DNA of 64,000 nucleotides, taken from contig NZ_BONF01000010.1 of assembly GCF_016862575.1 (NCBI RefSeq), positions 186,001 through 250,000 on the forward strand, given 5' to 3'. Made by a program: the position numbers and the translations under genes. How positions within the stretch are numbered: position 1 is the stretch's first letter; each line of letters begins with the position of its first letter. The stretch comes from Catellatospora bangladeshensis. GTDB taxonomy: Bacteria > Actinomycetota > Actinomycetes > Mycobacteriales > Micromonosporaceae. The notes beneath the pieces were generated by a model, which worked only from the letters and a program-made list of their open reading frames with translations, was not told the origin of the DNA and ran no database searches. Below, in pieces: positions 1 to 64,000 of the stretch.

Positions 1-23
1 GGGTCGATCACGGGGGTGACGCG

Positions 24-314
24 GTGGAGCTGGACCCCGACGACGAGCGCAGACTCGCCGAGCTGGAGGCGCGCACCAGCGCCGAGGACCCCTGGTTCGC
101 GCTCGGGCTGCGCGCCGGCGAACCATGCCCGCCCGCCGAGTACCGCCGCCACCGCAAGCACCGGCTGCGGCTGCTGCTCGCCCTCGCCACCAGCGCGCTG
201 GCCATCACGGCGTTCCTGGCCGGTTCACCCTGCGGCGGCATGATCGCCGCCCTCGGCGCGGTGCTGGCGCTGGTCACCATCCGCGACGGCTTCTTCAGCC
301 CGCCGTCCGCCTGA
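24..314 (+). CDS. DUF3040-like small membrane protein
   Basis: A 96-residue protein with an acidic amphipathic start (ELDPDDERRLAELEA), an ExDPxFA-type stretch, a basic patch around residues 41-48 and two hydrophobic segments at about residues 49-65 and 70-85. This order matches the small actinobacterial DUF3040 membrane proteins, whose function is not established. The start is GTG at position 24. The window begins only 23 bases upstream, so the promoter and ribosome binding site cannot be judged. The stop is followed by about 230 bases without a gene. The family assignment rests on layout rather than on a diagnostic motif. Confidence 0.75.
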   Translation: MELDPDDERRLAELEARTSAEDPWFALGLRAGEPCPPAEYRRHRKHRLRLLLALATSALAITAFLAGSPCGGMIAALGAVLALVTIRDGFFSPPSA

Positions 315-542
315 CCCCCCGGACGCGGATCAGCGAGCGCATCGCTGCGCTCGCTGCACCATCTCCGGCAGGCGCCTGCGCGCCAGGCGGGGTCTGTCGC
401 TTGTGCACCGTCTTCGGGTCGCGCTCGGGGCGCTTTCCACGGGTGCCGCCTCCAGGACCAGGCATGTCCGCTGTGGTGCCATCTCCGGCCTCCCTCGTCT
501 GCAGACCTGGGACGTTCCCCGCAGACCCTGGCGGCAAACGGA

Positions 543-1106
543 TCAGCGCAGCTCAGCAGGCTCGAACCCGGCCGGCAGCGGGGCGGGCGCCGGCTTCGAG
601 CCGCCCTCGGCGTGCCGGTGCGCGATCGCGTACCCCAAATGCAGGAAGTCGGCCCCGGCCACCGCCGTCAGCGCGGTCGCCACCAACCGGGTGAACCGGG
701 GCGCCAGCACCAGCCCGCCGGTGAGCCCGGTCGCCATCCACATCGACAGGCAGAACGGGCAGCTGACCAGCTCGCCGAAAGCGTGCCGGGCAGGGCCCGC
801 CTCGTCGCGCACCTCCTCCTGCACCTCCCCCGCGCCGATCGGCTTCTCATAGCGGGTGAACGGGGCGCGCAGCGGGCTGGTGACCGCGTCCTTGGACAGC
901 AACCGGCTGGCCTTGTACGTGGCCGCGGTGATCAGGAGCACATCGCCCACGCCCGGCCGGGGTAGCGGGCGGCGGCTGAACCGCGCCGCCGCGACCAGCG
1001 CGCCCACCGCGACGCCGTACCCGGCGAGCAGGCCCAGGTACCCCTTCAGCGGGCGCCGCGCGCCCTGTGCGTACTCCTCGTGCAGTGCCTCTAAGCGATC
1101 GGCCAT
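543..1106 (-). CDS. DUF1360 family membrane protein
   Basis: A protein of 187 residues. I chose the ATG at 1106 (MADRLEALHEEYAQ); the frame is open far upstream, but that part lies antisense to the ROK gene. A hydrophobic segment follows at about residues 24-40, then TYKASRLLSKDAVTSPLRAPF and a C-terminal part with SCPFCLSMW and two hydrophobic segments. The LSKDxVTxPLRAPFT and CxxCLxxW signatures are typical of DUF1360 proteins, integral membrane proteins of unknown role that are often linked to sporulation or the cell surface. It is divergent from the ROK gene, with about 120 bases between the starts. Confidence 0.8.
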   Translation of the reverse strand: MADRLEALHEEYAQGARRPLKGYLGLLAGYGVAVGALVAAARFSRRPLPRPGVGDVLLITAATYKASRLLSKDAVTSPLRAPFTRYEKPIGAGEVQEEVRDEAGPARHAFGELVSCPFCLSMWMATGLTGGLVLAPRFTRLVATALTAVAGADFLHLGYAIAHRHAEGGSKPAPAPLPAGFEPAELR

Positions 1107-1226
1107 TCTCCGCAGGTTCCCCACCGCGCCCCGGCCAAACCGCCCCAAGCCGACTTCCACCGGCCGCGGCCGGTCACGTATGGTTGATCCTTCCACCACC
1201 TGCACCCGCCTGCCGCCGAGGTCTCG

Positions 1227-2453
1227 ATGCTGAGAAGCCCGACGCTGCCCGGGGCCGAGCCCGCCACCGAGGACGCCCCCCGGCAGAATCTCGGCGCGCT
1301 CCTGCAACAGGTGCACCTGCACGGCCCGCTGTCGCGCGCCGCGCTCGCCGAGCGGATGAACCTCAACCGCAGCACGATCATGGCGCTCACCACGAAACTC
1401 AGCGCCGCCGGGCTGGTCCGCGAGCAGCAGCCCACCGGCGCGGGCCGCTCCGGCCGGCCGTCCCTGGTCGTCACCCCCGCCGCCGCACGCGTCTACGTGC
1501 TGGCCTTCGACGTCGCCGTGGACCGGCTGGTCGCCGCGCGGGTCAGCCTGGGCGGCCGGATCGAGGAGCGCCGCGTGGCCGTACGCTCCCGCTCCGGCCC
1601 GGACCTGGCGGCCGTCGTGGACGTGCTCGCCCGGTTCGGCCGCGAGCTGCACGACGCCGCCCCGCCCGGCGCGATCTGCGTGGGCGTCGGCGCGTCGTAC
1701 TGCGGCATGATCCGCCCCGGGGACGGCATGGTCCGCTACGGGCCCTACCTGGGCTGGGTCGACCAGGCCTTCGGCACCGAACTCGGCGAGCGGCTCGGCC
1801 TCGGGCTGCCCGTCGCCGTCGGCAACGAAGCCCACCTCGGCGCACTGGCCGAACACCGGCGCGGCGCGGGCGTGGACGTCGACAACCTGATCTACCTGCA
1901 CGGCGACGTCGGCGTGGGCGGCGGCATCATCGTCGGCGGCGAGGTCCTCGACGGCGAGGCCGGCTACGGCTGCGAGCTGGGACACATGCTGGTCAACCCG
2001 CACGGCGGCCGCGCCTGCTCGTGCGGGGCGCGCGGCTGCCTGGAGGCCGAGGTGGGCGAGCGCGCGCTGCTCGACGAGGCCGGGCGGCCCGCCGGCCTGA
2101 TCGGGCGCGACGCGGTGCGCGAGGTGGTCCAGGCCGCCGGGCGCGGCGAGCCCGCCGCGCGGCACGCGGTGGCCGTCGTCGGCGACTGGCTCGGCATCGG
2201 CGTGGCCAACCTGATCAACCTGTTCAACCCCGGCGTGCTCGTCTTCGGAGGCATGATGCGCGACGTGTACCTGGGCGCGCAGGCGCAGGTCCGCGACCGG
2301 ATCGCCGCCCACGTGCTGCCCGTCTCCCGGGAGCGGGTCCGGCTGGCGGTCGCCGCGCTCGGCGACGACACCACCCTGCTCGGTGCCGCCGAACTCGCCT
2401 TCACCGACCTCCTCACCAACCCCCTCACGGTGATGGCCCGCACCGTCACCTGA
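1227..2453 (+). CDS. ROK family transcriptional regulator (NagC/XylR type)
   Basis: A protein of 408 residues. Residues 20-75 form a winged helix-turn-helix (LSRAALAERMNLNRSTIMAL). The rest is a ROK sugar-kinase fold: a nucleotide-binding loop near GVGASYCGMI, an acidic GNEAHLGALAEH segment, DVGVGGGIIVGG, the ExGHM motif and the zinc-binding CSCGARGCLEAE motif. Proteins of this layout are sugar-responsive repressors, some of which keep kinase activity. The DNA-binding N-terminus points to regulation. The inducer cannot be deduced because no sugar operon is adjacent. The start is ATG at 1227. Confidence 0.88.
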   Translation: MLRSPTLPGAEPATEDAPRQNLGALLQQVHLHGPLSRAALAERMNLNRSTIMALTTKLSAAGLVREQQPTGAGRSGRPSLVVTPAAARVYVLAFDVAVDRLVAARVSLGGRIEERRVAVRSRSGPDLAAVVDVLARFGRELHDAAPPGAICVGVGASYCGMIRPGDGMVRYGPYLGWVDQAFGTELGERLGLGLPVAVGNEAHLGALAEHRRGAGVDVDNLIYLHGDVGVGGGIIVGGEVLDGEAGYGCELGHMLVNPHGGRACSCGARGCLEAEVGERALLDEAGRPAGLIGRDAVREVVQAAGRGEPAARHAVAVVGDWLGIGVANLINLFNPGVLVFGGMMRDVYLGAQAQVRDRIAAHVLPVSRERVRLAVAALGDDTTLLGAAELAFTDLLTNPLTVMARTVT

Positions 2454-2460
2454 CGGCCGC

Positions 2461-2562
2461 TGCACCTTCCCCGAAACTGCAGCCCGAAGCCCGGCCGGCG
2501 GTGCAGTTTCCCCGAAACTGCGGTTCGGATGCCCGGCCGGCGTGCAGTTTCCCCGAAACTGC
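2461..2562 (+). repeat. Three tandem units carrying a GTTTCCCCGAAAC palindrome
   Basis: Three copies of TGCAGTTTCCCCGAAACTGC, the first degenerate, start at 2461, 2502 and 2543, an exact 41-base period. Each core is an inverted repeat (GCAGTTTC/GAAACTGC, 3-base loop). The intervening 21 bases share CCCGGCCGGCG, so the whole unit is repeated. The block lies between the convergent ROK and GH128-like genes, which suits a bidirectional terminator or a palindromic intergenic repeat. A related two-copy site lies at 15823-15882. Confidence 0.8.
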
Positions 2563-2570
2563 GACGCCGG

Positions 2571-3611
2571 TCAGCCCGCGGCGCGGTACGCCCGGCCGGC
2601 GGCGGTGGGCGTGGTGCCGCGGTAGAGGGCGGTGCCCTGGTGGCCTTCCGTGGGCCAGGGCAGGGCGAACCAGGCGTAGCGCTCCACGTAGGACAGGCTC
2701 TCCATCATCTTCGTGGAGCCGGTGACGAAGGCGGCCTGCTGCGCGTCGCTCGGATACACCGCGCCGCCGCTGCCCCACTTGATCAGGGCGTACTCGGTGA
2801 CCCAGATCGGCAGCCGGTAACGCTGGTAGACGGCCTGGAGGTAGTTCTTCAGGTGCCCGACGGCGGCGGTGGAGAAGTCCGAGCCGTACCAGTGCAGCGT
2901 GATGAAGTCGACCCGGTAGCCGCGGGACTTCGCGCCGCTGAGGAAACGGTCGAGCCAGCCCCCGGCCCGGTCCGCGCCGACGGCCACGGCCGGGCTGCCC
3001 AGCCGCATACCGGTGGCCTGCAGCCGGGGCCACAGCTCCAGCGCCCGCTCCACACTCATGTTCGCCTGGCTGCCGAAGTCGGGCTCGTTGAAGCCGAGCA
3101 GGACGTTGCCGTTCCGCTTCGCACGGGCCAGCTCGGCGTCGGTCACCGACTTCTCGCCCCAGATCATCGGCACGAACGCCGCGCTGGTGCCCGCGCCGCT
3201 GGTCGGGCCCGCCGACCAGTTGTAGTACCAGCTCGCGCGGACGTCCTTGAGCGCGGTCGCCAGGCCGCTCGCGGGCCAGACGGTCGCGCCCTTCTTCGAC
3301 GACGACTTCGCGGGGGCACCGGCGGGTGCCTTGGTGGCGCTCGGCTTCGCCGAGGGTGCGGCGCTCGCGGACGGGCTCGCGGCGGCCGTCGCGGATGCCG
3401 CGGCCTGTGGCGTCCCCGGCACGGCTCCGCTCTCGGTGACCGCGACCGGCTCCCCGGCGGCGGCCGGGGTGGGCGCGTCGTCCAGCAGCCGGACGGCGGC
3501 GTAGGAGCCTCCGATCAGGACCGCGACCGCCAGCGGGATCACCAGCCACCACAGCCTGCGCCGGTCGCGCCTGACGTGCCTGCCGGGATGCCGCTGCGAG
3601 GTCTCGTCCAC
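2571..3611 (-). CDS. Membrane-anchored glycosyl hydrolase (GH128-like catalytic core)
   Basis: A protein of 346 residues. A basic N-terminus and one membrane segment (about residues 20-42) lead into a Pro/Ala/Ser-rich linker to about residue 115, then a (beta/alpha)8-type catalytic domain. The motif LLGFNEPDF (Glu176) and IWVTEYAL (Glu273) fit the acid/base and nucleophile of the Glyco_hydro_cc/GH128 family, which contains endo-beta-1,3-glucanases. The linker and anchor suggest action outside the cell on beta-glucan. The start is GTG at 3611 without a clear ribosome binding site. Substrate is inferred from family only. Confidence 0.8.
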   Translation of the reverse strand: MDETSQRHPGRHVRRDRRRLWWLVIPLAVAVLIGGSYAAVRLLDDAPTPAAAGEPVAVTESGAVPGTPQAAASATAAASPSASAAPSAKPSATKAPAGAPAKSSSKKGATVWPASGLATALKDVRASWYYNWSAGPTSGAGTSAAFVPMIWGEKSVTDAELARAKRNGNVLLGFNEPDFGSQANMSVERALELWPRLQATGMRLGSPAVAVGADRAGGWLDRFLSGAKSRGYRVDFITLHWYGSDFSTAAVGHLKNYLQAVYQRYRLPIWVTEYALIKWGSGGAVYPSDAQQAAFVTGSTKMMESLSYVERYAWFALPWPTEGHQGTALYRGTTPTAAGRAYRAAG

Positions 3612-3713
3612 GAGCGCACACCCTAGCGGCCTGCCGTGAACGCGCTCTCTCCGTCCCGGATGTCGGTGGGCGCACCTTCTCTACGTCGTCCTAGGTAGCT
3701 GGGTTGGGAGGTT

Positions 3714-3774
3714 GATCGCGGTCTCGTGTCGAAACCTGTGGTCTGACCACACTTTCTGACACGAGACCGCGATC
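3714..3774. terminator. Long hairpin with 17-base perfect arms
   Basis: The arms GATCGCGGTCTCGTGTC (3714-3730) and its exact reverse complement (3758-3774) flank a 27-base loop, which itself contains TGTGGT-CTG-ACCACA. It lies just after the stop of the FAD monooxygenase (minus strand) and before the upstream region of the GH128-like gene. It probably ends the monooxygenase transcript. There is no T-run, so the mechanism is uncertain. Confidence 0.6.
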
Positions 3775-3793
3775 GACACCGCAGCCCGCGGGA

Positions 3794-5005
3794 TCACGCC
3801 GTGACGGGGGTGTCCCAGTCGATGCGGTAGTCGAACTGCCAGGCCATCTTCTCCGGCTTGGCCAGCAGCTTCATCGCCGTGGGCAGGATCAGGTCGCGCA
3901 GCACGCGCGCCACCGGACCGGCGGCCTTGTCGCTGTTGGTACGCGCCGCCGCCGCGATGATGCGCTCCACCCGCTCCCGGCGCAGCCGCTCGTACGCCGG
4001 GAACGCCTGCTCGGCGGGCAGGTCGCGCAGGCAGCGGGCGAGCTGCACGGCGCTCTCGGCGGCGAGCGACGCGCCCTGCCCCGACGACGGGGACGTGGCG
4101 TGCGCGGCGTCGCCGACCAGCACCATCCGGCCCCGGTGCCAGGTCGGCACGCGCGGGATGTCCTCCATGCCGCCGATCGACACGAACTCGGCCGGATCCG
4201 ACTTGCGCAGGATGTCCAGCACCGGCATGCGGTCGTCCGCGAACGCCGCCCGCAGCACCCGCAGCCACTCCTCGGGGCTGGTCCGGTTCGCCTCCGACCA
4301 GGACATCGGCGTCGGGTGCGGCAGGTTGGCGAACCAGCCGCAGCGCCCGTCGGGGAAGACCTGGTAGCCGAAGAACGCCCGCTTGCCGAACATCATGTAC
4401 ATCGCGTCGCCGGTGGAGGCCAGGCCGGTGTGGTCGGACCAGCCGCCGAAGCCGAGCAGGCCGGTGTAGCGCGGCTGCGGCGCGGCCGGGTCGATGATCG
4501 CGCGCACCGTCGACCGGATGCCGTCCGCGCCGATCAGCACGTCGGCCTCGGCGGCCGTGCCGTCGGCGAAGTGCGCGCGTACACCCGTCGGGGCGTGCTG
4601 CGGGCCGAGGTGCTCGGCCGACACCAGGCGCTTGCCGTGCGCCACCTCGATGCCGCGCCCGGCCGCCTCGGCGTAGAGCGCCCGGTAGAGGTCCGGCCGC
4701 ATCACGAAGCGCTGCGGCTCCATGCCGCTCGGGCCGCCGAACGCGGCCAGCCGCTTGCCGGTCCAGCTGTGGATCACGATGCTGTCCATCGGCAGCCCCA
4801 CGGCGCGCACCGCGTCGTCGGCACCGATCACCGACAGCGCCCGCAGCCCGTTGGGCGCGATGCTGAGGCCGCCGCCGACACCGTCGGCGGTGCTGTCGTA
4901 CGCCTCGTACACCCGCGCCTCGATGCCCGCCTGCCGCAGGGCCATCGCGGCGACCGGGCCGGCGATGCCGCCGCCCACGACCAGGGCGGTCCTGACCTTC
5001 GTCAT
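3794..5005 (-). CDS. FAD-dependent monooxygenase (PHBH-fold)
   Basis: A protein of 403 residues. The ATG at 5005 is preceded by GGGAGAG and begins with the Rossmann motif GGGIAG (residues 11-16) of a dinucleotide-binding fold. A DG-type segment (ADVLIGADGIRSTVR) and the FAD-ribityl motif LVGDAAHATSPSSGQG (about residue 297) follow in the order expected for class A flavoprotein hydroxylases of the p-hydroxybenzoate hydroxylase type. The reaction is expected to be NAD(P)H- and O2-dependent hydroxylation; the substrate is unknown. The PadR gene lies 193 bases upstream on the same strand, so it is a likely regulator. Confidence 0.85.
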   Translation of the reverse strand: MTKVRTALVVGGGIAGPVAAMALRQAGIEARVYEAYDSTADGVGGGLSIAPNGLRALSVIGADDAVRAVGLPMDSIVIHSWTGKRLAAFGGPSGMEPQRFVMRPDLYRALYAEAAGRGIEVAHGKRLVSAEHLGPQHAPTGVRAHFADGTAAEADVLIGADGIRSTVRAIIDPAAPQPRYTGLLGFGGWSDHTGLASTGDAMYMMFGKRAFFGYQVFPDGRCGWFANLPHPTPMSWSEANRTSPEEWLRVLRAAFADDRMPVLDILRKSDPAEFVSIGGMEDIPRVPTWHRGRMVLVGDAAHATSPSSGQGASLAAESAVQLARCLRDLPAEQAFPAYERLRRERVERIIAAAARTNSDKAAGPVARVLRDLILPTAMKLLAKPEKMAWQFDYRIDWDTPVTA

Positions 5006-5149
5006 TGTTCTCTCCCAGGGATGAGCGCACCGGTCGCGTGACCGGTGCGGGTACGGACTCGCGTCCGGACCGCCCAGGGGAAACCCGGCTATCCTTGCGG
5101 TTGCCACCTCTCGTGGCCGGGTCCCTGGTGGTTCGGTGCGAGGGTCGAA

Positions 5150-5187
5150 GGTCTCCGGCGCGGTGTTGGTGCACCGCGCCGGAGACC
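5150..5187. terminator. Strong hairpin after the PadR gene
   Basis: Perfect 16-base arms (GGTCTCCGGCGCGGTG at 5150-5165 and its complement at 5172-5187) with a 6-base loop, 12 bases beyond the PadR stop on the minus strand. It separates PadR from the monooxygenase and argues that the monooxygenase has its own promoter in the roughly 145 bases before its start. Confidence 0.75.
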
Positions 5188-5198
5188 GGTCTCGGGGG

Positions 5199-5846
5199 TC
5201 ACTCCAGCGGGACCCCCCGCTCCATCAGCTCCGCCAGCTCGGGCGGGATGTATCCGGTGTCGTGGAAGACCTGCCAGTCGGCCAGCCCGGGGAAGGTGCC
5301 CCCGGTCAGCTCGGCGAGCAGCCCGCGCACGAACCCCACCTCCGCCTCGGCGACGGCCAGCTCGTACTCGTCCTCGACCAGGAACAGCCGGGGCACCTCA
5401 CGGGACGCCTCGGCCAGCCGGCCGCGCCGGTCGGCCAGCTCCCGCTCCAGCACGGACAGCCGCTGGGCGAGCAGCTCGGCGGCCTCGCCCGGCGACAGCA
5501 CCGCCATCACCGACAGCCCGGCGACGAACCGGGACTGCTCCGGCTCGGGCGTGGAGATCAGCTCGCGCACCCAGTCCACCAGCTCGGCACGGCCGGGCCC
5601 GGTGATCGCGTAGACGGTCCGCTCGGGGCGGCCGCCCTGGCGAACCGTGTCGGTGGCCTCGATCAGGCCGTGCTTCTCCAGGTTCTGCACGACCGTGTAG
5701 AGCGAGCCCCACTTGATCTTCATATTGCGGTCCTTGCCGTATTCGCGCAGGACCGAGGCCATCTGGTACGGGTGCATCGGCTGCTGGGCGAGCGCGGACA
5801 GCACGGCCAGCGCCATCAGGTTGTTCACGGCGCGCCGCTTCGCCAT
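5199..5846 (-). CDS. PadR family transcriptional regulator
   Basis: A protein of 215 residues. Residues 1-90 are a PadR winged helix-turn-helix (ALAQQPMHPYQMASVL, SLYTVVQNLEKHGLIEA, GGRPERTVYAIT). The rest is a long helical C-terminal dimerisation region, as in the larger PadR subfamily. I chose the ATG at 5846 because GGAGGG sits 7 bases upstream; an in-frame ATG at 5864 lies inside that leader. PadR proteins usually repress a neighbouring transporter or enzyme gene. The FAD monooxygenase downstream is the obvious candidate target, by position only. Confidence 0.9.
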   Translation of the reverse strand: MAKRRAVNNLMALAVLSALAQQPMHPYQMASVLREYGKDRNMKIKWGSLYTVVQNLEKHGLIEATDTVRQGGRPERTVYAITGPGRAELVDWVRELISTPEPEQSRFVAGLSVMAVLSPGEAAELLAQRLSVLERELADRRGRLAEASREVPRLFLVEDEYELAVAEAEVGFVRGLLAELTGGTFPGLADWQVFHDTGYIPPELAELMERGVPLE

Positions 5847-5865
5847 CGCCCGTCCCTCCGTCATT

Positions 5866-5881
5866 TAGTCAGACTTGACTA
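5866..5881. promoter_or_regulatory. Candidate PadR operator
   Basis: TAGTCA-GACT-TGACTA is a perfect 6-4-6 inverted repeat ending 20 bases upstream of the PadR start. Its position fits autorepression, which is common for this family. Confidence 0.5.
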
Positions 5882-5974
5882 CTCGTCACCGAGTATACGC
5901 ATCCGAGGCCCGGCGCCGCCAGCGCGCCGTGCTCGCGTACCCTCGGCCGGATGTTTCCGGCAGGGAGGTAGACG

Positions 5975-6340
5975 TTGCTGGACGACGAGACACGGCGGTT
6001 CCTGCAGGCGGCGCTCACGCTGGCCCCGGCTGCCCTGGCCCGGGCGTTCGACCGGGCCGTCGAGCTGCGCGGCCAGGGCGGGCGCGAGGCGAGCCGCGCG
6101 GTCAAGCCGTCCGCGGCGCAGAACTCGCACATCGAGCACACGGTGCGCACCGGCCTGCGCGCCCGCCTGGCCGAACTCGACGAGCACAGCCCGGAGCTGC
6201 TCTCCGACGCGAAGAGCGTCACCGCCATCGCGGCTCGTGCCGTGCTCAAGCGCGCCAACCTGACCGGCGAGCAGTATCGGATCCTGACCGAGCCGTTCAC
6301 CGCCGAAGGCGTGCCGGTGCCCGAGCACCCGGCCGCCTGA
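5975..6340 (+). CDS. Conserved-looking hypothetical protein
   Basis: A soluble helical protein of 121 residues. The start is TTG at 5975 with GGGAGG about 8 bases upstream. It has no membrane segment, signal or catalytic motif that I recognise. The sequence is rich in Ala, Arg and Glu, with a run of predicted helices (FLQAALTLAPAALARAFDRAVELRG) and a conserved-looking C-terminus (LTGEQYRILTEPF). It stands alone between the PadR gene and a convergent phosphotransferase. Codon use matches the chromosome around it. No function is proposed. Confidence 0.7.
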   Translation: MLDDETRRFLQAALTLAPAALARAFDRAVELRGQGGREASRAVKPSAAQNSHIEHTVRTGLRARLAELDEHSPELLSDAKSVTAIAARAVLKRANLTGEQYRILTEPFTAEGVPVPEHPAA

Positions 6341-6351
6341 CCGCGACCCGG

Positions 6352-7101
6352 TCAGGCGGCCAGTGCGGCGTCCCACAAGGCCCGATGCTCGTCGAGATAG
6401 GCGGCGGTGTCGCGCCAGTACGGCCCGTCCTCGGTGAAGATGCGGGCCCAGGGTTGGCGGTTCTCCCTGGCCCCGGTCTCCAGCAGGTCGTACATCGCGC
6501 GGGCGCGGCGGGCGAGGGCGGCTGCCAGGGCGGGGCCGTGCGCGTGGTCGAGACCGTAGCCGTCGGTGAAGGCGCGCAGGCGGGCGGCCGCGTCGGCCGG
6601 GTCACGCTCGGGCCGCATCCCGGCCATGCTCTGCGCCGCGTACGCCAGGTCCCAGGTGCGGGAGGCGGGCGACGCCCCGTCCCAGTCGATCAGCACCCAG
6701 CCGCGCGCGGTCCGGAGCAGGTTCCACGGCGCGACGTCGTTGTGGCAGATCAGGTCCGCGCCCTCGGGCGGGATCGGGTTCTCCCACCGGGCCCCGGGCG
6801 GCGGGACGAACGACGCCGCCGCGTCGTGCAGGTCACGCAGCAGCCGGCCGATCTCCGCCAGCTCGGGGCGGGTGAACGTGCCCGTGTGGTCGCACGGCTC
6901 GCCGGGCACGTACTCCAGCACCTGGCGGCCCTGCTCGTCACGCCCCAGGGGACGCGGCGCACCCGTGAACCCCACCTCGTGCAGGTGCGCCAGCAGCGCG
7001 TCCACGCTCGCGGTCCACGGCCCGGCGGGGCGGCGCACCGTGTCTCCCACCCGGACCACGCCGGTCGTCACGTTGCCCGGCAGGATCTGGTCGTCGTACA
7101 T
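6352..7101 (-). CDS. Aminoglycoside phosphotransferase-like kinase
   Basis: A protein of 249 residues with the APH/choline-kinase fold. The catalytic loop is HNDVAPWNLL (Asp after HN) and the metal-binding motif is LIDWDGASP. The upstream half carries the nucleotide-binding beta sheet with the hinge segment VLEYVPGEPCD. Such proteins phosphorylate hydroxyl groups of small molecules. This group is diverse and most chromosomal actinobacterial members are not proven resistance enzymes. The start is ATG at 7101. It is convergent with the 121-residue gene, whose stop is 12 bases away. Confidence 0.85.
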   Translation of the reverse strand: MYDDQILPGNVTTGVVRVGDTVRRPAGPWTASVDALLAHLHEVGFTGAPRPLGRDEQGRQVLEYVPGEPCDHTGTFTRPELAEIGRLLRDLHDAAASFVPPPGARWENPIPPEGADLICHNDVAPWNLLRTARGWVLIDWDGASPASRTWDLAYAAQSMAGMRPERDPADAAARLRAFTDGYGLDHAHGPALAAALARRARAMYDLLETGARENRQPWARIFTEDGPYWRDTAAYLDEHRALWDAALAA

Positions 7102-7175
7102 CCCCGCAGGCTAGCGCAAACCGGCCATGACCTCGTCGATTGGTCCATCTTGGACGAGATCAGTATTGTTTCGCC

Positions 7176-8834
7176 GTGCTCAACCGCAAGGGCAGGATCT
7201 GGGTCGTCGCCGCCCTCCTGGTGCTGGTGCTGATCGCCGTGTTCGCCGTGGTGCGCGCCTGCGCCGGCGAGTCCGGGCAGGCGGCCGAACCCCGCTCGTA
7301 CCAGCTCGCACCGGCATGGCAGGCGGAGAACGCCGGCGCACCCTTCGCGCTCGACGCCGACACCGGGACGCTGCTGCTCTGGGATGAAGTCGCGCAGTTC
7401 GATCACCGGGTCAAAGCGGTGGACGCCCGCACCGGCAAGGCGAAGTGGACCGGCCGCCCCTCCGGATGGGACGTCAACTTCGATTACATCCGGGGCGGCA
7501 GACTGACCGGCGACGCGGTGATCGTGGAGTCGAACTACCTGCGCGGCCAACCCGGCATCGCCGCGCTCGACCTCACTGACGGCGAGGTCCGCTGGCAGCT
7601 GGCCACCCCGGGGCAGCTCCCCCCACAGCTCGCGGTGACCGCCGACGTGGTCGTGGCGGCCTGGAACGACAACACGCTGCGCGGGCTGGACGCCGACGAC
7701 GGTGAGAAGCTGTGGGAGACCCGGCTCGACCCCGGCTGCGAGGCGGAGGAACTGGCCGGCGACGTCACGCTCGTGGTGGCCGAGGTCCGCTGCGAGAAGA
7801 AGCGGTACCTGGAGTCCTACGACCCGGACACCGGTGAGTCGAACTGGCAGGTGCCCGTTTCGATCGAGGCCGAGAAATCCGTCGACGACCTCGACGTACA
7901 CGGCGACGCGGTGATCATACGTTTCGCGAAACGGCTGCTGGTCCTCGACGCGACGGGGCGCACGCTGCTGGACGCGCCGACCACCGAACGGGTCAGCCCG
8001 CAGGTCGTGACCACCGAGGACATCGCCGTCGTGGCGTACACCGACAAGGCCGACGGGGACGTCGTGACGGCGATCGCCCGCCAGGACGCCAAGCCACGGT
8101 GGCGGCGGCAGCTCGCGGTGTCGGCCATGCGGCTCGCGCAGGGCCGCCTGTTCGCCCTCGGACCGCTGCCGGAGCCGCTGCTGCCCGCCGGGCTGTACGA
8201 GATCGACCAGGCCACCGGCCGGATGACGGTATCCCCCACGCACCTGCTGGTGCCGGATTTCCAGTCTCTGGCGACGGTGTTCGACGACGTGGCGGTGACC
8301 TACCACTGGCAGGGCGAGATCCCGCGAACGTCCGTGCTGTCCGGGTACCGGCTGACCCCGGCCCCGAGCCCGGTCGGCATCGCCGGCGGAGGACCGGCCG
8401 AGTCCTGGCCCGGCGCGTGCGAGTTGCTCACCACCGACGAGGTCGCCGCCCGCGCCACCGGCGTCTCCTACGAGGCCAAGCCGCAGCAGACGACGATCGC
8501 CGACATGGCGCTGCCGAAGCCCGCACAGTGCCGGTACGAGCCGTCGTCGGTGAAGGCGCCGGTGGTGTCGGTGGGCGTCGCCTGGTCAGGCACTGATCCG
8601 GCCCAGGCCACCGAGCTGATGGCGGACCTGCGACGGCAGTACGCCGACACGGCCGAGGTGCCCGGCCTCGGCGACGAGGCGCTCCGGCTCGCGTCGTTCG
8701 ACTACCCGCAGCCGACCGTGAAGCTCTACATCCGGGTCGGCGCCCGGATCGCCCGGGTGAAGGTTCCGGACGGGCACGACGACCTCGTCAGGGAACTCGC
8801 GGCGCTGGCCGTGGCCCGGCTGGCCGCTACCTGA
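7176..8834 (+). CDS. Membrane-anchored PQQ-like beta-propeller protein
   Basis: About 552 residues. I prefer the GTG at 7176 (VLNRKGRIWVV), which puts a basic end directly before a membrane segment at about residues 7-25; TTG at 7140 would add 12 residues. The extracellular part shows repeated blades of the PQQ-like type (RTGKAKWTGRP, TDGEVRWQLATP, DDGEKLWETRLD, DTGESNWQVPV). This resembles BamB-like or sensor propellers rather than a true quinoprotein dehydrogenase. A separate C-terminal domain of about 150 residues follows, with Cys pairs around CELLTTDEVAARATG. It is 27 bases ahead of the next gene, so the two may be cotranscribed. Confidence 0.75.
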   Translation: MLNRKGRIWVVAALLVLVLIAVFAVVRACAGESGQAAEPRSYQLAPAWQAENAGAPFALDADTGTLLLWDEVAQFDHRVKAVDARTGKAKWTGRPSGWDVNFDYIRGGRLTGDAVIVESNYLRGQPGIAALDLTDGEVRWQLATPGQLPPQLAVTADVVVAAWNDNTLRGLDADDGEKLWETRLDPGCEAEELAGDVTLVVAEVRCEKKRYLESYDPDTGESNWQVPVSIEAEKSVDDLDVHGDAVIIRFAKRLLVLDATGRTLLDAPTTERVSPQVVTTEDIAVVAYTDKADGDVVTAIARQDAKPRWRRQLAVSAMRLAQGRLFALGPLPEPLLPAGLYEIDQATGRMTVSPTHLLVPDFQSLATVFDDVAVTYHWQGEIPRTSVLSGYRLTPAPSPVGIAGGGPAESWPGACELLTTDEVAARATGVSYEAKPQQTTIADMALPKPAQCRYEPSSVKAPVVSVGVAWSGTDPAQATELMADLRRQYADTAEVPGLGDEALRLASFDYPQPTVKLYIRVGARIARVKVPDGHDDLVRELAALAVARLAAT

Positions 8835-8861
8835 GCACGACGACTTCGAAGGGGACGCGCA

Positions 8862-9710
8862 GTGGCGAAGCAGAAGAGGCGACCGCGCGGCGCGGCCGCA
8901 CCGGAGACGGCACCGGCTCCGGCGCCTGAGGGCAAGAGCCGCCGGGCCAAGGTCCTTGCCACCGTGGGCACCCTGGCCGCCGTCGCGGTCGGCGCCTTCT
9001 TCACCGGCATCGGCGAGACCATCGTCAACCGGGTCGCCGACGCACTGACCGCCGACGGCGCGCCGAGCCTGCCGGAGGAGCCGAAGGACGCGTTCAGCGT
9101 CGTGCTGACGAACGACATCGGCGAAGCCCCCGACCGCCTGGCCCTGCGGAATGCGCATCCCGACGATGCGATGGCGGCACGCCTGAAAGGCGGCAAGCTG
9201 GGCCAGCCCGCCGAGGACTTCCTCGCCGAGCAGGACGGCGCGCCCGTCGCGGACCTGCGAGTGAATCTGGTCCTGACCGGGCACCGGGCGACCGGGATCA
9301 GCATCACCGGCATCGACTTCGTGAAACTCAGGACCGAGCCGTCCCTCCACGGCACCCTCATCCCCGTCATCAGCCAGGGACAGGCGGAGACGATCCAGCT
9401 CTCGGCCGACCTCGACCAGGCCCAGCCGAAGATCATGAAGGACAGGGACGAGTACTTCGCGGGCCGGCGCATCACGCTGAAGACCGGCGAGCAGGAGAGC
9501 ATCAGCTTCCTGGTCACCGGATCCAAGGCGTACTACCGGTGGGTCCTCGGCATCGACTGGGTCGACGAGAAGGGCGACGCGCAGCGGCTCTTCCTCGACC
9601 GCTCGGGCCGCCGGTATCCCGACGCCGCCGCGGTGCCGGACACCGGCTGGTTCGGCCTCACCGGGGCCGCATCGGGCTACGGCGCGACGTGGGAGGTCAC
9701 CGAGGGCTGA
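8862..9710 (+). CDS. Single-pass membrane hypothetical protein
   Basis: A protein of 282 residues. A Lys/Arg-rich N-terminus with a Pro/Ala stretch is followed by one membrane segment at about residues 31-50 (VLATVGTLAAVAVGAFF). The remaining 230 residues lie outside and look like a beta-rich sandwich domain (LRVNLVLTGHRATGISITGIDF). The start is GTG at 8862, with AAGGGGA upstream. It follows the beta-propeller protein by 27 bases and probably shares its transcript. I do not recognise the family. Its end overlaps the convergent amidohydrolase by 14 bases. Confidence 0.7.
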   Translation: MAKQKRRPRGAAAPETAPAPAPEGKSRRAKVLATVGTLAAVAVGAFFTGIGETIVNRVADALTADGAPSLPEEPKDAFSVVLTNDIGEAPDRLALRNAHPDDAMAARLKGGKLGQPAEDFLAEQDGAPVADLRVNLVLTGHRATGISITGIDFVKLRTEPSLHGTLIPVISQGQAETIQLSADLDQAQPKIMKDRDEYFAGRRITLKTGEQESISFLVTGSKAYYRWVLGIDWVDEKGDAQRLFLDRSGRRYPDAAAVPDTGWFGLTGAASGYGATWEVTEG

Positions 9711-10584
9711 CGCCCGCCGACCCGTCGCCGTACCACTGTGCGGCGGCTCCGTGGCGCAGGGCGGTCAGTTCGTCCGGCGTACACCCGGCGAAGATCTGAT
9801 CGTAGGCGCCGTAGAGGTGGGCGAAGCCGCCGCGTAGGCGCTCGATGGGCAGGTCCGAGCCGAGCATGCAGCGCTGCGGCCCGAACGCGTCCACGGCCGA
9901 CAGCAGCCACGGCCGCACCCGCGCCACCGTCCAGTCGCCGAAGACGGTGCCGACCGCGTCGATCCGGGTGGCGGTGTTCGGCAGGGCGGCCACCTCCTTG
10001 AGGGCGGCGGCGTGGGTACGCAGCCCGCCGTCGCTCAGGTCCGTGGGCCACCCGAAGTGGTCGACCACGACCCGCACCCGGGGCAGCGCCCGCGCGAGCC
10101 GGGCCACCTCGCCGAGCTGGTCGCCGGTGCACTCGACGGTGAGCGTCAGCCCGTGCTCGGCGAGCAGCCCCAGGTGGCCTCGCAGCCGCTCGTCGTCGGC
10201 GGGTGCCGTGCCGCCGCCCCCGCCGAGCGCGGCGACCAGCCGCACCCGCACCCCGGCCGCGCCGTCCAGCTCGGCGAAGCTGCGCACGAACGCGGGCCAG
10301 CCCGCCGACGCCGGGTCGCCGAGCGTCACCAGCCACAGCTCGATGTCGTGCCCCTCGGTCTGGCGCTGCGCCCAGGCGGCGGCGTGCAGCGGATCGGCCG
10401 CGCCCGCGTCCGACCAGACGACCCCGCATACCTCGTGCCCGTCGGTCTCGGCCAGGTAGTCGCCGAGCCGGTAGACGTCGGGCAGCGAGTCGTAGTCGCC
10501 GAGCATGTCGAGCACCAGGGTGCGGTCGGCGAGCCAGAACACCGGGTCGTCGCGCTGGTCCCAGAGGTGCACGTTGCAGTCCAT
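9697..10584 (-). CDS. Amidohydrolase family protein (TIM-barrel)
   Basis: A protein of 295 residues from ATG 10584 (MDCNVHLWDQR). The N-terminal DxNxHLWD segment, an internal VVVDHFGWP and a C-terminal MLGSDLPIERL fit the amidohydrolase-2 group of metal-dependent hydrolases, which includes L-fuconolactonase-like lactonases and decarboxylases. The usual HxH of the first strand is NVH here, as in part of the lactonase branch. The acidic residue of the last strand is present (SDLP). The substrate is unknown. It is convergent with and overlaps the previous gene by 14 bases. The next gene starts divergently about 260 bases away. Confidence 0.8.
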   Translation of the reverse strand: MDCNVHLWDQRDDPVFWLADRTLVLDMLGDYDSLPDVYRLGDYLAETDGHEVCGVVWSDAGAADPLHAAAWAQRQTEGHDIELWLVTLGDPASAGWPAFVRSFAELDGAAGVRVRLVAALGGGGGTAPADDERLRGHLGLLAEHGLTLTVECTGDQLGEVARLARALPRVRVVVDHFGWPTDLSDGGLRTHAAALKEVAALPNTATRIDAVGTVFGDWTVARVRPWLLSAVDAFGPQRCMLGSDLPIERLRGGFAHLYGAYDQIFAGCTPDELTALRHGAAAQWYGDGSAGVSPR

Positions 10585-10670
10585 GATCGGCCCCACCAGG
10601 CGACGGTACCGGCCGCACCGCACCGGCCTGGGCGGACACGCGAATCCACTCCAGGAATTCGACATGGCAC

Positions 10671-10722
10671 GTGCAAATTTTGCGGGACGCGTTGACAGCA
10701 ATCGCTTCATGGGTGCAAATTT
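10671..10722. promoter_or_regulatory. Direct repeats GTGCAAATTT in a divergent promoter region
   Basis: GTGCAAATTT occurs at 10671-10680 and again at 10713-10722, 42 bases apart. The first is part of the perfect odd-centre palindrome GCAAATTTTGC (10673-10683). The AT-rich patch stands out in a region of very high GC and lies between the divergent amidohydrolase and the large secreted-protein gene. It is a plausible operator pair. The regulator is unknown; LacI, GntR or ROK types are possible. Confidence 0.45.
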
Positions 10723-10840
10723 GTGACTGCTTAGAAACATCGGTGCTTTCCGAAGTCCCGACCGCTCCGCCTCCCCGCCCGGGGCCCGCTCACCCGAGCC
10801 AGGGGGTTTCCGCCGTCCGTCCCCGACGAGGAGACTCTCC

Positions 10841-13800
10841 ATGCCCCTCGCGTCACCGTCCCTGCACCCACCCCTGAGCAGGCTGCTGCGCCTGCTGGCG
10901 ATCGCCGTGCTGGTCGCGGCCGGGATCGCCGCCGCGCCGCAGCGGGCCGACGCCGCGCCGTTCTCGGTGCTGGTGTTCTCCAAGACCGCCGGGTTCCGCC
11001 ACGACTCGATCCCGGCGGGCGTCACGGCCGTCCGCAACCTTGGCACGGCCAACGGGTTCACCGTCGACGCCACCGAGGACGCGACCGCGTTCAGCGACAC
11101 CAACCTGGCCAAGTACGCGGCGGTGGTGTTCCTGTCGACCACCGGCGACGTGCTCGACGCCAATCAGCAGGCCGCGTTCGAGCGCTACATCCGGGCCGGC
11201 GGCGGCTTCGCGGGCGTGCATGCCGCGTCCGACACCGAGTACGGCTGGGCCTGGTACGGCAGCCTGGTCGGGGCGTACTTCTCCAGCCACCCGGCCGAGC
11301 AGACGGCCACGGTGAAGGTGGAGGACCCGGCGCACCCGTCCACGGCGCACCTGGGCCCGACCTGGTCGCGGTTCGACGAGTGGTACTCGTTCCAGGCCAA
11401 TCCTCGGACGAATGCGCACGTGCTGGCGAGCGTGGACGAGCGCAGCTACGCCCCGGGCGGCTCGGCGATGGGCGCCGACCACCCGGTCGCCTGGTGCAAG
11501 CCGTACGACGGCGGCCGCTCCTGGTACACCGCGCTCGGGCACACGGTCGCGTCCTACAGCGACACCGCGTTCCTGAACCACCTGCTGGGCGGCATCCGCA
11601 CCGCGGCGGGCCAGGTCGCGGGCGACTGCACGGCGACCCGGCCGGCGAGCTTCCAGAAGGTGACGCTTGACAGCAACACCAACAACCCGATGGAGCTGGA
11701 CGTGGCCCCCGACGGCCGCGTCTTCTACATCGAGCGCGACGGCCGCGTCCAGGTGGTCAAGCCGAGCACCGGCACCACGGTGACCGCGGCGACCCTGCCG
11801 GTGTTCACCGGCAACGAGGACGGCCTGCTCGGCATGCGGCTGGACCCGGCGTTCGCGAGCAACGGCTTCATCTACCTGTACTACTCCCCCACCTCGGGCG
11901 CGGCCCGCAACCAGCTCTCCCGGTTCACCGTCTCCGGTGACACGATCAACCTGGCGACGGAGAAGGTGCTGGTCCAGGTGGCCACGCAGCGCAACACGTG
12001 CTGCCACGCGGGCGGCTCGATGACCTTCGACGCGGCTGGCAACCTCTACCTGGCCACCGGCGACAACACCAACCCGTTCGAGTCCAGCGGGTTCGCGCCG
12101 CTGGACGAGCGGGCGGGCCGGTCGGACTTCGACTCGCAGAAGAGTTCCGCGAACACCAACGACCTGCGGGGCAAGGTGCTGCGGATCAAGCCGCAGGCCG
12201 ACGGGACGTACACGATCCCGGCGGGCAACCTGTTCGCGCCGGGCACGGCGCTGACCCGGCCCGAGATCTACGCGATGGGCTTCCGCAACCCGTTCCGGAT
12301 CGGCACCGACCCGGCGACGAACACGCTGTACGTCGCCGACTACGGCCCCGACGCGGGCACCACCGACCCGAACCGGGGCCCCGAGGGCACCGTGGAGTGG
12401 AACATCGTCGGGCAGGCCGGCAACTACGGCTGGCCGTACTGCATCGGCGCGAACTACGCCTACAACGACTACACGTTCCCGTCCGGGCCGAGCGGCGCGA
12501 AGTACAACTGCGCGGCGCCGGTGAACAACTCGCCGAACAACACCGGCCTGACGAACCTGCCCCCGGCGCAGGCGGCGACGATGGACTACGACTACGGCGG
12601 CAACCCGCTGTTCCCGGAGATCGGCGGGGGTGGCGCGCCGATGGGCGGGCCGGTCTACCGCTACAGCGCCGCGTCCACGTCCGACCGCAAGTGGCCGGCG
12701 TACTACGACGGCAAGGCGATCTTCGGCGAGTGGAACCAGAACAAGCTCTACACGATGCAGGTGACCGCCAACGGCAAGTCGCTGGTGGACATCAACCAGC
12801 TGCTGTCGTCGATGACGTTCCTGCGGCCGATGGACATGGAGTTCGGCCCGGACGGCGCGCTCTACCTCATCGAGTGGGGCACGGGCTTCGGCGGCAACAA
12901 CGCCGACTCGGGCGTCTACCGCATCGACTACGTGGCCGGGGACCAGAACCCGATCGCGGTCGCGTCCGGCACCCCGACCTCGGGCGGCGTGCCGCTGACG
13001 GTGCAGTTCTCCAGCGCGGGCTCGCGGGACCCGGCCGGGCAGCCGATCACGTACGCGTGGACGTTCGGCGACGGCGGCACCTCGACCGCGGCCAACCCGT
13101 CGCACACGTACAACGCGGCGGGCAGCTACAACGCGCAGCTCACGGTGCGCGACCCCGGCGGTCGCACGGCCGTGGCCAACGTGCCGATCACCGTGGGCAA
13201 CACCGCGCCGACGGTGACCCTGACCGCGCCCGCCGACGGCGGCTTCTTCGCCTGGGGCGACCAGGTCCGGTTCACCGTGAACGTGACCGACCCGGAGGAC
13301 GGCACGATCAACTGCTCCCGGGTGACGCTGCAGTACTACCTGGGCCACGACGCGCACGCGCACCCGCTGCAGTCGTACAGCGGCTGCACCGGCGTGGTGC
13401 AGACGTCGATGGGCACCGGGCACGGCGACGACGCGGACATCTTCGGCGTGCTGGAGGCGAGCTACACCGACCTCGGCGGCAGCGGCGGGGCGGGTGCGCA
13501 GACCGGCCGGGCCACCATCAAGCTGCAGCCCAAGCACAAGCAGGCCGAGTTCTTCAACAGCACCGGCCGGGCCCCCGGCGCGATCGGCGGCGGCGACCCG
13601 GGCGTGCAGCGCGAGGCCACCACGGACCCCGCGGGCGGCTTCCAGAACATCGGCTTCATCGAGGACGGCGACTACTGGGCGTACACCCCGGTGAACCTGC
13701 GCAACATCACCGCAGCCCGGTTCCGGGTGGCCTCACCCGGGGACGGCGGCCGGATCGAGGTCCGCACCGGCGCGCCGGACGGCACCCTGCTCGGGACCGC

Positions 13801-15769
13801 CGTCTTCGGCGGCACCGGCGGCTGGCAGACCTTCGCCGACGTCACCGCGAACCTGTCCGCCAGCACCACCACCGCGCCGCTCTACCTGGTCGCGAAGAAC
13901 CCGGCCGGCAACACCGGCCAGGGCTCGATCTTCAACGTGAACTGGGTCGACTTCCTCGGCCAGGGCGTGTCCGACGGCTCGCAGCTGACGGTCACCCCGG
14001 GCAGCCTGGCCTTCGGCTCGGCCAACACGGGCACCACCACGGCCGCGCAGACGGTCACCGTGAGCAACCCGGGCACGGCGGCCGCGAGCATCAGCTCGAT
14101 CGGCGTCAGCGGCCAGTACACGCAGACGAACAACTGCGGCACCTCGCTGGCCGCCGGAGCGTCCTGCACGGTCAGCGTGCGTTTCGCGCCGACCTCGGCC
14201 GGGGCGCAGAACGGCACCCTGTCGGTGGCCAACTCGACCACCGCGCAGCCGCTCACCGTGTCGCTGACCGGCACCGGCACGGACGGCAGCACCAACCTCG
14301 CCATCGGCGCGGCCATGTCGGCGAGCAGCAGCAACGGCGGCTTCCCGGCGTCGGCGGCCAACGACGGCAACACGAGCAGCTACTGGGAGTCCAACAACAA
14401 CGCGTTCCCGCAGTGGCTGCAGGCGGACCTGGGCAGTGCCAAGCAGGTCGGCTCCGTGACGCTCAAGCTGCCGCCGTCATCGGCGTGGGGTGCCCGCACC
14501 CAGACGCTGAGCATCACCGGCAGCACCGACGGCACCAACTTCAGCACGCTGAAGGCGTCGGCGGGTTACCTGTTCGACCCGGCGACCGGCAACACCGCCA
14601 CCGCGACGTTCACCGCGACGTCGGTGCGCCACCTGCGGGTGACCATCACCGCCAACACCGGCTGGCCCGCCGGCCAGGTGTCCGAGCTGCAGATCTTCGG
14701 CGGGGGCAACCCGCCGGGCTCGGCCACGCTGTCCGCCAACCCCACGTCGCTCGCCTTCGGCAACCAGAATGTGGGTACGGCCAGCGGCGGCCGGACGGTC
14801 ACCGTGACCAACACGGGCACCGCCGCGGCGAGCATCTCCTCGATCACCGCGGCGAGCCAGTTCGGGCAGACGAACAACTGCGGCGCGTCGCTGGCCGCCG
14901 GGGCGAGCTGCACGGTCACGGTCACCTTCACGCCCACCTCGGCGGGCGCGAAGTCCGGCAACCTCACGGTGAACAGCAACGCCACCAACCCGGCGCTGTC
15001 CGTCGGGCTGACCGGCACCGGCACCACCGTGCAGCAGCCGGCCACGCTGTCGGCCAACCCGGGCACCATCACGTTCCCGGACACGGCCGTCGGCGGCTCG
15101 GTGACGCGTACGACGCAGATCAGCAACACCGGCGGCACCACCGCCTCGATCTCGTCGGTCACCGTCGCGGGCACCGGGTTCAGCCTGTCGGCCAACGGCT
15201 GCGGCACGGCCCTGGCCGCCGGGGCGAGCTGCACCGTCACCGTGGCGTTCGCACCCACCTCGGCGGGCGCGCGGACCGGCACCCTCACGGTGAGCAGCAG
15301 CGCGTCCAACCCGTCGCTGAGCGTCGGGCTGTCCGGCACCGGCACCACGGCCACGCCGACCAACCTGGCGCTGAACCGGCCCGTCACGGCGAGCCAGGTG
15401 CAGAACTACGTCCCTGGCAACGCGGTGGACGGTGACGCCAACTCGTACTGGGAGAGCGCCAACAACGCGTTCCCGCAGGCGATCACGGTGGACCTGGGCA
15501 GCACCGCCGCGCTCACCTCGATCGTGCTGAAGCTGCCCTCGGCATGGGGCGCCCGCACCCAGACGCTGTCCGTCCTGGGCAGCGCCGACGGGTCGAGCTT
15601 CAGCACGCTCGTCGCCTCGGCCGCGTACCAGTTCAGCCCGCCGAGCAACACCGTGACGATCACCTTGCCGGCGAACACGTCGGCCCGGTACGTCCGCCTC
15701 AACATCACCGCCAACACGGGCTGGCCCGCCGGCCAGCTCTCCGACTTCCAGGTCATCGGCACACGCTGA
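10841..15769 (+). CDS. Secreted ThuA / sugar dehydrogenase / carbohydrate-binding multidomain protein
   Basis: A protein of 1642 residues with a signal peptide (hydrophobic core about 18-32, cleavage near ADA-AP). Approximate domains are: ThuA-like 42-260 (FSKTAGFRHDSIPAG, GVHAASD); PQQ-dependent sugar dehydrogenase-like propeller 270-703 (AMGFRNPFRIG, YGWPYC); PKD 703-785 (YAWTFGDGG); an unassigned region 786-900; CBM6-like 900-1043; choice-of-anchor D about 1044-1145, 1290-1397 and 1400-1503; and F5/8 type C at about 1150-1288 and 1506-1642. Related ThuA-dehydrogenase fusions are common in actinobacteria and are thought to oxidise or bind extracellular carbohydrate. It is monocistronic, with ATG at 10841 preceded by GAGGAG. 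The exact substrate is unknown. Confidence 0.85.
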   Translation: MPLASPSLHPPLSRLLRLLAIAVLVAAGIAAAPQRADAAPFSVLVFSKTAGFRHDSIPAGVTAVRNLGTANGFTVDATEDATAFSDTNLAKYAAVVFLSTTGDVLDANQQAAFERYIRAGGGFAGVHAASDTEYGWAWYGSLVGAYFSSHPAEQTATVKVEDPAHPSTAHLGPTWSRFDEWYSFQANPRTNAHVLASVDERSYAPGGSAMGADHPVAWCKPYDGGRSWYTALGHTVASYSDTAFLNHLLGGIRTAAGQVAGDCTATRPASFQKVTLDSNTNNPMELDVAPDGRVFYIERDGRVQVVKPSTGTTVTAATLPVFTGNEDGLLGMRLDPAFASNGFIYLYYSPTSGAARNQLSRFTVSGDTINLATEKVLVQVATQRNTCCHAGGSMTFDAAGNLYLATGDNTNPFESSGFAPLDERAGRSDFDSQKSSANTNDLRGKVLRIKPQADGTYTIPAGNLFAPGTALTRPEIYAMGFRNPFRIGTDPATNTLYVADYGPDAGTTDPNRGPEGTVEWNIVGQAGNYGWPYCIGANYAYNDYTFPSGPSGAKYNCAAPVNNSPNNTGLTNLPPAQAATMDYDYGGNPLFPEIGGGGAPMGGPVYRYSAASTSDRKWPAYYDGKAIFGEWNQNKLYTMQVTANGKSLVDINQLLSSMTFLRPMDMEFGPDGALYLIEWGTGFGGNNADSGVYRIDYVAGDQNPIAVASGTPTSGGVPLTVQFSSAGSRDPAGQPITYAWTFGDGGTSTAANPSHTYNAAGSYNAQLTVRDPGGRTAVANVPITVGNTAPTVTLTAPADGGFFAWGDQVRFTVNVTDPEDGTINCSRVTLQYYLGHDAHAHPLQSYSGCTGVVQTSMGTGHGDDADIFGVLEASYTDLGGSGGAGAQTGRATIKLQPKHKQAEFFNSTGRAPGAIGGGDPGVQREATTDPAGGFQNIGFIEDGDYWAYTPVNLRNITAARFRVASPGDGGRIEVRTGAPDGTLLGTAVFGGTGGWQTFADVTANLSASTTTAPLYLVAKNPAGNTGQGSIFNVNWVDFLGQGVSDGSQLTVTPGSLAFGSANTGTTTAAQTVTVSNPGTAAASISSIGVSGQYTQTNNCGTSLAAGASCTVSVRFAPTSAGAQNGTLSVANSTTAQPLTVSLTGTGTDGSTNLAIGAAMSASSSNGGFPASAANDGNTSSYWESNNNAFPQWLQADLGSAKQVGSVTLKLPPSSAWGARTQTLSITGSTDGTNFSTLKASAGYLFDPATGNTATATFTATSVRHLRVTITANTGWPAGQVSELQIFGGGNPPGSATLSANPTSLAFGNQNVGTASGGRTVTVTNTGTAAASISSITAASQFGQTNNCGASLAAGASCTVTVTFTPTSAGAKSGNLTVNSNATNPALSVGLTGTGTTVQQPATLSANPGTITFPDTAVGGSVTRTTQISNTGGTTASISSVTVAGTGFSLSANGCGTALAAGASCTVTVAFAPTSAGARTGTLTVSSSASNPSLSVGLSGTGTTATPTNLALNRPVTASQVQNYVPGNAVDGDANSYWESANNAFPQAITVDLGSTAALTSIVLKLPSAWGARTQTLSVLGSADGSSFSTLVASAAYQFSPPSNTVTITLPANTSARYVRLNITANTGWPAGQLSDFQVIGTR

Positions 15770-15822
15770 CCCGGAAGCGGCGCACGGCCTGGCCCCGGCC
15801 CCGGCCCGGCCCCGGCTGTGCG

Positions 15823-15882
15823 TCAGTTTCGGGGAAACTGCAGCAATCCAGCCCCGGAGAGCTGCAGTTTCCCCGAAAGTGC
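15823..15882. repeat. Two further copies of the GTTTCCCCGAAAC palindrome
   Basis: TCAGTTTCGGGGAAACTGCA at 15823-15842 and TGCAGTTTCCCCGAAAGTGC at 15863-15882 are 40 bases apart and in opposite loop orientation (CGGGG against CCCCG). They follow the stop of the large secreted protein. The spacing and core match the block at 2461-2562, so this is a dispersed intergenic repeat that may act in transcription termination. Confidence 0.7.
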
Positions 15883-16017
15883 CTACCCGCCGCGAGACGC
15901 GGCGACGCGAGGCCGGGTGGGTGTGCCGGGAACGTCGGGACACCTGCCCGGTCGGCCTATGCCCCGTGCCCGGCTCCCGACGTAGGAAGAAGGTCACCGA
16001 ACCGGGAGGCCGCCGTC

Positions 16018-17226
16018 GTGGAACCGTTCACCCTCGTGCTCGGCGCCATCGCCGGGCCCGCGATCCAGGCGCTGTTCACGGGTGCCGCGCCCGACGCCAA
16101 GGACTGGTCCGGGGTGGTCGCGACGGTGCTGCAGGCGCTGATGTCGGAGCGGCCCACCACCGAGCGCACGCTGGAGCGCATCGAGCAGTCGATCGCGGAC
16201 AACCGGGCAGCCGTATCCGGTGAGCTGCTGCGCGCGGGCCTGGACTTCCTCGCGGAGGCGCGCGCCGACTGGTGCCCGCCGGAGCACCGGGACCGGCTGC
16301 TGCACGAGGCGCTCAACCGGTTCCGGGACGCCTCCTCGCGCGCCGTCGACCCGCGCTCGGAGGTGCTCGCGCACTGGCACATCGCGCTGGTGTGGATGCT
16401 GAACCGGTCCGTGCCCGGTGCACTGTCCGCCCTGGACCGGGCGCGGGACGTCGCGCTGCGGGCCGCGCTGGCCGCCCGCGACGACTGGACGCATCCGGGT
16501 GAGGAGCGCTTCGCCGAGGCGGAGCGGCAGACCCTCACCGGCACCGAGCAGGCGTGGCAGCGGCTGATCGGGGTGGGCCTGACCGAACGCCGCCGCGACG
16601 CGCACCGGCGGCTGCGCAAGCAGCTGGCCGAGAAGCTCACCGACGCGCTCGAACTGACCGCGACCGTGCAGGCCACGTACGCCGCGATCGGCCGGCCCGC
16701 CGCCGAGTGCGCGGCACCGGCCCTGCTGACGCCGCTGCCGGCGTCGGGCGACTTCACCGAGTTCCCCGAGATCGTGGTGCCGCTGGCCCCGGCCGTGGAC
16801 CACGTCGTGTTCGGGTACGCCCTGACCGTGCACCAGGCGCGGGTAGCGGACCTCAGCTCGCTGTCCCCGGCGCGCTGGCGCATCGACGCCGACGTGACCA
16901 TCGGCGGCCCGCAGGGCGGCGGCGAGCCCGTCCAGGTCGGGATCTCCCGGCTGGGCGCCGCCCCGGCGGCACGGCCGCGGCTCGCGCTCGCCTACCAGCG
17001 GGCCACCATCGAGGCGCTGGTCGCGCTCCCCGAGCCGCGGCTGCTCGCCGGAGGCGCGGTGTCGCCCGGCAACGGCATGGTGCGCCCGCCGGACGGGACC
17101 CGCAGCCGGGGCTGGCTGCGGCTGGAGAACGCGCAGCAACCCGACGCGCTCACCTTCCGGCTCTGGCCGTCGGGTCGCCGGACCCCGCACGACCAGGGCC
17201 TGCTCGCGGTCTACCGGCTGGGCTGA
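16018..17226 (+). CDS. Hypothetical protein of 402 residues
   Basis: The start is GTG at 16018 with GGGAGG about 9 bases upstream; the open frame extends further up but overlaps the repeat and the previous gene. The protein begins with a short hydrophobic stretch (FTLVLGAIAGPAIQALFTG). A long helical region follows (to about residue 225) with heptad-like Leu/Ala spacing and a TPR-like helix pair around residues 120-160, then a beta-rich C-terminal half. I do not recognise a family. It could be an intracellular repeat or scaffold protein. It is convergent with the phosphoesterase gene, three bases from its stop. Confidence 0.7.
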   Translation: MEPFTLVLGAIAGPAIQALFTGAAPDAKDWSGVVATVLQALMSERPTTERTLERIEQSIADNRAAVSGELLRAGLDFLAEARADWCPPEHRDRLLHEALNRFRDASSRAVDPRSEVLAHWHIALVWMLNRSVPGALSALDRARDVALRAALAARDDWTHPGEERFAEAERQTLTGTEQAWQRLIGVGLTERRRDAHRRLRKQLAEKLTDALELTATVQATYAAIGRPAAECAAPALLTPLPASGDFTEFPEIVVPLAPAVDHVVFGYALTVHQARVADLSSLSPARWRIDADVTIGGPQGGGEPVQVGISRLGAAPAARPRLALAYQRATIEALVALPEPRLLAGGAVSPGNGMVRPPDGTRSRGWLRLENAQQPDALTFRLWPSGRRTPHDQGLLAVYRLG

Positions 17227-17229
17227 GCG

Positions 17230-18087
17230 TCAGGGCGCCTCGACGGCGTCCTGCCCGGACGTCGCGTCCACCAGTTGCAGCAGCTCACCGGCCCGGGGGT
17301 CGCGGGCGTGCAGCACGTGGCCCACCGGCGAGGCCGGGCCGCCCAGTTCGACCACGGAGGCGCCGCCGCCGCGTACCACCCGCAGCAGGCCCGGCGACGT
17401 GCTGAGGTCGATGCGCGACACCACGCCGGGCGTGACCCATACCGGCACGCCCGCGAGCAGGCCGGACAGCTGCAGATGGAAGTGGCCGCACAGGATCATG
17501 CGGACGTCGGTGCCGCGCACCGCGTCGGCGAGCGCGGCGGCGTCGCGCAGGTTGACCCGGTCCATGACCAGCGAGGTGGGCACCGTGAGCGGCGGGTGGT
17601 GCAGGATCACCACCGAACCGGCCGGGGCGGGCGTGGCCAGCACCTCCCGCAGCCAGGCCAGCTGCGCCTCGCCCAGCTCGCCGTACACCGCGCCCGGCAC
17701 CAGGCTGTCCAGGGTGATCACGCGCAGGCCGTCGAGCTCGCTGACGGCGGCGCGCTCCGTGCCCGGCATCCGCGCGCCGAGGTCGGTGCCGTCGGCCGCG
17801 ACGTGTCCCGAGCCGAAGACCTCGGTGAACGCCTCGCGGGTGTCATGGTTGCCGGTGCAGTAGTAGTGCGGGATGCCGCGCTCGGCGCAGAAGCGGCCGA
17901 CCTGTTCGCGTACCCCCGCGCAGCCCTCGGCCGAGCCGTCGTCGGCGAGGTCGCCGCTCACCACGACCAGGTCCAGCCCGGACAGATGGCGCAGGTCGTG
18001 CAGGATCCCGGCGAGCGCGGCGGCCGCGTCGACGTCGGGGTGGCGCAGGTGGGTGTCGGACAGGTGCAGGATGCGGTGGACGGTCAT
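17230..18087 (-). CDS. Calcineurin-like metallophosphoesterase (CpdA-like)
   Basis: A protein of 285 residues with all metal-binding motifs of the calcineurin-like superfamily in order: DTH (Asp11, His13), GDLAD (Asp46), GNHD (Asn80, His81), ILHHPPL and CGHFH. This pattern and the size match class III cyclic nucleotide phosphodiesterases such as CpdA and Rv0805, and also glycerophosphodiesterases. Hydrolysis of a phosphodiester by a dinuclear metal centre is expected; cyclic AMP is a guess. The start is ATG at 18087 with GAGGAGAC upstream. Confidence 0.88.
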   Translation of the reverse strand: MTVHRILHLSDTHLRHPDVDAAAALAGILHDLRHLSGLDLVVVSGDLADDGSAEGCAGVREQVGRFCAERGIPHYYCTGNHDTREAFTEVFGSGHVAADGTDLGARMPGTERAAVSELDGLRVITLDSLVPGAVYGELGEAQLAWLREVLATPAPAGSVVILHHPPLTVPTSLVMDRVNLRDAAALADAVRGTDVRMILCGHFHLQLSGLLAGVPVWVTPGVVSRIDLSTSPGLLRVVRGGGASVVELGGPASPVGHVLHARDPRAGELLQLVDATSGQDAVEAP

Positions 18088-18327
18088 GGGCGCGTCTCCT
18101 CAGCTCGGGGGCACCCAGGCGGCCGACGCCCCGACCGATCACTCCCCGGTGGTGCCCCACCCGCGCCAGTCGTGTGCGCCCAACCTAACGCGTCGCGCCG
18201 ACTCCCGCAGCACCGTTATCGACGGATCGGCTGCTCCCCATCAGTAAGGTGACACGCCAGGATGACATCGTCACCAGGGGCATCGCTGCCGATACGCTCG
18301 GCGCACCGACTCGGCGAGGAGATCGAA

Positions 18328-19071
18328 TTGATCCGCTGGACGTATGCGTTCATCGACCGGCCCGCCGGCCTGTTCACCGAGGCCGCGTCGTTCTGGGCCA
18401 GGGCCACCGGCACCCACCTCACCGCCCGGCGCGGCGCGGACGCCGAGTTCGCGACGCTGCTGCCGATCGGCGCGGACCCGTGCCTGAAGGTGCAGGCCGT
18501 GGGTGACGGCGGCGGCGTGCACCTGGACCTCGCCGTCGAGGACCCCGTCGCGCTGACCCGGCGGGCGCACGAGCTGGGCGCGGAGACCATCGCCGCCACC
18601 GGCACGTACACCGTGCTGCGCTCCCCCGGCGGCATGGTCTTCTGCGCGGTGCCGTGGCACGACGAGTTCCGCCGCCCGATCGCGCAGGCCGCCCCGGACG
18701 GCGCGCTGAGCCGCCTGGACCAGGTGTGCATCGACGCCGGTCCGGCCGTGTACGACGCGGAGGTGGCCTTCTGGGGCGAGCTGACCGGCTGGGGCGCCTA
18801 TCCGGGCTCGCGGCCGGAGTTCCACGTCGTGGAGCAGCCCGCCGAGCTGCCGATCCGCATCCTGCTGCAGCGGCTGCGCGAGGAGCGGCCCACCTCGGCG
18901 CACCTGGATCTGGCCTGCTCGGAGATCGAAGGCGTGCGGTCCTGGCACGAGAAGCTCGGCGCGACGCATGTCGCCGACGGCGCGCGGTGGGTGGTGATGC
19001 GCGATCCGGCCGGTGGTGTGTACTGCCTCACGGCCCGTGATCCGCAGACCGGCGGCCTGCCCGGACGTTGA
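18328..19071 (+). CDS. VOC (glyoxalase/bleomycin-resistance fold) protein
   Basis: I chose TTG at 18328 because GAGGAG lies 7 bases upstream and the conserved part begins at once (IRWTYAFIDRP); an upstream start at 18262 would add 22 residues. The 247-residue product contains two VOC-like beta-alpha-beta-beta-beta units. The first ends in VLRSPGGMVFCAVPWH and the second has HLDLACSEIEGVRSWHEKLG and VMRDPAGGVYCLT. Such tandem units form metal-binding pockets in dioxygenases, glyoxalases and antibiotic-binding proteins. The actual role is unknown. Confidence 0.82.
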   Translation: MIRWTYAFIDRPAGLFTEAASFWARATGTHLTARRGADAEFATLLPIGADPCLKVQAVGDGGGVHLDLAVEDPVALTRRAHELGAETIAATGTYTVLRSPGGMVFCAVPWHDEFRRPIAQAAPDGALSRLDQVCIDAGPAVYDAEVAFWGELTGWGAYPGSRPEFHVVEQPAELPIRILLQRLREERPTSAHLDLACSEIEGVRSWHEKLGATHVADGARWVVMRDPAGGVYCLTARDPQTGGLPGR

Positions 19072-19198
19072 TCGAAGTCTGGGATACGCGAGGGTGGCAC
19101 GCGTCCGCATGCGGTATCTTTAGCGGTTCGAGCACAAAAAGAACGGCACGCTGAAAGCGGCCGTTCGGGCTTCGATTATAGACACTAGGGAGCCGGGT

Positions 19199-21529
19199 TT
19201 GTCAAGCGCCGCCACCGACGACCGCCACGACGAGATCGACCACGAGCAGCAGTACGTGTCCGTCCTCTACGACCGGCTCGACGACCTGCGCGAACGCGCC
19301 GCGCAGCGGCTGTCCGAGGCGCTGCTGCAGACCGGCGGCACGCCGCAGGAGCGGTCGCAGCGCGACTCGACCATCGGTCTTTACACCGACCGGGTCGCCT
19401 CGCTCGGCGCGGTGGAGAACGGCCTGTGCTTCGGCCGGCTCGACCTGGACGACGGCGGCAACCGGTACATCGGCCGCATCGGCATCTTCGCCGACACCGA
19501 GGACGCCGAGCCGCTGCTGGTGGACTGGCGCGCACCCGCCTCCCGGGCGTTCTACCTGGCCACGGCCGCCTCACCGCAGGGCGTGCGCCGCCGCCGGCAC
19601 ATCCGCAGCAGCGGGCGCACGGTGACCGCGCTGGACGACGAGGTGCTCGACCTCGCCGCCGCGGCCGCCACGCCGCCCCACCACGAGGGCCTGACCAGCG
19701 AGGCGGCCCTGTTCGCGGCGATGGACGCCGGGCGCACCGGCAGGATGCGCGACATCGTGCAGACCATCCAGGCCGAGCAGGACCGGATCATCCGCGCCGA
19801 CCTGGGCGGGGTGATGGTGGTGCAGGGCGGCCCCGGCACCGGCAAGACCGCGGTGGCGCTGCACCGCGCGGCGTACCTGCTGTACACGTACCGCCAGGAG
19901 CTGTCGACCCGGGCGGTGCTGGTGGTCGGGCCCAACGCGACGTTCCTGAAGTACATCTCGCAGGTGCTGCCGTCGCTGGCGGAGACCGGCGTGGTGCTGC
20001 GCACCGTCGGCGGCCTGTTCCCCGGCGTCACCGCGACCGGCACCGAGCCCGACGCCACCGCCGTGGTCAAGGGCCGCGCCGCGATGGTCGACGTGCTGGC
20101 GGCGGCGGTGCGCGACCGGCAGCGGGTGCCCGACACCGCCCTCGAGGTCGACTTCGACGGCGAGCCGCTGCGGCTGGACCGGGCCGTCTGCGAGGACGCG
20201 CGGGCCGAGGCGCGGCGCAGCGGCAAGCCGCACAACCTGGCCCGCGAGCTGTTCGACGTCGAGGTCATCCACGCGCTGTCGGTGCAGGTGGCCGAGCGTA
20301 TCGGCACCGACCCGTACGCCGACGACCCGCTCGGCGGCGACGACGCCCCCGGCGACCCGCAGCTGCTCGACGAGGCCGACCTGGCCGAGGTGCGCCGCGA
20401 GCTGTCCACCGACCCGAACGTGCAGACGGCGCTGGACTGGCTGTGGCCGGTGCTGACGCCGCAGCGGCTGCTGTCCGACCTGTACTCGAGCGACGAGCGC
20501 CTGGCCTCGGCCGCGTCCACCCTGACCGACGCGGAACGGGCCCTGCTGCGCCGGGACCGCGGCGCCCCCTGGACCCCGGCCGACGCGCCGCTGCTCGACG
20601 AGGCCGCCGAGCTGCTCGGCGAGGACGACCGGGACGCGGAGCTGATGGCCGAGCGGCGGCGCCGGCAGCGGCTGGCGTACGCCGAGGGCGCGCTGGAGAT
20701 CCTGCACGGTTCCCGCTCCATCGACCTGGAAGACGAGATCGACCCGGAGATCCTGTCCGCATCGGACGTGCTCGGTGCGCTGGAGCTGGGCGAGCGGCAC
20801 GAGGAGACGGCGCGGCTGACCGCCGCCGAGCGGGCCGCCGCCGACCGGCGCTGGGCGTTCGGCCACGTGATCGTCGACGAGGCGCAGGAGCTGTCGCCGA
20901 TGGCCTGGCGGCTGCTGATGCGCCGCTGCCCGAGCCGGTCGATGACGGTCGTCGGCGACGTCGCGCAGACCGGCGACCCGGCGGGCACCTCCTCCTGGGA
21001 CGCGGTGCTGGATCCGTACGTGGCCCGCCGCTGGAAGCTGACCGAGCTGACCGTCAACTACCGCACACCGGCCGAGATCATGGACCTGGCCGGGCAGGTG
21101 CTCAAGAGCATCGATCCGGAGCTGCAGCCGCCCCGCTCGGTGCGGCACACGGGGCACGCCCCGCAGCTGTCCGAGGTGGACCGGGCCGAGCTGGCCGAGC
21201 GCCTGGCCGAGGTGGTGCGCCGGGAGGCCGCCGCGCTGGGTGACGGCACGCTGGGCGTGCTCGTGCCCTCCGGGCGGGTCGCGGAGCTGGGGGCGGTCGT
21301 CGCGGCGGCGGTGCCGCAGGGCGGGAACGGGCAGGCGGAGCTGACGGAGGCGGTGACGGTGCTGTCCGTACGCGAGGCCAAGGGCCTGGAGTTCGACTCG
21401 GTCGTCATCGCCGATCCGGGCGGGATCGTGGCCGAGTCGCCGCGCGGCCACAGTGACCTGTACGTGGCGCTGACCCGCCCTACCCAGCGCCTGACCGTGC
21501 TGCACCACGGCGACCTCGCCCACTGGTGA
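19199..21529 (+). CDS. helD: HelD-family SF1 helicase-like RNA polymerase recycling factor
   Basis: A protein of 776 residues. The N-terminus is a helical arm (EQQYVSVLYDRLDDLRERA) that reaches into RNA polymerase in known HelD structures. The Walker A motif is GGPGTGKT (Lys216), the Walker B/DEAQE motif is at Asp560-Glu561, and the C-terminal motifs include ELTVNYRTPAEI and SVREAKGLEF ending in LYVALTRPTQRL. The family uses ATP to free stalled RNA polymerase, and some members protect against rifampicin. The start is TTG at 19199, with GGGAG upstream and a possible -10 (TATAGA) near 19168. An inverted repeat GAACGGC/GCCGTTC lies at 19141-19166. No copy of the rifampicin-associated element was recognised. 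Confidence 0.85.
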   Translation: MSSAATDDRHDEIDHEQQYVSVLYDRLDDLRERAAQRLSEALLQTGGTPQERSQRDSTIGLYTDRVASLGAVENGLCFGRLDLDDGGNRYIGRIGIFADTEDAEPLLVDWRAPASRAFYLATAASPQGVRRRRHIRSSGRTVTALDDEVLDLAAAAATPPHHEGLTSEAALFAAMDAGRTGRMRDIVQTIQAEQDRIIRADLGGVMVVQGGPGTGKTAVALHRAAYLLYTYRQELSTRAVLVVGPNATFLKYISQVLPSLAETGVVLRTVGGLFPGVTATGTEPDATAVVKGRAAMVDVLAAAVRDRQRVPDTALEVDFDGEPLRLDRAVCEDARAEARRSGKPHNLARELFDVEVIHALSVQVAERIGTDPYADDPLGGDDAPGDPQLLDEADLAEVRRELSTDPNVQTALDWLWPVLTPQRLLSDLYSSDERLASAASTLTDAERALLRRDRGAPWTPADAPLLDEAAELLGEDDRDAELMAERRRRQRLAYAEGALEILHGSRSIDLEDEIDPEILSASDVLGALELGERHEETARLTAAERAAADRRWAFGHVIVDEAQELSPMAWRLLMRRCPSRSMTVVGDVAQTGDPAGTSSWDAVLDPYVARRWKLTELTVNYRTPAEIMDLAGQVLKSIDPELQPPRSVRHTGHAPQLSEVDRAELAERLAEVVRREAAALGDGTLGVLVPSGRVAELGAVVAAAVPQGGNGQAELTEAVTVLSVREAKGLEFDSVVIADPGGIVAESPRGHSDLYVALTRPTQRLTVLHHGDLAHW

Positions 21530-23901
21530 CCCCGCGGCCCCACCCGTCCGGCGCGCTGGAACATCCGCCTGCCGGGGCGGGGGCGTGGCGGGGCACCGCC
21601 AGGTGGCGGATGTACACGGTGGTCGCTCTCTGCCACGCTGCCCTCAGCCCGCGGTGGGAACCGCGGCCTGATCAGGAGGTCGCCGTGTCGGAGTCGCCGT
21701 CCCTCGCCGCCAAGGTCGTGCGCATGCTGGGCATCGTCGCGCACCTGGTGCTGCTGCCGTACTACCTGGCCAGCGGCCTGGTCGCGCCGCTGTGGGCGGT
21801 GATCGTGCTGGTGGCGGTGTGGGCCGCGCTGCTGGTGGTCGCGCTGCGGCTGTGGAAGACGCGCCCGTTCCTGGTGCCGCTGGTGCCGGTCGTGGCCGTG
21901 GCGATCTGGTTCGCCGCCGTCACCGCGGGCGAGACCTGGCTCAACTGGACCGCCTGACCCTCGATGTTGGGAAGGGCACCTTCTTATACGCATACGGGGT
22001 AGACCCGCATCCGCACGTTTGTGCGGATGCGGGTCTACCGTCGCGGCGCTGTTGTCAACAACTGTCGTTTGATCTTGTGCGGTGATGGTGGCGACTGTTG
22101 TCGGGCCGTCTCCGGCCAGGGTGATCTTGATGGTGGCGGTGGTCCGGCTGGTCATGATCACCTGGAGTCGGAGTGCGTCGTAGAGTTGTCGTTGCACCTC
22201 GGTCGGCAGTTCCGCCAGGTCGATGGCGGTGGTGGGGATGGCCTCCAGCAGAGTGGTGTCCTGTGTCGGGCTGTCGAGGATCTTGGCTTTGAGGCCGGTG
22301 ATGCGTTCGGCGACTTCGAGGCGTTCGGCTTCGAGTTCGCGGTGGCGGGTGCGGATCTGCTGCCGCCAGGTGCGGTCGTCGGGGTCGGCTTGTTCGAGGT
22401 CGAGGGTCAGGTTCCGCTGGCGTCGTTCGATGTCGGCGAGGTTGCGCTGGGCGGCTTCGATCGCCGCCTGGTGTTTGGCGGTTTCGACGGCTGGTGCCGC
22501 GGCGATCTGGTCGGCGAGCAGTTGGGCGCGTTCGGCGCTGAACACGCGGCGGGTGATGACGTCGTTGACGGCGGCGAGGACGGACTCCTCGCGGATGTAG
22601 ACGGTGCCGGGGTGTTGTGGGGCGCGGTCGGTGAGCTGGTCGTCGCTGTTGCGGGGTCCCCGGCAGGTGAGGTAGCGGCGGCCGTTGTTGTCCTTGCCGA
22701 CCATGCGTCGGTGGCATTCGGGGCAGCGGACGTAGCCGCGCAGGCTGTAGGTGTGCTTGGTCGCGGGGTGGGTGTTGGGTGCGTTGCCGCTACGGGATCC
22801 GGCGCGGTCGAGGTCGATCATCTGGGCCTGCTGGTAGGTGCGTAGGTCGATGAGCGGTTCGTGGGTGACGTTGGGTGACCAGACCCACTCGGAGGGGCGG
22901 ATCGGGCGTTTGCGTTTCTTGCGGCGTACGGTGACGCCTTCGCGGGTGGTGGAGCGGTTCCAGACCATGTGGCCGGTGTACTTGGGGTTGCGCAGCATGT
23001 CGCGCACGACCGGCCACCGCCAGCGCCGTTCGCCGTGCTCGCGGGTGGGTACCGGTGGTGGGTAGCGGTCGGGGTCGGCGTTGAACAGGTCGGCGATCTC
23101 CCGATAGGTCTTGGCGTCGTGTACGCGCAGCATGAACATCTCGGTGATCACTTCGCCGCGTTGCGGGTCGGCGACCAGGCGGGTCTTGGTCGCGCCTTGC
23201 GCGGCCCGCGCGGCGGCGGGGTGGCGCTCACGGGCGGGCAGGTACCCGTAGGGTGCGCGGCCGATGTTGTACCCGGCCCGGGTGTGTTCGGCGGTGCCTT
23301 CCCAGGCCAGTTCCATGGTCTGGATCGCGAACATCTCGCCGAACGCCTGCTTGACTCGCCTGATCAGGATCTTGGTGGCCTTGCGGCCGGACTTGCTCTC
23401 GCCCTCGTCGACGGCGATCAGGTCGATGCCGCACTTCTGCAGTTCGTGCTCGACCTTGGTGTTGTAGTACATGACGCGGGCCAGCCGTTCGGCGCTTTCG
23501 CAGATGACCAGGTCGAAGGCGCGGTCCTTGCGGCCTGCCTCCTCGATCATCTCGTGCATGCCGCCGTCGCGCTGGTGGGGGACGTTGAAACGGGCCAGGA
23601 GTTCGTCGGTACCCTGGCCCCGGTCGTCGAACTCCATGCGCCCGGACTCGATGTCGATGAAGATCCGGGTGACGACCATCAGCGGCAGGATCCGTTTCTT
23701 GCAGTTGTCGAACTGCCGATTGATCGACCCGGGGATGTTCTGCAGCTCGCTGTCGGACACCCGGAACAGAAGCGCGACGTTGATCACCTGGCCGGGCACC
23801 AGGGGCGAGATGCTCGTCCAGGGGGTGGGGTGGGAGTTGGGGCGCGGACCGAAGACATCCGGGCCCAGGGGTGGGTGTTCTTCTTCCGGCTGGCCGTTCA
23901 T
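21058..23901 (-). CDS. int: Large serine recombinase (element integrase)
   Basis: The ATG at 23901 opens a resolvase domain with the catalytic serine in FRVSD (Ser49) and the ICESAERLAR segment. A recombinase domain (NIGRAPYGYLPA, LRNPKYTGHMVWNR), a zinc ribbon (CPEC at Cys393/Cys396 with a later LTC) and a coiled coil (about 480-560) follow. This is the layout of phage and integrative-element integrases. Recognisable integrase sequence ends around 22060, at about residue 610. Beyond that the frame stays open through the hairpin at 21998-22039 and antisense to two host genes until 21058. The true end in the free element is probably different because the att site is here. Confidence 0.85.
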   Translation of the reverse strand: MNGQPEEEHPPLGPDVFGPRPNSHPTPWTSISPLVPGQVINVALLFRVSDSELQNIPGSINRQFDNCKKRILPLMVVTRIFIDIESGRMEFDDRGQGTDELLARFNVPHQRDGGMHEMIEEAGRKDRAFDLVICESAERLARVMYYNTKVEHELQKCGIDLIAVDEGESKSGRKATKILIRRVKQAFGEMFAIQTMELAWEGTAEHTRAGYNIGRAPYGYLPARERHPAAARAAQGATKTRLVADPQRGEVITEMFMLRVHDAKTYREIADLFNADPDRYPPPVPTREHGERRWRWPVVRDMLRNPKYTGHMVWNRSTTREGVTVRRKKRKRPIRPSEWVWSPNVTHEPLIDLRTYQQAQMIDLDRAGSRSGNAPNTHPATKHTYSLRGYVRCPECHRRMVGKDNNGRRYLTCRGPRNSDDQLTDRAPQHPGTVYIREESVLAAVNDVITRRVFSAERAQLLADQIAAAPAVETAKHQAAIEAAQRNLADIERRQRNLTLDLEQADPDDRTWRQQIRTRHRELEAERLEVAERITGLKAKILDSPTQDTTLLEAIPTTAIDLAELPTEVQRQLYDALRLQVIMTSRTTATIKITLAGDGPTTVATITAQDQTTVVDNSAATVDPHPHKRADAGLPRMRIRRCPSQHRGSGGPVEPGLARGDGGEPDRHGHDRHQRHQERARLPQPQRDHQQRGPHRHQHDHRPQRRDQAAGQVVRQQHQVRDDAQHAHDLGGEGRRLRHGDLLIRPRFPPRAEGSVAESDHRVHPPPGGAPPRPRPGRRMFQRAGRVGPRGHQWARSPWCSTVRRWVGRVSATYRSLWPRGDSATIPPGSAMTTESNSRPLASRTDSTVTASVSSACPFPPCGTAAATTAPSSATRPEGTSTPSVPSPSAAASRRTTSARRSASSARSTSDSCGACPVCRTERGGCSSGSMLLSTCPARSMISAGVR
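21685..21957 (+). CDS. Small three-helix membrane protein
   Basis: A protein of 90 residues from GTG 21685, with AGGAGG 6 bases upstream, which is why the longer frame starting at 21526 was not used. Three hydrophobic segments (about residues 12-30, 33-55 and 62-80) leave short loops. A basic RLWKTRP loop sits between the second and third. Function is unknown. It is the last clearly chromosomal gene before the integrated element. A GAAGG-GCA-CCTTC hairpin with a short T-rich end follows at about 21970-21985. Confidence 0.7.
   Translation: MSESPSLAAKVVRMLGIVAHLVLLPYYLASGLVAPLWAVIVLVAVWAALLVVALRLWKTRPFLVPLVPVVAVAIWFAAVTAGETWLNWTA
21998..22039. terminator. 19-base perfect hairpin at the left element border
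   Basis: The arms GGTAGACCCGCATCCGCAC (21998-22016) and the exact complement (22021-22039) enclose a GTTT tetraloop. It lies between the end of recognisable integrase sequence and the last host gene. It could terminate transcription from both sides, be part of the integrase attachment arm, or both. Confidence 0.7.
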
Positions 23902-23951
23902 GCCAGCACCTCCTTGAGGATCATTTGTGCGGTGGGATTTGTTCGCCGGGT

Positions 23952-23974
23952 GAGGCGACCTTGGCGGTCGCCTC
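23952..23974. terminator. Hairpin after the small integrase-adjacent gene
   Basis: GAGGCGACC (23952-23960) pairs with GGTCGCCTC (23966-23974) across a 5-base loop. It lies between the 71-residue gene and the integrase, both on the minus strand. It may reduce read-through into the integrase. Confidence 0.5.
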
Positions 23975-24031
23975 GCCCGTCACGGGGTCAGCGCCGAAGC
24001 CGACGACCGCGCTGCGAAGCGGGCCGGGTGC

Positions 24032-24247
24032 TCAGTTCTCGGCGCTGTTGTCGCGGCTGGCTATCCATGCCAGGACCTCCTTGATCGCCAGGGTTTGTTC
24101 GTGTTGAAGGCGGGCGGCTTGCGGGCCGGTGACCTTGGTGATCTCGACGGTGGCCTCGATCGGTTCGGGCCGGCGTTTGTCGTTGTCCCGGCGGCGGCGC
24201 TGTGGGCTGGCCGGGCCGGGTTCTGGGGTGGTGATGTCAGCCTCCAC
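24032..24247 (-). CDS. Small charged protein next to the integrase
   Basis: A protein of 71 residues with a likely GTG start at 24247; no good ribosome binding site is visible. The first 30 residues are Pro/Arg-rich and probably disordered. The rest (IEATVEITKVTGPQAARLQ to AIKEVLAWIAS) could form one beta strand and two helices. Small genes immediately upstream of a serine integrase sometimes encode the recombination directionality factor or an accessory protein. Size and position fit, but there is no sequence signature. The role is therefore open. Confidence 0.5.
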   Translation of the reverse strand: MEADITTPEPGPASPQRRRRDNDKRRPEPIEATVEITKVTGPQAARLQHEQTLAIKEVLAWIASRDNSAEN

Positions 24248-25407
24248 ATGCCGGTGGGATGGGTCGGGCGTGTGCGGTTGCTGCGCATCCGGTTCCTCCT
24301 CGTGGTTGCGGTTGCGTGCCGCCTTGCGCGGGCGGTGGTCTGGTGGCGAACGGGAAACAGGGCCGGTGTCGCACCGGCGGTACGCGGGGTCGGGGCCGCC
24401 ATGGCCCCACCGCGCGGTCCATTGACGCTCTGCTCGCCGACGTGTTCAAGCCCGCCGTGGTGCGGCAGGCAGACGACGTCGTATCGCATCGCGTGGATAT
24501 CGCGGCGTAGATTGATCGGGCCGACCAGGTCAAGCGGGGTGTTCGTGAGCGCGCGGCATCGGCCCGATGCGGCGTGCGCGTCGTGGCGTCGGTGTCGTGC
24601 CGTGGGGCGGCCAGGGCGGTCGTGCGGCCCGTCGCGGGCGGATCGTGCTCGGTGGTGCCACGCGGCCTGCTGCCGACCCTGGGGTGGGCGGCGGGCTCGG
24701 TGGACCTGCGCGGTCGCGCATGTGGCGGGGGTGGTGCGGCCCGGTCCGGGCGGGCGTTCCGTTGAGGCGGCAGGTGCTCCGCTCAGATCACCCGCTGGGG
24801 GTCCCTGTCGGGCCTGCGCACCCGGAACTCCCGCGCATTGCGGGGTGGTGCCGGTGGGCTTGATGATTCAAGTGCCTCCACCATGGCTCGACCCGCTGAC
24901 AGCGCAAGATCGTCGAAAACGCGCTGACCTGCACTGTCAGCGAAACCCCGATTTCTGTCAGGGAATTTCTCAAGATCTTTCGAGCTCGAGCACCCTCACT
25001 TTGTTCTATTTGAGCTCATTTGCGCGCTTCCAGGGACCGTTCGCCGTGAAGTTGCGTCAGCGGAAAGGCCGCCGCGCAGCGGCCGGTCAGCGTGTCGCGG
25101 TGTTGTGCGCTTTCTAGCGGCACGCGTAATGCAGTCCATCGGGCGGTTGCGCGCTGCACTGGGGCGGCGCGCGTGGCCGCGAACTGCGCCAGCTTCGGCG
25201 CGGCGAGTCCATGGCGGTGTCGCGCAGTTCGGTGCGGCAGGTCGCTTCCACGGAGCGGCGGGCTGCCCGCAGGCCACGGCGTTGACGAGCGAGCCGAGGC
25301 AACTCGCCGACCGCTGCCGTGCCGCTGGGTCATAGCGCTCCGCGACCGACCCGCCGGACCGCGGCTGTCAGTAACGGCGACGCCGTACGGTGTCGACGCC
25401 TCTTCAC

Positions 25408-25443
25408 CCTCAGGGAGGACTCCCTATAGGGAGTGGGACTTCG
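25408..25443. repeat. Palindromic unit, copy 1 of a 366-base duplication
   Basis: Contains the perfect 16-base palindrome ACTCCCTATAGGGAGT (25419-25434), preceded by CAGGGAGG and followed by GGGACTTCG. Homology to copy 2 (25773-25809) resumes further on, at about 25525-25570 against 25892-25937 (ACCAG-CCGACAGC and CATGCAA-CGACAGCGA). Confidence 0.75.
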
Positions 25444-25772
25444 CGCGGTGCTCATGAGGCGCTGACAATGCAGGCCAGGCGGCCTTCACCGGCAGGCCGA
25501 GAGCCGATCATGGACGACAGCCACACGATGACCAGTCCGACAGCAACCCGACATGCAAACGACAGCGATACACGCCGATGCACGCCCTACGGTCAGTGAC
25601 GTCCAGCCGAACGAGCGGCTCGGTGGGGCGTCCGCCCGGCAGTCCGACCCCGAGTGCCGGTCCGGTCGGCCCGAAGTGAGGAGCGTGGCGGCAGTGTCGT
25701 GGCGGTGCGCGACCGTGGCAGCCGATGAGCGCTGTCGGTGACTGCGTACGTTGTAACCGCCACCATGTCTTA

Positions 25773-25809
25773 CCCCCAGGGAGAACTCCCGATAGGGAGT
25801 CTGACTTCG
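25773..25809. repeat. Palindromic unit, copy 2 of a 366-base duplication
   Basis: CCAGGGAG followed by ACTCCCGATAGGGAGT (25785-25800) and CTGACTTCG, exactly 366 bases after copy 1. It differs from copy 1 by a few substitutions, so the duplication is not recent. Confidence 0.75.
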
Positions 25810-25998
25810 ACCGGCGGCACTTGACGGCCTGTCAGTGCAGCTAGGTGGGTGTGGGCAGCCATGGTCCGGGCGGATCTTGGGCGACGGCTGCCCGACGACC
25901 AGCCCGACAGCAGCCCGCCATGCAACCGACAGCGACAAGGTCCGATACATGGTTGCTGTGGGTGAGGTCCCCGGCCGCGCCGCCGGGGACCCGTGCTG

Positions 25999-26688
25999 TC
26001 AGAGAGTGGTTTCTGGCTCGGCGGTGGTGCGGTGGTTGCGGCGGTCGCGGGCGCGTTCGAAGGGCCGGTCGGCCACCGTGGCCGCACCGTGGGCCGGGTC
26101 GTAGCTCACGCAGCCCGCCTGGCGGTCCTTGGCGTCGTGCATGGCCAGGTCGGCCTGGTGCAGCAGCAGTGACAGGTCCGTGCCGGGCCGATGCTCGGCC
26201 ACGCCGATCGACATCGACAGGGTCAACAGCCCCCCGCCGGGCAGCGGCATCGGGGTGGAGGAGATGAGGTGGCGCAGGTGCTGGGCGTGGATGAGGCTGT
26301 CGTGGAGGGCTGTGGGCCAGGCGAAGACAAACTCGTCGCCGTGCAGCCGCCATACGGCGGTGTCGGGTGCGTGGGCGCGGAGGAGGGTGGCGATGTGGCG
26401 CAGGGCCTGGTCGCCGGTGGCGTGGCCGTGGTCGTAGTTGAGCTGCTTGAACCGGTCGAGGTCGGCGAAGCCCACGCACACCGGTTCCTTGCCGGTGATC
26501 ATCGCGGTGATGCGGGCCTCGGCGTCGGCGCGGTTGGGCAGGCCGGTGAGGGCGTCGATGTGGCGCGCCCGCCACAGTTCCTCGTCGCGCAAGCGCCTGG
26601 CGGCGGCCAGGCCCGCGCCGTGGCCGGTGAGCCAGCCCGCGAGCGCGGCGAGGCCGAGCAGGCCGAACAGCATGGTCGTGTGGGACAT
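25999..26688 (-). CDS. Short GGDEF-domain protein of the element
   Basis: A protein of 229 residues. One N-terminal membrane segment (about residues 5-25) is followed by a GGDEF domain (DALTGLPNR, FADLDRFKQLNYDHGHATGD, and the active-site motif at about residue 116). The signature reads HGDEF instead of GGDEF. A change in the first Gly often reduces but does not always abolish diguanylate cyclase activity, so synthesis of cyclic di-GMP is uncertain. Similar proteins are common on actinobacterial integrative elements. The start ATG at 26688 has GGAG about 9 bases upstream, and that GGAG is inside a stem (26695-26716). Confidence 0.85.
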   Translation of the reverse strand: MSHTTMLFGLLGLAALAGWLTGHGAGLAAARRLRDEELWRARHIDALTGLPNRADAEARITAMITGKEPVCVGFADLDRFKQLNYDHGHATGDQALRHIATLLRAHAPDTAVWRLHGDEFVFAWPTALHDSLIHAQHLRHLISSTPMPLPGGGLLTLSMSIGVAEHRPGTDLSLLLHQADLAMHDAKDRQAGCVSYDPAHGAATVADRPFERARDRRNHRTTAEPETTL

Positions 26689-26694
26689 TGGGCA

Positions 26695-26716
26695 GTGCTC
26701 CTCTAGTCAGGAGCAC
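26695..26716. promoter_or_regulatory. Stem covering the GGDEF ribosome binding site
   Basis: GTGCTCC (26695-26701) pairs with GGAGCAC (26710-26716) across an 8-base loop, just upstream of the GGDEF start on the minus strand. The Shine-Dalgarno GGAG of that gene lies in the arm nearer the start. This could lower translation. Confidence 0.35.
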
Positions 26717-26754
26717 CGAAGGCGGCAGGGCTGGCAGGCTTGCTGCCGCCTTCG
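26717..26754. terminator. Hairpin between replication-relaxation and GGDEF genes
   Basis: 12-base perfect arms (CGAAGGCGGCAG at 26717-26728, complement at 26743-26754) with a 14-base loop. It lies about 117 bases after the replication-relaxation stop and immediately before the GGDEF leader, so it probably ends the DUF2637 operon transcript. Confidence 0.65.
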
Positions 26755-26870
26755 GGCTACACGGGGGTCGTGCCGGCGGCAGACGCCGCCGGCGTCATGG
26801 GCGCTCCGGCGCCTGCCGAGGTCAAGTGGTCGGCGGGCGGCCGAAGCCGCGGCGGCTTTGCGCTCCTGTG

Positions 26871-27743
26871 CTACCTGCGCTTGCGCCGCTCCAGCACGGC
26901 GGGGGCGTACTGCCAGGTCGCTACGGCATGCTCGTAGAGCCTGCGCAGGTCGATCAGACGGTGCAGGCCCCGTTCGCCGGGGATCGACCAGATCCGGTCG
27001 GCGGGGGTTTCCGCGGGGTTGAGCCGGTCGGCGGCGATGGTCGCGACCGGCACGGGCGTGTGCAGGTCGCCGATGCGTTCGTGCAGGGCCGCCTCCCGGC
27101 GGGCCGAGTGCAGCCGGAACAGCAGCGGCCAGGGCGGGGCTTCGCTGTAGGTGATCGCCTCCTGGTATCGCTCGATCTTGCCGGTGAGCACTGACAACTG
27201 CTCGGTGCCGGTGTCGTACTCGAACAGCAGCGCCACGAACGTGTCCTGCTCGCTCCATTCGGCGTAGCCGTCGGGCTGCAGGTACACGCGCGCGGACTGG
27301 CCGGGCTCGGGGTCCCAGCGCAGCAGCCGCGCGGGCGGGTTGCGGCGGGCGTGCCCGGCCAGGTCGGTGAAGAAGCCGTTGACTCCGGCGGTGTGGGCGT
27401 GGTTGCGGCTGGTGGCCAGCCGGTGGCGGCGCGCGGCGGTTTCGGCGGGCCGTGGCGGTTTGAGGCCGTAGGACGAGGCCGCCAGCACCGCGCCGGGGTG
27501 GGCAAGGACGTAGGACCAGGGGTAGGTGCCGCCGTCGGGGCGGTGCGGCCGGAACCGGTCGATCACCTTCATGTTCATCAGTTCCAGCAGCCGCTGCTGG
27601 GCCGTGCGCGGTGACGGGAACAGCGCGGTGGTGACCTGCGGGGTGGTCAGCACCCCGTGGTCGAACAGCCAGCACAGCAGCGTCCAGTCCCGGTCGGTCA
27701 GCCGGGACTGGACCCGCAGCACGATGTCATCGCTTGTTTTCAT
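26871..27743 (-). CDS. Replication-relaxation family protein
   Basis: A protein of 290 residues. The N-terminus is a winged helix (RLTDRDWTLLCWLFDHGVLTTPQVTTALF, RLLELMNMKVIDRF). The segment YPWSYVLAHPGAVLAA and the helical nuclease-like core (FTDLAGHAR, YAEWSEQD, FLYEYDTGTEQL-type strand) follow. This matches the replication-relaxation family (PF13814), found on actinobacterial plasmids and integrative elements and proposed to act in DNA nicking or replication initiation. The start is ATG at 27743, overlapping the stop of the previous gene (ATGA), so translation is coupled. A role in element replication or mobilisation is inferred. Confidence 0.85.
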   Translation of the reverse strand: MKTSDDIVLRVQSRLTDRDWTLLCWLFDHGVLTTPQVTTALFPSPRTAQQRLLELMNMKVIDRFRPHRPDGGTYPWSYVLAHPGAVLAASSYGLKPPRPAETAARRHRLATSRNHAHTAGVNGFFTDLAGHARRNPPARLLRWDPEPGQSARVYLQPDGYAEWSEQDTFVALLFEYDTGTEQLSVLTGKIERYQEAITYSEAPPWPLLFRLHSARREAALHERIGDLHTPVPVATIAADRLNPAETPADRIWSIPGERGLHRLIDLRRLYEHAVATWQYAPAVLERRKRR

Positions 27744-28042
27744 GCGGCACCCCGCCCAGGGGAGAACCCACCTGGGTTATCGGGCTCATCTCGCCCGGCC
27801 CGTGAAGTGGGCATACGCTGCCGGGCCGCGCCTGTCAGCGGGTACGGCTGCGGGTTCGCCTCAAGGCGAGCCCAGACCCGGGGCCGTATCCGAGCGTCCC
27901 GGCGGCCGACCGGCCGCAGCGGCTCGTTCATGCTGTCAGCGGCTACCGACAGTCGTGCCGTGTACCGCAGCGGCGTGAAGCCGCCGGGGCTGCCGCCCGT
28001 GCGCGTGGTGGTCGCTGTCGTCATGGTTATGGTCGTGGTCAT
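27740..28042 (-). CDS. Small basic protein between DUF2637 and replication-relaxation genes
   Basis: A protein of 100 residues. Start and stop both overlap neighbours by four bases (ATGA at 28039-28042 and 27740-27743), which is strong evidence that it is translated. The N-terminus is Thr-rich (MTTTITMTTATTT), the centre is Arg/Pro-rich (RPVGRRDARIRPRVWARLEANPQPYPL) and the end is probably disordered. No domain was recognised. The sandwiched position suggests a partner of the replication-relaxation protein or a DNA-binding accessory factor. Confidence 0.65.
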   Translation of the reverse strand: MTTTITMTTATTTRTGGSPGGFTPLRYTARLSVAADSMNEPLRPVGRRDARIRPRVWARLEANPQPYPLTGAARQRMPTSRAGRDEPDNPGGFSPGRGAA

Positions 28043-29016
28043 TTCGTGCCTCCAGGCGTCGGTGAAGGTGTGCAACTGCCCCGGACCAGGTCAGGCCGGG
28101 GGTTGGGCTCGTTGGGTGAGCAGGGCCGGTGGCTCCTGCGGCCCGGCGGCGAGCGCTCGGGTGCTGTGGTCGACGACACTGGCGCTGTCAGCGAATCGAG
28201 CGATTCGGACAGTGGACTGCTGATGCTGTCAGCGCTACTCCCCGCGCTGCTCAGCTGCCGACGTTGGGCGGCATCCTGAGCGATGGGCGCGGTGAGCGCG
28301 CCGCTGGCGACGGCGTCGCGCACGAGGCGCATAAGGTCGTTGGCGGTGGCGTTGGACAGAGCATGACCGCGAGCGCGCAGCCGCCGGGCCACACTCGCCC
28401 GAGAGACCGCCTCGCCGGCCGCTGACAGATCCCGCGCCGCCGCCAACGCGGCCGGCAGCAGCGCGGTTACCTCTGGGTCGACGTCTCGATCGGGGGGACT
28501 TGTCCGGGACCGGTCCTCGTCCCCGCCGGAGTCCGGGTCGAGGTGGCCCATGGTGTCGGCGCGGCCCATCGCGATTTTCACCATGGCGAGGAACCCCAAC
28601 GCCGGGAGCATCGCCGCCAGCCAGCCGATGACCGAGCGATGCGCCTGCACGACCTGCGCCGACAGCGACAGGAACACCGCCACCACCAGCACCGCCGCCG
28701 GGAAGAACACGCCCAGCCCCAGACGTTTGCGCCGCCGCAGCTCCAGTCCCGACGCCACGGACATCAACTCGAGGATGACCGCGTCGGCCCAGGCCAGCCA
28801 GCCATGCTGCCCGTGCTCCTCCGCGAGATCGTGAACGTGGGTGAACGACGCCGCCGCGGCGGCCAACCCGATCGCCAGCATGATCGAGATCTGAACCAGG
28901 TCTTCGGTCCGGTGCCGGACCGCGGTCCGCCCCGTCCGCGTCCCGCCGCCCGGCGGTGACGGGTCGTCGGCGGGATCGCGGCCCCGGGACAACGGAACAG
29001 GTTGCTGCAAGGTCAT
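28039..29016 (-). CDS. DUF2637 membrane protein of integrative elements
   Basis: A protein of 325 residues from ATG 29016, with GGAGG upstream. Four membrane segments are visible between about residues 40 and 160, in the typical DUF2637 arrangement (ISIMLAIGLAAAAASFTHVHDLAEEHGQ, a helix with LELMSVASGLELRRRKR, then two more). A soluble C-terminal half carries a DNA-binding-like helix pair (AVSRASVARRLRARGHALSNATANDL). DUF2637 proteins are hallmarks of actinomycete conjugative plasmids and AICEs and are related to the Spd spread proteins. It heads the coupled three-gene operon. Confidence 0.85.
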   Translation of the reverse strand: MTLQQPVPLSRGRDPADDPSPPGGGTRTGRTAVRHRTEDLVQISIMLAIGLAAAAASFTHVHDLAEEHGQHGWLAWADAVILELMSVASGLELRRRKRLGLGVFFPAAVLVVAVFLSLSAQVVQAHRSVIGWLAAMLPALGFLAMVKIAMGRADTMGHLDPDSGGDEDRSRTSPPDRDVDPEVTALLPAALAAARDLSAAGEAVSRASVARRLRARGHALSNATANDLMRLVRDAVASGALTAPIAQDAAQRRQLSSAGSSADSISSPLSESLDSLTAPVSSTTAPERSPPGRRSHRPCSPNEPNPRPDLVRGSCTPSPTPGGTK

Positions 29017-29618
29017 CTCGGCCTCCAGGAGAAGAAGAGCCAGCCCGCACCGGGACCGGCGCGGGCTGGCGACAACGACGTCAAGCGCGCCTCAGGACCG
29101 AGGCGCGCTGACTTCTACCTATGGGACAGGTGCTGCCCGCCGCCGGATTCGACTACCTGTGACACAGGACACTCGACACCCGTTCGGGAAAGGGCTCGGA
29201 GGATCTGCCGCGAGACGATCTACATGCAGGCCAGCCCTTAAGACCATCGCCACGAAGGGCACCTATCGTTATTGATCGAGATATCCAGACCTGTCGATTG
29301 CATACGTCATCGGTGGGACCTCGATATGGAATCAGGGGATCTTCATCAGCACCTCCCCCAACCTGCACATCGGCCAATAACAGAGCGTGCTGCGGCACCG
29401 CTCGCGCGAGTCCAGTTAGATGCTTCCGCGGCTTCTGCCGACAGATGAGCCCTCAGACAAGTACGACCGCGCTGTCGCCGGAGGCCCCTACCAGGTGCGG
29501 TCCGGCGTGCAAGCCACCGGACAGGGTGAACCGTCCGACTGTCCCATGGCGCGAAGCCAGGGTACCGTCCAAAATCGATCTCACGCTTGCATGCGAGGTC
29601 GGCGAGAGGGAACGACGA
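29017..29618. other. Intergenic region between DUF2637 operon and Gabija
   Basis: A divergent region of about 600 bases. The hairpins AGCGCGCCTC/GAGGCGCGCT (29084-29109) and AGCCCGC/GCGGGCT (29042-29067) lie near the DUF2637 start. CCTGTG-A-CACAGG (29156-29168) is a perfect operator-like palindrome. The GC content drops from about 29230 on. Frames upstream of GajA are open but show no domain. Promoters for both directions should lie here. Confidence 0.5.
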
Positions 29619-31610
29619 GTGAGACTCAAGGCAGTCGAGGTACGTAACTTCAGGTCGCTCCTCGACGTATGCATCGCGATCGACATGACGACCACCTTGA
29701 TCGTTGGCAAGAACAACACTGGAAAGACATCTCTGCTAGATGTATTTTCCAAGTTCGTCCACGTCGGCGGAAGCTTTGCCATCGAAGATCTATCTACGGT
29801 ACGAATCAACGATCTCGTCGCAGCCGTCCATAAGTATGCGCAGAGCAAGACTGAGCGCAACAACGGCAACGAACCAGCAGCAGAAGATCTGCTCAAGCAG
29901 GCATTAGCACTGATTCCGTCCATTGAGCTAAAACTCACATTTGAGTACACGGCCGAGGACGATATCGCGCCGATAGCCAGCATCATTCTGGACCTCGACG
30001 AGTCGAGCCACGAGGCAAAGCTCTGCGCAGCTCTCGAGATGGCGAAGCCGCTGGAGTTTCTCGAAGAGACGTACGCCATAGAACCAGCAGATCAGCTAGT
30101 AAAGTACATCAGAAGAAGCTTCGGACGAGTTTTCGCCGCTCGGTACTATGCAGTTGACGCCGTAACGAGTTCACATCGCGTTGAAGTTAACAGGACCATC
30201 GTACAGAAAATATTCAGCACGAACTTCATCTACGCCCAGAATAAGCTCGACGACTCGTCCGCAGACACCACAAGGAACCTCTCAAAGACCTTTGCCGCAT
30301 ATTACAACTTGGCTGGTGCCGACAATCCCAGTGTCGAAGATATAGAAAACGCTCTTGCGCAAGTTGCCGTTCAGTTGGACGGCAAGTACGAAACTCTGTT
30401 CAAGCCGATCTTCGATGATCTAAACGGATTCGGCGTGGACACCATTACTCCGATACAGAATCTAAAGGTTCAGGCGTATTTCGAGGCCAATAGGATTGTC
30501 GAAGGAAATACTCGGCTCTACTATGAGTCCGGCGGACATCTATTGCCCGAAGGATACAACGGCCTGGGTTACACAAAACTGATCTTCACGATACTCCAGT
30601 GCGTGGCTTCATATGAGGCCTACTTGAAGTCGGCACCCAAGCCATCGTTCCAGGTACTCTTTATTGAAGAACCCGAGGCGCACCTGCATCCGCAGATGCA
30701 GGAGGTGTTCATCAAGAACGTAAAGGAATACATTCAAAGCAAGGCGGGATGGAATGTTCAGGTCATCATCACGACGCACTCCTCGCACATCGTAGCCAGC
30801 AGCAGCTTCGCCAATATCAGATACTTCGACAACTCCGACTCGGCGTCCATCGTCGTTAAGGACTTGTCGACGTTTCAGGGCAAGGTTTCGGAAGATGCTG
30901 ATAATACGCTGAGATTCCTGCGCCAGCACATGGTGCTGAGTAAGTGCGATCTGTTCTTCGCGGATCGAGTAATTCTAGTTGAGGGGACAGTGGAGCGCCT
31001 CCTGCTCCCGGCCATGATAGCCGAATGCGTGCCAACGCTCAGGCACAAGTACGTTTCGCTAGTCGAGGTTGGCGGAGCCTACGCACACAAATTCAAGGAG
31101 CTACTCACCTTCATCAACATCCCCACCCTTGTCATCACGGATATCGACTCCGTCGACCCGAGCTCCCGCGGCAAGGCATGTGAGACGTCAGTTGCCGGTG
31201 CCGTCACATCCAATGCGACTCTGAAGACGTGGCTGCCGAAGCGGGTGTCGATATCGGACCTAATCGCGCTTCCGGAATCACAAAAAGTCGACGGGATGTT
31301 CAGGGTTGCATATCAGGTATCTGAGGCTTCCGGGGGCAAGGTCGGCAGGAGCTTCGAAGAAGCGTTCATTCTCGCAAACGCGCAGGTAATTGCAACTCAG
31401 CTTTCGAGCTTGGCGCTGAAGGACCATTTTACCGACGACGTTACCGGCGATCCGCTATCCGAGACTGACATTCAAGCCAACTCTTATGAGGTGGCCAAAA
31501 GCCTGTCTAACAAAAAGACCGACCTTGCGTTCGACATTATGTATCTTTCGAACTGGAACGTGCCCAGGTACATCAAGGAAGGGCTAGAATGGCTCAGTCG
31601 CGGGCACTGA
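29619..31610 (+). CDS. gajA: Gabija GajA-like OLD-family ATPase/TOPRIM nuclease
   Basis: A protein of 663 residues from GTG 29619 (RLKAVEVRNFRSLLDV); the open frame continues upstream without recognisable domain. Walker A is VGKNNTGKT (Lys36), the ABC-type D-loop region is IEEPEAHLHPQM (Glu350-Glu351) and TTHSSHI is the switch His. A C-terminal TOPRIM domain has LVEGTVE (Glu455) and TDIDSVD (Asp508, Asp510). This is a class 2 OLD nuclease. With the adjacent UvrD-like gene it forms a Gabija antiphage pair, in which GajA nicks DNA when nucleotide levels fall. It is somewhat longer than the best-studied GajA (about 580 residues). Codon use is clearly AT-richer than the surroundings, a sign of transfer. 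Confidence 0.85.
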   Translation: MRLKAVEVRNFRSLLDVCIAIDMTTTLIVGKNNTGKTSLLDVFSKFVHVGGSFAIEDLSTVRINDLVAAVHKYAQSKTERNNGNEPAAEDLLKQALALIPSIELKLTFEYTAEDDIAPIASIILDLDESSHEAKLCAALEMAKPLEFLEETYAIEPADQLVKYIRRSFGRVFAARYYAVDAVTSSHRVEVNRTIVQKIFSTNFIYAQNKLDDSSADTTRNLSKTFAAYYNLAGADNPSVEDIENALAQVAVQLDGKYETLFKPIFDDLNGFGVDTITPIQNLKVQAYFEANRIVEGNTRLYYESGGHLLPEGYNGLGYTKLIFTILQCVASYEAYLKSAPKPSFQVLFIEEPEAHLHPQMQEVFIKNVKEYIQSKAGWNVQVIITTHSSHIVASSSFANIRYFDNSDSASIVVKDLSTFQGKVSEDADNTLRFLRQHMVLSKCDLFFADRVILVEGTVERLLLPAMIAECVPTLRHKYVSLVEVGGAYAHKFKELLTFINIPTLVITDIDSVDPSSRGKACETSVAGAVTSNATLKTWLPKRVSISDLIALPESQKVDGMFRVAYQVSEASGGKVGRSFEEAFILANAQVIATQLSSLALKDHFTDDVTGDPLSETDIQANSYEVAKSLSNKKTDLAFDIMYLSNWNVPRYIKEGLEWLSRGH

Positions 31611-33226
31611 CAGAGGTAGAAGAAGCGCTGGATGAGCGGCGCAGTTTCGTAGTGGAAGCCGGCGCTGGTTCCGGTAAGACCTACGCGCTTGTTCATGGAC
31701 TCCGATATCTTCTTGCAAGCCAACGCCGATATCTTGAGCGAAACAACAAGAGGATCGCTTGTATCACCTACACCAATGTAGCGAAGAACGAGATATCTGA
31801 GCGCTTGGCGGATGATCCGCTCGTTTTCGTCGGAACCATCCATGAATTCCTGTGGTCGGTCATTCAAAGATTCCAGTCAGAGCTCAAGATGCATCTTGTT
31901 GATTACAATTCGACCGTCCGCAAGCCGGTGGAGAACCTGGAAGTCCTCCTTGACGCCCTTCCGGTGGTCTATTCGGATCGCGGACGGAAATTCGAAAGAG
32001 GTCAACTGTTCCACGACGATGTGATCGAGCTGTCGTACCGTCTATTTGCCCATCACCCAAAGATCGCCCGCATTGCGAGAAGCCAATTTCCGTACATCTT
32101 CGTCGACGAGTATCAGGACACGGAAAAGCGAACGATTGATCTACTCTTGAACCACTTACTCAGAGGAGGCGAAGACGGATGTCTGGTCGGCCTTTTCGGT
32201 GATTCAATGCAGAAGATCTACAATTCGGGAGTTGGATCGGTTTCTCACGAGAGACTGACCAGAATCAGCAAAATTGAGAACTATAGATGCTCTCGACGTG
32301 TCATTGAGCTTCTCAACAAGATTCGACCTTCTCTCCAACAGGTTGCCGCCGGGAATAATCTAGACGGACAGGTCGCCTTCTTTGTAGGTGCACCCGACGT
32401 GAGCCATGACGGAAATCTTGCTGCCGTTCGGCAGATACTTTTGCGGAGTGGCTGGACGGACGACAACACCAAGGTTCTGATGCTGACCCATAGGGGGATC
32501 GCCGACCGTTTGAAGTATCGCGGACTACTTGATGTATACGATCGGCGCGGCAGCTTCGCACGCGACAACCTTCTTGACGGAACCGACGCGTTCGCCGACC
32601 TATTCTCCAAGATCGAGGTCTTGTGTCGAGCCCTCGATAATCAGGATTTTGGAACGGTTTTCTCGGTTATCGGCCGCGACAGCTTGCGGCTCAGCAGGCA
32701 TAGCGACAAAGTCCATATTGCGAAGATCTTAACCGAACTTGCCAAGCTACGACTGAATAGCGACGTCGGCACGATTTTGGACTACGTATTTACCAAGAGA
32801 GTCCTTCAGAAGTCTGGTGCCATTAGGTTTATTGAAGACAGAGCCGAGGCCGAAACTCCCGAAGCGGAGAAGGACAAAGACTTTCTTGCTAACTTGCGCC
32901 TCGTCCCGTATCGGGAGGTAATAGAGTTTACGACATTCCGCGAATCCTCCACGCCATTTTCAACACAGCATGGCGTAAAGGGCGCCGAGTTCGACAATGT
33001 GCTTGTCGTTGTCGATGATGACGGCTGGAACCAATACAACATTGGTAACATGATGGCCAACACCGAGCGACTTCCACAGCGTTTTGAACGCTCGCGGAAC
33101 TTGTTCTACGTCTGTTGCTCGCGCGCGCGGGATGGTTTAGCCGTCGCGTTTCTGTCGTCTCCTCCGAATGCGGCTATCGAAACGGCGAAGAATTGGTTCG
33201 GTGCGCTAAACGTTCACTATCTGTAG
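31589..33226 (+). CDS. gajB: Gabija GajB-like UvrD-type helicase
   Basis: A protein of 545 residues. The start ATG at 31589 overlaps GajA by 22 bases. SF1A motifs appear in order: AGAGSGKT (Lys30), ITYTNVAKNEI, VDEYQDT (Asp173-Glu174), FGDSMQKIY, ENYRCS, LMLTHRG, the HGVKGAEFDNV segment, and FYVCCSRAR. GajB works with GajA in Gabija defence, sensing DNA ends and hydrolysing nucleotides to trigger GajA. As in its partner, AT-rich third positions contrast with the flanks. The pair ends at 33226 and no other gene shares the operon. Confidence 0.85.
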   Translation: MAQSRALTEVEEALDERRSFVVEAGAGSGKTYALVHGLRYLLASQRRYLERNNKRIACITYTNVAKNEISERLADDPLVFVGTIHEFLWSVIQRFQSELKMHLVDYNSTVRKPVENLEVLLDALPVVYSDRGRKFERGQLFHDDVIELSYRLFAHHPKIARIARSQFPYIFVDEYQDTEKRTIDLLLNHLLRGGEDGCLVGLFGDSMQKIYNSGVGSVSHERLTRISKIENYRCSRRVIELLNKIRPSLQQVAAGNNLDGQVAFFVGAPDVSHDGNLAAVRQILLRSGWTDDNTKVLMLTHRGIADRLKYRGLLDVYDRRGSFARDNLLDGTDAFADLFSKIEVLCRALDNQDFGTVFSVIGRDSLRLSRHSDKVHIAKILTELAKLRLNSDVGTILDYVFTKRVLQKSGAIRFIEDRAEAETPEAEKDKDFLANLRLVPYREVIEFTTFRESSTPFSTQHGVKGAEFDNVLVVVDDDGWNQYNIGNMMANTERLPQRFERSRNLFYVCCSRARDGLAVAFLSSPPNAAIETAKNWFGALNVHYL

Positions 33227-33384
33227 TGCTCGGCGCACTGGTTCAGCAACATTGATCATCGTGTGGCCGCTCAGGATTCAGTGATCGCTTCCGCTACGGC
33301 CGCCGCAGGTCGGAGACCAAAAACATGAGCACGCCTCGGCATGTCCGCTAGGTGATCGACACCTGCGCGACGAGAATTGAGCAG

Positions 33385-34233
33385 ATGACCGCGGTTGATC
33401 CCGTATTCGTCCGAGACGGACCACTGCTGGACTGGTTCGGGGGCGTCTTCGACACCCTGACCTTCACCATCCCGGCAGGCATCCTCGGCTTCGGCCTTCC
33501 GCACCGGCCCATGAGACCGGTACACCTCAGCGGACACCTGCTCGACCCCGACACCGGCTTCGACGAACGCGACCGGATCTGGGCGGGCATCGTCCTCGCC
33601 TCCCGCGATCCCGCAACGGGAGCAAAGTTCAGGCTGATCGCGTTCGGGCTTGCACTGCCCGGCCTCATGGGCTGGCGGGCGAAAGTCCGCCCGTACGACA
33701 TCGTCGCGCGCGCCGACCTCGACGCCGACCTCGCCTACGGCTTCCTGCGGCGCCTGGCCGTCATCGACCCGGCCGCCGCCAACATTGCCAGCAGGCTGCT
33801 CGACACGGCCACCGCCTACGCGGGCCACCGCCTGTCCGCGCACCTGTCGCGGCCCACCCCGACCGAGTCCGAGCACCCACCCGCGCCGCCACCCGACCTG
33901 GCCGATGCGGCACGTCAGGCCTTGCAGGAGGCCGCCGCGCAGATGCGCGCCGACGGCAACAGCCTGGCCGCCCTCGACGTGAAACTGATCGCCGCGACCC
34001 GCCTCAACGGACACCCACTGCCTGAAGCGGCCCGAGCCCTGGGCATCGCCGCCCCGGTTGCCTACAAACGCCGACAGCGCGCCGAAGCCCGCCTGGCCGC
34101 CCACCTCACCGGCGCGAGCGCCACGGCCCGTCCGGCGGCGGAGGCGGCGACAGCGACTCGTCCGCCGGCGGCAATCCCCGCCCCGCGCGCACCAGAGCCG
34201 TCACCAGCGCCTTCAGCTCCATCTGCCAACTGA
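33385..34233 (+). CDS. Element hypothetical protein with sigma-4-like C-terminal helix pair
   Basis: A protein of 282 residues. I prefer ATG 33385 (MTAVDPVFVRDGPLLDWFGG); ATG-less upstream codons would add 11 residues. The first 160 residues hold conserved-looking Trp/Gly/Pro positions (FGLPHRPMRPVHLSGHLLD, LPGLMGWRAKVRPYD). A helical part at about 190-250 contains LGIAAPVAYKRRQRAEARL, reminiscent of a helix-turn-helix. The last 35 residues are Pro/Ala low complexity and overlap the convergent gene by 128 bases. High GC resumes here, in contrast to Gabija. Function unknown. Confidence 0.65.
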   Translation: MTAVDPVFVRDGPLLDWFGGVFDTLTFTIPAGILGFGLPHRPMRPVHLSGHLLDPDTGFDERDRIWAGIVLASRDPATGAKFRLIAFGLALPGLMGWRAKVRPYDIVARADLDADLAYGFLRRLAVIDPAAANIASRLLDTATAYAGHRLSAHLSRPTPTESEHPPAPPPDLADAARQALQEAAAQMRADGNSLAALDVKLIAATRLNGHPLPEAARALGIAAPVAYKRRQRAEARLAAHLTGASATARPAAEAATATRPPAAIPAPRAPEPSPAPSAPSAN

Positions 34234-34603
34234 CGTCCAGATCAACCCGCAGCACCGCCGCGGTTCCGTCGATCAGCAGCAGCACCGGCCCGCCCGAACG
34301 CGCCACCACCGACCACGACGCCCCGTGCGCCAGGACCACCGCACCCGCGGCACCGTCGGTGACCTGAACGGTCTCGGCCGAGGGGCGCGAATGGGCAAGG
34401 TCGAACGCGTCAGCGATGACGTCGGCGGCACCGGGCCGCTTGTCGATGTCGACGGCCAGCGACTCCAGCCGCCCGCGCGCGCCCTGATCCCACAACCCCG
34501 CACTGCGATGCGTCATCTCCGTGGCCAGCGCACTGCCCAACGTCTGCCGCCGCGCACGGTCCATCACCGCGCCCTGCCGCTGCGCCTGCCCGCCCGTCAC
34601 CAC
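34106..34603 (-). CDS. Hypothetical protein convergent with element gene
   Basis: A protein of 165 residues. GTG at 34603 has GGGAGG exactly 8 bases upstream, which decides the start and supports a real gene. It carries helical stretches and a beta-rich centre (GAAGAVVLAHGASWSVVARSGGPVLLLIDG) with a Pro-rich end. No family was recognised. The 128-base tail-to-tail overlap with the plus-strand gene is unusual, and one of the two C-termini may be shorter in functional terms. Confidence 0.55.
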   Translation of the reverse strand: MVTGGQAQRQGAVMDRARRQTLGSALATEMTHRSAGLWDQGARGRLESLAVDIDKRPGAADVIADAFDLAHSRPSAETVQVTDGAAGAVVLAHGASWSVVARSGGPVLLLIDGTAAVLRVDLDVSWQMELKALVTALVRAGRGLPPADESLSPPPPPDGPWRSRR

Positions 34604-34876
34604 CCGTACAGCCTCCCACCGAAACAGCCCCAAGCCCACCCCGGGACCGCACGCACCCACACCGACCACGCAAGGCCCGATGGCGACTCGACAGCCACAC
34701 CGGACTCACCCCACGCCCACGGCGACCTGACAGGACCTGACAACCGCGCCGGATGAAATCTGACAGCGCAGGTGGACAACCGGAAAGCATCGATGCGTTA
34801 GCACATCAGCATCCACTTGATCGGCACGCGACCCCGAGCGCTCATGGACCTCCCGCCACAGCCCATGGGAGACACC

Positions 34877-35302
34877 ATGACCCGCCGCCTCGACCAAACC
34901 TACCGCGACGCCCGGCAGCTGCTCGACCGCCACCGTCGCACCCCGGACGGCCAACACTGCGACCACGCCCGATGCGCCCACGAGACATGGCCATGCACCG
35001 CCGTCACCACCGCCCGGCACGTCATCGCTGCCCACACCGACCCGCCCCCGGCGACGGGCCCCGAACCCGCCCACACCGCCGACACGGCCCGCGTGTGGCT
35101 GCTGACCACCGCCGCCTACGACGTGCCCCCCACCGCGCCCCTGGCCGCTGACAGGGGCAACCTCATTGAACTGCTACACCGCATGGGCACCGCCTCCATC
35201 GCCCAACTCGCCGTACGACTGGGCCGACCACGCCCGATCATCACGCTCATCCTGCGCGCCCTGACCACCTGTGGCTGGGCCACCAGCACCGCCACCGCCT
35301 GA
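34877..35302 (+). CDS. Small winged-helix-like hypothetical protein
   Basis: A protein of 141 residues from ATG 34877, with GGGAGA 5 bases upstream. The N-terminal part has a His/Cys group (DGQHCDHARCAHETWPC) that could bind a metal. The C-terminal 50 residues look like a winged helix (NLIELLHRMGTASIAQLAVRLGRPRPIITLILRALTTCGW). Proteins of this type are often seen on actinomycete integrative elements, where they may act as small regulators. Specific function unknown. Confidence 0.6.
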   Translation: MTRRLDQTYRDARQLLDRHRRTPDGQHCDHARCAHETWPCTAVTTARHVIAAHTDPPPATGPEPAHTADTARVWLLTTAAYDVPPTAPLAADRGNLIELLHRMGTASIAQLAVRLGRPRPIITLILRALTTCGWATSTATA

Positions 35303-35558
35303 AACCAGCGTGCAGCGCCCACCCCAGGCTCGGGGCGGGCGCTGCACTCATCACGCGGCTATCAGCCGTGCCCATCGTCGATGGCGGCGCCAGCAACCGC
35401 AGCCTGCCAGCCGTCATCTGGTAAGTCCTGCCCGCCCTCAAGCCGCCACATAGCACCCCACCCGGCCCGTTTGACCCGCATAACACGGGGCACGCCGCGG
35501 GCATCGTGGTTCAGCCTTACCGAGCCTACGCCCGGAACCAGCAGTTTCGGCCGCGAGG

Positions 35559-36755
35559 TCAGTTCTCGATCCCGAGCCAGGTGGTGAACGCGGTCAGCTC
35601 CGAGTTCGACCGGCGGTGCAAAGTCAGGAGTGCCCGGGTCGTCTCACGGACCATCGGGTGATACCGGGTCTGTTCAGGCGCGAGTCGCCTCGCGGACTCC
35701 AGAGCCGCCAGTGTCTCAGGCCGGTTGCCGATGAGCACGTGCGCACGCGCAAGATCGATAAAGTGGTGGCCGGCTCTGGTGGCGGGCATTCCGACCGGTG
35801 GAGTGAAGTCGAGGCCACGACGGATCGCGCGTTCAGGCTCGCCCAGCTCGACCCAGGCGGCCACTTCGTGGATGCGGAGGTTCGCCGGGCCGAAGGTGAC
35901 GTGGTAGCGGACCTTGTCGGCCGGTGCGTAGCGCGTCAGCTCCTCCGCTGCCGCGAGGTGATCTGTGGTGGTGGTGGCGTCGCCCGCGCGGGAGGCCAAG
36001 GTGACGGCTCGAAGGTGCATGCTCCCGTACACGGTGACCGCCGCGTCCTCGTGGTCGCGTTCAACCTGGTCTGCCAGGGCGGAGCGGGCGGCGTCCAGGA
36101 TGCGCAGCCCACGCTGGTAGTCGCCTGCCGACTGGAACGTGGTGACCCGCGTCCACTGGGCGAGTCCGGCCGCGAGCGGGTCTCCGGCTCGTTCGGCGGC
36201 CCAGATCAGCTTGTGCTCGATGCTTTCCGCGAGGTCGGCGTATCCGAGGCGGTACGCGAGTCCGTGCGCCACGTAGTAGGCGCTGACCAGCAGGCCGTAG
36301 GTCCGCTCGTTCTCTGTGCCGGCCGTGGCATGCACGGCCTCGGTGAGCTGTTCGATGACTGCGGGTAGTTGGGCTGCCAGTTTGCCGTACTTGCCGTCGC
36401 GGCGCAGGTCGGACATGGCCTTCACTGAGGCGCGAAGCTCGTCGTAGGAGCGCGGAGGTACGTCTCCGGCCGGTGGCAGGTCGTAGCCGCGCAGGACGAC
36501 CCGCAGCGCGTCGACGGCGGTGGGAACGTCGGAGCCGTCGTAGGGCTGGCCGTAGACACGTTCGATCGGGACGTGGAGCGCGCGGGCTACAGCGGCGACG
36601 AACGCGTGGCTGGCGGGCCGGTCACCGGTCTCGACCTTGGTCAGCAGGCTGTGCGAGACGTTCGCCTCGCGGGCGAGCTTGTGTTGCGTCATGCCGGCGG
36701 CTTTGCGCAGCACTGCGATGTTGTCGCCGACTGTCAGAACCCTGTCCCTGTCCAC
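35559..36755 (-). CDS. XRE-family regulator with TPR-like C-terminal domain
   Basis: A protein of 398 residues. The helix-turn-helix covers residues 7-61 (LRKAAGMTQHKLAREANVSHSLLTKVE). The rest is an all-helical repeat region resembling the TPR or tetratricopeptide-like domain of actinobacterial XRE regulators that respond to peptides or small molecules. The start is GTG 36755 with GGAG 6 bases upstream. It faces away from the lanthipeptide genes, which begin after a 750-base gap, so it is the likely pathway regulator by position. Which signal it senses is unknown. Confidence 0.85.
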   Translation of the reverse strand: MDRDRVLTVGDNIAVLRKAAGMTQHKLAREANVSHSLLTKVETGDRPASHAFVAAVARALHVPIERVYGQPYDGSDVPTAVDALRVVLRGYDLPPAGDVPPRSYDELRASVKAMSDLRRDGKYGKLAAQLPAVIEQLTEAVHATAGTENERTYGLLVSAYYVAHGLAYRLGYADLAESIEHKLIWAAERAGDPLAAGLAQWTRVTTFQSAGDYQRGLRILDAARSALADQVERDHEDAAVTVYGSMHLRAVTLASRAGDATTTTDHLAAAEELTRYAPADKVRYHVTFGPANLRIHEVAAWVELGEPERAIRRGLDFTPPVGMPATRAGHHFIDLARAHVLIGNRPETLAALESARRLAPEQTRYHPMVRETTRALLTLHRRSNSELTAFTTWLGIEN

Positions 36756-37064
36756 GATCCGCTCCTTCGGCGCCCGATGGGCTCGATCTATTCCAGCTTA
36801 CGGCGACTCCGACCGCCACTGACAGCGCTGGAGCTGTGACAGGTGTGAAAACTATGTGCAACTCCGTGCATCGACGTCGCTCTAACGTCAGGTCAGTCGA
36901 CAGTCCAATCCAGACGGATGTCGACTCCGCTCGCGACTCGCGGGTGGATGCAACGCCGGAAGTCCCTGCCGTCGGTGGCTGTCGAGAGCGGCGGCGGTAG
37001 GAGACCCGGCTGACGGATGCGCGCCGTGAGCCTGACTGCGGCGAGCATGACCTTAGGAGAGGCC
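36756..37064. promoter_or_regulatory. Divergent control region of the lanthipeptide locus
   Basis: About 310 bases without a gene. A CTGACAG heptamer lies at 36819, and a GTGACAGGTGTGAAAAC stretch follows from about 36836 and GTGCAACTCCGTGCA at about 36861-36875. These could be promoter or operator parts for the divergent XRE regulator and the lanthipeptide genes. No clean -35/-10 pair stands out. Confidence 0.35.
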
Positions 37065-37259
37065 ATGTGGCTGCCCAGGCGGTGGCGCAAACGGAGCTGC
37101 ATCGACCCGATCGGCACCGTACAAGGTCGGGTGGCGATGCACGGTTGCCGCTGCCCATGCGCTCTGTGCGGGTTCACCGCGATGTTCGACTCGACTGCGC
37201 TCAGCAGGCCGTATGTGCTCGGGACGAGAGCACTCACAGCCGGGTCACGGCCAGGGTGA
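37065..37259 (+). CDS. Small Cys-rich protein upstream of the lanthipeptide precursor
   Basis: A protein of 64 residues. ATG 37065 is preceded by TAGGAGAGG at ideal distance. A basic start (MWLPRRWRKRSC) is followed by MHGCRCPCALCGFTAMF, with four Cys in nine residues, which could bind a metal or act as a peptide substrate. No family was recognised. It lies 240 bases ahead of the next small frame and on the same strand as the lanthipeptide genes, so it may be part of the locus. Confidence 0.4.
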   Translation: MWLPRRWRKRSCIDPIGTVQGRVAMHGCRCPCALCGFTAMFDSTALSRPYVLGTRALTAGSRPG

Positions 37260-37374
37260 CCCGCATCTTGCTCCCGGCCTGGACCTGGCACGGTCATCGC
37301 CCCCGTGAGACCACACAGGGTGTGTGGCATCCCGGGCCGGGAGCTCTCTCCCACGCGAACCGAGGAGGTGAGAC

Positions 37375-37422
37375 ATGCGAGACCGCATCCGGCACTCGAA
37401 GGTTCCGCGCGCCGGCCCGTGA
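37375..37422 (+). CDS. Possible 15-residue leader peptide
   Basis: ATG 37375 is preceded by GAGGAGGTGA, an almost full match to the end of 16S rRNA, at good distance. The frame codes MRDRIRHSKVPRAGP and stops. Such strong initiation before a very short frame, 85 bases upstream of the precursor gene, could mean a translated leader that controls the operon. It might also be accidental. Confidence 0.3.
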   Translation: MRDRIRHSKVPRAGP

Positions 37423-37506
37423 CGGCAGGTAAAGGCGCTCGCTGATACAGGCCAAGATCGCCCCACTGGGCACCCCGTACACCGATCCGACTTCAAGGAG
37501 ACCGTC

Positions 37507-37659
37507 ATGCAGGCAATTGACGACGTCCAGGACGCCTTCGCCCTGGACCTCCGCGTCACCGACGACGTCCCTCCGGGACTGGACAACAAGCGGTGCGGGA
37601 CCAACGACGGCTGCGCGGGCACGTGCGCGTCGTCGTGCGTTACGCACAGCCCCAACTGA
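37507..37659 (+). CDS. FxLD family lanthipeptide precursor
   Basis: A frame of 50 codons with AAGGAGA upstream of ATG 37507. The leader contains Phe11-Ala-Leu-Asp14, the FxLD motif. The probable core begins near Arg29-Cys30. It has Cys at 30, 36, 40 and 44, and Ser/Thr at 32, 39, 42, 43, 46 and 48, ending HSPN. Dehydration of Ser/Thr and ring closure by Cys would give up to four lanthionine or methyllanthionine rings. Asp34-Gly35 in the core is a natural target for the methyltransferase of this locus. The dehydratase, cyclase and methyltransferase follow on the same strand. The cleavage site and ring pattern cannot be read from the sequence. Confidence 0.88.
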   Translation: MQAIDDVQDAFALDLRVTDDVPPGLDNKRCGTNDGCAGTCASSCVTHSPN

Positions 37660-37671
37660 TCCAAGGCCACG

Positions 37672-37699
37672 CGGGGCCGGGCTTGCCCGCCCGGCTCCG
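37672..37699 (+). terminator. Hairpin between precursor and dehydratase genes
   Basis: CGGGGCCGGGC (37672-37682) pairs with GCCCGGCTCCG (37689-37699), with one mismatch and a 6-base loop. It lies 13 bases after the precursor stop. Such partial terminators make precursor mRNA more abundant than enzyme mRNA in many RiPP operons. Confidence 0.6.
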
Positions 37700-37731
37700 C
37701 ACCCTTCCACACCGATGAGGAGGAGCAAGCC

Positions 37732-40700
37732 GTGAACCCTGACCGCACGCTGTTCTATCGGCACAGCGGAGCCGCGCTACTGCGTGCTGCCGTAGCTCCG
37801 CTTGATGACGGGCCGGATTGGTGGCCCGACCTCGACGACACCGGGTCGTGCAGGGACTGGCTCCGCGCGATCTGGGACCGTCCCGGCTTCGCCGATGAGG
37901 TATGGCAGTCCAGCCGCTCCCTGGCCCAGAGCATCGAGGCGATGCTGGACGGCCGCCGGTCGATCAGGGACCGCGAGGTCCGCCGTGCGTGCGTCTCTGC
38001 GATGCGCTACCTGCTGCGGGCCACCGGTCGTCCGACTCCCTTCGGCTTGTTCGCGGGAACCGCGCCGGTCGTGCTGGCAGACAGCGCCGCAGTTCGTTGG
38101 GGTCGGGAGCACCGAGCCGTGGCGCGAGTCGATACGCAGTGGCTTGCCGATGTCATCACGAAACTCGAGGCGATTCCGGATCTGCTGTCGCTGCTGAACG
38201 TGCAGTTCACGAACCTCGCCGCGCGGCGCGGAGACCGGATCGAGACGCCGTTCGGTCCCGAGCGTGCCAGCGTCGCCTACTCCAAGGCCGTTCAGACAGT
38301 GCACGAGCTCACCGCGACGCCCATCCAAGTCGGTGCGCTCAGCCAACGCCTGCTCGCGCTGTTCCCCGGCGGGAAGGTGGAAAGTCTTCACGCACTGCTG
38401 GCGGGTCTCATCAAGCAGGGCTTCCTCATCACCGACCTGCGAGCGCCGTTCACGGTGGTCGACCCGTTGTCCCATGTCATCGAACGTCTCGATGCGGTCG
38501 GCGCCGATCAGATTCCTGCCGCCTCGCCTATTCTGCGGCGTCTGGCGATGATCGGGACCGGGCTGCGGATGCACAACCGGCCGGGCCCAGGAGCAGGCCG
38601 CCGGGAGCGCCGCGACGAGATCATGACCTGGATGGCCGAGCTGTCCACGGATGGCCGGCATCCGCTGGCGGTGGACCTCGTACTCGACTGCGACATGAAG
38701 ATCCCGGCGCAGGTGGCCGAAGAGATGGAGCACGCCGCGAGCGTGATGCTGCGCCTGTCGCGGCGGCCTGCCGGTGACGCGGCGTGGCAGGACTTCCACA
38801 CGAGGTTCATCGAGCGCTACGGCACGGGGGTGCTCGTGCCCGTCACCGACGTGACGGACCTCGACTCCGGGCTCGGGTTCCCGGCGTCGTACCTGGGAAC
38901 GGTGGCTGCCGAGCCGGTCGAGCCGCCGACCCGCCGGGATCAACTGCTGCTCGGCCTGGCGATGCAGGCGATCGCCGACGGCACCGGCGAGGTGGTGCTG
39001 ACAGATGACGTGCTCGCCGAGCTGACCAAGGACAACGGCTTCGACGGCCGGCACTTTCCCGCTCACGTGGAGCTGGCCGCACGTATCCAGGCCACCGACA
39101 CGAACGCGCTCACCGCAGGGGATTATGGGCTGATCGTCACACCCGCCCGGTCGGCTGGGACGCTGACATGCCGCTTCAGCGTCCTGTCCACCGGCAGCGG
39201 ACTGGACGACGTGTACCGGTCGTTGCCGGTCACGGTCGACGGTGCCGTGCCGGTGCAGATGAGCTTCCCGCCCGCCTACCCGCACGCGGAGAACGTTTGC
39301 CGCATCCCGGCGTTCCTGCCGAACGTGATGCGTTTCGGCGAGCACCACCGGGCAGACCTGGCCGCGGACGTGACGCTGGACGACCTGGCGATCCTGGCAA
39401 CGCATGAGCGGTTCTACCTGGTCGGCGTTTCGCGGAACCAGGTCATCGAGCCGCAGGTCCTGCACGCCCTGGCGTTGCAGAAGCAGCCCCCGCCGCTCGT
39501 GCGGTTCCTCGCGCACCTGGCGCGCGGGTTCGGTGCGCTGTGGACCGAGGTCGACTGGGGTCCGCACTGCCATGACCTGCCGTTCCTGCCGCGCCTGCGG
39601 TACCGACGCAGCGTCATCGCCCCGGCCCGCTGGCAGCTCGCCGCCAGTGTCTTGCCCGCGCCGCCGGCCGCGACCGCCGCCTGGGACTCGGCGCTGGCCC
39701 GCTGGCGTGCGACGTGGCGCTGCCCGGACGTCGTGGAGCTGCGCGACGACGACCGCACGTTGCGCCTGGACCTCACCGTCCCCGCACACCGGGTCCTGTT
39801 GCGCCAGCATCTGGACCGCCACCCCGCGGCGACCTTCACCGAGGCGCCAGGCGCGGCCGGCGACTTCGGCTGGGCCGGCGGGCACGTACACGAGATCGCG
39901 ATCCCGCTCGTCACCTGCCGACCTCCGGCACCCTCGCCGCTACGCCCGGCACGGCCGACGATCGGTAACCGTCACGGGCACACCCCTGGCGCTCCGGACA
40001 GCCGCTGGATACAGCTCAAGCTGTTCACACACCCGGAACGCATGGACGAGATCATCCGCGTTCACCTGCCGAAGCTCATGCACATGATCGACGGTGACCC
40101 GCAGATGTGGTTCGTGCGCTACCGCAGCCCGCTGGACACCCCGCACCTGCGACTGAGGCTGCACACCCCCGACCTGTATCACCACGCCTCGTATACGGCA
40201 GCGGCCGGGCAGTGGGCACACCGGCTGCGAGAACGCGGTGTCCTCGGGCATGTCGTGGCCGACACGTACTACCCCGAGGTCGGCCGCTACGGCACCGGCC
40301 CGGCTATGTCCGCCGCCGAGCGGGTGTTCGCCACGGACTCCGCCGTCGTCGGCGCGCTACTACGCGGCCCGACTGAGCTCGGACTTCCACCGACGGCCCA
40401 GGTAGCGGTGTCGATGGTGTCGATCGCAGCAGGGTTCCTCGGCGGCCTCGAGGAGGCGATGAACTGGCTCACCTCGCGCCCGCCCGCCACAGGCCCCGCG
40501 ATCGATCGTGACATCGCCCGCCACGTGCTCGCCTTGACCGGGCCGGGGACGGACTGGTCGCCGCCGTCGACGGAAGAAGTCGCGGCTGCCTGGCGGGCTC
40601 GGAACCTGGGTCTGGCCGACTACGCCGAACACATCGGCGGCGATGCGCGCGCTGACGTGCTCGAGTCGCTGCTTCACATGCACCACAACCGCGCGGTGGG

Positions 40701-40788
40701 CATCGACCCGGCCGGCGAGCGCATCGCACGACGGCTGGCGCGGCAAGCGGGTGTGTCCTGGACGACCCGGGCTGGTACCCGACTATGA
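37732..40788 (+). CDS. lanB: Class I lanthipeptide dehydratase (LanB, full length)
   Basis: A protein of 1018 residues. GTG 37732 is preceded by AGGAGGAG. The N-terminal glutamyl-transfer part includes RYLLRATGRPTPFGLFAG, and the C-terminal elimination domain (SpaB_C type) starts at about residue 757 with RWIQLKLFTHPERMDEII and VRYRSPLDTPHLRLRL. Having both parts in one chain is the classical LanB form. It uses glutamyl-tRNA to activate Ser and Thr of the precursor and then eliminates glutamate to give dehydroalanine and dehydrobutyrine. Its stop overlaps the cyclase start by four bases. Confidence 0.9.
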   Translation: MNPDRTLFYRHSGAALLRAAVAPLDDGPDWWPDLDDTGSCRDWLRAIWDRPGFADEVWQSSRSLAQSIEAMLDGRRSIRDREVRRACVSAMRYLLRATGRPTPFGLFAGTAPVVLADSAAVRWGREHRAVARVDTQWLADVITKLEAIPDLLSLLNVQFTNLAARRGDRIETPFGPERASVAYSKAVQTVHELTATPIQVGALSQRLLALFPGGKVESLHALLAGLIKQGFLITDLRAPFTVVDPLSHVIERLDAVGADQIPAASPILRRLAMIGTGLRMHNRPGPGAGRRERRDEIMTWMAELSTDGRHPLAVDLVLDCDMKIPAQVAEEMEHAASVMLRLSRRPAGDAAWQDFHTRFIERYGTGVLVPVTDVTDLDSGLGFPASYLGTVAAEPVEPPTRRDQLLLGLAMQAIADGTGEVVLTDDVLAELTKDNGFDGRHFPAHVELAARIQATDTNALTAGDYGLIVTPARSAGTLTCRFSVLSTGSGLDDVYRSLPVTVDGAVPVQMSFPPAYPHAENVCRIPAFLPNVMRFGEHHRADLAADVTLDDLAILATHERFYLVGVSRNQVIEPQVLHALALQKQPPPLVRFLAHLARGFGALWTEVDWGPHCHDLPFLPRLRYRRSVIAPARWQLAASVLPAPPAATAAWDSALARWRATWRCPDVVELRDDDRTLRLDLTVPAHRVLLRQHLDRHPAATFTEAPGAAGDFGWAGGHVHEIAIPLVTCRPPAPSPLRPARPTIGNRHGHTPGAPDSRWIQLKLFTHPERMDEIIRVHLPKLMHMIDGDPQMWFVRYRSPLDTPHLRLRLHTPDLYHHASYTAAAGQWAHRLRERGVLGHVVADTYYPEVGRYGTGPAMSAAERVFATDSAVVGALLRGPTELGLPPTAQVAVSMVSIAAGFLGGLEEAMNWLTSRPPATGPAIDRDIARHVLALTGPGTDWSPPSTEEVAAAWRARNLGLADYAEHIGGDARADVLESLLHMHHNRAVGIDPAGERIARRLARQAGVSWTTRAGTRL

Positions 40789-41963
40789 GCGATGTCTTGC
40801 CACCGACCGACGATCCCGAACCGGGCTGGAGCCAGTCGCTCGCGACCGGGGCACCCGGAATCGCACTGCTACACGTCGAGCTTGCCCGCTGTGGTCTGTG
40901 CGAGTGGTCGACGGTGCAGCACTGGGCGGCCGCGACGATGCGCCATGAGGTGAGCACCCACCCCAGCGCGAGCCTCTTCCGGGGCGCACCGGCCGTGGCT
41001 TTCGCACTCCACGCCGCCGAACGCAAGGCGTACGCGCCCGCACTGGACGTCCTCGACGGTCAGATACGTCAGATCGTGCAGCAGCGGCTGGCTACCGCCC
41101 ACGACCGCATAGACGGGCAGCGGCCGCCCGCGCTCGCCGAGTTCGATCTCATCTCAGGGCTGACCGGGCTCGGCGTATACATGCTGCGCCGCGACCGAGA
41201 CCACGCGACCCTTCGCGGCGTGCTCAAATACCTGGTCCGGCTCACTGACCCACTGCTGTCGCCCGACGGTCTGGTGCCTGGCTGGTGGACCGCCCACGGC
41301 CCGCAGGACATGCCGTCACCGGATTGGGTGGGAGGTCACGGCAACTTCGGCATGGCCCACGGCATCGCCGGGCCGCTCGCACTACTGTCATCCGCGATGA
41401 GACGCGGGACGACGGTGGCTGGGCAACCGGAGGCCATCGAGCGCGTCTGCTCCTGGCTGAATACCTGGCGACGAGGCACCGCCGCGCAGCCCTGGTGGCC
41501 GGAGACGATCTCGCTCGGCGAACTGCGATCCGGCACATCACACGCCCGCCACCCGCACCGCCCTTCGTGGTGCTACGGCACGCCCGGCATCGCCCGAGCG
41601 ATGCAACTCGCCGGGCTCGCCCTGGCCGACGAACACCGCCGGCGATCCGCCGAGGACGCCCTGGCCGCCGCCATCGGCGATGGACTTCAACTCAACCGCG
41701 TGACCGACGCTTCCCTGTGCCACGGCTGGGCAGGGCTCGCGCTGACCGTCTGGCGCGTCGCCGCGGACTCACACGATCCGCACCGGCTCACCGACCGGAT
41801 GCCGTACCTGATCGGCCGCCTCGATCGCCACCTGCGAGACCACCCCGTCCGCGGGCACGGCCTTCTCGAAGGCGCCGAGGGGATCCACCTCGCCCAGCAC
41901 AGCATCACCCGCACCCACCTGCCGCTGTCTCGCTGGGACGCCTGCCTGCTACTGGACGGCTGA
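40785..41963 (+). CDS. lanC: Lanthionine synthetase C family cyclase (LanC)
   Basis: A protein of 392 residues with an ATGA overlap with the dehydratase. The alpha/alpha-barrel repeats HGNFGMAHGIAG, WCYGTPGIARAM and CHGWAGLALT are present. Cys263, Cys312 and His313 correspond to the zinc ligands of nisin cyclase (Cys284, Cys330, His331). The enzyme adds Cys thiols to dehydrated residues in the precursor and closes the thioether rings. The C-terminal repeat GHGLLEGAEGIHLAQHSI is also typical. All catalytic residues are intact. Confidence 0.9.
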   Translation: MSDVLPPTDDPEPGWSQSLATGAPGIALLHVELARCGLCEWSTVQHWAAATMRHEVSTHPSASLFRGAPAVAFALHAAERKAYAPALDVLDGQIRQIVQQRLATAHDRIDGQRPPALAEFDLISGLTGLGVYMLRRDRDHATLRGVLKYLVRLTDPLLSPDGLVPGWWTAHGPQDMPSPDWVGGHGNFGMAHGIAGPLALLSSAMRRGTTVAGQPEAIERVCSWLNTWRRGTAAQPWWPETISLGELRSGTSHARHPHRPSWCYGTPGIARAMQLAGLALADEHRRRSAEDALAAAIGDGLQLNRVTDASLCHGWAGLALTVWRVAADSHDPHRLTDRMPYLIGRLDRHLRDHPVRGHGLLEGAEGIHLAQHSITRTHLPLSRWDACLLLDG

Positions 41964-42011
41964 CCAGCCCGCCACACAACCGAAGACCACCCGACTGCCC
42001 GGAAGGACGCG

Positions 42012-43241
42012 ATGAGCATCGCCACCGACACACCCGCCGAAGAGCTGCACTCGCGCATGATCGCCGCGATCAACGCGCACAGCCCGCACCGACCACGCAC
42101 CATCGACACGATGAGCGCCATCCCGCGCCTGGAGTTCCTGCGCGAGATCAACCCCGACGTCACCGCCGAGGACGCCTACAATCCCGAACTCGCCGTCATC
42201 ACGCTGAAGCACCCGGACACCGGCGCGACGCTGAGCTGCTCCTCCGTGCCGACACTCGTCGCCACGATGCTCGACCAGGCCGACATCCAGCCCGGTGACC
42301 GCGTTCTGGAGATCGGCTCGGCAACCGGCATCAACGCCGCCTACCTCGCCCACCTCGCCGGACCAGACGGCGAGGTGACCACACTCGACATCGACCCATG
42401 GGTCACCGACGGCACCCGCCGAGCACTCGACGCCAACGGCTACACGCAGGTCCGCGTGGTCACCCGCGACGGAGCCCTCGGCTATGCCGAAGCGGCGCCC
42501 TACGACAAGATCGTGGTCACCGTCGGCGCGTTCGACCTCGCCGCCGCCTGGTGGGACCAGCTCGCTCCCGGCGGGCGCATCGTCGTGCCGCTGCGCTGGC
42601 GCGGCCAGACGCGCAGCCTCGCCCTGGTCCGCGACCGGGACCGGCTCGTCTCGGAGTCGGTCGTGCTGTGCGGCTTCGTACCGATGATCGGGCAGGAAGG
42701 CGAGAGGTCCGCCGCGATCGACCCCGACGGCACCGTGCACCTCTACTGGGACGAGGACCAGGCCATCAACCCCGCCGCGCTCGCGGAGGTGCTCGACCAG
42801 CCGAAGACCGAGACCTGGACGGACGTCACGATCGTGGCGGAGGAGCCGTTCGACGGCATCTGGCTGCGGATGACCGCCGTAGAGCCTGGCACGTGCCGCA
42901 TCGAGGCCAAGCCCGCCGCCGTCGCGTCCGGGTTGTGCAAGCCGGCCATTCCAGTACGCAGCCCGGCCATAGCCGAGGGCGACTCGCTGGCGTACTTCGT
43001 GCTGAGGATCAAGTCCGACGCGCCACAACGCCGATGGGAACTCGGCGCAGCCGCGCACGGCCCCGCCAGCCCGCAGCTCGCCGACCGGCTGTGCGCACAG
43101 ATTCGGGCCTGGGACGCGGCCCGCAAAGAGGAGCCGAAGGTCATCGCCTACCGCGGCGGCACGCTCGCCGACGACCAGCCCGGCCTGGTCGTGATCGCCA
43201 AGCGGGATTGCTCGCTGACGGTCGAGTACCCAGCACGCTGA
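42012..43241 (+). CDS. FxLD-system methyltransferase (protein isoaspartate O-methyltransferase-like)
   Basis: A protein of 409 residues. The start is ATG 42012 with GGAAGGA upstream. The first 230 residues are a protein-L-isoaspartate O-methyltransferase fold with SAM motif VLEIGSATG (about 98-106) and the usual SSVPTLVATMLD segment before it. The following 180 residues are an extension seen in methyltransferases of FxLD systems. In related lanthipeptide pathways such enzymes methylate an Asp side chain, giving aspartimide and then isoaspartate. The Asp34-Gly35 of the precursor would be the obvious site. It closes the operon and is followed by a hairpin. Confidence 0.88.
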   Translation: MSIATDTPAEELHSRMIAAINAHSPHRPRTIDTMSAIPRLEFLREINPDVTAEDAYNPELAVITLKHPDTGATLSCSSVPTLVATMLDQADIQPGDRVLEIGSATGINAAYLAHLAGPDGEVTTLDIDPWVTDGTRRALDANGYTQVRVVTRDGALGYAEAAPYDKIVVTVGAFDLAAAWWDQLAPGGRIVVPLRWRGQTRSLALVRDRDRLVSESVVLCGFVPMIGQEGERSAAIDPDGTVHLYWDEDQAINPAALAEVLDQPKTETWTDVTIVAEEPFDGIWLRMTAVEPGTCRIEAKPAAVASGLCKPAIPVRSPAIAEGDSLAYFVLRIKSDAPQRRWELGAAAHGPASPQLADRLCAQIRAWDAARKEEPKVIAYRGGTLADDQPGLVVIAKRDCSLTVEYPAR

Positions 43242-43592
43242 GGCCGGTCCTGCGCAACGCTCCCCGTCACCCCCAGCGGATCCACGCGTCGCTGTTTCTC
43301 GGACGCGACAGCCGCCGTGCGCCGGACCGTACGGCGGCTGGACGCCCGCACTTCGATGGTGGTCGTCGGGGTCCTTGAGCAGCGAAAATCATCGGTCATC
43401 TTCGCTTGTGTGATGCCTCCACTCCGCGTGATGGCGGACTGGGACATCGTGACGGCGCGCCTGGGAACGTCGCGACGAGGCGGGCGGCTCCTGGTAGTTT
43501 CCCGCCGGTGTTGTCAAGCCCGGCGTGGATCCCGCTGCAGTCGCCGTGACCGCAACGCTCGCCGAACCGGGCCACTTTCGGTCGCGGTCGGG
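43242..43592. other. Convergent intergenic region after the lanthipeptide operon
   Basis: About 350 bases between two converging genes. It contains the terminator at 43310-43339 and otherwise no frame with a recognisable domain or promoter. Confidence 0.6.
43310..43339. terminator. Terminator of the lanthipeptide operon
   Basis: AGCCGCCGT (43310-43318) pairs with ACGGCGGCT (43331-43339), with partial pairing continuing inward. It lies 69 bases after the methyltransferase stop. Confidence 0.65.
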
Positions 43593-45167
43593 TTACCGGG
43601 TGAGTGCCTGCCCCGTCGAGGACTCGCCGCCCAACAGTGGGTCGGTGCGCTGCTCGCTCTCGGGCAGATTCATCGCTGCGGCGAGGAGATCGCCGAGCCG
43701 GCGGGCGTCGTCCAGCCCTTGCCCCTTGCCCGCCCAGTCGTCGAAGGTGAGCCTGATGTTCTCGTCCATGGTGATGACATCCAGGACGGGGCCTCGCTTG
43801 TCACGTTGACGGAACCGCACGTAGCGGATGTCCGAGAGAGGGAACTCGCGATCAATCGTCCCCTGTCTGCGCACCGCGTTCTGTGCGGAGATGAAGAAGC
43901 GTCGGGGTGTCACGCCGAGGTACGCGTTGTCGCCGACGAGGCGGTCGAGATTCACGTCGGCGATGGCCAGCAAGGGCTCCTCGTCGGGAACGGCCCAGCG
44001 GAGGATCCGCAGCACATCCGCCGGCACGGCCTCATCGAATACCGTGAGAGGCGGATCAAGCGGAGCACGTTGGGTGCGGGCGACATTGCGGAGCTCCGCC
44101 ACCCGCTCGGCCAACGCTTCGGCCATGGCGACGGCGTCGCGGATGTTCCGGCGCTTGGTGGTGAACGGCAGGCTGCGCTCTTCCGGCAATTCGGCCATCA
44201 GACGGCACTGGCGTTCGAGGCCGGCGAGCAGAGCCGCCACGTCGTCCATGACCTGGGTGTGTTCGCGCTCCGCCGCGGGGACCATTTCAGCCAGCAGTCG
44301 TTCGTTCTCGACGGCATTCGCCTCGTCGCGGCTGATGTGACCGGCCCGCAACACCTGCGCGCGATACCAGGACCACTCCGCCATGAGCACGCCGTGTGCG
44401 TCGGCGAGAAGCTGCTCGATGTTCTTCTGGATGTAGGCGCGACGGCTCGGCCCGTTGGTGTCGAGCGCCTTGATGTGCCCGCGGAGGAACGACATGAAGA
44501 GGAGGCGTTGCGTGCGCAGGTCTGCCTCCCTGGTCGCGATGGGGGCGAAGACGTGGTCGGTGACAGCGCCGACCACCTGGGCCTCACGCACAGCGCGCAT
44601 CGTCGTCTCGTGCAGGCCGAGCAGCGTCGCCCACTGATCCTCGTGCAGCGCCCGGAGCACGTCACGCGTGAGTTCGATGTTCTCGTCGATGCGCCGTGAG
44701 ATCGACGCCAACTGCACCTGCAGCGCCAAGAGCGCGGCGGCCGGTCCGAGGGTGGCGAGCAGGCCTGCGGTCTGCGCCCCGGTCGCCGGCGCCCAGCGCA
44801 CCGAGTGGGCGAACCTGCTGTTGCTCGTGACGAGCGTGCCCATGTTCCAGCCGCCCGACGTCATCGGCTGCGCCGTCTTGAGCGCCTGCAAGGTCTGGGG
44901 CGCCAGACGCACCAGCCCCTGCACAGTCGTCGCGCCCTGCGCGCCCTGCGCCGCCAGATTGCCGATGCCCGCCGCCATCGCGAGCTTGTCGGTCAGGCGC
45001 CGGCCTGTCTTAGCACTCAGCATCTCGAAGGGGATCAGGTCGAGGTCATCAGGTGCCTTGTCCGCGAAGAGTACGGCCACTCCCGGCTCGATCTCGACCA
45101 GGCTCACCGTCGGCTCATCGGTCGGGGCCGCCGGGGTTCCGGTGGGCTCTACTTCGGAATTTGTCAC
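43593..45167 (-). CDS. Large helical hypothetical protein with C-terminal PH-like domain
   Basis: A protein of 524 residues from ATG 45167. The N-terminus is acidic and disordered. A hydrophobic stretch occurs at about residues 145-160 (LLATLGPAAALLALQVQLA), and the middle (about 160-390) is a long helical region. A C-terminal domain (about 395-480) reads like a bacterial PH or YokE-type beta barrel (AYLGVTPRRFFISAQNAV, FPLSDIRYVRF, DVITMDENIRLTFDDW). It sits immediately downstream of the restriction genes on the same strand, 130 bases after HsdR, so it may be a passenger in the defence operon. No family is named with confidence. Confidence 0.65.
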   Translation of the reverse strand: MTNSEVEPTGTPAAPTDEPTVSLVEIEPGVAVLFADKAPDDLDLIPFEMLSAKTGRRLTDKLAMAAGIGNLAAQGAQGATTVQGLVRLAPQTLQALKTAQPMTSGGWNMGTLVTSNSRFAHSVRWAPATGAQTAGLLATLGPAAALLALQVQLASISRRIDENIELTRDVLRALHEDQWATLLGLHETTMRAVREAQVVGAVTDHVFAPIATREADLRTQRLLFMSFLRGHIKALDTNGPSRRAYIQKNIEQLLADAHGVLMAEWSWYRAQVLRAGHISRDEANAVENERLLAEMVPAAEREHTQVMDDVAALLAGLERQCRLMAELPEERSLPFTTKRRNIRDAVAMAEALAERVAELRNVARTQRAPLDPPLTVFDEAVPADVLRILRWAVPDEEPLLAIADVNLDRLVGDNAYLGVTPRRFFISAQNAVRRQGTIDREFPLSDIRYVRFRQRDKRGPVLDVITMDENIRLTFDDWAGKGQGLDDARRLGDLLAAAMNLPESEQRTDPLLGGESSTGQALTR

Positions 45168-45297
45168 GTGAGCTCTCTCTCATCGCCCGGCTGGAGGGAT
45201 TGTAGGGTCGGAAACCGCTGACGCGGCTCCCACGGCTGGTTGACGGGTGTTCCACCATCAGTTGTGGCGGTCCGGCTCGCTTGCTGCGGCCGTATGG

Positions 45298-48480
<3,183 letters not shown>

Positions 48481-48513
48481 CTCTGTGAGGGGTGAATGGG
48501 GTCGGGCATCTAC

Positions 48514-49701
48514 TCAGGCCGCGTCCGATACCAAGCACTCGGCATCCTTGAGCCGCAAGGCGCCTGAAATCAGGCCTGGCAGCAGGGAGTCGCGAAGCCC
48601 CGCGAGGTGTATGGATTCCGCGTCGAGCGACCGAACGTGGTTAAACATCGCCTGCGCATCGGCTCCAAATTTTTGGAGATCTGCTTCGTCGGGACGCACG
48701 ATGCGGAAGCCCGGCAGCACATCGGCTGGGCAACGCTGTCTCCCCGAGGTACCCACCATGTTAGAGATAGCGTGCTGTCTAAACCTCGGGCTACGGGCAA
48801 TGGCATAGGTGAAATGCTGAGGTATCCCCGGCTTAGATCTAAGCACGATGAATTCAGTAGATCCAACTGCGATCTCGTCGGCATCCAAGAAGTCGATGAA
48901 GGCTGTCTTGCCATTCTCAAGGCAGGGAGTGATCCGGGCCATGATTGTGTCGCCGTTGCGGAATTTCATTCCCGAGGTGGCCACTCGCCGTCCCGGCGAC
49001 GTCACCCGACCGCGACTTGTCGGAACCGCAGCCATGTCGACATACGCTGCAATTCCGCGCGGAGTCGGGTAGGTCGGGTTGAAGCTGATGAGATCCATAA
49101 GAGGAACAGTGTTCGACAGCAGGCCGGGTTCATCGTCCCAGCCGTATTGGACAAAGCGTGCCGCCAACAATGCCTCGTACGTCTCGGCGATCCGCTCGTT
49201 AACCCCGATCTTGTCGTCCAGCGCTCCTAGGATTTCAGCGATGGCCATCTGGGTTGTGTAGCCAGGATCAGGTATACGGACTTTCAGTAGCTCAGGCTGC
49301 CGGATTCCAGCGACGGTTGATCCACTGGCCCTGCTGTATAGGTCTGCCTGCACACTTTTTGTCTTAAAAGCGTAGTAAAGATACCTGCTATCCAGTACCC
49401 CTTTACGGCCCCGCAGAGCATAGAGACGTTGTGCGATCGCTAATGGTTCGTCACTCTCGACTAACGCGCACTCGCCAAGGGGTGCCTCTGACGTCAAGAT
49501 AACATCGTGACGATTGATCTCGACCTGCATCCAGTTCTCGTAAGTTTCCCGGGAAATTCTCCGAGCCTCTCCGAGATTGATGCGTCCATTCTTCACCGCC
49601 TTTGCTGAGATCACGGGGATGCCGTTCTCCGTATACGGAGGATTCTTTCCTCGGTTATCGATTAAGACTTCCAAGGAGTCGCCGAGAATTAGCTCAAGCA
49701 T
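48514..49701 (-). CDS. hsdS: Type I restriction specificity subunit S
   Basis: A protein of 395 residues with the two target-recognition halves typical of HsdS. Each ends in a conserved helix (for example QMAIAEILGALDDKIGVNERIAETYEALL after the first half). The start overlaps the HsdM stop by eight bases. GC content is visibly lower than in HsdM and HsdR, as is common for S subunits that are exchanged by recombination. The target sequence cannot be predicted from this alone. Confidence 0.9.
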   Translation of the reverse strand: MLELILGDSLEVLIDNRGKNPPYTENGIPVISAKAVKNGRINLGEARRISRETYENWMQVEINRHDVILTSEAPLGECALVESDEPLAIAQRLYALRGRKGVLDSRYLYYAFKTKSVQADLYSRASGSTVAGIRQPELLKVRIPDPGYTTQMAIAEILGALDDKIGVNERIAETYEALLAARFVQYGWDDEPGLLSNTVPLMDLISFNPTYPTPRGIAAYVDMAAVPTSRGRVTSPGRRVATSGMKFRNGDTIMARITPCLENGKTAFIDFLDADEIAVGSTEFIVLRSKPGIPQHFTYAIARSPRFRQHAISNMVGTSGRQRCPADVLPGFRIVRPDEADLQKFGADAQAMFNHVRSLDAESIHLAGLRDSLLPGLISGALRLKDAECLVSDAA

Positions 49702-51316
49702 CGACCCTCCCCAACTGCTTCCTCACCGCGGCTTCAAGTTGAGCTGCCTCGTCGAAGTGTTCGAAGAGTTCCTCGGTTAGCCTTGCGATCTTCTCCTCGG
49801 TCGGTTCGCCGCCGTCGGTGTCCATCTCGGCTACCCCGACGTACCGACCGGGGCTGAGCACAAAGTCGTGTTCGCGGATCTCGGCAAGGGTGACGTTCTT
49901 GCAGAAGCCAGCTACATCGGCATAATCAATGGTCTTGTCGGTGCCTCGCCAGGCATGGTAGGTCCGGCTGATCTGCTGGATCTCTTTGTCAGTGAGCTCC
50001 TTATCGGTGCGGTTGATCATCACGCCCATGTTGCGGGCGTCGATGAACAGCACCTGATCGACGCGGTTGGCAAGTCGTTTCGCGCCCTGCGGGCTCTTGT
50101 CCTTGGCAAGGAACCACACGCAGACCGGGATCTGCGTCGAGCGGAACAGCTGTCCGGGCAACGCGATCATGCAGGCGACGAGATCACCCTCGACCATCGC
50201 TTTGCGGATGTCACCCTCTCCGGACTGCTTGCTTGCCATGGAGCCGTTGGCGAGCACGACGCCGGCGCGGCCCTTGGGGCTGAGCTTGTGGGCCATGTGT
50301 TGCAGCCAACCGAAGTTGGCGTTGCCCACTGGCGGTATGCCGTACTCCCAGCGCGGGTCCATGACGAGTCGCTCGCCACCCCAATCGGAGATGTTGAACG
50401 GCGGGTTGGCCATGACCACGTCGGCACGCAGATCGGGGTGCTCGTCCTCGTGGAAGCTGTCGGCCCACTTCTTACCGAGGTTGGCCTCGATGCCGTGGAT
50501 GGCGAGGTTCATCTTCGCCAGCCGCCAGGTGTTCTGGTTGAGTTCCTGGCCGTACACGGAGATGTCGAAGGCCCGTCCGCCGTGGGTCTCGATGAACTTC
50601 TCCGCCTGGACGAACATGCCGCCTGACCCGCATGCGGGGTCGTAGACCCGCTCGCCCGGCTGCGGTTCGAGGACTTCCACCAAAAGCTTGACCACGTGCT
50701 TGGGCGTGTAGAACTCGCCGCCCCGGCGACCCTCCGCGAGCGCGAACTTCTCCAGGCAGTACTCGTACACCTCGCCGAGCACGTCACGCGCGCTGCGGCG
50801 GGTGCCGTCCTCGTTGAGCTGGTCGCGGAACCCGAGCTTGTGGATCAGATCGACGAGTTCGGCGAGGCGGCGCTCGTCAACACCGCGGCCGTTGTAGAGG
50901 CCCTGCGGCAGCGCGCCCTTGAGGTCGGGGTTGGCGTCACCGACTACCTTCATCGCGCCGTCGAGCAGCTCGCCGATGGGGGTCTGCCCGGCACCGCTCT
51001 TGGCGCGCTCGGCCAGGGTCTCCCAGCGGGCCGCGGCCGGCACCCAGAAGACCCCGCGCCCGGCGTATTCGTCGCGCTCTTCGAGGAGCTCGATGCGGTT
51101 GGCCTCGGGGATGCCCTCGTCCTCCAGCTCCTTCTCGATCTGCGCACGCCGCTCGTCGAAGGCGTCGGAGGTGTACTTGAGGAAGATCAGACCGAGCACG
51201 AAGTGCTTGTACTCGGCCGCGTCCATGCTGCCGCGCAGCTTGTCCGCCGCCTTCCAGAGGATGTCCCTCAGGTCGGCGGGCGCCGTTTCGGCGCTCTTTC
51301 GGGCACGTGGTGGCAT
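49694..51316 (-). CDS. hsdM: Type I restriction N6-adenine methyltransferase subunit M
   Basis: A protein of 540 residues from ATG 51316 with GAGGGAG upstream; GTG at 51340 forms a GTGA overlap with the preceding gene and is an alternative. The N-terminal helical domain (LWKAADKLRGSMDAAEYKH) precedes the methylase core with the SAM motif DPACGSGGM and the catalytic NPPF (about residue 303). Together with HsdS it recognises and methylates the site. It is part of a tightly packed operon of four genes. Confidence 0.92.
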   Translation of the reverse strand: MPPRARKSAETAPADLRDILWKAADKLRGSMDAAEYKHFVLGLIFLKYTSDAFDERRAQIEKELEDEGIPEANRIELLEERDEYAGRGVFWVPAAARWETLAERAKSGAGQTPIGELLDGAMKVVGDANPDLKGALPQGLYNGRGVDERRLAELVDLIHKLGFRDQLNEDGTRRSARDVLGEVYEYCLEKFALAEGRRGGEFYTPKHVVKLLVEVLEPQPGERVYDPACGSGGMFVQAEKFIETHGGRAFDISVYGQELNQNTWRLAKMNLAIHGIEANLGKKWADSFHEDEHPDLRADVVMANPPFNISDWGGERLVMDPRWEYGIPPVGNANFGWLQHMAHKLSPKGRAGVVLANGSMASKQSGEGDIRKAMVEGDLVACMIALPGQLFRSTQIPVCVWFLAKDKSPQGAKRLANRVDQVLFIDARNMGVMINRTDKELTDKEIQQISRTYHAWRGTDKTIDYADVAGFCKNVTLAEIREHDFVLSPGRYVGVAEMDTDGGEPTEEKIARLTEELFEHFDEAAQLEAAVRKQLGRVDA

Positions 51317-51336
51317 CTGTTCTTCTCCCTCGACTG

Positions 51337-53382
51337 TCACTTGGCGGTGCTGAGTTTCATACGCAGGCTGAAAGCTCCGGACGCGACGCCGGTGGCCAGC
51401 CGCCTCCGAGCGGCGTCCAGTGCGTTCACCTGCTGCTGTGCCTGTTCGGTGAGTTCGGTCAGCTCCCGTGCCGCCAGGTCGAGCTGTTGCAGCTCGGTCG
51501 GCGAGAGCATCGGGACGTCAAGATGGTCCAGGCCCGCCCGGCGGACCCGGTGGTCGCCGCGGGCGGTGTTGCGGTCCGCGACCATCAGCGCGGCCAGGGC
51601 GTACGGGCCGATCCATGCCTGCTGCGGCTCGTCGCGGTGCAGCGAGCTGTGCTTGACCTGACCTGGGATGCGCAGACCCTGCACAGGGGTGAGCAGGACG
51701 CTGCCGCCCTGCTCGTCGACGATGGCGCGCAACTGCTCGCCGGTCAGGATGATGACGTCGCCGGGTTCGGTGACGGCCGCCGCGTTGTACTGCCCGAGGG
51801 CAGCCAGCTCGATCCGGCGTGCGCCGACCGGCAGGTGGCCGAGCAGCTCCTCGCTGCCCAACACCCGCTGGCCCTGGCGGGTAAGCTGTCCTGCGGGAAT
51901 GCGGTGCCCCGGCAGGCGGATCAGTTGGCGTCCCCGGATCAGTTCACCGATGCTGCGGTGCACGGTTCGCGCCTGCCGGGGGGTGATGTCGATGCGGTCG
52001 AGCGCTGACACCGCGTCGACGGCGGCGGTGAACGTCGCGATCGCCGTGGTGCGTGCCCGCACGGCGTCGAGGAGGTGATCCTGCGGAGCTGCCTGCGGTG
52101 TCAGCAGGTGTGCGGGGAGCAGGGTGCGCCCGGCCAGCAGCTCGGAGGCGGGAACCTCCCGGCAGAGCCGCGCGTCCCGAGTGGCCGAACCGCACACCAG
52201 CTCGGCGGTGTGCTGGGTCCAGGTCGCGCCGACGCGGGCGCGCACCCGGTCCGCGTCGCAGACGACCACCTGACGCGTGGTGTCGCCGGTGTCGGCGGCG
52301 AGCACCAGCAGCACCAGGTCGGCCCCGCCGAGGTACGGGTGGACGTGACGCGGCAGCTGGATGATCGCGCGGACGCAGCCACGCCGCACCAGCTGCTCTC
52401 GCGACCACGTCACCGGCAGCCGGGTGGCGGTCGCGGTGCGCGTCAGCGTCCACTGCGGCACGACGGCGAAGCCGACCGCGTCGTCGTCAAGGCATTCAAC
52501 GACGCTGGCCGCCCAGGAGAGCGGGTGATCCTGCTGCTGCTCATGCTCGCCGGACTGGAACGGCGGGTCGGCGAAGACGACGTCGGCACTCGCCCTGCCG
52601 TCGTGGGGAGCCACGTCACGCAGGCCGTGGCAGAGCAGGCGAAGCCTCATCAACTCCACTGCGGCGGGGTCGGTCTCCGCGTACCGCGCGGTCCGGGCTC
52701 GGCCGCGCGAGGCGGCGGTGGCCAGGAACGCCCCGCTGCCGGCGGCGAGGTCGGCGACGGCGAGCTCGCCGGACTCGCCGAGCAGCTCACTGGCAATGTG
52801 GATGGCCAGGTCACTGATGGCAGTAGGGGTCTGGGTCGGTGCCGCCCACCACGTGCCGCCTGCCGACTCGATGATCGCTTCTGCCGCGGCAGGGGCGCCC
52901 AACTGGCCGATCAGACGCTCGACTTCGGCGAGCTGCGACAACGCCACAGCCGGGTGCTCGCGGACCGGCTGGAAGACGCCGGTGAGGTCGACGTGCTGAG
53001 CCTCGGCCGCCTCGGCGGTGGCGCGCAGCTGTTCCTCGCTGGTCGGCAGCGGCCGGCCGTGGAGGTGACGCAGCGCGGCCACTGCCAGGCCGGCGCGCAC
53101 GCGGGCGTCGGCGTCGGCGTCGGCGGAGTGCGTGCCGACGGCAGGACCGCGGCGCAGGCCCTCGCGGAAGAGCTCGCCGTACGTCGCGCTCCGCTGCTGA
53201 GGCAGGCTGGTCGGCCGCTGGTCGAGCCATTGCGCCACCTGCTCGGCGTCGAACAGGGGCTGGGTCGCCGAACCGCCGATCGGGCGCGGAAAGTCGCCGT
53301 GGCGGCGTCGCCAGTTGCTGACACTGGGTCGTTGCACCTGGGCAAACTTCGCAATCTGCGCCATGGTCACTGTCACGGGCAT
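51337..53382 (-). CDS. N6-adenine DNA methylase with N-terminal helix-turn-helix
   Basis: A protein of 681 residues from ATG 53382, with GGAGGGG upstream (a longer frame begins at 53412). Residues 1-60 form a MerR- or XRE-like helix-turn-helix (MAQIAKFAQVQRPSVSNWRRR). A helical linker, a SAM motif DLAAGSGAFLA and a catalytic DPPF at about residue 272 follow. The C-terminal half resembles a target-recognition or type I M extension. It is the first gene of the restriction operon and overlaps HsdM in the GTGA context. It may be a second modification enzyme or, because of the DNA-binding N-terminus, a controller of the operon. Confidence 0.8.
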   Translation of the reverse strand: MPVTVTMAQIAKFAQVQRPSVSNWRRRHGDFPRPIGGSATQPLFDAEQVAQWLDQRPTSLPQQRSATYGELFREGLRRGPAVGTHSADADADARVRAGLAVAALRHLHGRPLPTSEEQLRATAEAAEAQHVDLTGVFQPVREHPAVALSQLAEVERLIGQLGAPAAAEAIIESAGGTWWAAPTQTPTAISDLAIHIASELLGESGELAVADLAAGSGAFLATAASRGRARTARYAETDPAAVELMRLRLLCHGLRDVAPHDGRASADVVFADPPFQSGEHEQQQDHPLSWAASVVECLDDDAVGFAVVPQWTLTRTATATRLPVTWSREQLVRRGCVRAIIQLPRHVHPYLGGADLVLLVLAADTGDTTRQVVVCDADRVRARVGATWTQHTAELVCGSATRDARLCREVPASELLAGRTLLPAHLLTPQAAPQDHLLDAVRARTTAIATFTAAVDAVSALDRIDITPRQARTVHRSIGELIRGRQLIRLPGHRIPAGQLTRQGQRVLGSEELLGHLPVGARRIELAALGQYNAAAVTEPGDVIILTGEQLRAIVDEQGGSVLLTPVQGLRIPGQVKHSSLHRDEPQQAWIGPYALAALMVADRNTARGDHRVRRAGLDHLDVPMLSPTELQQLDLAARELTELTEQAQQQVNALDAARRRLATGVASGAFSLRMKLSTAK

Positions 53383-53457
53383 CCTCCCCTCCTTCCGCCT
53401 CGATACAGTCAAGCAGGCACGCTACGGCGGGGCTCCTTTCTGAGTCAACGCGGGTCG

Positions 53458-53514
53458 CTGATAAGGGGGATTATCACTATCCTTTCGAGCCGGGTTGCGA
53501 ACCCCCGTTATCAG
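53458..53514. promoter_or_regulatory. TGATAA/TTATCA operator cluster upstream of the methylase
   Basis: TGATAA at 53459-53464 and TTATCA at 53471-53476 form one inverted repeat. A third half, TTATCA, lies at 53508-53513 within a larger inverted repeat CTGATAAGGGGG / CCCCCGTTATCAG. The cluster is in the divergent region between the restriction operon and the lipoprotein gene. An autoregulatory site for the HTH methylase is a reasonable reading. Confidence 0.5.
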
Positions 53515-53606
53515 AGCAAGACATCGCCTCACCATTAATTGCTCGCTGTCATGGATGTCGTCGCCGGCCTTCCGGCGGAAACACCACTACGGAAGCGAGC
53601 ACGTTC

Positions 53607-54161
53607 ATGCGAAAGATCCACCTGGCCGGCCTCACGGCGCTCATCACCTTCTCGCTGGCCTGCGGTGCCGGCTCGGGCGACACCAGCTCGTCGGTGACTG
53701 GTGGCGACGGCACGGCCGTCGAGGCCGCGCCCGAGAAGACCACCGCGACCGCGAAGGTCGGCCAGACCGTCACCCTCACCCGCGACGGCCTCGGCGAGAA
53801 GTCGGTCGTCGAGGTCACCGTCGCCAATGCCAAGCAGCACTCCAAGGAGCCGGGCGAGTACGGCAGCAAGCCCGAGCACGGCGTCTTCCTCGTCCTGGAT
53901 GTGACGGTGGTCTGCAAGGACGGGACCTATCACGCGAATCCGTTCAACTTCAAGTTCGTCGCCAAGGACGGCACCGTCTCCGAGGGCGCGTTCAGCGTGG
54001 GCTTCAAGCCCGACCTCAACGCCACCGACCTGTCCAGCGGGCAGAAGGTCGCCGGGAAGATCGTCTTCGACGTGCCGAAAGCGGCAATCACAGGCGGCCG
54101 CATCCAGATCGACGGCATGGGCTTCGACTACGACAAGCCCGCCGCCTACTGGGCCCTATAG
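53607..54161 (+). CDS. DUF4352-like secreted lipoprotein
   Basis: A protein of 184 residues. A signal peptide ends in ITFSLACGAG, with Cys20 as the likely lipidation site in an imperfect lipobox. After a Thr/Ser/Ala-rich linker comes an immunoglobulin-like beta sandwich (GQTVTLTRDGLGEKSVVEVTV, VFLVLDVTVVCKDG, GKIVFDVPKA) typical of the DUF4352 family. The start is ATG 53607. Its presence in a defence island is unusual; it may belong to the older chromosome. Function unknown. Confidence 0.75.
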   Translation: MRKIHLAGLTALITFSLACGAGSGDTSSSVTGGDGTAVEAAPEKTTATAKVGQTVTLTRDGLGEKSVVEVTVANAKQHSKEPGEYGSKPEHGVFLVLDVTVVCKDGTYHANPFNFKFVAKDGTVSEGAFSVGFKPDLNATDLSSGQKVAGKIVFDVPKAAITGGRIQIDGMGFDYDKPAAYWAL

Positions 54162-54269
54162 CCCTCCCCACCTGCCCGCAGCACCGCCCGTGGCCGAAGC
54201 CTGCCTGGACCGGTTCGATCAGCGACTGGTCCGGGCGGCGCAGGCACGCCACCCAGGAGAAGGCACACC

Positions 54270-56726
54270 ATGACCATCCCTGACGAGACCATCGACCACC
54301 TCATCCTTGACCACCTCGACAACGCCGACCTGCCCGAGGCAGCCGCGACCCTCATCCTCGCCGCCGTACTCGGCGACGACGAGTTGGCCGCGGCGCTCGA
54401 CGGGGCGGCTCCGCGCGGCGAGCTGTCACCGCCGCCCACCCCCGGCGACTCCGAGCCGATCGGCACCTACCTCGCCGGTATCGAGGTCACCGGATTCCGG
54501 GGCATCGGGCAGAGCGCCACGCTCAACCTGATACCGGGTCCGGGACTGACGATCGTGACCGGCCGTAACGGTTCGGGCAAGTCCAGCTTCGCCGAAGCCG
54601 CCGAGCTGGTGTTGACCGGTGACAACCAGCGATGGGCCGGACGCAGCACGATCTGGCGCGACGGCTGGCGCAACCTTCACACGACCGAGGACCCACGAAT
54701 CCGGGTACGGCTCGGCGTCGAAGGCCACCGCAACGGCGCCAGCGTCGAATGCCACTGGCGCACCGGCGGCGGCCTGACGGATTGCACCGCCTTCCTGCAG
54801 CTGACCGGCCAGCCCCGACAGTCCGTTGCCGAACTCGGCTGGGACAGGGCGCTGCAGCTGTACCGGCCATTCCTTTCCTACGCAGAACTCGGCGGCCTGC
54901 TCGGTGGCAAGCCAAGCGAGATGCACGACTCCCTGCAGCGCATTCTCGGCCTCGGCCGGCTTGTCGAGATCGAGAGCCTGCTCAAGACGGCGCGCAAGGA
55001 CGCCGACGACCGCCGCAAGCTGGCCGGAGCCAGGCTGCCGGACTTGCGAGCAGCGCTGGCCGCCCACCCCGACCCGCGCAGCCGCCGAGCCGAACAGGCA
55101 CTGGCCGGCAAACTCGCCGACCTCGACCAGCTCGAAGCCTTGGTGACCGCGGACGAACCGGCCGACGACGCGAACGTCACGCCGCTTCGCCAGCTTGCCG
55201 TGCTGCAACTGCCTGACCGCGACCAGGTAGCCGCCGAGGTCGAGCGACTGAGCACCGCGCTACGCCAGATTGAAGAACTTTCCGGCACGCCTGTCGAACA
55301 GGCGCGGACACTGGCCGGGCTGCTCCGCGACGCCCTGCGCCACCACCACAGCCACCCGGACCAGCCCTGTCCAGTGTGCGGGGGTCGCACCCTGGACGCG
55401 GCATGGGCCGAGCAGGCGCAAGCCCAACTGATGCAGCTCACCACGCGAGCCGAACAACTGGAAGATTCCTACCGCGTCGAGAAGCTGGCGCGCAGGGTGC
55501 TGCGCGACCTGGTTCCCGCGCTGCCCGCCGTACTGGCCCTCGACCTCACCGCCGAAGGTGTCCAGCCCGCCGACGCCCGTATCGCCTGGCGGGACTGGGA
55601 CCACCTGCTCGGATCCCAGGACTCCGCCAAGATTGCGAACGGCACGCTTGCCGCACTCGATGCGCTGCACACCGCACTGCAACCGACTCAGGCGGCAGCA
55701 CGACGAGCACTGGAGCGCCGCCGTCAGGCGTGGCAGCCGGTGGCAGACCAGATCCGCGACTGGATCGCCACCGAACGAGCCAGCCGGCACGCATCCGAGG
55801 CGTACAGCGCGCTACGCAAGGCGATCACCTGGCTGCAGGCAGTCAGCAACCGGATCCGCAACGAAAGGCTCGCACCTCTCATGCAGGAGGCGACCTCTAT
55901 CTGGAACACGCTACGCCAGGAGAGCAACGTCGACCTCGGCGTGATCCAGCTGACCGGCACAGGTCCCACTCGCCGCCTCGATCTGAACGTCACCGTCGAC
56001 GGCGTACCCGGAGCGGCGCTCGGCGTGATGAGCCAGGGCGAGCTGCACTCGCTCGCGCTCGCGCTGTTCCTGCCCCGCGCCACGATGCCGGAAAGCCCAT
56101 TCCGGTTCCTGGTCATCGACGACCCGGTGCAGTCCATGGATCCCGCGAAGGTATACGGCCTCGCCCAAGTCCTCGCCGAGGTCGCCAAACACCGCCAGGT
56201 CGTCGTCTTCACCCACGACGACCGGCTACCCGCCGCGGTTCGGCACCTCCAACTGGGCGCGCGGGTCCTGACCGTCAGTCGGCTTACGGGGTCCCGAGTG
56301 ACCGTCACCGGCGACAGGCTTACCAACCCGGCGATGCGCTACCTCGACGATGCGTGGGCGATAGCACGCGATGAGGCCATGGCAGACGATGTGCGCGTAC
56401 ACGTCGTTGGCAACCTGATCCGCGACGCCATCGAGTTTGCCTGCCAGGAACTGATCCGCATCCGCGGCTTCCAAGCCGGGATGCCCATCGCGGAGACCGA
56501 GCAGGCGATCAGCGAGGCCCATGGACTGCGCCCCATCCTGGCCCTGGCCTTGCTGTCCGACGCCAAGCGGCTCGGCGACCTGAACGCCGCTCTGCACCGG
56601 CTCCACCCGGCAGCCGCGCGGGTGGTCGCCATCGCCAACAGCAACGCGCACGGCGGCGCTGGAGCCGACCTCATCGCCCTGGTGCAAGACGCGCAGCGCG
56701 TAGTCGAGCGGCTGGGCCGGCCATGA
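54270..56726 (+). CDS. SMC/Rad50-like ATPase with zinc hook and C-terminal extension
   Basis: A protein of 818 residues. Walker A is GRNGSGKS (Lys104), preceded by the FRGIGQSATLNL strand. A fairly short coiled coil carries a hook-like CPVC (Cys367/Cys370). The signature motif is MSQGEL and the Walker B region is VIDDPVQSMD (about Asp616), with VFTHDDRL after it. The last 170 residues are helical and unlike Rad50. They include ANSNAHGG, which could be an effector or HEPN-like fold (speculative). The start is ATG 54270 and the stop overlaps the next gene by four bases. Comparable ATPases drive Lamassu, Septu and RloC defence, but this arrangement matches none clearly. Confidence 0.8.
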   Translation: MTIPDETIDHLILDHLDNADLPEAAATLILAAVLGDDELAAALDGAAPRGELSPPPTPGDSEPIGTYLAGIEVTGFRGIGQSATLNLIPGPGLTIVTGRNGSGKSSFAEAAELVLTGDNQRWAGRSTIWRDGWRNLHTTEDPRIRVRLGVEGHRNGASVECHWRTGGGLTDCTAFLQLTGQPRQSVAELGWDRALQLYRPFLSYAELGGLLGGKPSEMHDSLQRILGLGRLVEIESLLKTARKDADDRRKLAGARLPDLRAALAAHPDPRSRRAEQALAGKLADLDQLEALVTADEPADDANVTPLRQLAVLQLPDRDQVAAEVERLSTALRQIEELSGTPVEQARTLAGLLRDALRHHHSHPDQPCPVCGGRTLDAAWAEQAQAQLMQLTTRAEQLEDSYRVEKLARRVLRDLVPALPAVLALDLTAEGVQPADARIAWRDWDHLLGSQDSAKIANGTLAALDALHTALQPTQAAARRALERRRQAWQPVADQIRDWIATERASRHASEAYSALRKAITWLQAVSNRIRNERLAPLMQEATSIWNTLRQESNVDLGVIQLTGTGPTRRLDLNVTVDGVPGAALGVMSQGELHSLALALFLPRATMPESPFRFLVIDDPVQSMDPAKVYGLAQVLAEVAKHRQVVVFTHDDRLPAAVRHLQLGARVLTVSRLTGSRVTVTGDRLTNPAMRYLDDAWAIARDEAMADDVRVHVVGNLIRDAIEFACQELIRIRGFQAGMPIAETEQAISEAHGLRPILALALLSDAKRLGDLNAALHRLHPAAARVVAIANSNAHGGAGADLIALVQDAQRVVERLGRP

Positions 56727-57160
56727 CACCTCAGCAGCTCCTCGACGTGGCAGGCAACCTGCTGATCCGACCCAGCCCCAGCATGCGCCGGTGCTGGCAC
56801 CGCGGATGCGCCTGCCTGACCCGCATCGCCCTGGAGGAGGGACTACGCAGCTACTGGTCCCGCGTGGCGCCCTCCGTGGCCAGCAGCCCCATGCGTCACC
56901 AGTTACTGGCACTGCCTGCCTTCGCGGGCGACGAACCTGCTCGGACCGCGCGCACGGCCTGGTACGGGCTGTCGCGGGCGATGCACCACCACACCTACGA
57001 GCTGGCGCCGACCGCCGCGGAACTTCACGGCTGGCACCAGGACGTCGCGTCACTGCTACCCCGACTCGACCCAGCCTGGTCCGCGGCGAACAAGGCAGCG
57101 ACCACGGAACGCGATGATCATCCGCCCTCAACGCCACCCGTCACTTGGGGTATCTCATGA
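56723..57160 (+). CDS. Unknown partner of the SMC-like ATPase
   Basis: A soluble, mostly helical protein of 145 residues with ATGA overlap to the ATPase gene upstream and a second ATGA overlap to the gene downstream. The first 50 residues contain MRRCWHRGCACLTRIALEEGLRSYW. Basic and aromatic residues with His-rich AMHHHTYELAPT later could bind nucleic acid or metal. No family was recognised. The coupled position says that it acts with the ATPase, perhaps as regulator, effector or chaperone. Confidence 0.7.
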   Translation: MTPQQLLDVAGNLLIRPSPSMRRCWHRGCACLTRIALEEGLRSYWSRVAPSVASSPMRHQLLALPAFAGDEPARTARTAWYGLSRAMHHHTYELAPTAAELHGWHQDVASLLPRLDPAWSAANKAATTERDDHPPSTPPVTWGIS

Positions 57161-57833
57161 ATGACCAGCCGAATCTCCCACCGCTGCCGTCGGGCATCGG
57201 ATTCCGCGTCGGATCCATGCCGACTGTCCAGGCACCCCTCCCAGTCTCGGCCCCGAAACGGCACAGGGTCTGGCTGTGGATCCTTGCCGGGGGCACCGCC
57301 GCCGTGCTGCTGTGCTGCACCGCCTTCGTGGCGAGCAGCTTCCTTAACGGCAAGGACCCGGAGCAGGTCGCCGCCACGGCCGCTGCCACACGACCGACAC
57401 TGACGACTGCGGCGCCCAGTGCCGTGGCACCCAGCACCGCAGTGCCCAGCAGCCTGGCGTCGACCAAGCCCGTCGCTCCACCGCCGAAGCCGACATACAA
57501 GGCCCTCAGCGCTCGCGAATGGAAGCTGATCGCCAAGAACCCCGACTCGTACATCGGCAAGACCTATGTCGTGTACGGGGTCGTGACCCAGTTCGACGCA
57601 GCGACCGGCGACGACACGTTCCGCGCCGACATCTCGCACAAGAACATGACCAACGCTACGAATACGACACCAACACGCTGCTGTCCGGATCCTCCACGCA
57701 GCTCAAGAACCTGGTCGAAGACGACGAGTTCCGAGCAAACGTGACGGTGCTGGGCTCCTTCTCGTACGACACGCAGATCGGCGGATCCACGACTGTCCCG
57801 TTACTGCAGGTTGACTCGATCAAGATCCTCTAA
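57157..57833 (+). pseudogene. Frameshifted membrane protein of the SMC operon
   Basis: ATG 57157 opens a frame with one membrane segment (about residues 33-52), an Ala/Pro/Thr linker and a domain YKALSAREWKLIAKNPDSYIGK. After TGDDTFRADISHKNM the frame turns to low-quality sequence and stops at 57744. The next frame continues the same domain as RYEYDTNTLLSG to the stop at 57833. One missing base between about 57652 and 57656 (for example a C in a CC pair) would restore it. It is either a real mutation or a sequencing error. Gene order and the ATGA overlap show that it belongs to the SMC operon. Confidence 0.75.
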
Positions 57834-58097
57834 ATCGGTGGCGTCGATGCAGCCGGTCGCTCGGGGCCAATGCAACAACGACGGCCGGCTGCCGACCAGT
57901 GAGTAAAGGACAGCTGAGGCGGCGCCTTGCACTCCAACCTGAGCTACTACCGTGGCCCTCATCGAGCGACGATAAGGCAACTCGGGGTAATCGTAGGGCA
58001 ACGGCTGGCCGTCCGTCCGATACCCGAAGTGCGCCGATTGCAACGATCCTAATCCGGCACGTGTGGGCTGTGCCAAAACCAGGCAAGTGAGGTAGAT

Positions 58098-61000
58098 GTG
58101 GAAGATCTCGCACCAGGCCGCGAGGCCCGTACGCTCGTGGGACATGCCGAGAACATCCGTAACGCCGCATACTGTCTCATCCACGCCGAGCACAGCCAGA
58201 TTGCACAGATCCGCAACCTCTCCGAGCTGGCGCGCCGTCACCTCGTGGAGGAGCAACTTCACGAATCGGACGTGACGCGTTTGCGGGCCAGCGTCCGCGG
58301 GGGCGGGCTGCGCCTCGGCCCACTTCAGGCTGCCGGCTTCCGCACGGTCGGACAGCTGGTTCAGCAGCGCCACCAGCTCGCTCACTATCCCGGCGTCGGG
58401 CCTGCAACGGTCGCCCAGGTGTCGACCGCCATCGACGCGCTGGCGCGAACTATCGCGACATCCGTGACCATCCGTCCTGATGCCAATCGACCTCGACCGT
58501 ACGATGCGCAGCTGCTCCTGGCACTGGCCCGTCTGTCGCTTGTACGCCGCGAGATCCACGCGACGGTGCCAGCCGCACGCGAGCTGCATGACGCGATCGC
58601 CGGTCATCTGATCGGCGCGCGTCGAGCGGCAAGCCGTTGGCGGAGTCTGTGGCGCTCACCACGCGGGAGGGCCGCCGACCGTGATGCTCTGAGCGCAGTC
58701 GCCGATGTGATGCGCTCACCACGGCTAGATACCGCCAAGATGGCGGTGTCCGGGGCGTTTCGCAAGCTGTCGGACGAGCCGGTAGTCGACCAGCTCTGGG
58801 CGGATTACCGCCGACGCAGCAGCGAACTCCTGTCCCTTCTCGCCGCCGCGACGGGATCAGCTGCCCCCGTGGCATCCGCACAACCGAGCCTGTCCGGATC
58901 TGCCAGCGAGCCTCCGGCATCTGCTGCCGCGCAGCCGTCGGCGGCTCGTGCCACGACCGTGGTTGCCGGACTGCTTCCGGTAGGGCCACACGCCCACTGG
59001 GTACCCCACGACCAGCCTGTGCAGCTCGGTCCGCTCTTGATCGATGGCGGGCTCTTCTACCTGGGCCAAGGCCTGGAGTCCGTACACGGAATGGTCGAGC
59101 CGGCCCTCATCGACCCCAGCTTGCGCATCGACCTCAAGAACCCAGACCATGAAGGCCGTGGGCTCGACTACTGGCCTGCATATGAGGACTTGAGCCCACG
59201 TGCTCGCGCTGCGTACCTGTCCTGGCTCGCTGACGGCCGACGGTCACCACAGGCACCCATCGGTTACGTCTTTCTTTACTTCTATGGCCTTGAGCGTAGG
59301 GTTCTCGTCGACCTGTCCCACGATGCGAACGCCTTCCAGGACCTTCCCGCCATCGAGGCAGAGGTCACCAGGCTGCTCTCTGTCTATGGACGTAGCGACT
59401 CGTTCCGCTCCTACGCCTCTGGCTTTCTCGATCTGATCCGAGCAATGCGCTTGGGCAGCACACCCGGGTCCCTTCCCAAGCGGCCGCCGGCTCTCAGCGA
59501 CGACCACTGGTCCGTTCCCTTGATGCTGCGCCTGGGCCTCGGTTCGTTCGCCGCTTCCGGCACCCCTGTGCCCACCGACTGGGCACGTGCCTGGGCCTGG
59601 TATCACCCCTCTATCTATCCCCGCACGCCACAGACCCGCTGCGCGGAGGAGTTCGAGAAGCTCTTTGAGCTTCGATATACACAGCGGTTCAACGAAGGCA
59701 TTCGTCTACGACCCGGCAAGTCGCGCGTGCGCCTCTCGTATCATCCGGCGAGCGCTGGAATCGACTCACAGGACATACCACTTCGAGACTTCCCTGACGT
59801 GTTCGAGCAGGCTGCACCGACTCGGATGCTCACGGACCTGGTGGATTCCGTCACCGGCGAGCTAGACGCTTACAGTCGCTGGCTCGGCCGCAACCCGCAA
59901 GGCCGGGGCTCCCTCGCCGCCATGGCCCTTCTCCCTGCAGAGCTCGCCGACAATCGTTCCAGCACCGTGGCTGCGTTGCAGCAATGGGCTGAGACTCACC
60001 TCGGCGGTAGGAGGGTTGCGGTTGTCAACGGCGCCGAACTGATCGCGTTCTGGCCAGGCACAGATCAGGCCCGTCTGCCGAAGGCAGACTTCGTCGCCTT
60101 GGCGCAACTGCTGTCTCGCCTTGGATTCGGCATCGAGCCGGACATCCGATTCGGTGGTCCCGCGCTGGCCCAGACCGCAGTGCTGTTTCGCGACGAGGGC
60201 GAGACGTCGCGTACGGCGGGACCCGCCTACACAGCCGCAGCAACACTTCTGCTGTTGGCAGTGGCGGTCAGCGCCGCCGATGGAGAGGTGAGCGTTGAGG
60301 AGCAAGAACACCTCCTCTCGCATCTCAAGCACGCACTGGAGCTCAACCGCTCCGAACAGGTACGCCTGGAGGCACACCTCCACTGGCTCATCGTGAGCGG
60401 TGTCAAGCTGGCGGGCGTCAAGAAGCGGGTAGAAGCGCTGGCTCCCGACCGACTCGTGGAGATCGGTGACTTCCTCGTAACAGTTGCAGCAGCTGACGGG
60501 GTGATCTCGCCGGAGGAGGTCGCGACGCTGTCGAAAATCTACGGGCTTCTCGGCCTCGATCCGGCAACGGTCTTCGGCAAACTCCATCACGCAGCGAGTA
60601 GGCCACCATCGGCCAATCGCCCGACGCCCGCGATCGGCCCCGTGGTGGTCCGCCCGGCCTCACAGGCGCCGATCGAGTACGCGATACCTGTGATTCCGCC
60701 GTCAAGTTCCAACCAGCTGGCAACCGCAACCCGGCGACCGGCCTCCGCGTCGGTGCCGCCTCCTTCTGACGCATTCACGCTCGACTCCGAGGCGATCGCC
60801 GTGAAGCTCCACGAAACCGCGACGGTGTCGGCACTGTTGTCGAGCATCTTTACCGACGATGACGTGATGGTGAACACTTCACCGACGACGTGGGTCACCT
60901 CTGCCGACCCTAACGCCTCGTCCGAGCAAGCTGATCGCATAGCCGGACTCGACAGTGGCCACGGCGCGCTCCTTCGCGACCTGGCCAGCAAACCGTCGTG

Positions 61001-61166
61001 GACCCGTGCCGGATTCGAGGACCTGGCGGCTCGTCATGGACTGATGCCCGACGGCGCCATTGACGTGCTTAACGAAGCCGCGTATGAGAAGGCCGGCGAG
61101 CCGGTCATCGAGGACGACGGCGACCTTCAGATCAACCAGTACGCGTTTGGAGAGATGAGCCGATGA
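58098..61166 (+). CDS. TerB_N/TerB/TerB_C domain protein with helix-hairpin-helix
   Basis: A protein of 1022 residues from GTG 58098. Residues 76-120 form a helix-hairpin-helix (LQAAGFRTVGQLVQQR, YPGVGPATVAQV) that could bind DNA. A low-complexity linker is at about 255-290. A TerB_N-like domain spans about 310-500 (GLDYWPAYEDLSPRARAAYLSWL, VFLYFYGLERRVL). A TerB domain with paired acidic helices follows (AVSAADGEVSVEEQEHLL and AAADGVISPEEVATL, about 715-830) and then a TerB_C region. Such TerB proteins have been linked by comparative genomics to phage response and DNA processing. It is the first gene of a coupled cassette with the BrxD-like ATPase and a helicase. Confidence 0.85.
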   Translation: MEDLAPGREARTLVGHAENIRNAAYCLIHAEHSQIAQIRNLSELARRHLVEEQLHESDVTRLRASVRGGGLRLGPLQAAGFRTVGQLVQQRHQLAHYPGVGPATVAQVSTAIDALARTIATSVTIRPDANRPRPYDAQLLLALARLSLVRREIHATVPAARELHDAIAGHLIGARRAASRWRSLWRSPRGRAADRDALSAVADVMRSPRLDTAKMAVSGAFRKLSDEPVVDQLWADYRRRSSELLSLLAAATGSAAPVASAQPSLSGSASEPPASAAAQPSAARATTVVAGLLPVGPHAHWVPHDQPVQLGPLLIDGGLFYLGQGLESVHGMVEPALIDPSLRIDLKNPDHEGRGLDYWPAYEDLSPRARAAYLSWLADGRRSPQAPIGYVFLYFYGLERRVLVDLSHDANAFQDLPAIEAEVTRLLSVYGRSDSFRSYASGFLDLIRAMRLGSTPGSLPKRPPALSDDHWSVPLMLRLGLGSFAASGTPVPTDWARAWAWYHPSIYPRTPQTRCAEEFEKLFELRYTQRFNEGIRLRPGKSRVRLSYHPASAGIDSQDIPLRDFPDVFEQAAPTRMLTDLVDSVTGELDAYSRWLGRNPQGRGSLAAMALLPAELADNRSSTVAALQQWAETHLGGRRVAVVNGAELIAFWPGTDQARLPKADFVALAQLLSRLGFGIEPDIRFGGPALAQTAVLFRDEGETSRTAGPAYTAAATLLLLAVAVSAADGEVSVEEQEHLLSHLKHALELNRSEQVRLEAHLHWLIVSGVKLAGVKKRVEALAPDRLVEIGDFLVTVAAADGVISPEEVATLSKIYGLLGLDPATVFGKLHHAASRPPSANRPTPAIGPVVVRPASQAPIEYAIPVIPPSSSNQLATATRRPASASVPPPSDAFTLDSEAIAVKLHETATVSALLSSIFTDDDVMVNTSPTTWVTSADPNASSEQADRIAGLDSGHGALLRDLASKPSWTRAGFEDLAARHGLMPDGAIDVLNEAAYEKAGEPVIEDDGDLQINQYAFGEMSR

Positions 61167-62509
61167 TCGACCACATGGCCGGTACGCCCCCACGCATCCG
61201 TCCCCGCGAACGTGACGCGATCATCCAGTCACTCCGTGCGGGAGTGGTGCCGCGGATCGGACATCAACACGTACAGGTCGGTCGCTTCGAAGAGGTGAAG
61301 GCACTCCTCACCGACATCTCGCGCATCACCGATGGTGGCGCGGGGAGCCGGTTCATCATCGGCGAGTACGGCTCCGGCAAGACCTTCTTCCTCCACCTGG
61401 TTCGCTCCATCGCTATGGAGAAGCGGCTGGTCACCGTCCACGCTGACCTGTCGCCGGATCGCCGACTCCACGCAACCGGCGGTCAGGCCCGCAGCCTGTA
61501 CGCCGAACTGATGCGAAACATGGCTACCCGTGCCAAGCCCGACGGCGGCGCCGTCGCGTCGGTGGTCGAGCGTTTCGTCTCGCAGGCATTGACACAGGCC
61601 CGCGACTCGGGGCAGAGCCCGCAGGTCGTGATCCGTCAGCGGCTGGACAGCCTCTCCGAACTCACCGGCGGTTACGACTTTGCCGATGTTGTGGCGAAGT
61701 ACTGGCAGGGCCACGACACCGGAAATGAACAGCTGAAGAACGACGCGGTCCGCTGGCTGCGCGGCGAGTTCGCCACCCGAACCGACGCGCGCAACGCGCT
61801 CGGCGTGCGCACGATCGTCGACGACTCCAGCTTCTACGACAATTTGAAACTATTGTCCCGTTTCGTGTGCATGGCCGGCTTCGACGGCCTGCTCGTCTGC
61901 CTCGACGAGATGGTCAACCTCTACAAACTCGCCAACACGCAAGCCCGCAACGCCAACTACGAGCAGATTCTGCGCATCCTCAACGACAGCCTGCAGGGTG
62001 CCGCCTCGCATATCGGCTTCGTTTTCGGGGGAACTCCCGACTTCCTGCTCGACACCCGGCGGGGCCTCTACTCGTATGCAGCGCTTCAGTCACGGCTGGC
62101 GGAGAACACCTTCGCTCGCGACGGGCTCGTGGACTACTCCGGGCCCGTGATCCGCCTAGCCAACCTCTCGCCCGAGGACTTCTACCTCCTGCTGCGAAAC
62201 CTGCGTCACGTGCAAGCCAGCGGCGACCCGAGCGCGTACCTGCTGCCCGACGAGGGACTACAGGCCTTCATGAGTCATTGCGCTGCTCGCGTTGGCGACA
62301 CCTACTTCCGCACGCCCCGTAACACCATCAAGGCCTTCCTCGACCTGCTCGCCGTACTCGAACAGAATCCCGGACAGGACTGGCGAGCGCTTCTAGGCGC
62401 GGTGACGATCGCTCCCGAAACCGATCCCGATTTTGAACCACTCGACACCACCGATGAGCCAGCCATCGCAGGCGCGCCTGATGACGAACTCGCTACCTTC
62501 CGACTCTGA
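61163..62509 (+). CDS. brxD: BrxD-like ATP-binding protein (DUF2791)
   Basis: A protein of 448 residues with ATGA overlap with the TerB gene. RPRERDAIIQSLRAGVVPRIGHQHVQVGR and Walker A GEYGSGKT are the start of BrxD/DUF2791 ATPases. The Walker B-type region is LLVCLDEMVNLYKL, and GGTPDFLLDTRRGLYSYAALQSRLAEN is the conserved block further on. BrxD is known from type 2 BREX, where it occurs with a Lhr-like helicase. No pglZ, brxC/pglY or pglX gene is present in this window. It most likely loads or controls the helicase downstream. Symbol given by similarity only. Confidence 0.85.
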   Translation: MIDHMAGTPPRIRPRERDAIIQSLRAGVVPRIGHQHVQVGRFEEVKALLTDISRITDGGAGSRFIIGEYGSGKTFFLHLVRSIAMEKRLVTVHADLSPDRRLHATGGQARSLYAELMRNMATRAKPDGGAVASVVERFVSQALTQARDSGQSPQVVIRQRLDSLSELTGGYDFADVVAKYWQGHDTGNEQLKNDAVRWLRGEFATRTDARNALGVRTIVDDSSFYDNLKLLSRFVCMAGFDGLLVCLDEMVNLYKLANTQARNANYEQILRILNDSLQGAASHIGFVFGGTPDFLLDTRRGLYSYAALQSRLAENTFARDGLVDYSGPVIRLANLSPEDFYLLLRNLRHVQASGDPSAYLLPDEGLQAFMSHCAARVGDTYFRTPRNTIKAFLDLLAVLEQNPGQDWRALLGAVTIAPETDPDFEPLDTTDEPAIAGAPDDELATFRL

Positions 62510-64000
62510 CCTGCGCTTCGGACCCGAGCATGCTCCACGGGCCAACGCTTCGGCGGCGTTCGACATCTTGCATCAGAAGGTCCAGCGTTGGGTCTACGCC
62601 AAGGGCTGGACACGTCTTCGTGAGGCGCAGGAGAAGGCGGTCGAGCCGATCCTCGCCGGCGGCCGCGACGTCATCATCGCGGCCGCGACCGCAAGCGGTA
62701 AGACTGAGGCCGCATGGCTCCCGATCTGCTCTGCGCTGCTCTTCGGAGCCGAGCATCGCCGAGACCAGGTACCCGGAGTAAAGGCGCTGTACATCAGTCC
62801 ACTAAAGGCCTTGATCAACGATCAATATATGCGTCTTACAGGTCTATGCGAGGATCTCGACCTGCCGGTGCACCGGTGGCATGGTGACGTCGCCAGTTCC
62901 CAGAAGTCCAGAGTGGTCCGCAATCCAGATGGCATTCTGCTTATCACGCCCGAGTCTGTCGAGTCGCTGTTCGTCAACCACGGTTCCAGCTTGGCGACGT
63001 TGTTCGGAGGTCTGCAGTACATCGTCGTCGACGAACTTCATTCGTTCATCGGTACTGAGCGGGGTGCTCAGCTACAGTCGCTCCTGCACCGCATCGAACT
63101 GGTCGTTCGTCGCCGCGTTCCTCGCATCGCGCTGTCAGCGACATTGGGCGACTTCTCCACGGCCGCAGACTTCCTTCGGCCACGGAAAGGTGCCGAGGTC
63201 GAAAGGATCAAGGCGGTAGACGGTGATGTCGAGATCAAACTCGTATTGAAGGGATACAAGTGCGCCGAGCCGAGCCGAGCGACGAACACCGCGACGGGAT
63301 CGGACGCCGCTGCGCCAAGGGACGACGAGAGCAGCGAGTATGACAAGGCCGCGATCGCTGCCCACCTCTTCCAGACGTTGCGCGGGACAGACAACCTGAT
63401 ATTCGCAAATACCCGGCGCGACGTCGAGATCTACACAGACCTCCTAAACAGACTATGCGCGGAAGCGCGCGTTGCGACCGAGTTCTTTGCACACCACGGC
63501 AATCTCTCGAAGGAGATCCGCGAGCACGTCGAGGGCCGGCTCAAGGACGGATCTTCACCCGCATCTGCCGTGTGTACATCAACCCTTGAGATGGGAATTG
63601 ACATCGGCTCGGTCGACTCCATCGCGCAGATCCGCGCCCCGGCAAGTGTCGCCGGCCTTCGCCAACGTCTCGGGCGGTCAGGGCGGCGTGACGGGAAGAG
63701 CGCTATCCTGCGCATCTACGTCTCCGAGCCGGAACTTACTAACTCGACACCTCCCGTCGACCTTCTCCGCGCAGAGACGTTCCAGAGTGCCGCAATCGTC
63801 GAAATGCTACTGCAGGGTCGCTACGAGCATCCATATGTCGGCGAACTACACCTCTCTACGCTGATTCAACAGATTCTCTCAGTAATAGCGCAGCACGGGG
63901 GTGCCGATGCACAACAGCTCTATGGCGCATTGTGCGGCCATGGGCCGTTCGCTCAGGTTGATCGGTATACCTTTACCGCTCTGCTTCGCGCGATGGGGCA
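62481..64000 (+). CDS. Lhr-like DEAD/DEAH-box helicase, partial at window end
   Basis: ATG 62481 lies inside the end of the BrxD-like gene (29-base overlap). It reads on without a stop to the window edge, more than 500 residues. Motifs are AATASGKTEAAW (I), YISPLKALINDQ, LITPESVESLF, the DELHSF (II), ALSATLGD (III), TSTLEMGIDIGSVDSI (V) and LRQRLGRSGRRDGKSA (VI). This is the long SF2 helicase type that accompanies BrxD in BREX type 2 (BrxHI). The rest of the gene and further partners lie outside the window. Confidence 0.88.
   Translation, partial: MTNSLPSDSDLRFGPEHAPRANASAAFDILHQKVQRWVYAKGWTRLREAQEKAVEPILAGGRDVIIAAATASGKTEAAWLPICSALLFGAEHRRDQVPGVKALYISPLKALINDQYMRLTGLCEDLDLPVHRWHGDVASSQKSRVVRNPDGILLITPESVESLFVNHGSSLATLFGGLQYIVVDELHSFIGTERGAQLQSLLHRIELVVRRRVPRIALSATLGDFSTAADFLRPRKGAEVERIKAVDGDVEIKLVLKGYKCAEPSRATNTATGSDAAAPRDDESSEYDKAAIAAHLFQTLRGTDNLIFANTRRDVEIYTDLLNRLCAEARVATEFFAHHGNLSKEIREHVEGRLKDGSSPASAVCTSTLEMGIDIGSVDSIAQIRAPASVAGLRQRLGRSGRRDGKSAILRIYVSEPELTNSTPPVDLLRAETFQSAAIVEMLLQGRYEHPYVGELHLSTLIQQILSVIAQHGGADAQQLYGALCGHGPFAQVDRYTFTALLRAMG

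Follow-up and report, generated by a model that had tools for sequence, protein, structure and literature searches.

The 64 kb stretch of Catellatospora bangladeshensis DNA analysed here (the window) contains a frame of only 50 codons directly in front of a lanthipeptide dehydratase gene. Is this frame a genuine precursor gene and, if so, to which branch of the FxLD lanthipeptides would its product belong, and how would the last ring of that product be made? The frame extends from an ATG at 37507 to a stop codon ending at 37659 and encodes MQAIDDVQDAFALDLRVTDDVPPGLDNKRCGTNDGCAGTCASSCVTHSPN. The leader carries FALD at residues 11-14 and the core begins at about C30, from which point there are four Cys (C30, C36, C40, C44) and six Ser/Thr residues (T32, T39, S42, S43, T46, S48). 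A preliminary description of this DNA had reported the frame, a good ribosome binding site, the FALD motif and this composition, and all of these are as it stated, with AAGGAG lying 6 bases 5' of the ATG. It had also called the peptide an FxLD precursor. This small peptide is in fact recognised by the curated NCBI model for FxLD lanthipeptides, TIGR04363, with a score of 32.9 bits (E 4.6e-8) that exceeds the cut-off of 30, and the pattern is more than would be expected by chance. Searches of the precursor against Pfam and, by sequence, against solved structures returned no match. Nor did the sequence search bring up the NMR entry for OlvA that PMC13001092 names, perhaps because the core is shorter than 20 residues.

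Table 1. Features of the window and their coordinates, in order of position.
Feature	Position	Strand	Remarks
Serine recombinase	21058-23901		left of operon
Replic_Relax (replication-relaxation) gene	26871-27743		left of operon
Gabija pair GajA/GajB	29298-33226		left of operon
Divergent helix-turn-helix regulator, 398 aa	35559-36755	-	PF13560 43.3 bits
Ribosome binding site AAGGAG	37495-37500	+	read from sequence; 6 bases between its end and the ATG
FxLD lanthipeptide precursor (LanA, OlvA type), 50 aa	37507-37659	+	TIGR04363 match
Core region C30-N50, CGTNDGCAGTCASSCVTHSPN	37594-37656	+	TNDGC fits motif TxDGC (PMC10787088)
12-bp RNA hairpin, precursor/LanB gap	37671-37700	+	folding of a 72-base stretch versus shuffles
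LanB, full-length dehydratase (glutamylation and glutamyl lyase domain), 1018 aa	37732-40788	+	PF04738 628.6 bits; PF14028 133.6 bits
LanC cyclase, 392 aa	40785-41963	+	PF05147 147.2 bits; WCYG and CHG motifs
LanSA-type aspartyl O-methyltransferase, 409 aa, without fused glutamyl lyase	42012-43241	+	TIGR04364 388.2 bits; PF01135 118.4 bits
Type I restriction system	45298-51340		right of operon; further methylase-like gene to 53412
ATPase with partial LmuB match	54270-56726
Shango-like SngA/SngB	58098-62509

The features of the window are collected in Table 1. The order on the + strand is precursor, LanB, LanC and methyltransferase (A-B-C-SA), with all four frames open and of full length and with the start of LanC overlapping the stop of LanB. 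Profile matches confirm both this order and the families, as had been proposed from the letters alone. The presence of a full-length LanB and a separate LanC (PF04738, PF14028 and PF05147) places the locus in class I. The motifs WCYG, CHG and EIGSATG are present in the operon enzymes, the first two in LanC, where we take them to play their customary role. The methyltransferase adjoins this class I lanthipeptide locus and is well above the curated TIGR04364 cut-off of 320 bits; a looser methyltransferase motif search gave zero matches, and PF14028 does not match this protein. The earlier phrase “complete class I locus” stands for LanB, LanC and the methyltransferase and goes too far for the rest, as the ORFs scanned from about 33.3 to 45.2 kb included none recognisable as a gene for a protease, a transporter or immunity. 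In the gap between precursor and LanB, the 72-base stretch that includes the hairpin folds with a z value of -2.98, and 2 of 200 shuffles fold equally well. The hairpin, which has no run of T 3' of its stem, could keep LanB below the level of the precursor. Two neighbouring ORFs were set aside. One, directly upstream of the precursor (37067-37432, +), has no domain and was treated as a non-gene. The other (43317-44699, +) also has no domain and was taken, from its codon composition, to be a shadow of the ORF at 43593-45167 (-). The latter, of 524 aa, was matched at the thresholds used by nothing in Pfam, NCBIfam or PADLOC, and the other loci compared contain no relative of it.

The operon is set among defence genes (21058-62509 of the window), with Gabija on one side and type I restriction on the other. 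No tRNA that might mark the end of an island was found in the 64 kb. In 11 genomes of the genus, its own included, there is no close copy of LanB outside the window, the best other match having 40% identity. Arrival of the operon by transfer is likely. This setting also bears on the possibility that the cluster is decayed or silent, its genes being intact by sequence and yet giving no product. The location among defence genes, the lack of a close LanB in the other 10 genomes and the absence, from the adjoining ORFs scanned, of a recognised protease, transporter or immunity gene would all suit such a cluster. However, the four frames have remained open at full length, the WCYG, CHG and EIGSATG motifs are kept, and the missing protease is general in olv and coi clusters as these are described (PMC9486935); a silent cluster is therefore unlikely.

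The divergent regulator has relatives in 9 other loci, with 25-34% identity, and is possibly tied to the operon. Regulator-like proteins recur near the 65 olv-type loci, an NsdA-like group at 31 and an HTH-DUF5753 group at 26 of these; the flank-protein groups were formed by single linkage, two members of each were scanned, and genes of this sort may be frequent in any case. The ten members scanned comprise HTH and DUF5753 regulators, NsdA-like, HATPase, RNA ligase-like and APH proteins and one protein with no match, and no protease or transporter was recognised among them.

The FxLD/olv-coi family has already been published (PMC9486935, PMC13001092, PMC10787088, PMC7268733), and its FxLD kind is common. 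TIGR04363 matches occurred in 18 of 61 genomes, the present one included, and in at least 50 of 397 genomes drawn from the order, scoring having been limited to 18 candidates per genome. Relatives of the operon were collected from GTDB genomes with an alignment of LanB as query; the best 80 of 100 relatives yielded 78 loci, including L129 from Streptomyces olivaceus NRRL B-3009. The complete set held 99 sources (the window and L067-L164), from which L164, with no LanB ORF, and L102, L121, L122 and L143, taken as copies of L083, L082, L068 and L081 respectively, were left out, so that 94 loci remained. The pattern search for precursors gave none in 31 of the 94. At 49 loci, the window included, the methyltransferase lies downstream only and the core pattern is present; two of these, L089 and L090, have no LanC match. 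Loci with the methyltransferase upstream possess diverse cores. All 49 olv-order cores contain a Cys shortly before the ring-A Thr, a residue that the looser search pattern did not demand. At the last ring position 42 of them carry Ser and 7, with the window among these, carry Thr. Precursors homologous to that of the window adjoin FxLD methyltransferases in many genomes, and the lack of such neighbours, which the preliminary description had named as evidence against its assignment, was not what we found.

In the window precursor we find TxDGC with its conserved Asp, the further Cys before this motif and two overlapping C-terminal ring sites, the features that mark membership of the olv group. 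The further Cys alone fails to sort the groups because it is shared by L070, L075, L076 and L077, which have the methyltransferase upstream, and by L069, which has one on both sides. Gene order alone also fails: L071 and L141 both have the downstream order and lie outside the 64-row LanB set described below, and the methyltransferase of L071 carries a fused lyase. We also considered whether the N-terminal Cys and a C-terminal Cys might be interchangeable, and rejected this: L076, L077, L109 and L125 have both, and PMC9486935 assigns the further Cys to another lanthionine. Two variants were seen in passing. Asn-Gly stands in place of Asp-Gly in L126 (TSNGC) and in the first precursor of L080 (SDNGC), with the methyltransferase still present; Asn-Gly could reach the aspartimide unaided. 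A short precursor with two core Cys before the stop (TDDGCDTVKTGDC and close relatives) is found in four genomes (L003/L071, L012, L014, L019).

A LanB tree of 88 rows (L079 and rows shorter than 800 aa were dropped) groups the window with S. olivaceus in a 64-row set whose support is 100 by a quick method without bootstrap. Within this set the methyltransferase is downstream in 58 rows, was not found in 5 and is on both sides in 1. OlvB lies in a separate inner branch of 12 mostly Streptomyces rows, apart from the window, whose LanB has as its nearest row among the 88 that of Planosporangium L087, with 53% identity. S. olivaceus NRRL B-3009 is the source strain of the characterised product OlvA (PMC13001092), and the L129 precursor is taken to be OlvA, an assignment made from the genome, because it is the only TIGR04363 precursor found there. 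Its core, CGTGDGCAKTCASSCASS, and that of the window agree at 11 of the 13 positions that run from the ring-A Thr to the last Cys. The statement that the core matches no known product must accordingly be withdrawn, since it carries the olv pattern. As to the suggestion that the mature compound may be new, the kind is known, and three peptide fragments were absent from the main texts of the literature searched; any novelty of the compound is therefore probably confined to its details. Together, gene order, core and tree make it very probable that the locus is an olv-type class I lanthipeptide operon, A-B-C-SA.

The alternative that must be weighed against this assignment concerns the last ring. 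As described in PMC9486935, coi differs from olv by an extra glutamyl lyase on the methyltransferase and by D-allo-L-methyllanthionine at the last ring. Were the window a member of the coi type, a second, syn-acting glutamyl lyase would dehydrate the last Thr and lead to D-allo-L-methyllanthionine, as in CoiA1. The residue at ring D is indeed Thr46, like Thr57 of CoiA1 (PMC9486935), and the two other FxLD systems of this genome, on contigs C11 and C58, do have a second lyase. On C10, the contig of the window, however, the sole PF14028 match lies inside LanB, with no second lyase fused or nearby; the 409-aa methyltransferase has no PF14028 domain and is downstream, and the further Cys is present. 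We consider the coi reading improbable. A search for PF14028 in 12 genomes, with contigs matched to loci by coordinates, points in the same direction. All three clusters with the methyltransferase upstream (G000 C11, G019 C2, G050 C4) have a further match some 2 kb from that of LanB, as do G000 C58, where it is fused to the downstream methyltransferase, and G019 C1. None was seen near LanB in any of the 11 olv-type clusters checked, which were the window, G428 C9, G429 C32, G430 C23, G431 C78, G432 C62, G433 C152, G434 C40, G435 C79, and G040 C1 and C3; on the olv-type contigs the nearest other PF14028 match lies at a distance of about 35 kb. Lyases encoded on other contigs (C11, C58 or C14) could act in trans. 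Further PF14028 pairs occur in the genomes searched, for example in G435 C19, G434 C52 and G431 C40.

The genome of the window, at 8.8 Mb, has three TIGR04363 matches, two of them over the cut-off (the window precursor scores 32 bits in this genome-wide search) and the one on C58 below it, and three TIGR04364 methyltransferases over the cut-off, on C10, C11 and C58. The systems on C11 (L070) and C58 (L071) are two further FxLD systems, both with a second glutamyl lyase, which in L071 is fused to the methyltransferase.

That the 50-codon frame is a chance small ORF 5' of LanB, with the real precursor located elsewhere, is very unlikely, for although its TIGR04363 score is near the family cut-off, the S. 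olivaceus precursor scores equally low, at 31 bits, and the leader motif and core pattern recur beside LanB, with the methyltransferase downstream only, in 48 others of the 94 loci (the window being counted in the 94). The precursor gene is genuine and would supply the raw peptide for a ring-linked natural product.

By analogy with the published work on olv and coi, maturation of an olv-type product from this peptide may be pictured as follows. LanB would dehydrate T32, T39, T46 and S42 (or S43), and LanC would then close four thioether rings, T32-C36, T39-C44, C40-T46 (with the Cys N-terminal) and C30-S42 (or S43). The first three pairings are proposed because the ring positions of CoiA1, Cys47 to Dhb43, Cys55 to Dhb50 and Cys51 to Dhb57 (PMC9486935), can be carried over to the window. 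The fourth is inferred from the way in which PMC9486935 words its account of an extra lanthionine in OlvA. In 28 of 52 olv-like cores the segment from FxLD+10 to the first core Cys is free of Ser and Thr, and by eye that of the window is too; C30 would therefore have to pair with a downstream residue. Most such precursors share the TxDGC motif (PMC10787088), and in the TNDGC ring of the window Asp34 is followed by Gly. The methyltransferase would act after cyclisation and methylate Asp34 within the T32-C36 ring; OlvSA is reported to act only on cyclised peptide (PMC13001092). The methyl ester would then collapse to an aspartimide that opens mostly to isoaspartate; with OlvSA the aspartimide opens to 70-80% isoAsp, the ester being transient and isoAsp and Asp the final forms (PMC13001092). 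The advice to look for methylation in the mature mass may for this reason mislead. The calculated monoisotopic masses of C30-N50 are 1983.718 unmodified and 1911.676 after four dehydrations, and for the fourfold dehydrated form 1925.691 as methyl ester and 1893.665 as aspartimide; K28-R29 directly precedes C30, and the core is free of Lys and Arg. The leader would be removed by a protease encoded elsewhere. The product might serve as a secreted signal, act in development or be antibacterial. As of 2022, according to PMC9486935, no product of the family had been reported from a native producer, and the leader cleavage site and the role were unknown.

With Thr46 and no second lyase nearby, the olv-type reading predicts a methyllanthionine where OlvA has lanthionine. 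It is in our judgement as likely as not that the product combines the four-ring skeleton of OlvA with a C40-T46 methyllanthionine made by the anti-acting lyase of LanB itself. If it does, the last ring would have a chemistry seen in neither OlvA (LL-lanthionine) nor CoiA1 (D-allo-L-methyllanthionine). Because this Thr occurs without a lyase next to the operon, the window offers a test of whether a separate syn-lyase really sets the stereochemistry of the last ring. It shares this configuration with other Thr-type cores, as none of the five checked among the 7 in olv order (L090 and L093 lay outside the search) has a second lyase near LanB.

Comparison with known systems places these results in context. 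With Lanthipeptide families I 1-4 of Walker et al. 2020 (PMC7268733) the window has in common class I, an actinobacterial origin, a PF01135 methyltransferase and a conserved core Asp. With coi of S. coelicolor A3(2) (CoiA1, CoiB, CoiC, CoiSA, CoiH), as published (PMC9486935), it shares by spacing an N-terminal ring and two overlapping C-terminal rings, and also the Thr at the last ring position; unlike the window methyltransferase, CoiSA carries a fused glutamyl lyase, and in CoiA1 an Asn takes the place of the further Cys of OlvA. With olv of S. olivaceus (OlvA, OlvB, OlvC, OlvSA) the likeness extends to the gene order A-B-C-SA and the core pattern CxTxDGCxxTCASSCx[ST], and in neither does LanB have a second lyase nearby. 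The enzymes differ, with identities of 42% for LanB, 45% for LanC and 45% for the methyltransferase, and the precursors differ in the Ser that OlvA has in place of Thr46, in the tail (ASS in OlvA, VTHSPN in the window) and in the leader outside the common motif. Judged by its genes, then, the window operon is an ordinary and well supported member of the olv branch of the LanSA lanthipeptides, and a clear, divergent addition to a widespread actinobacterial family.
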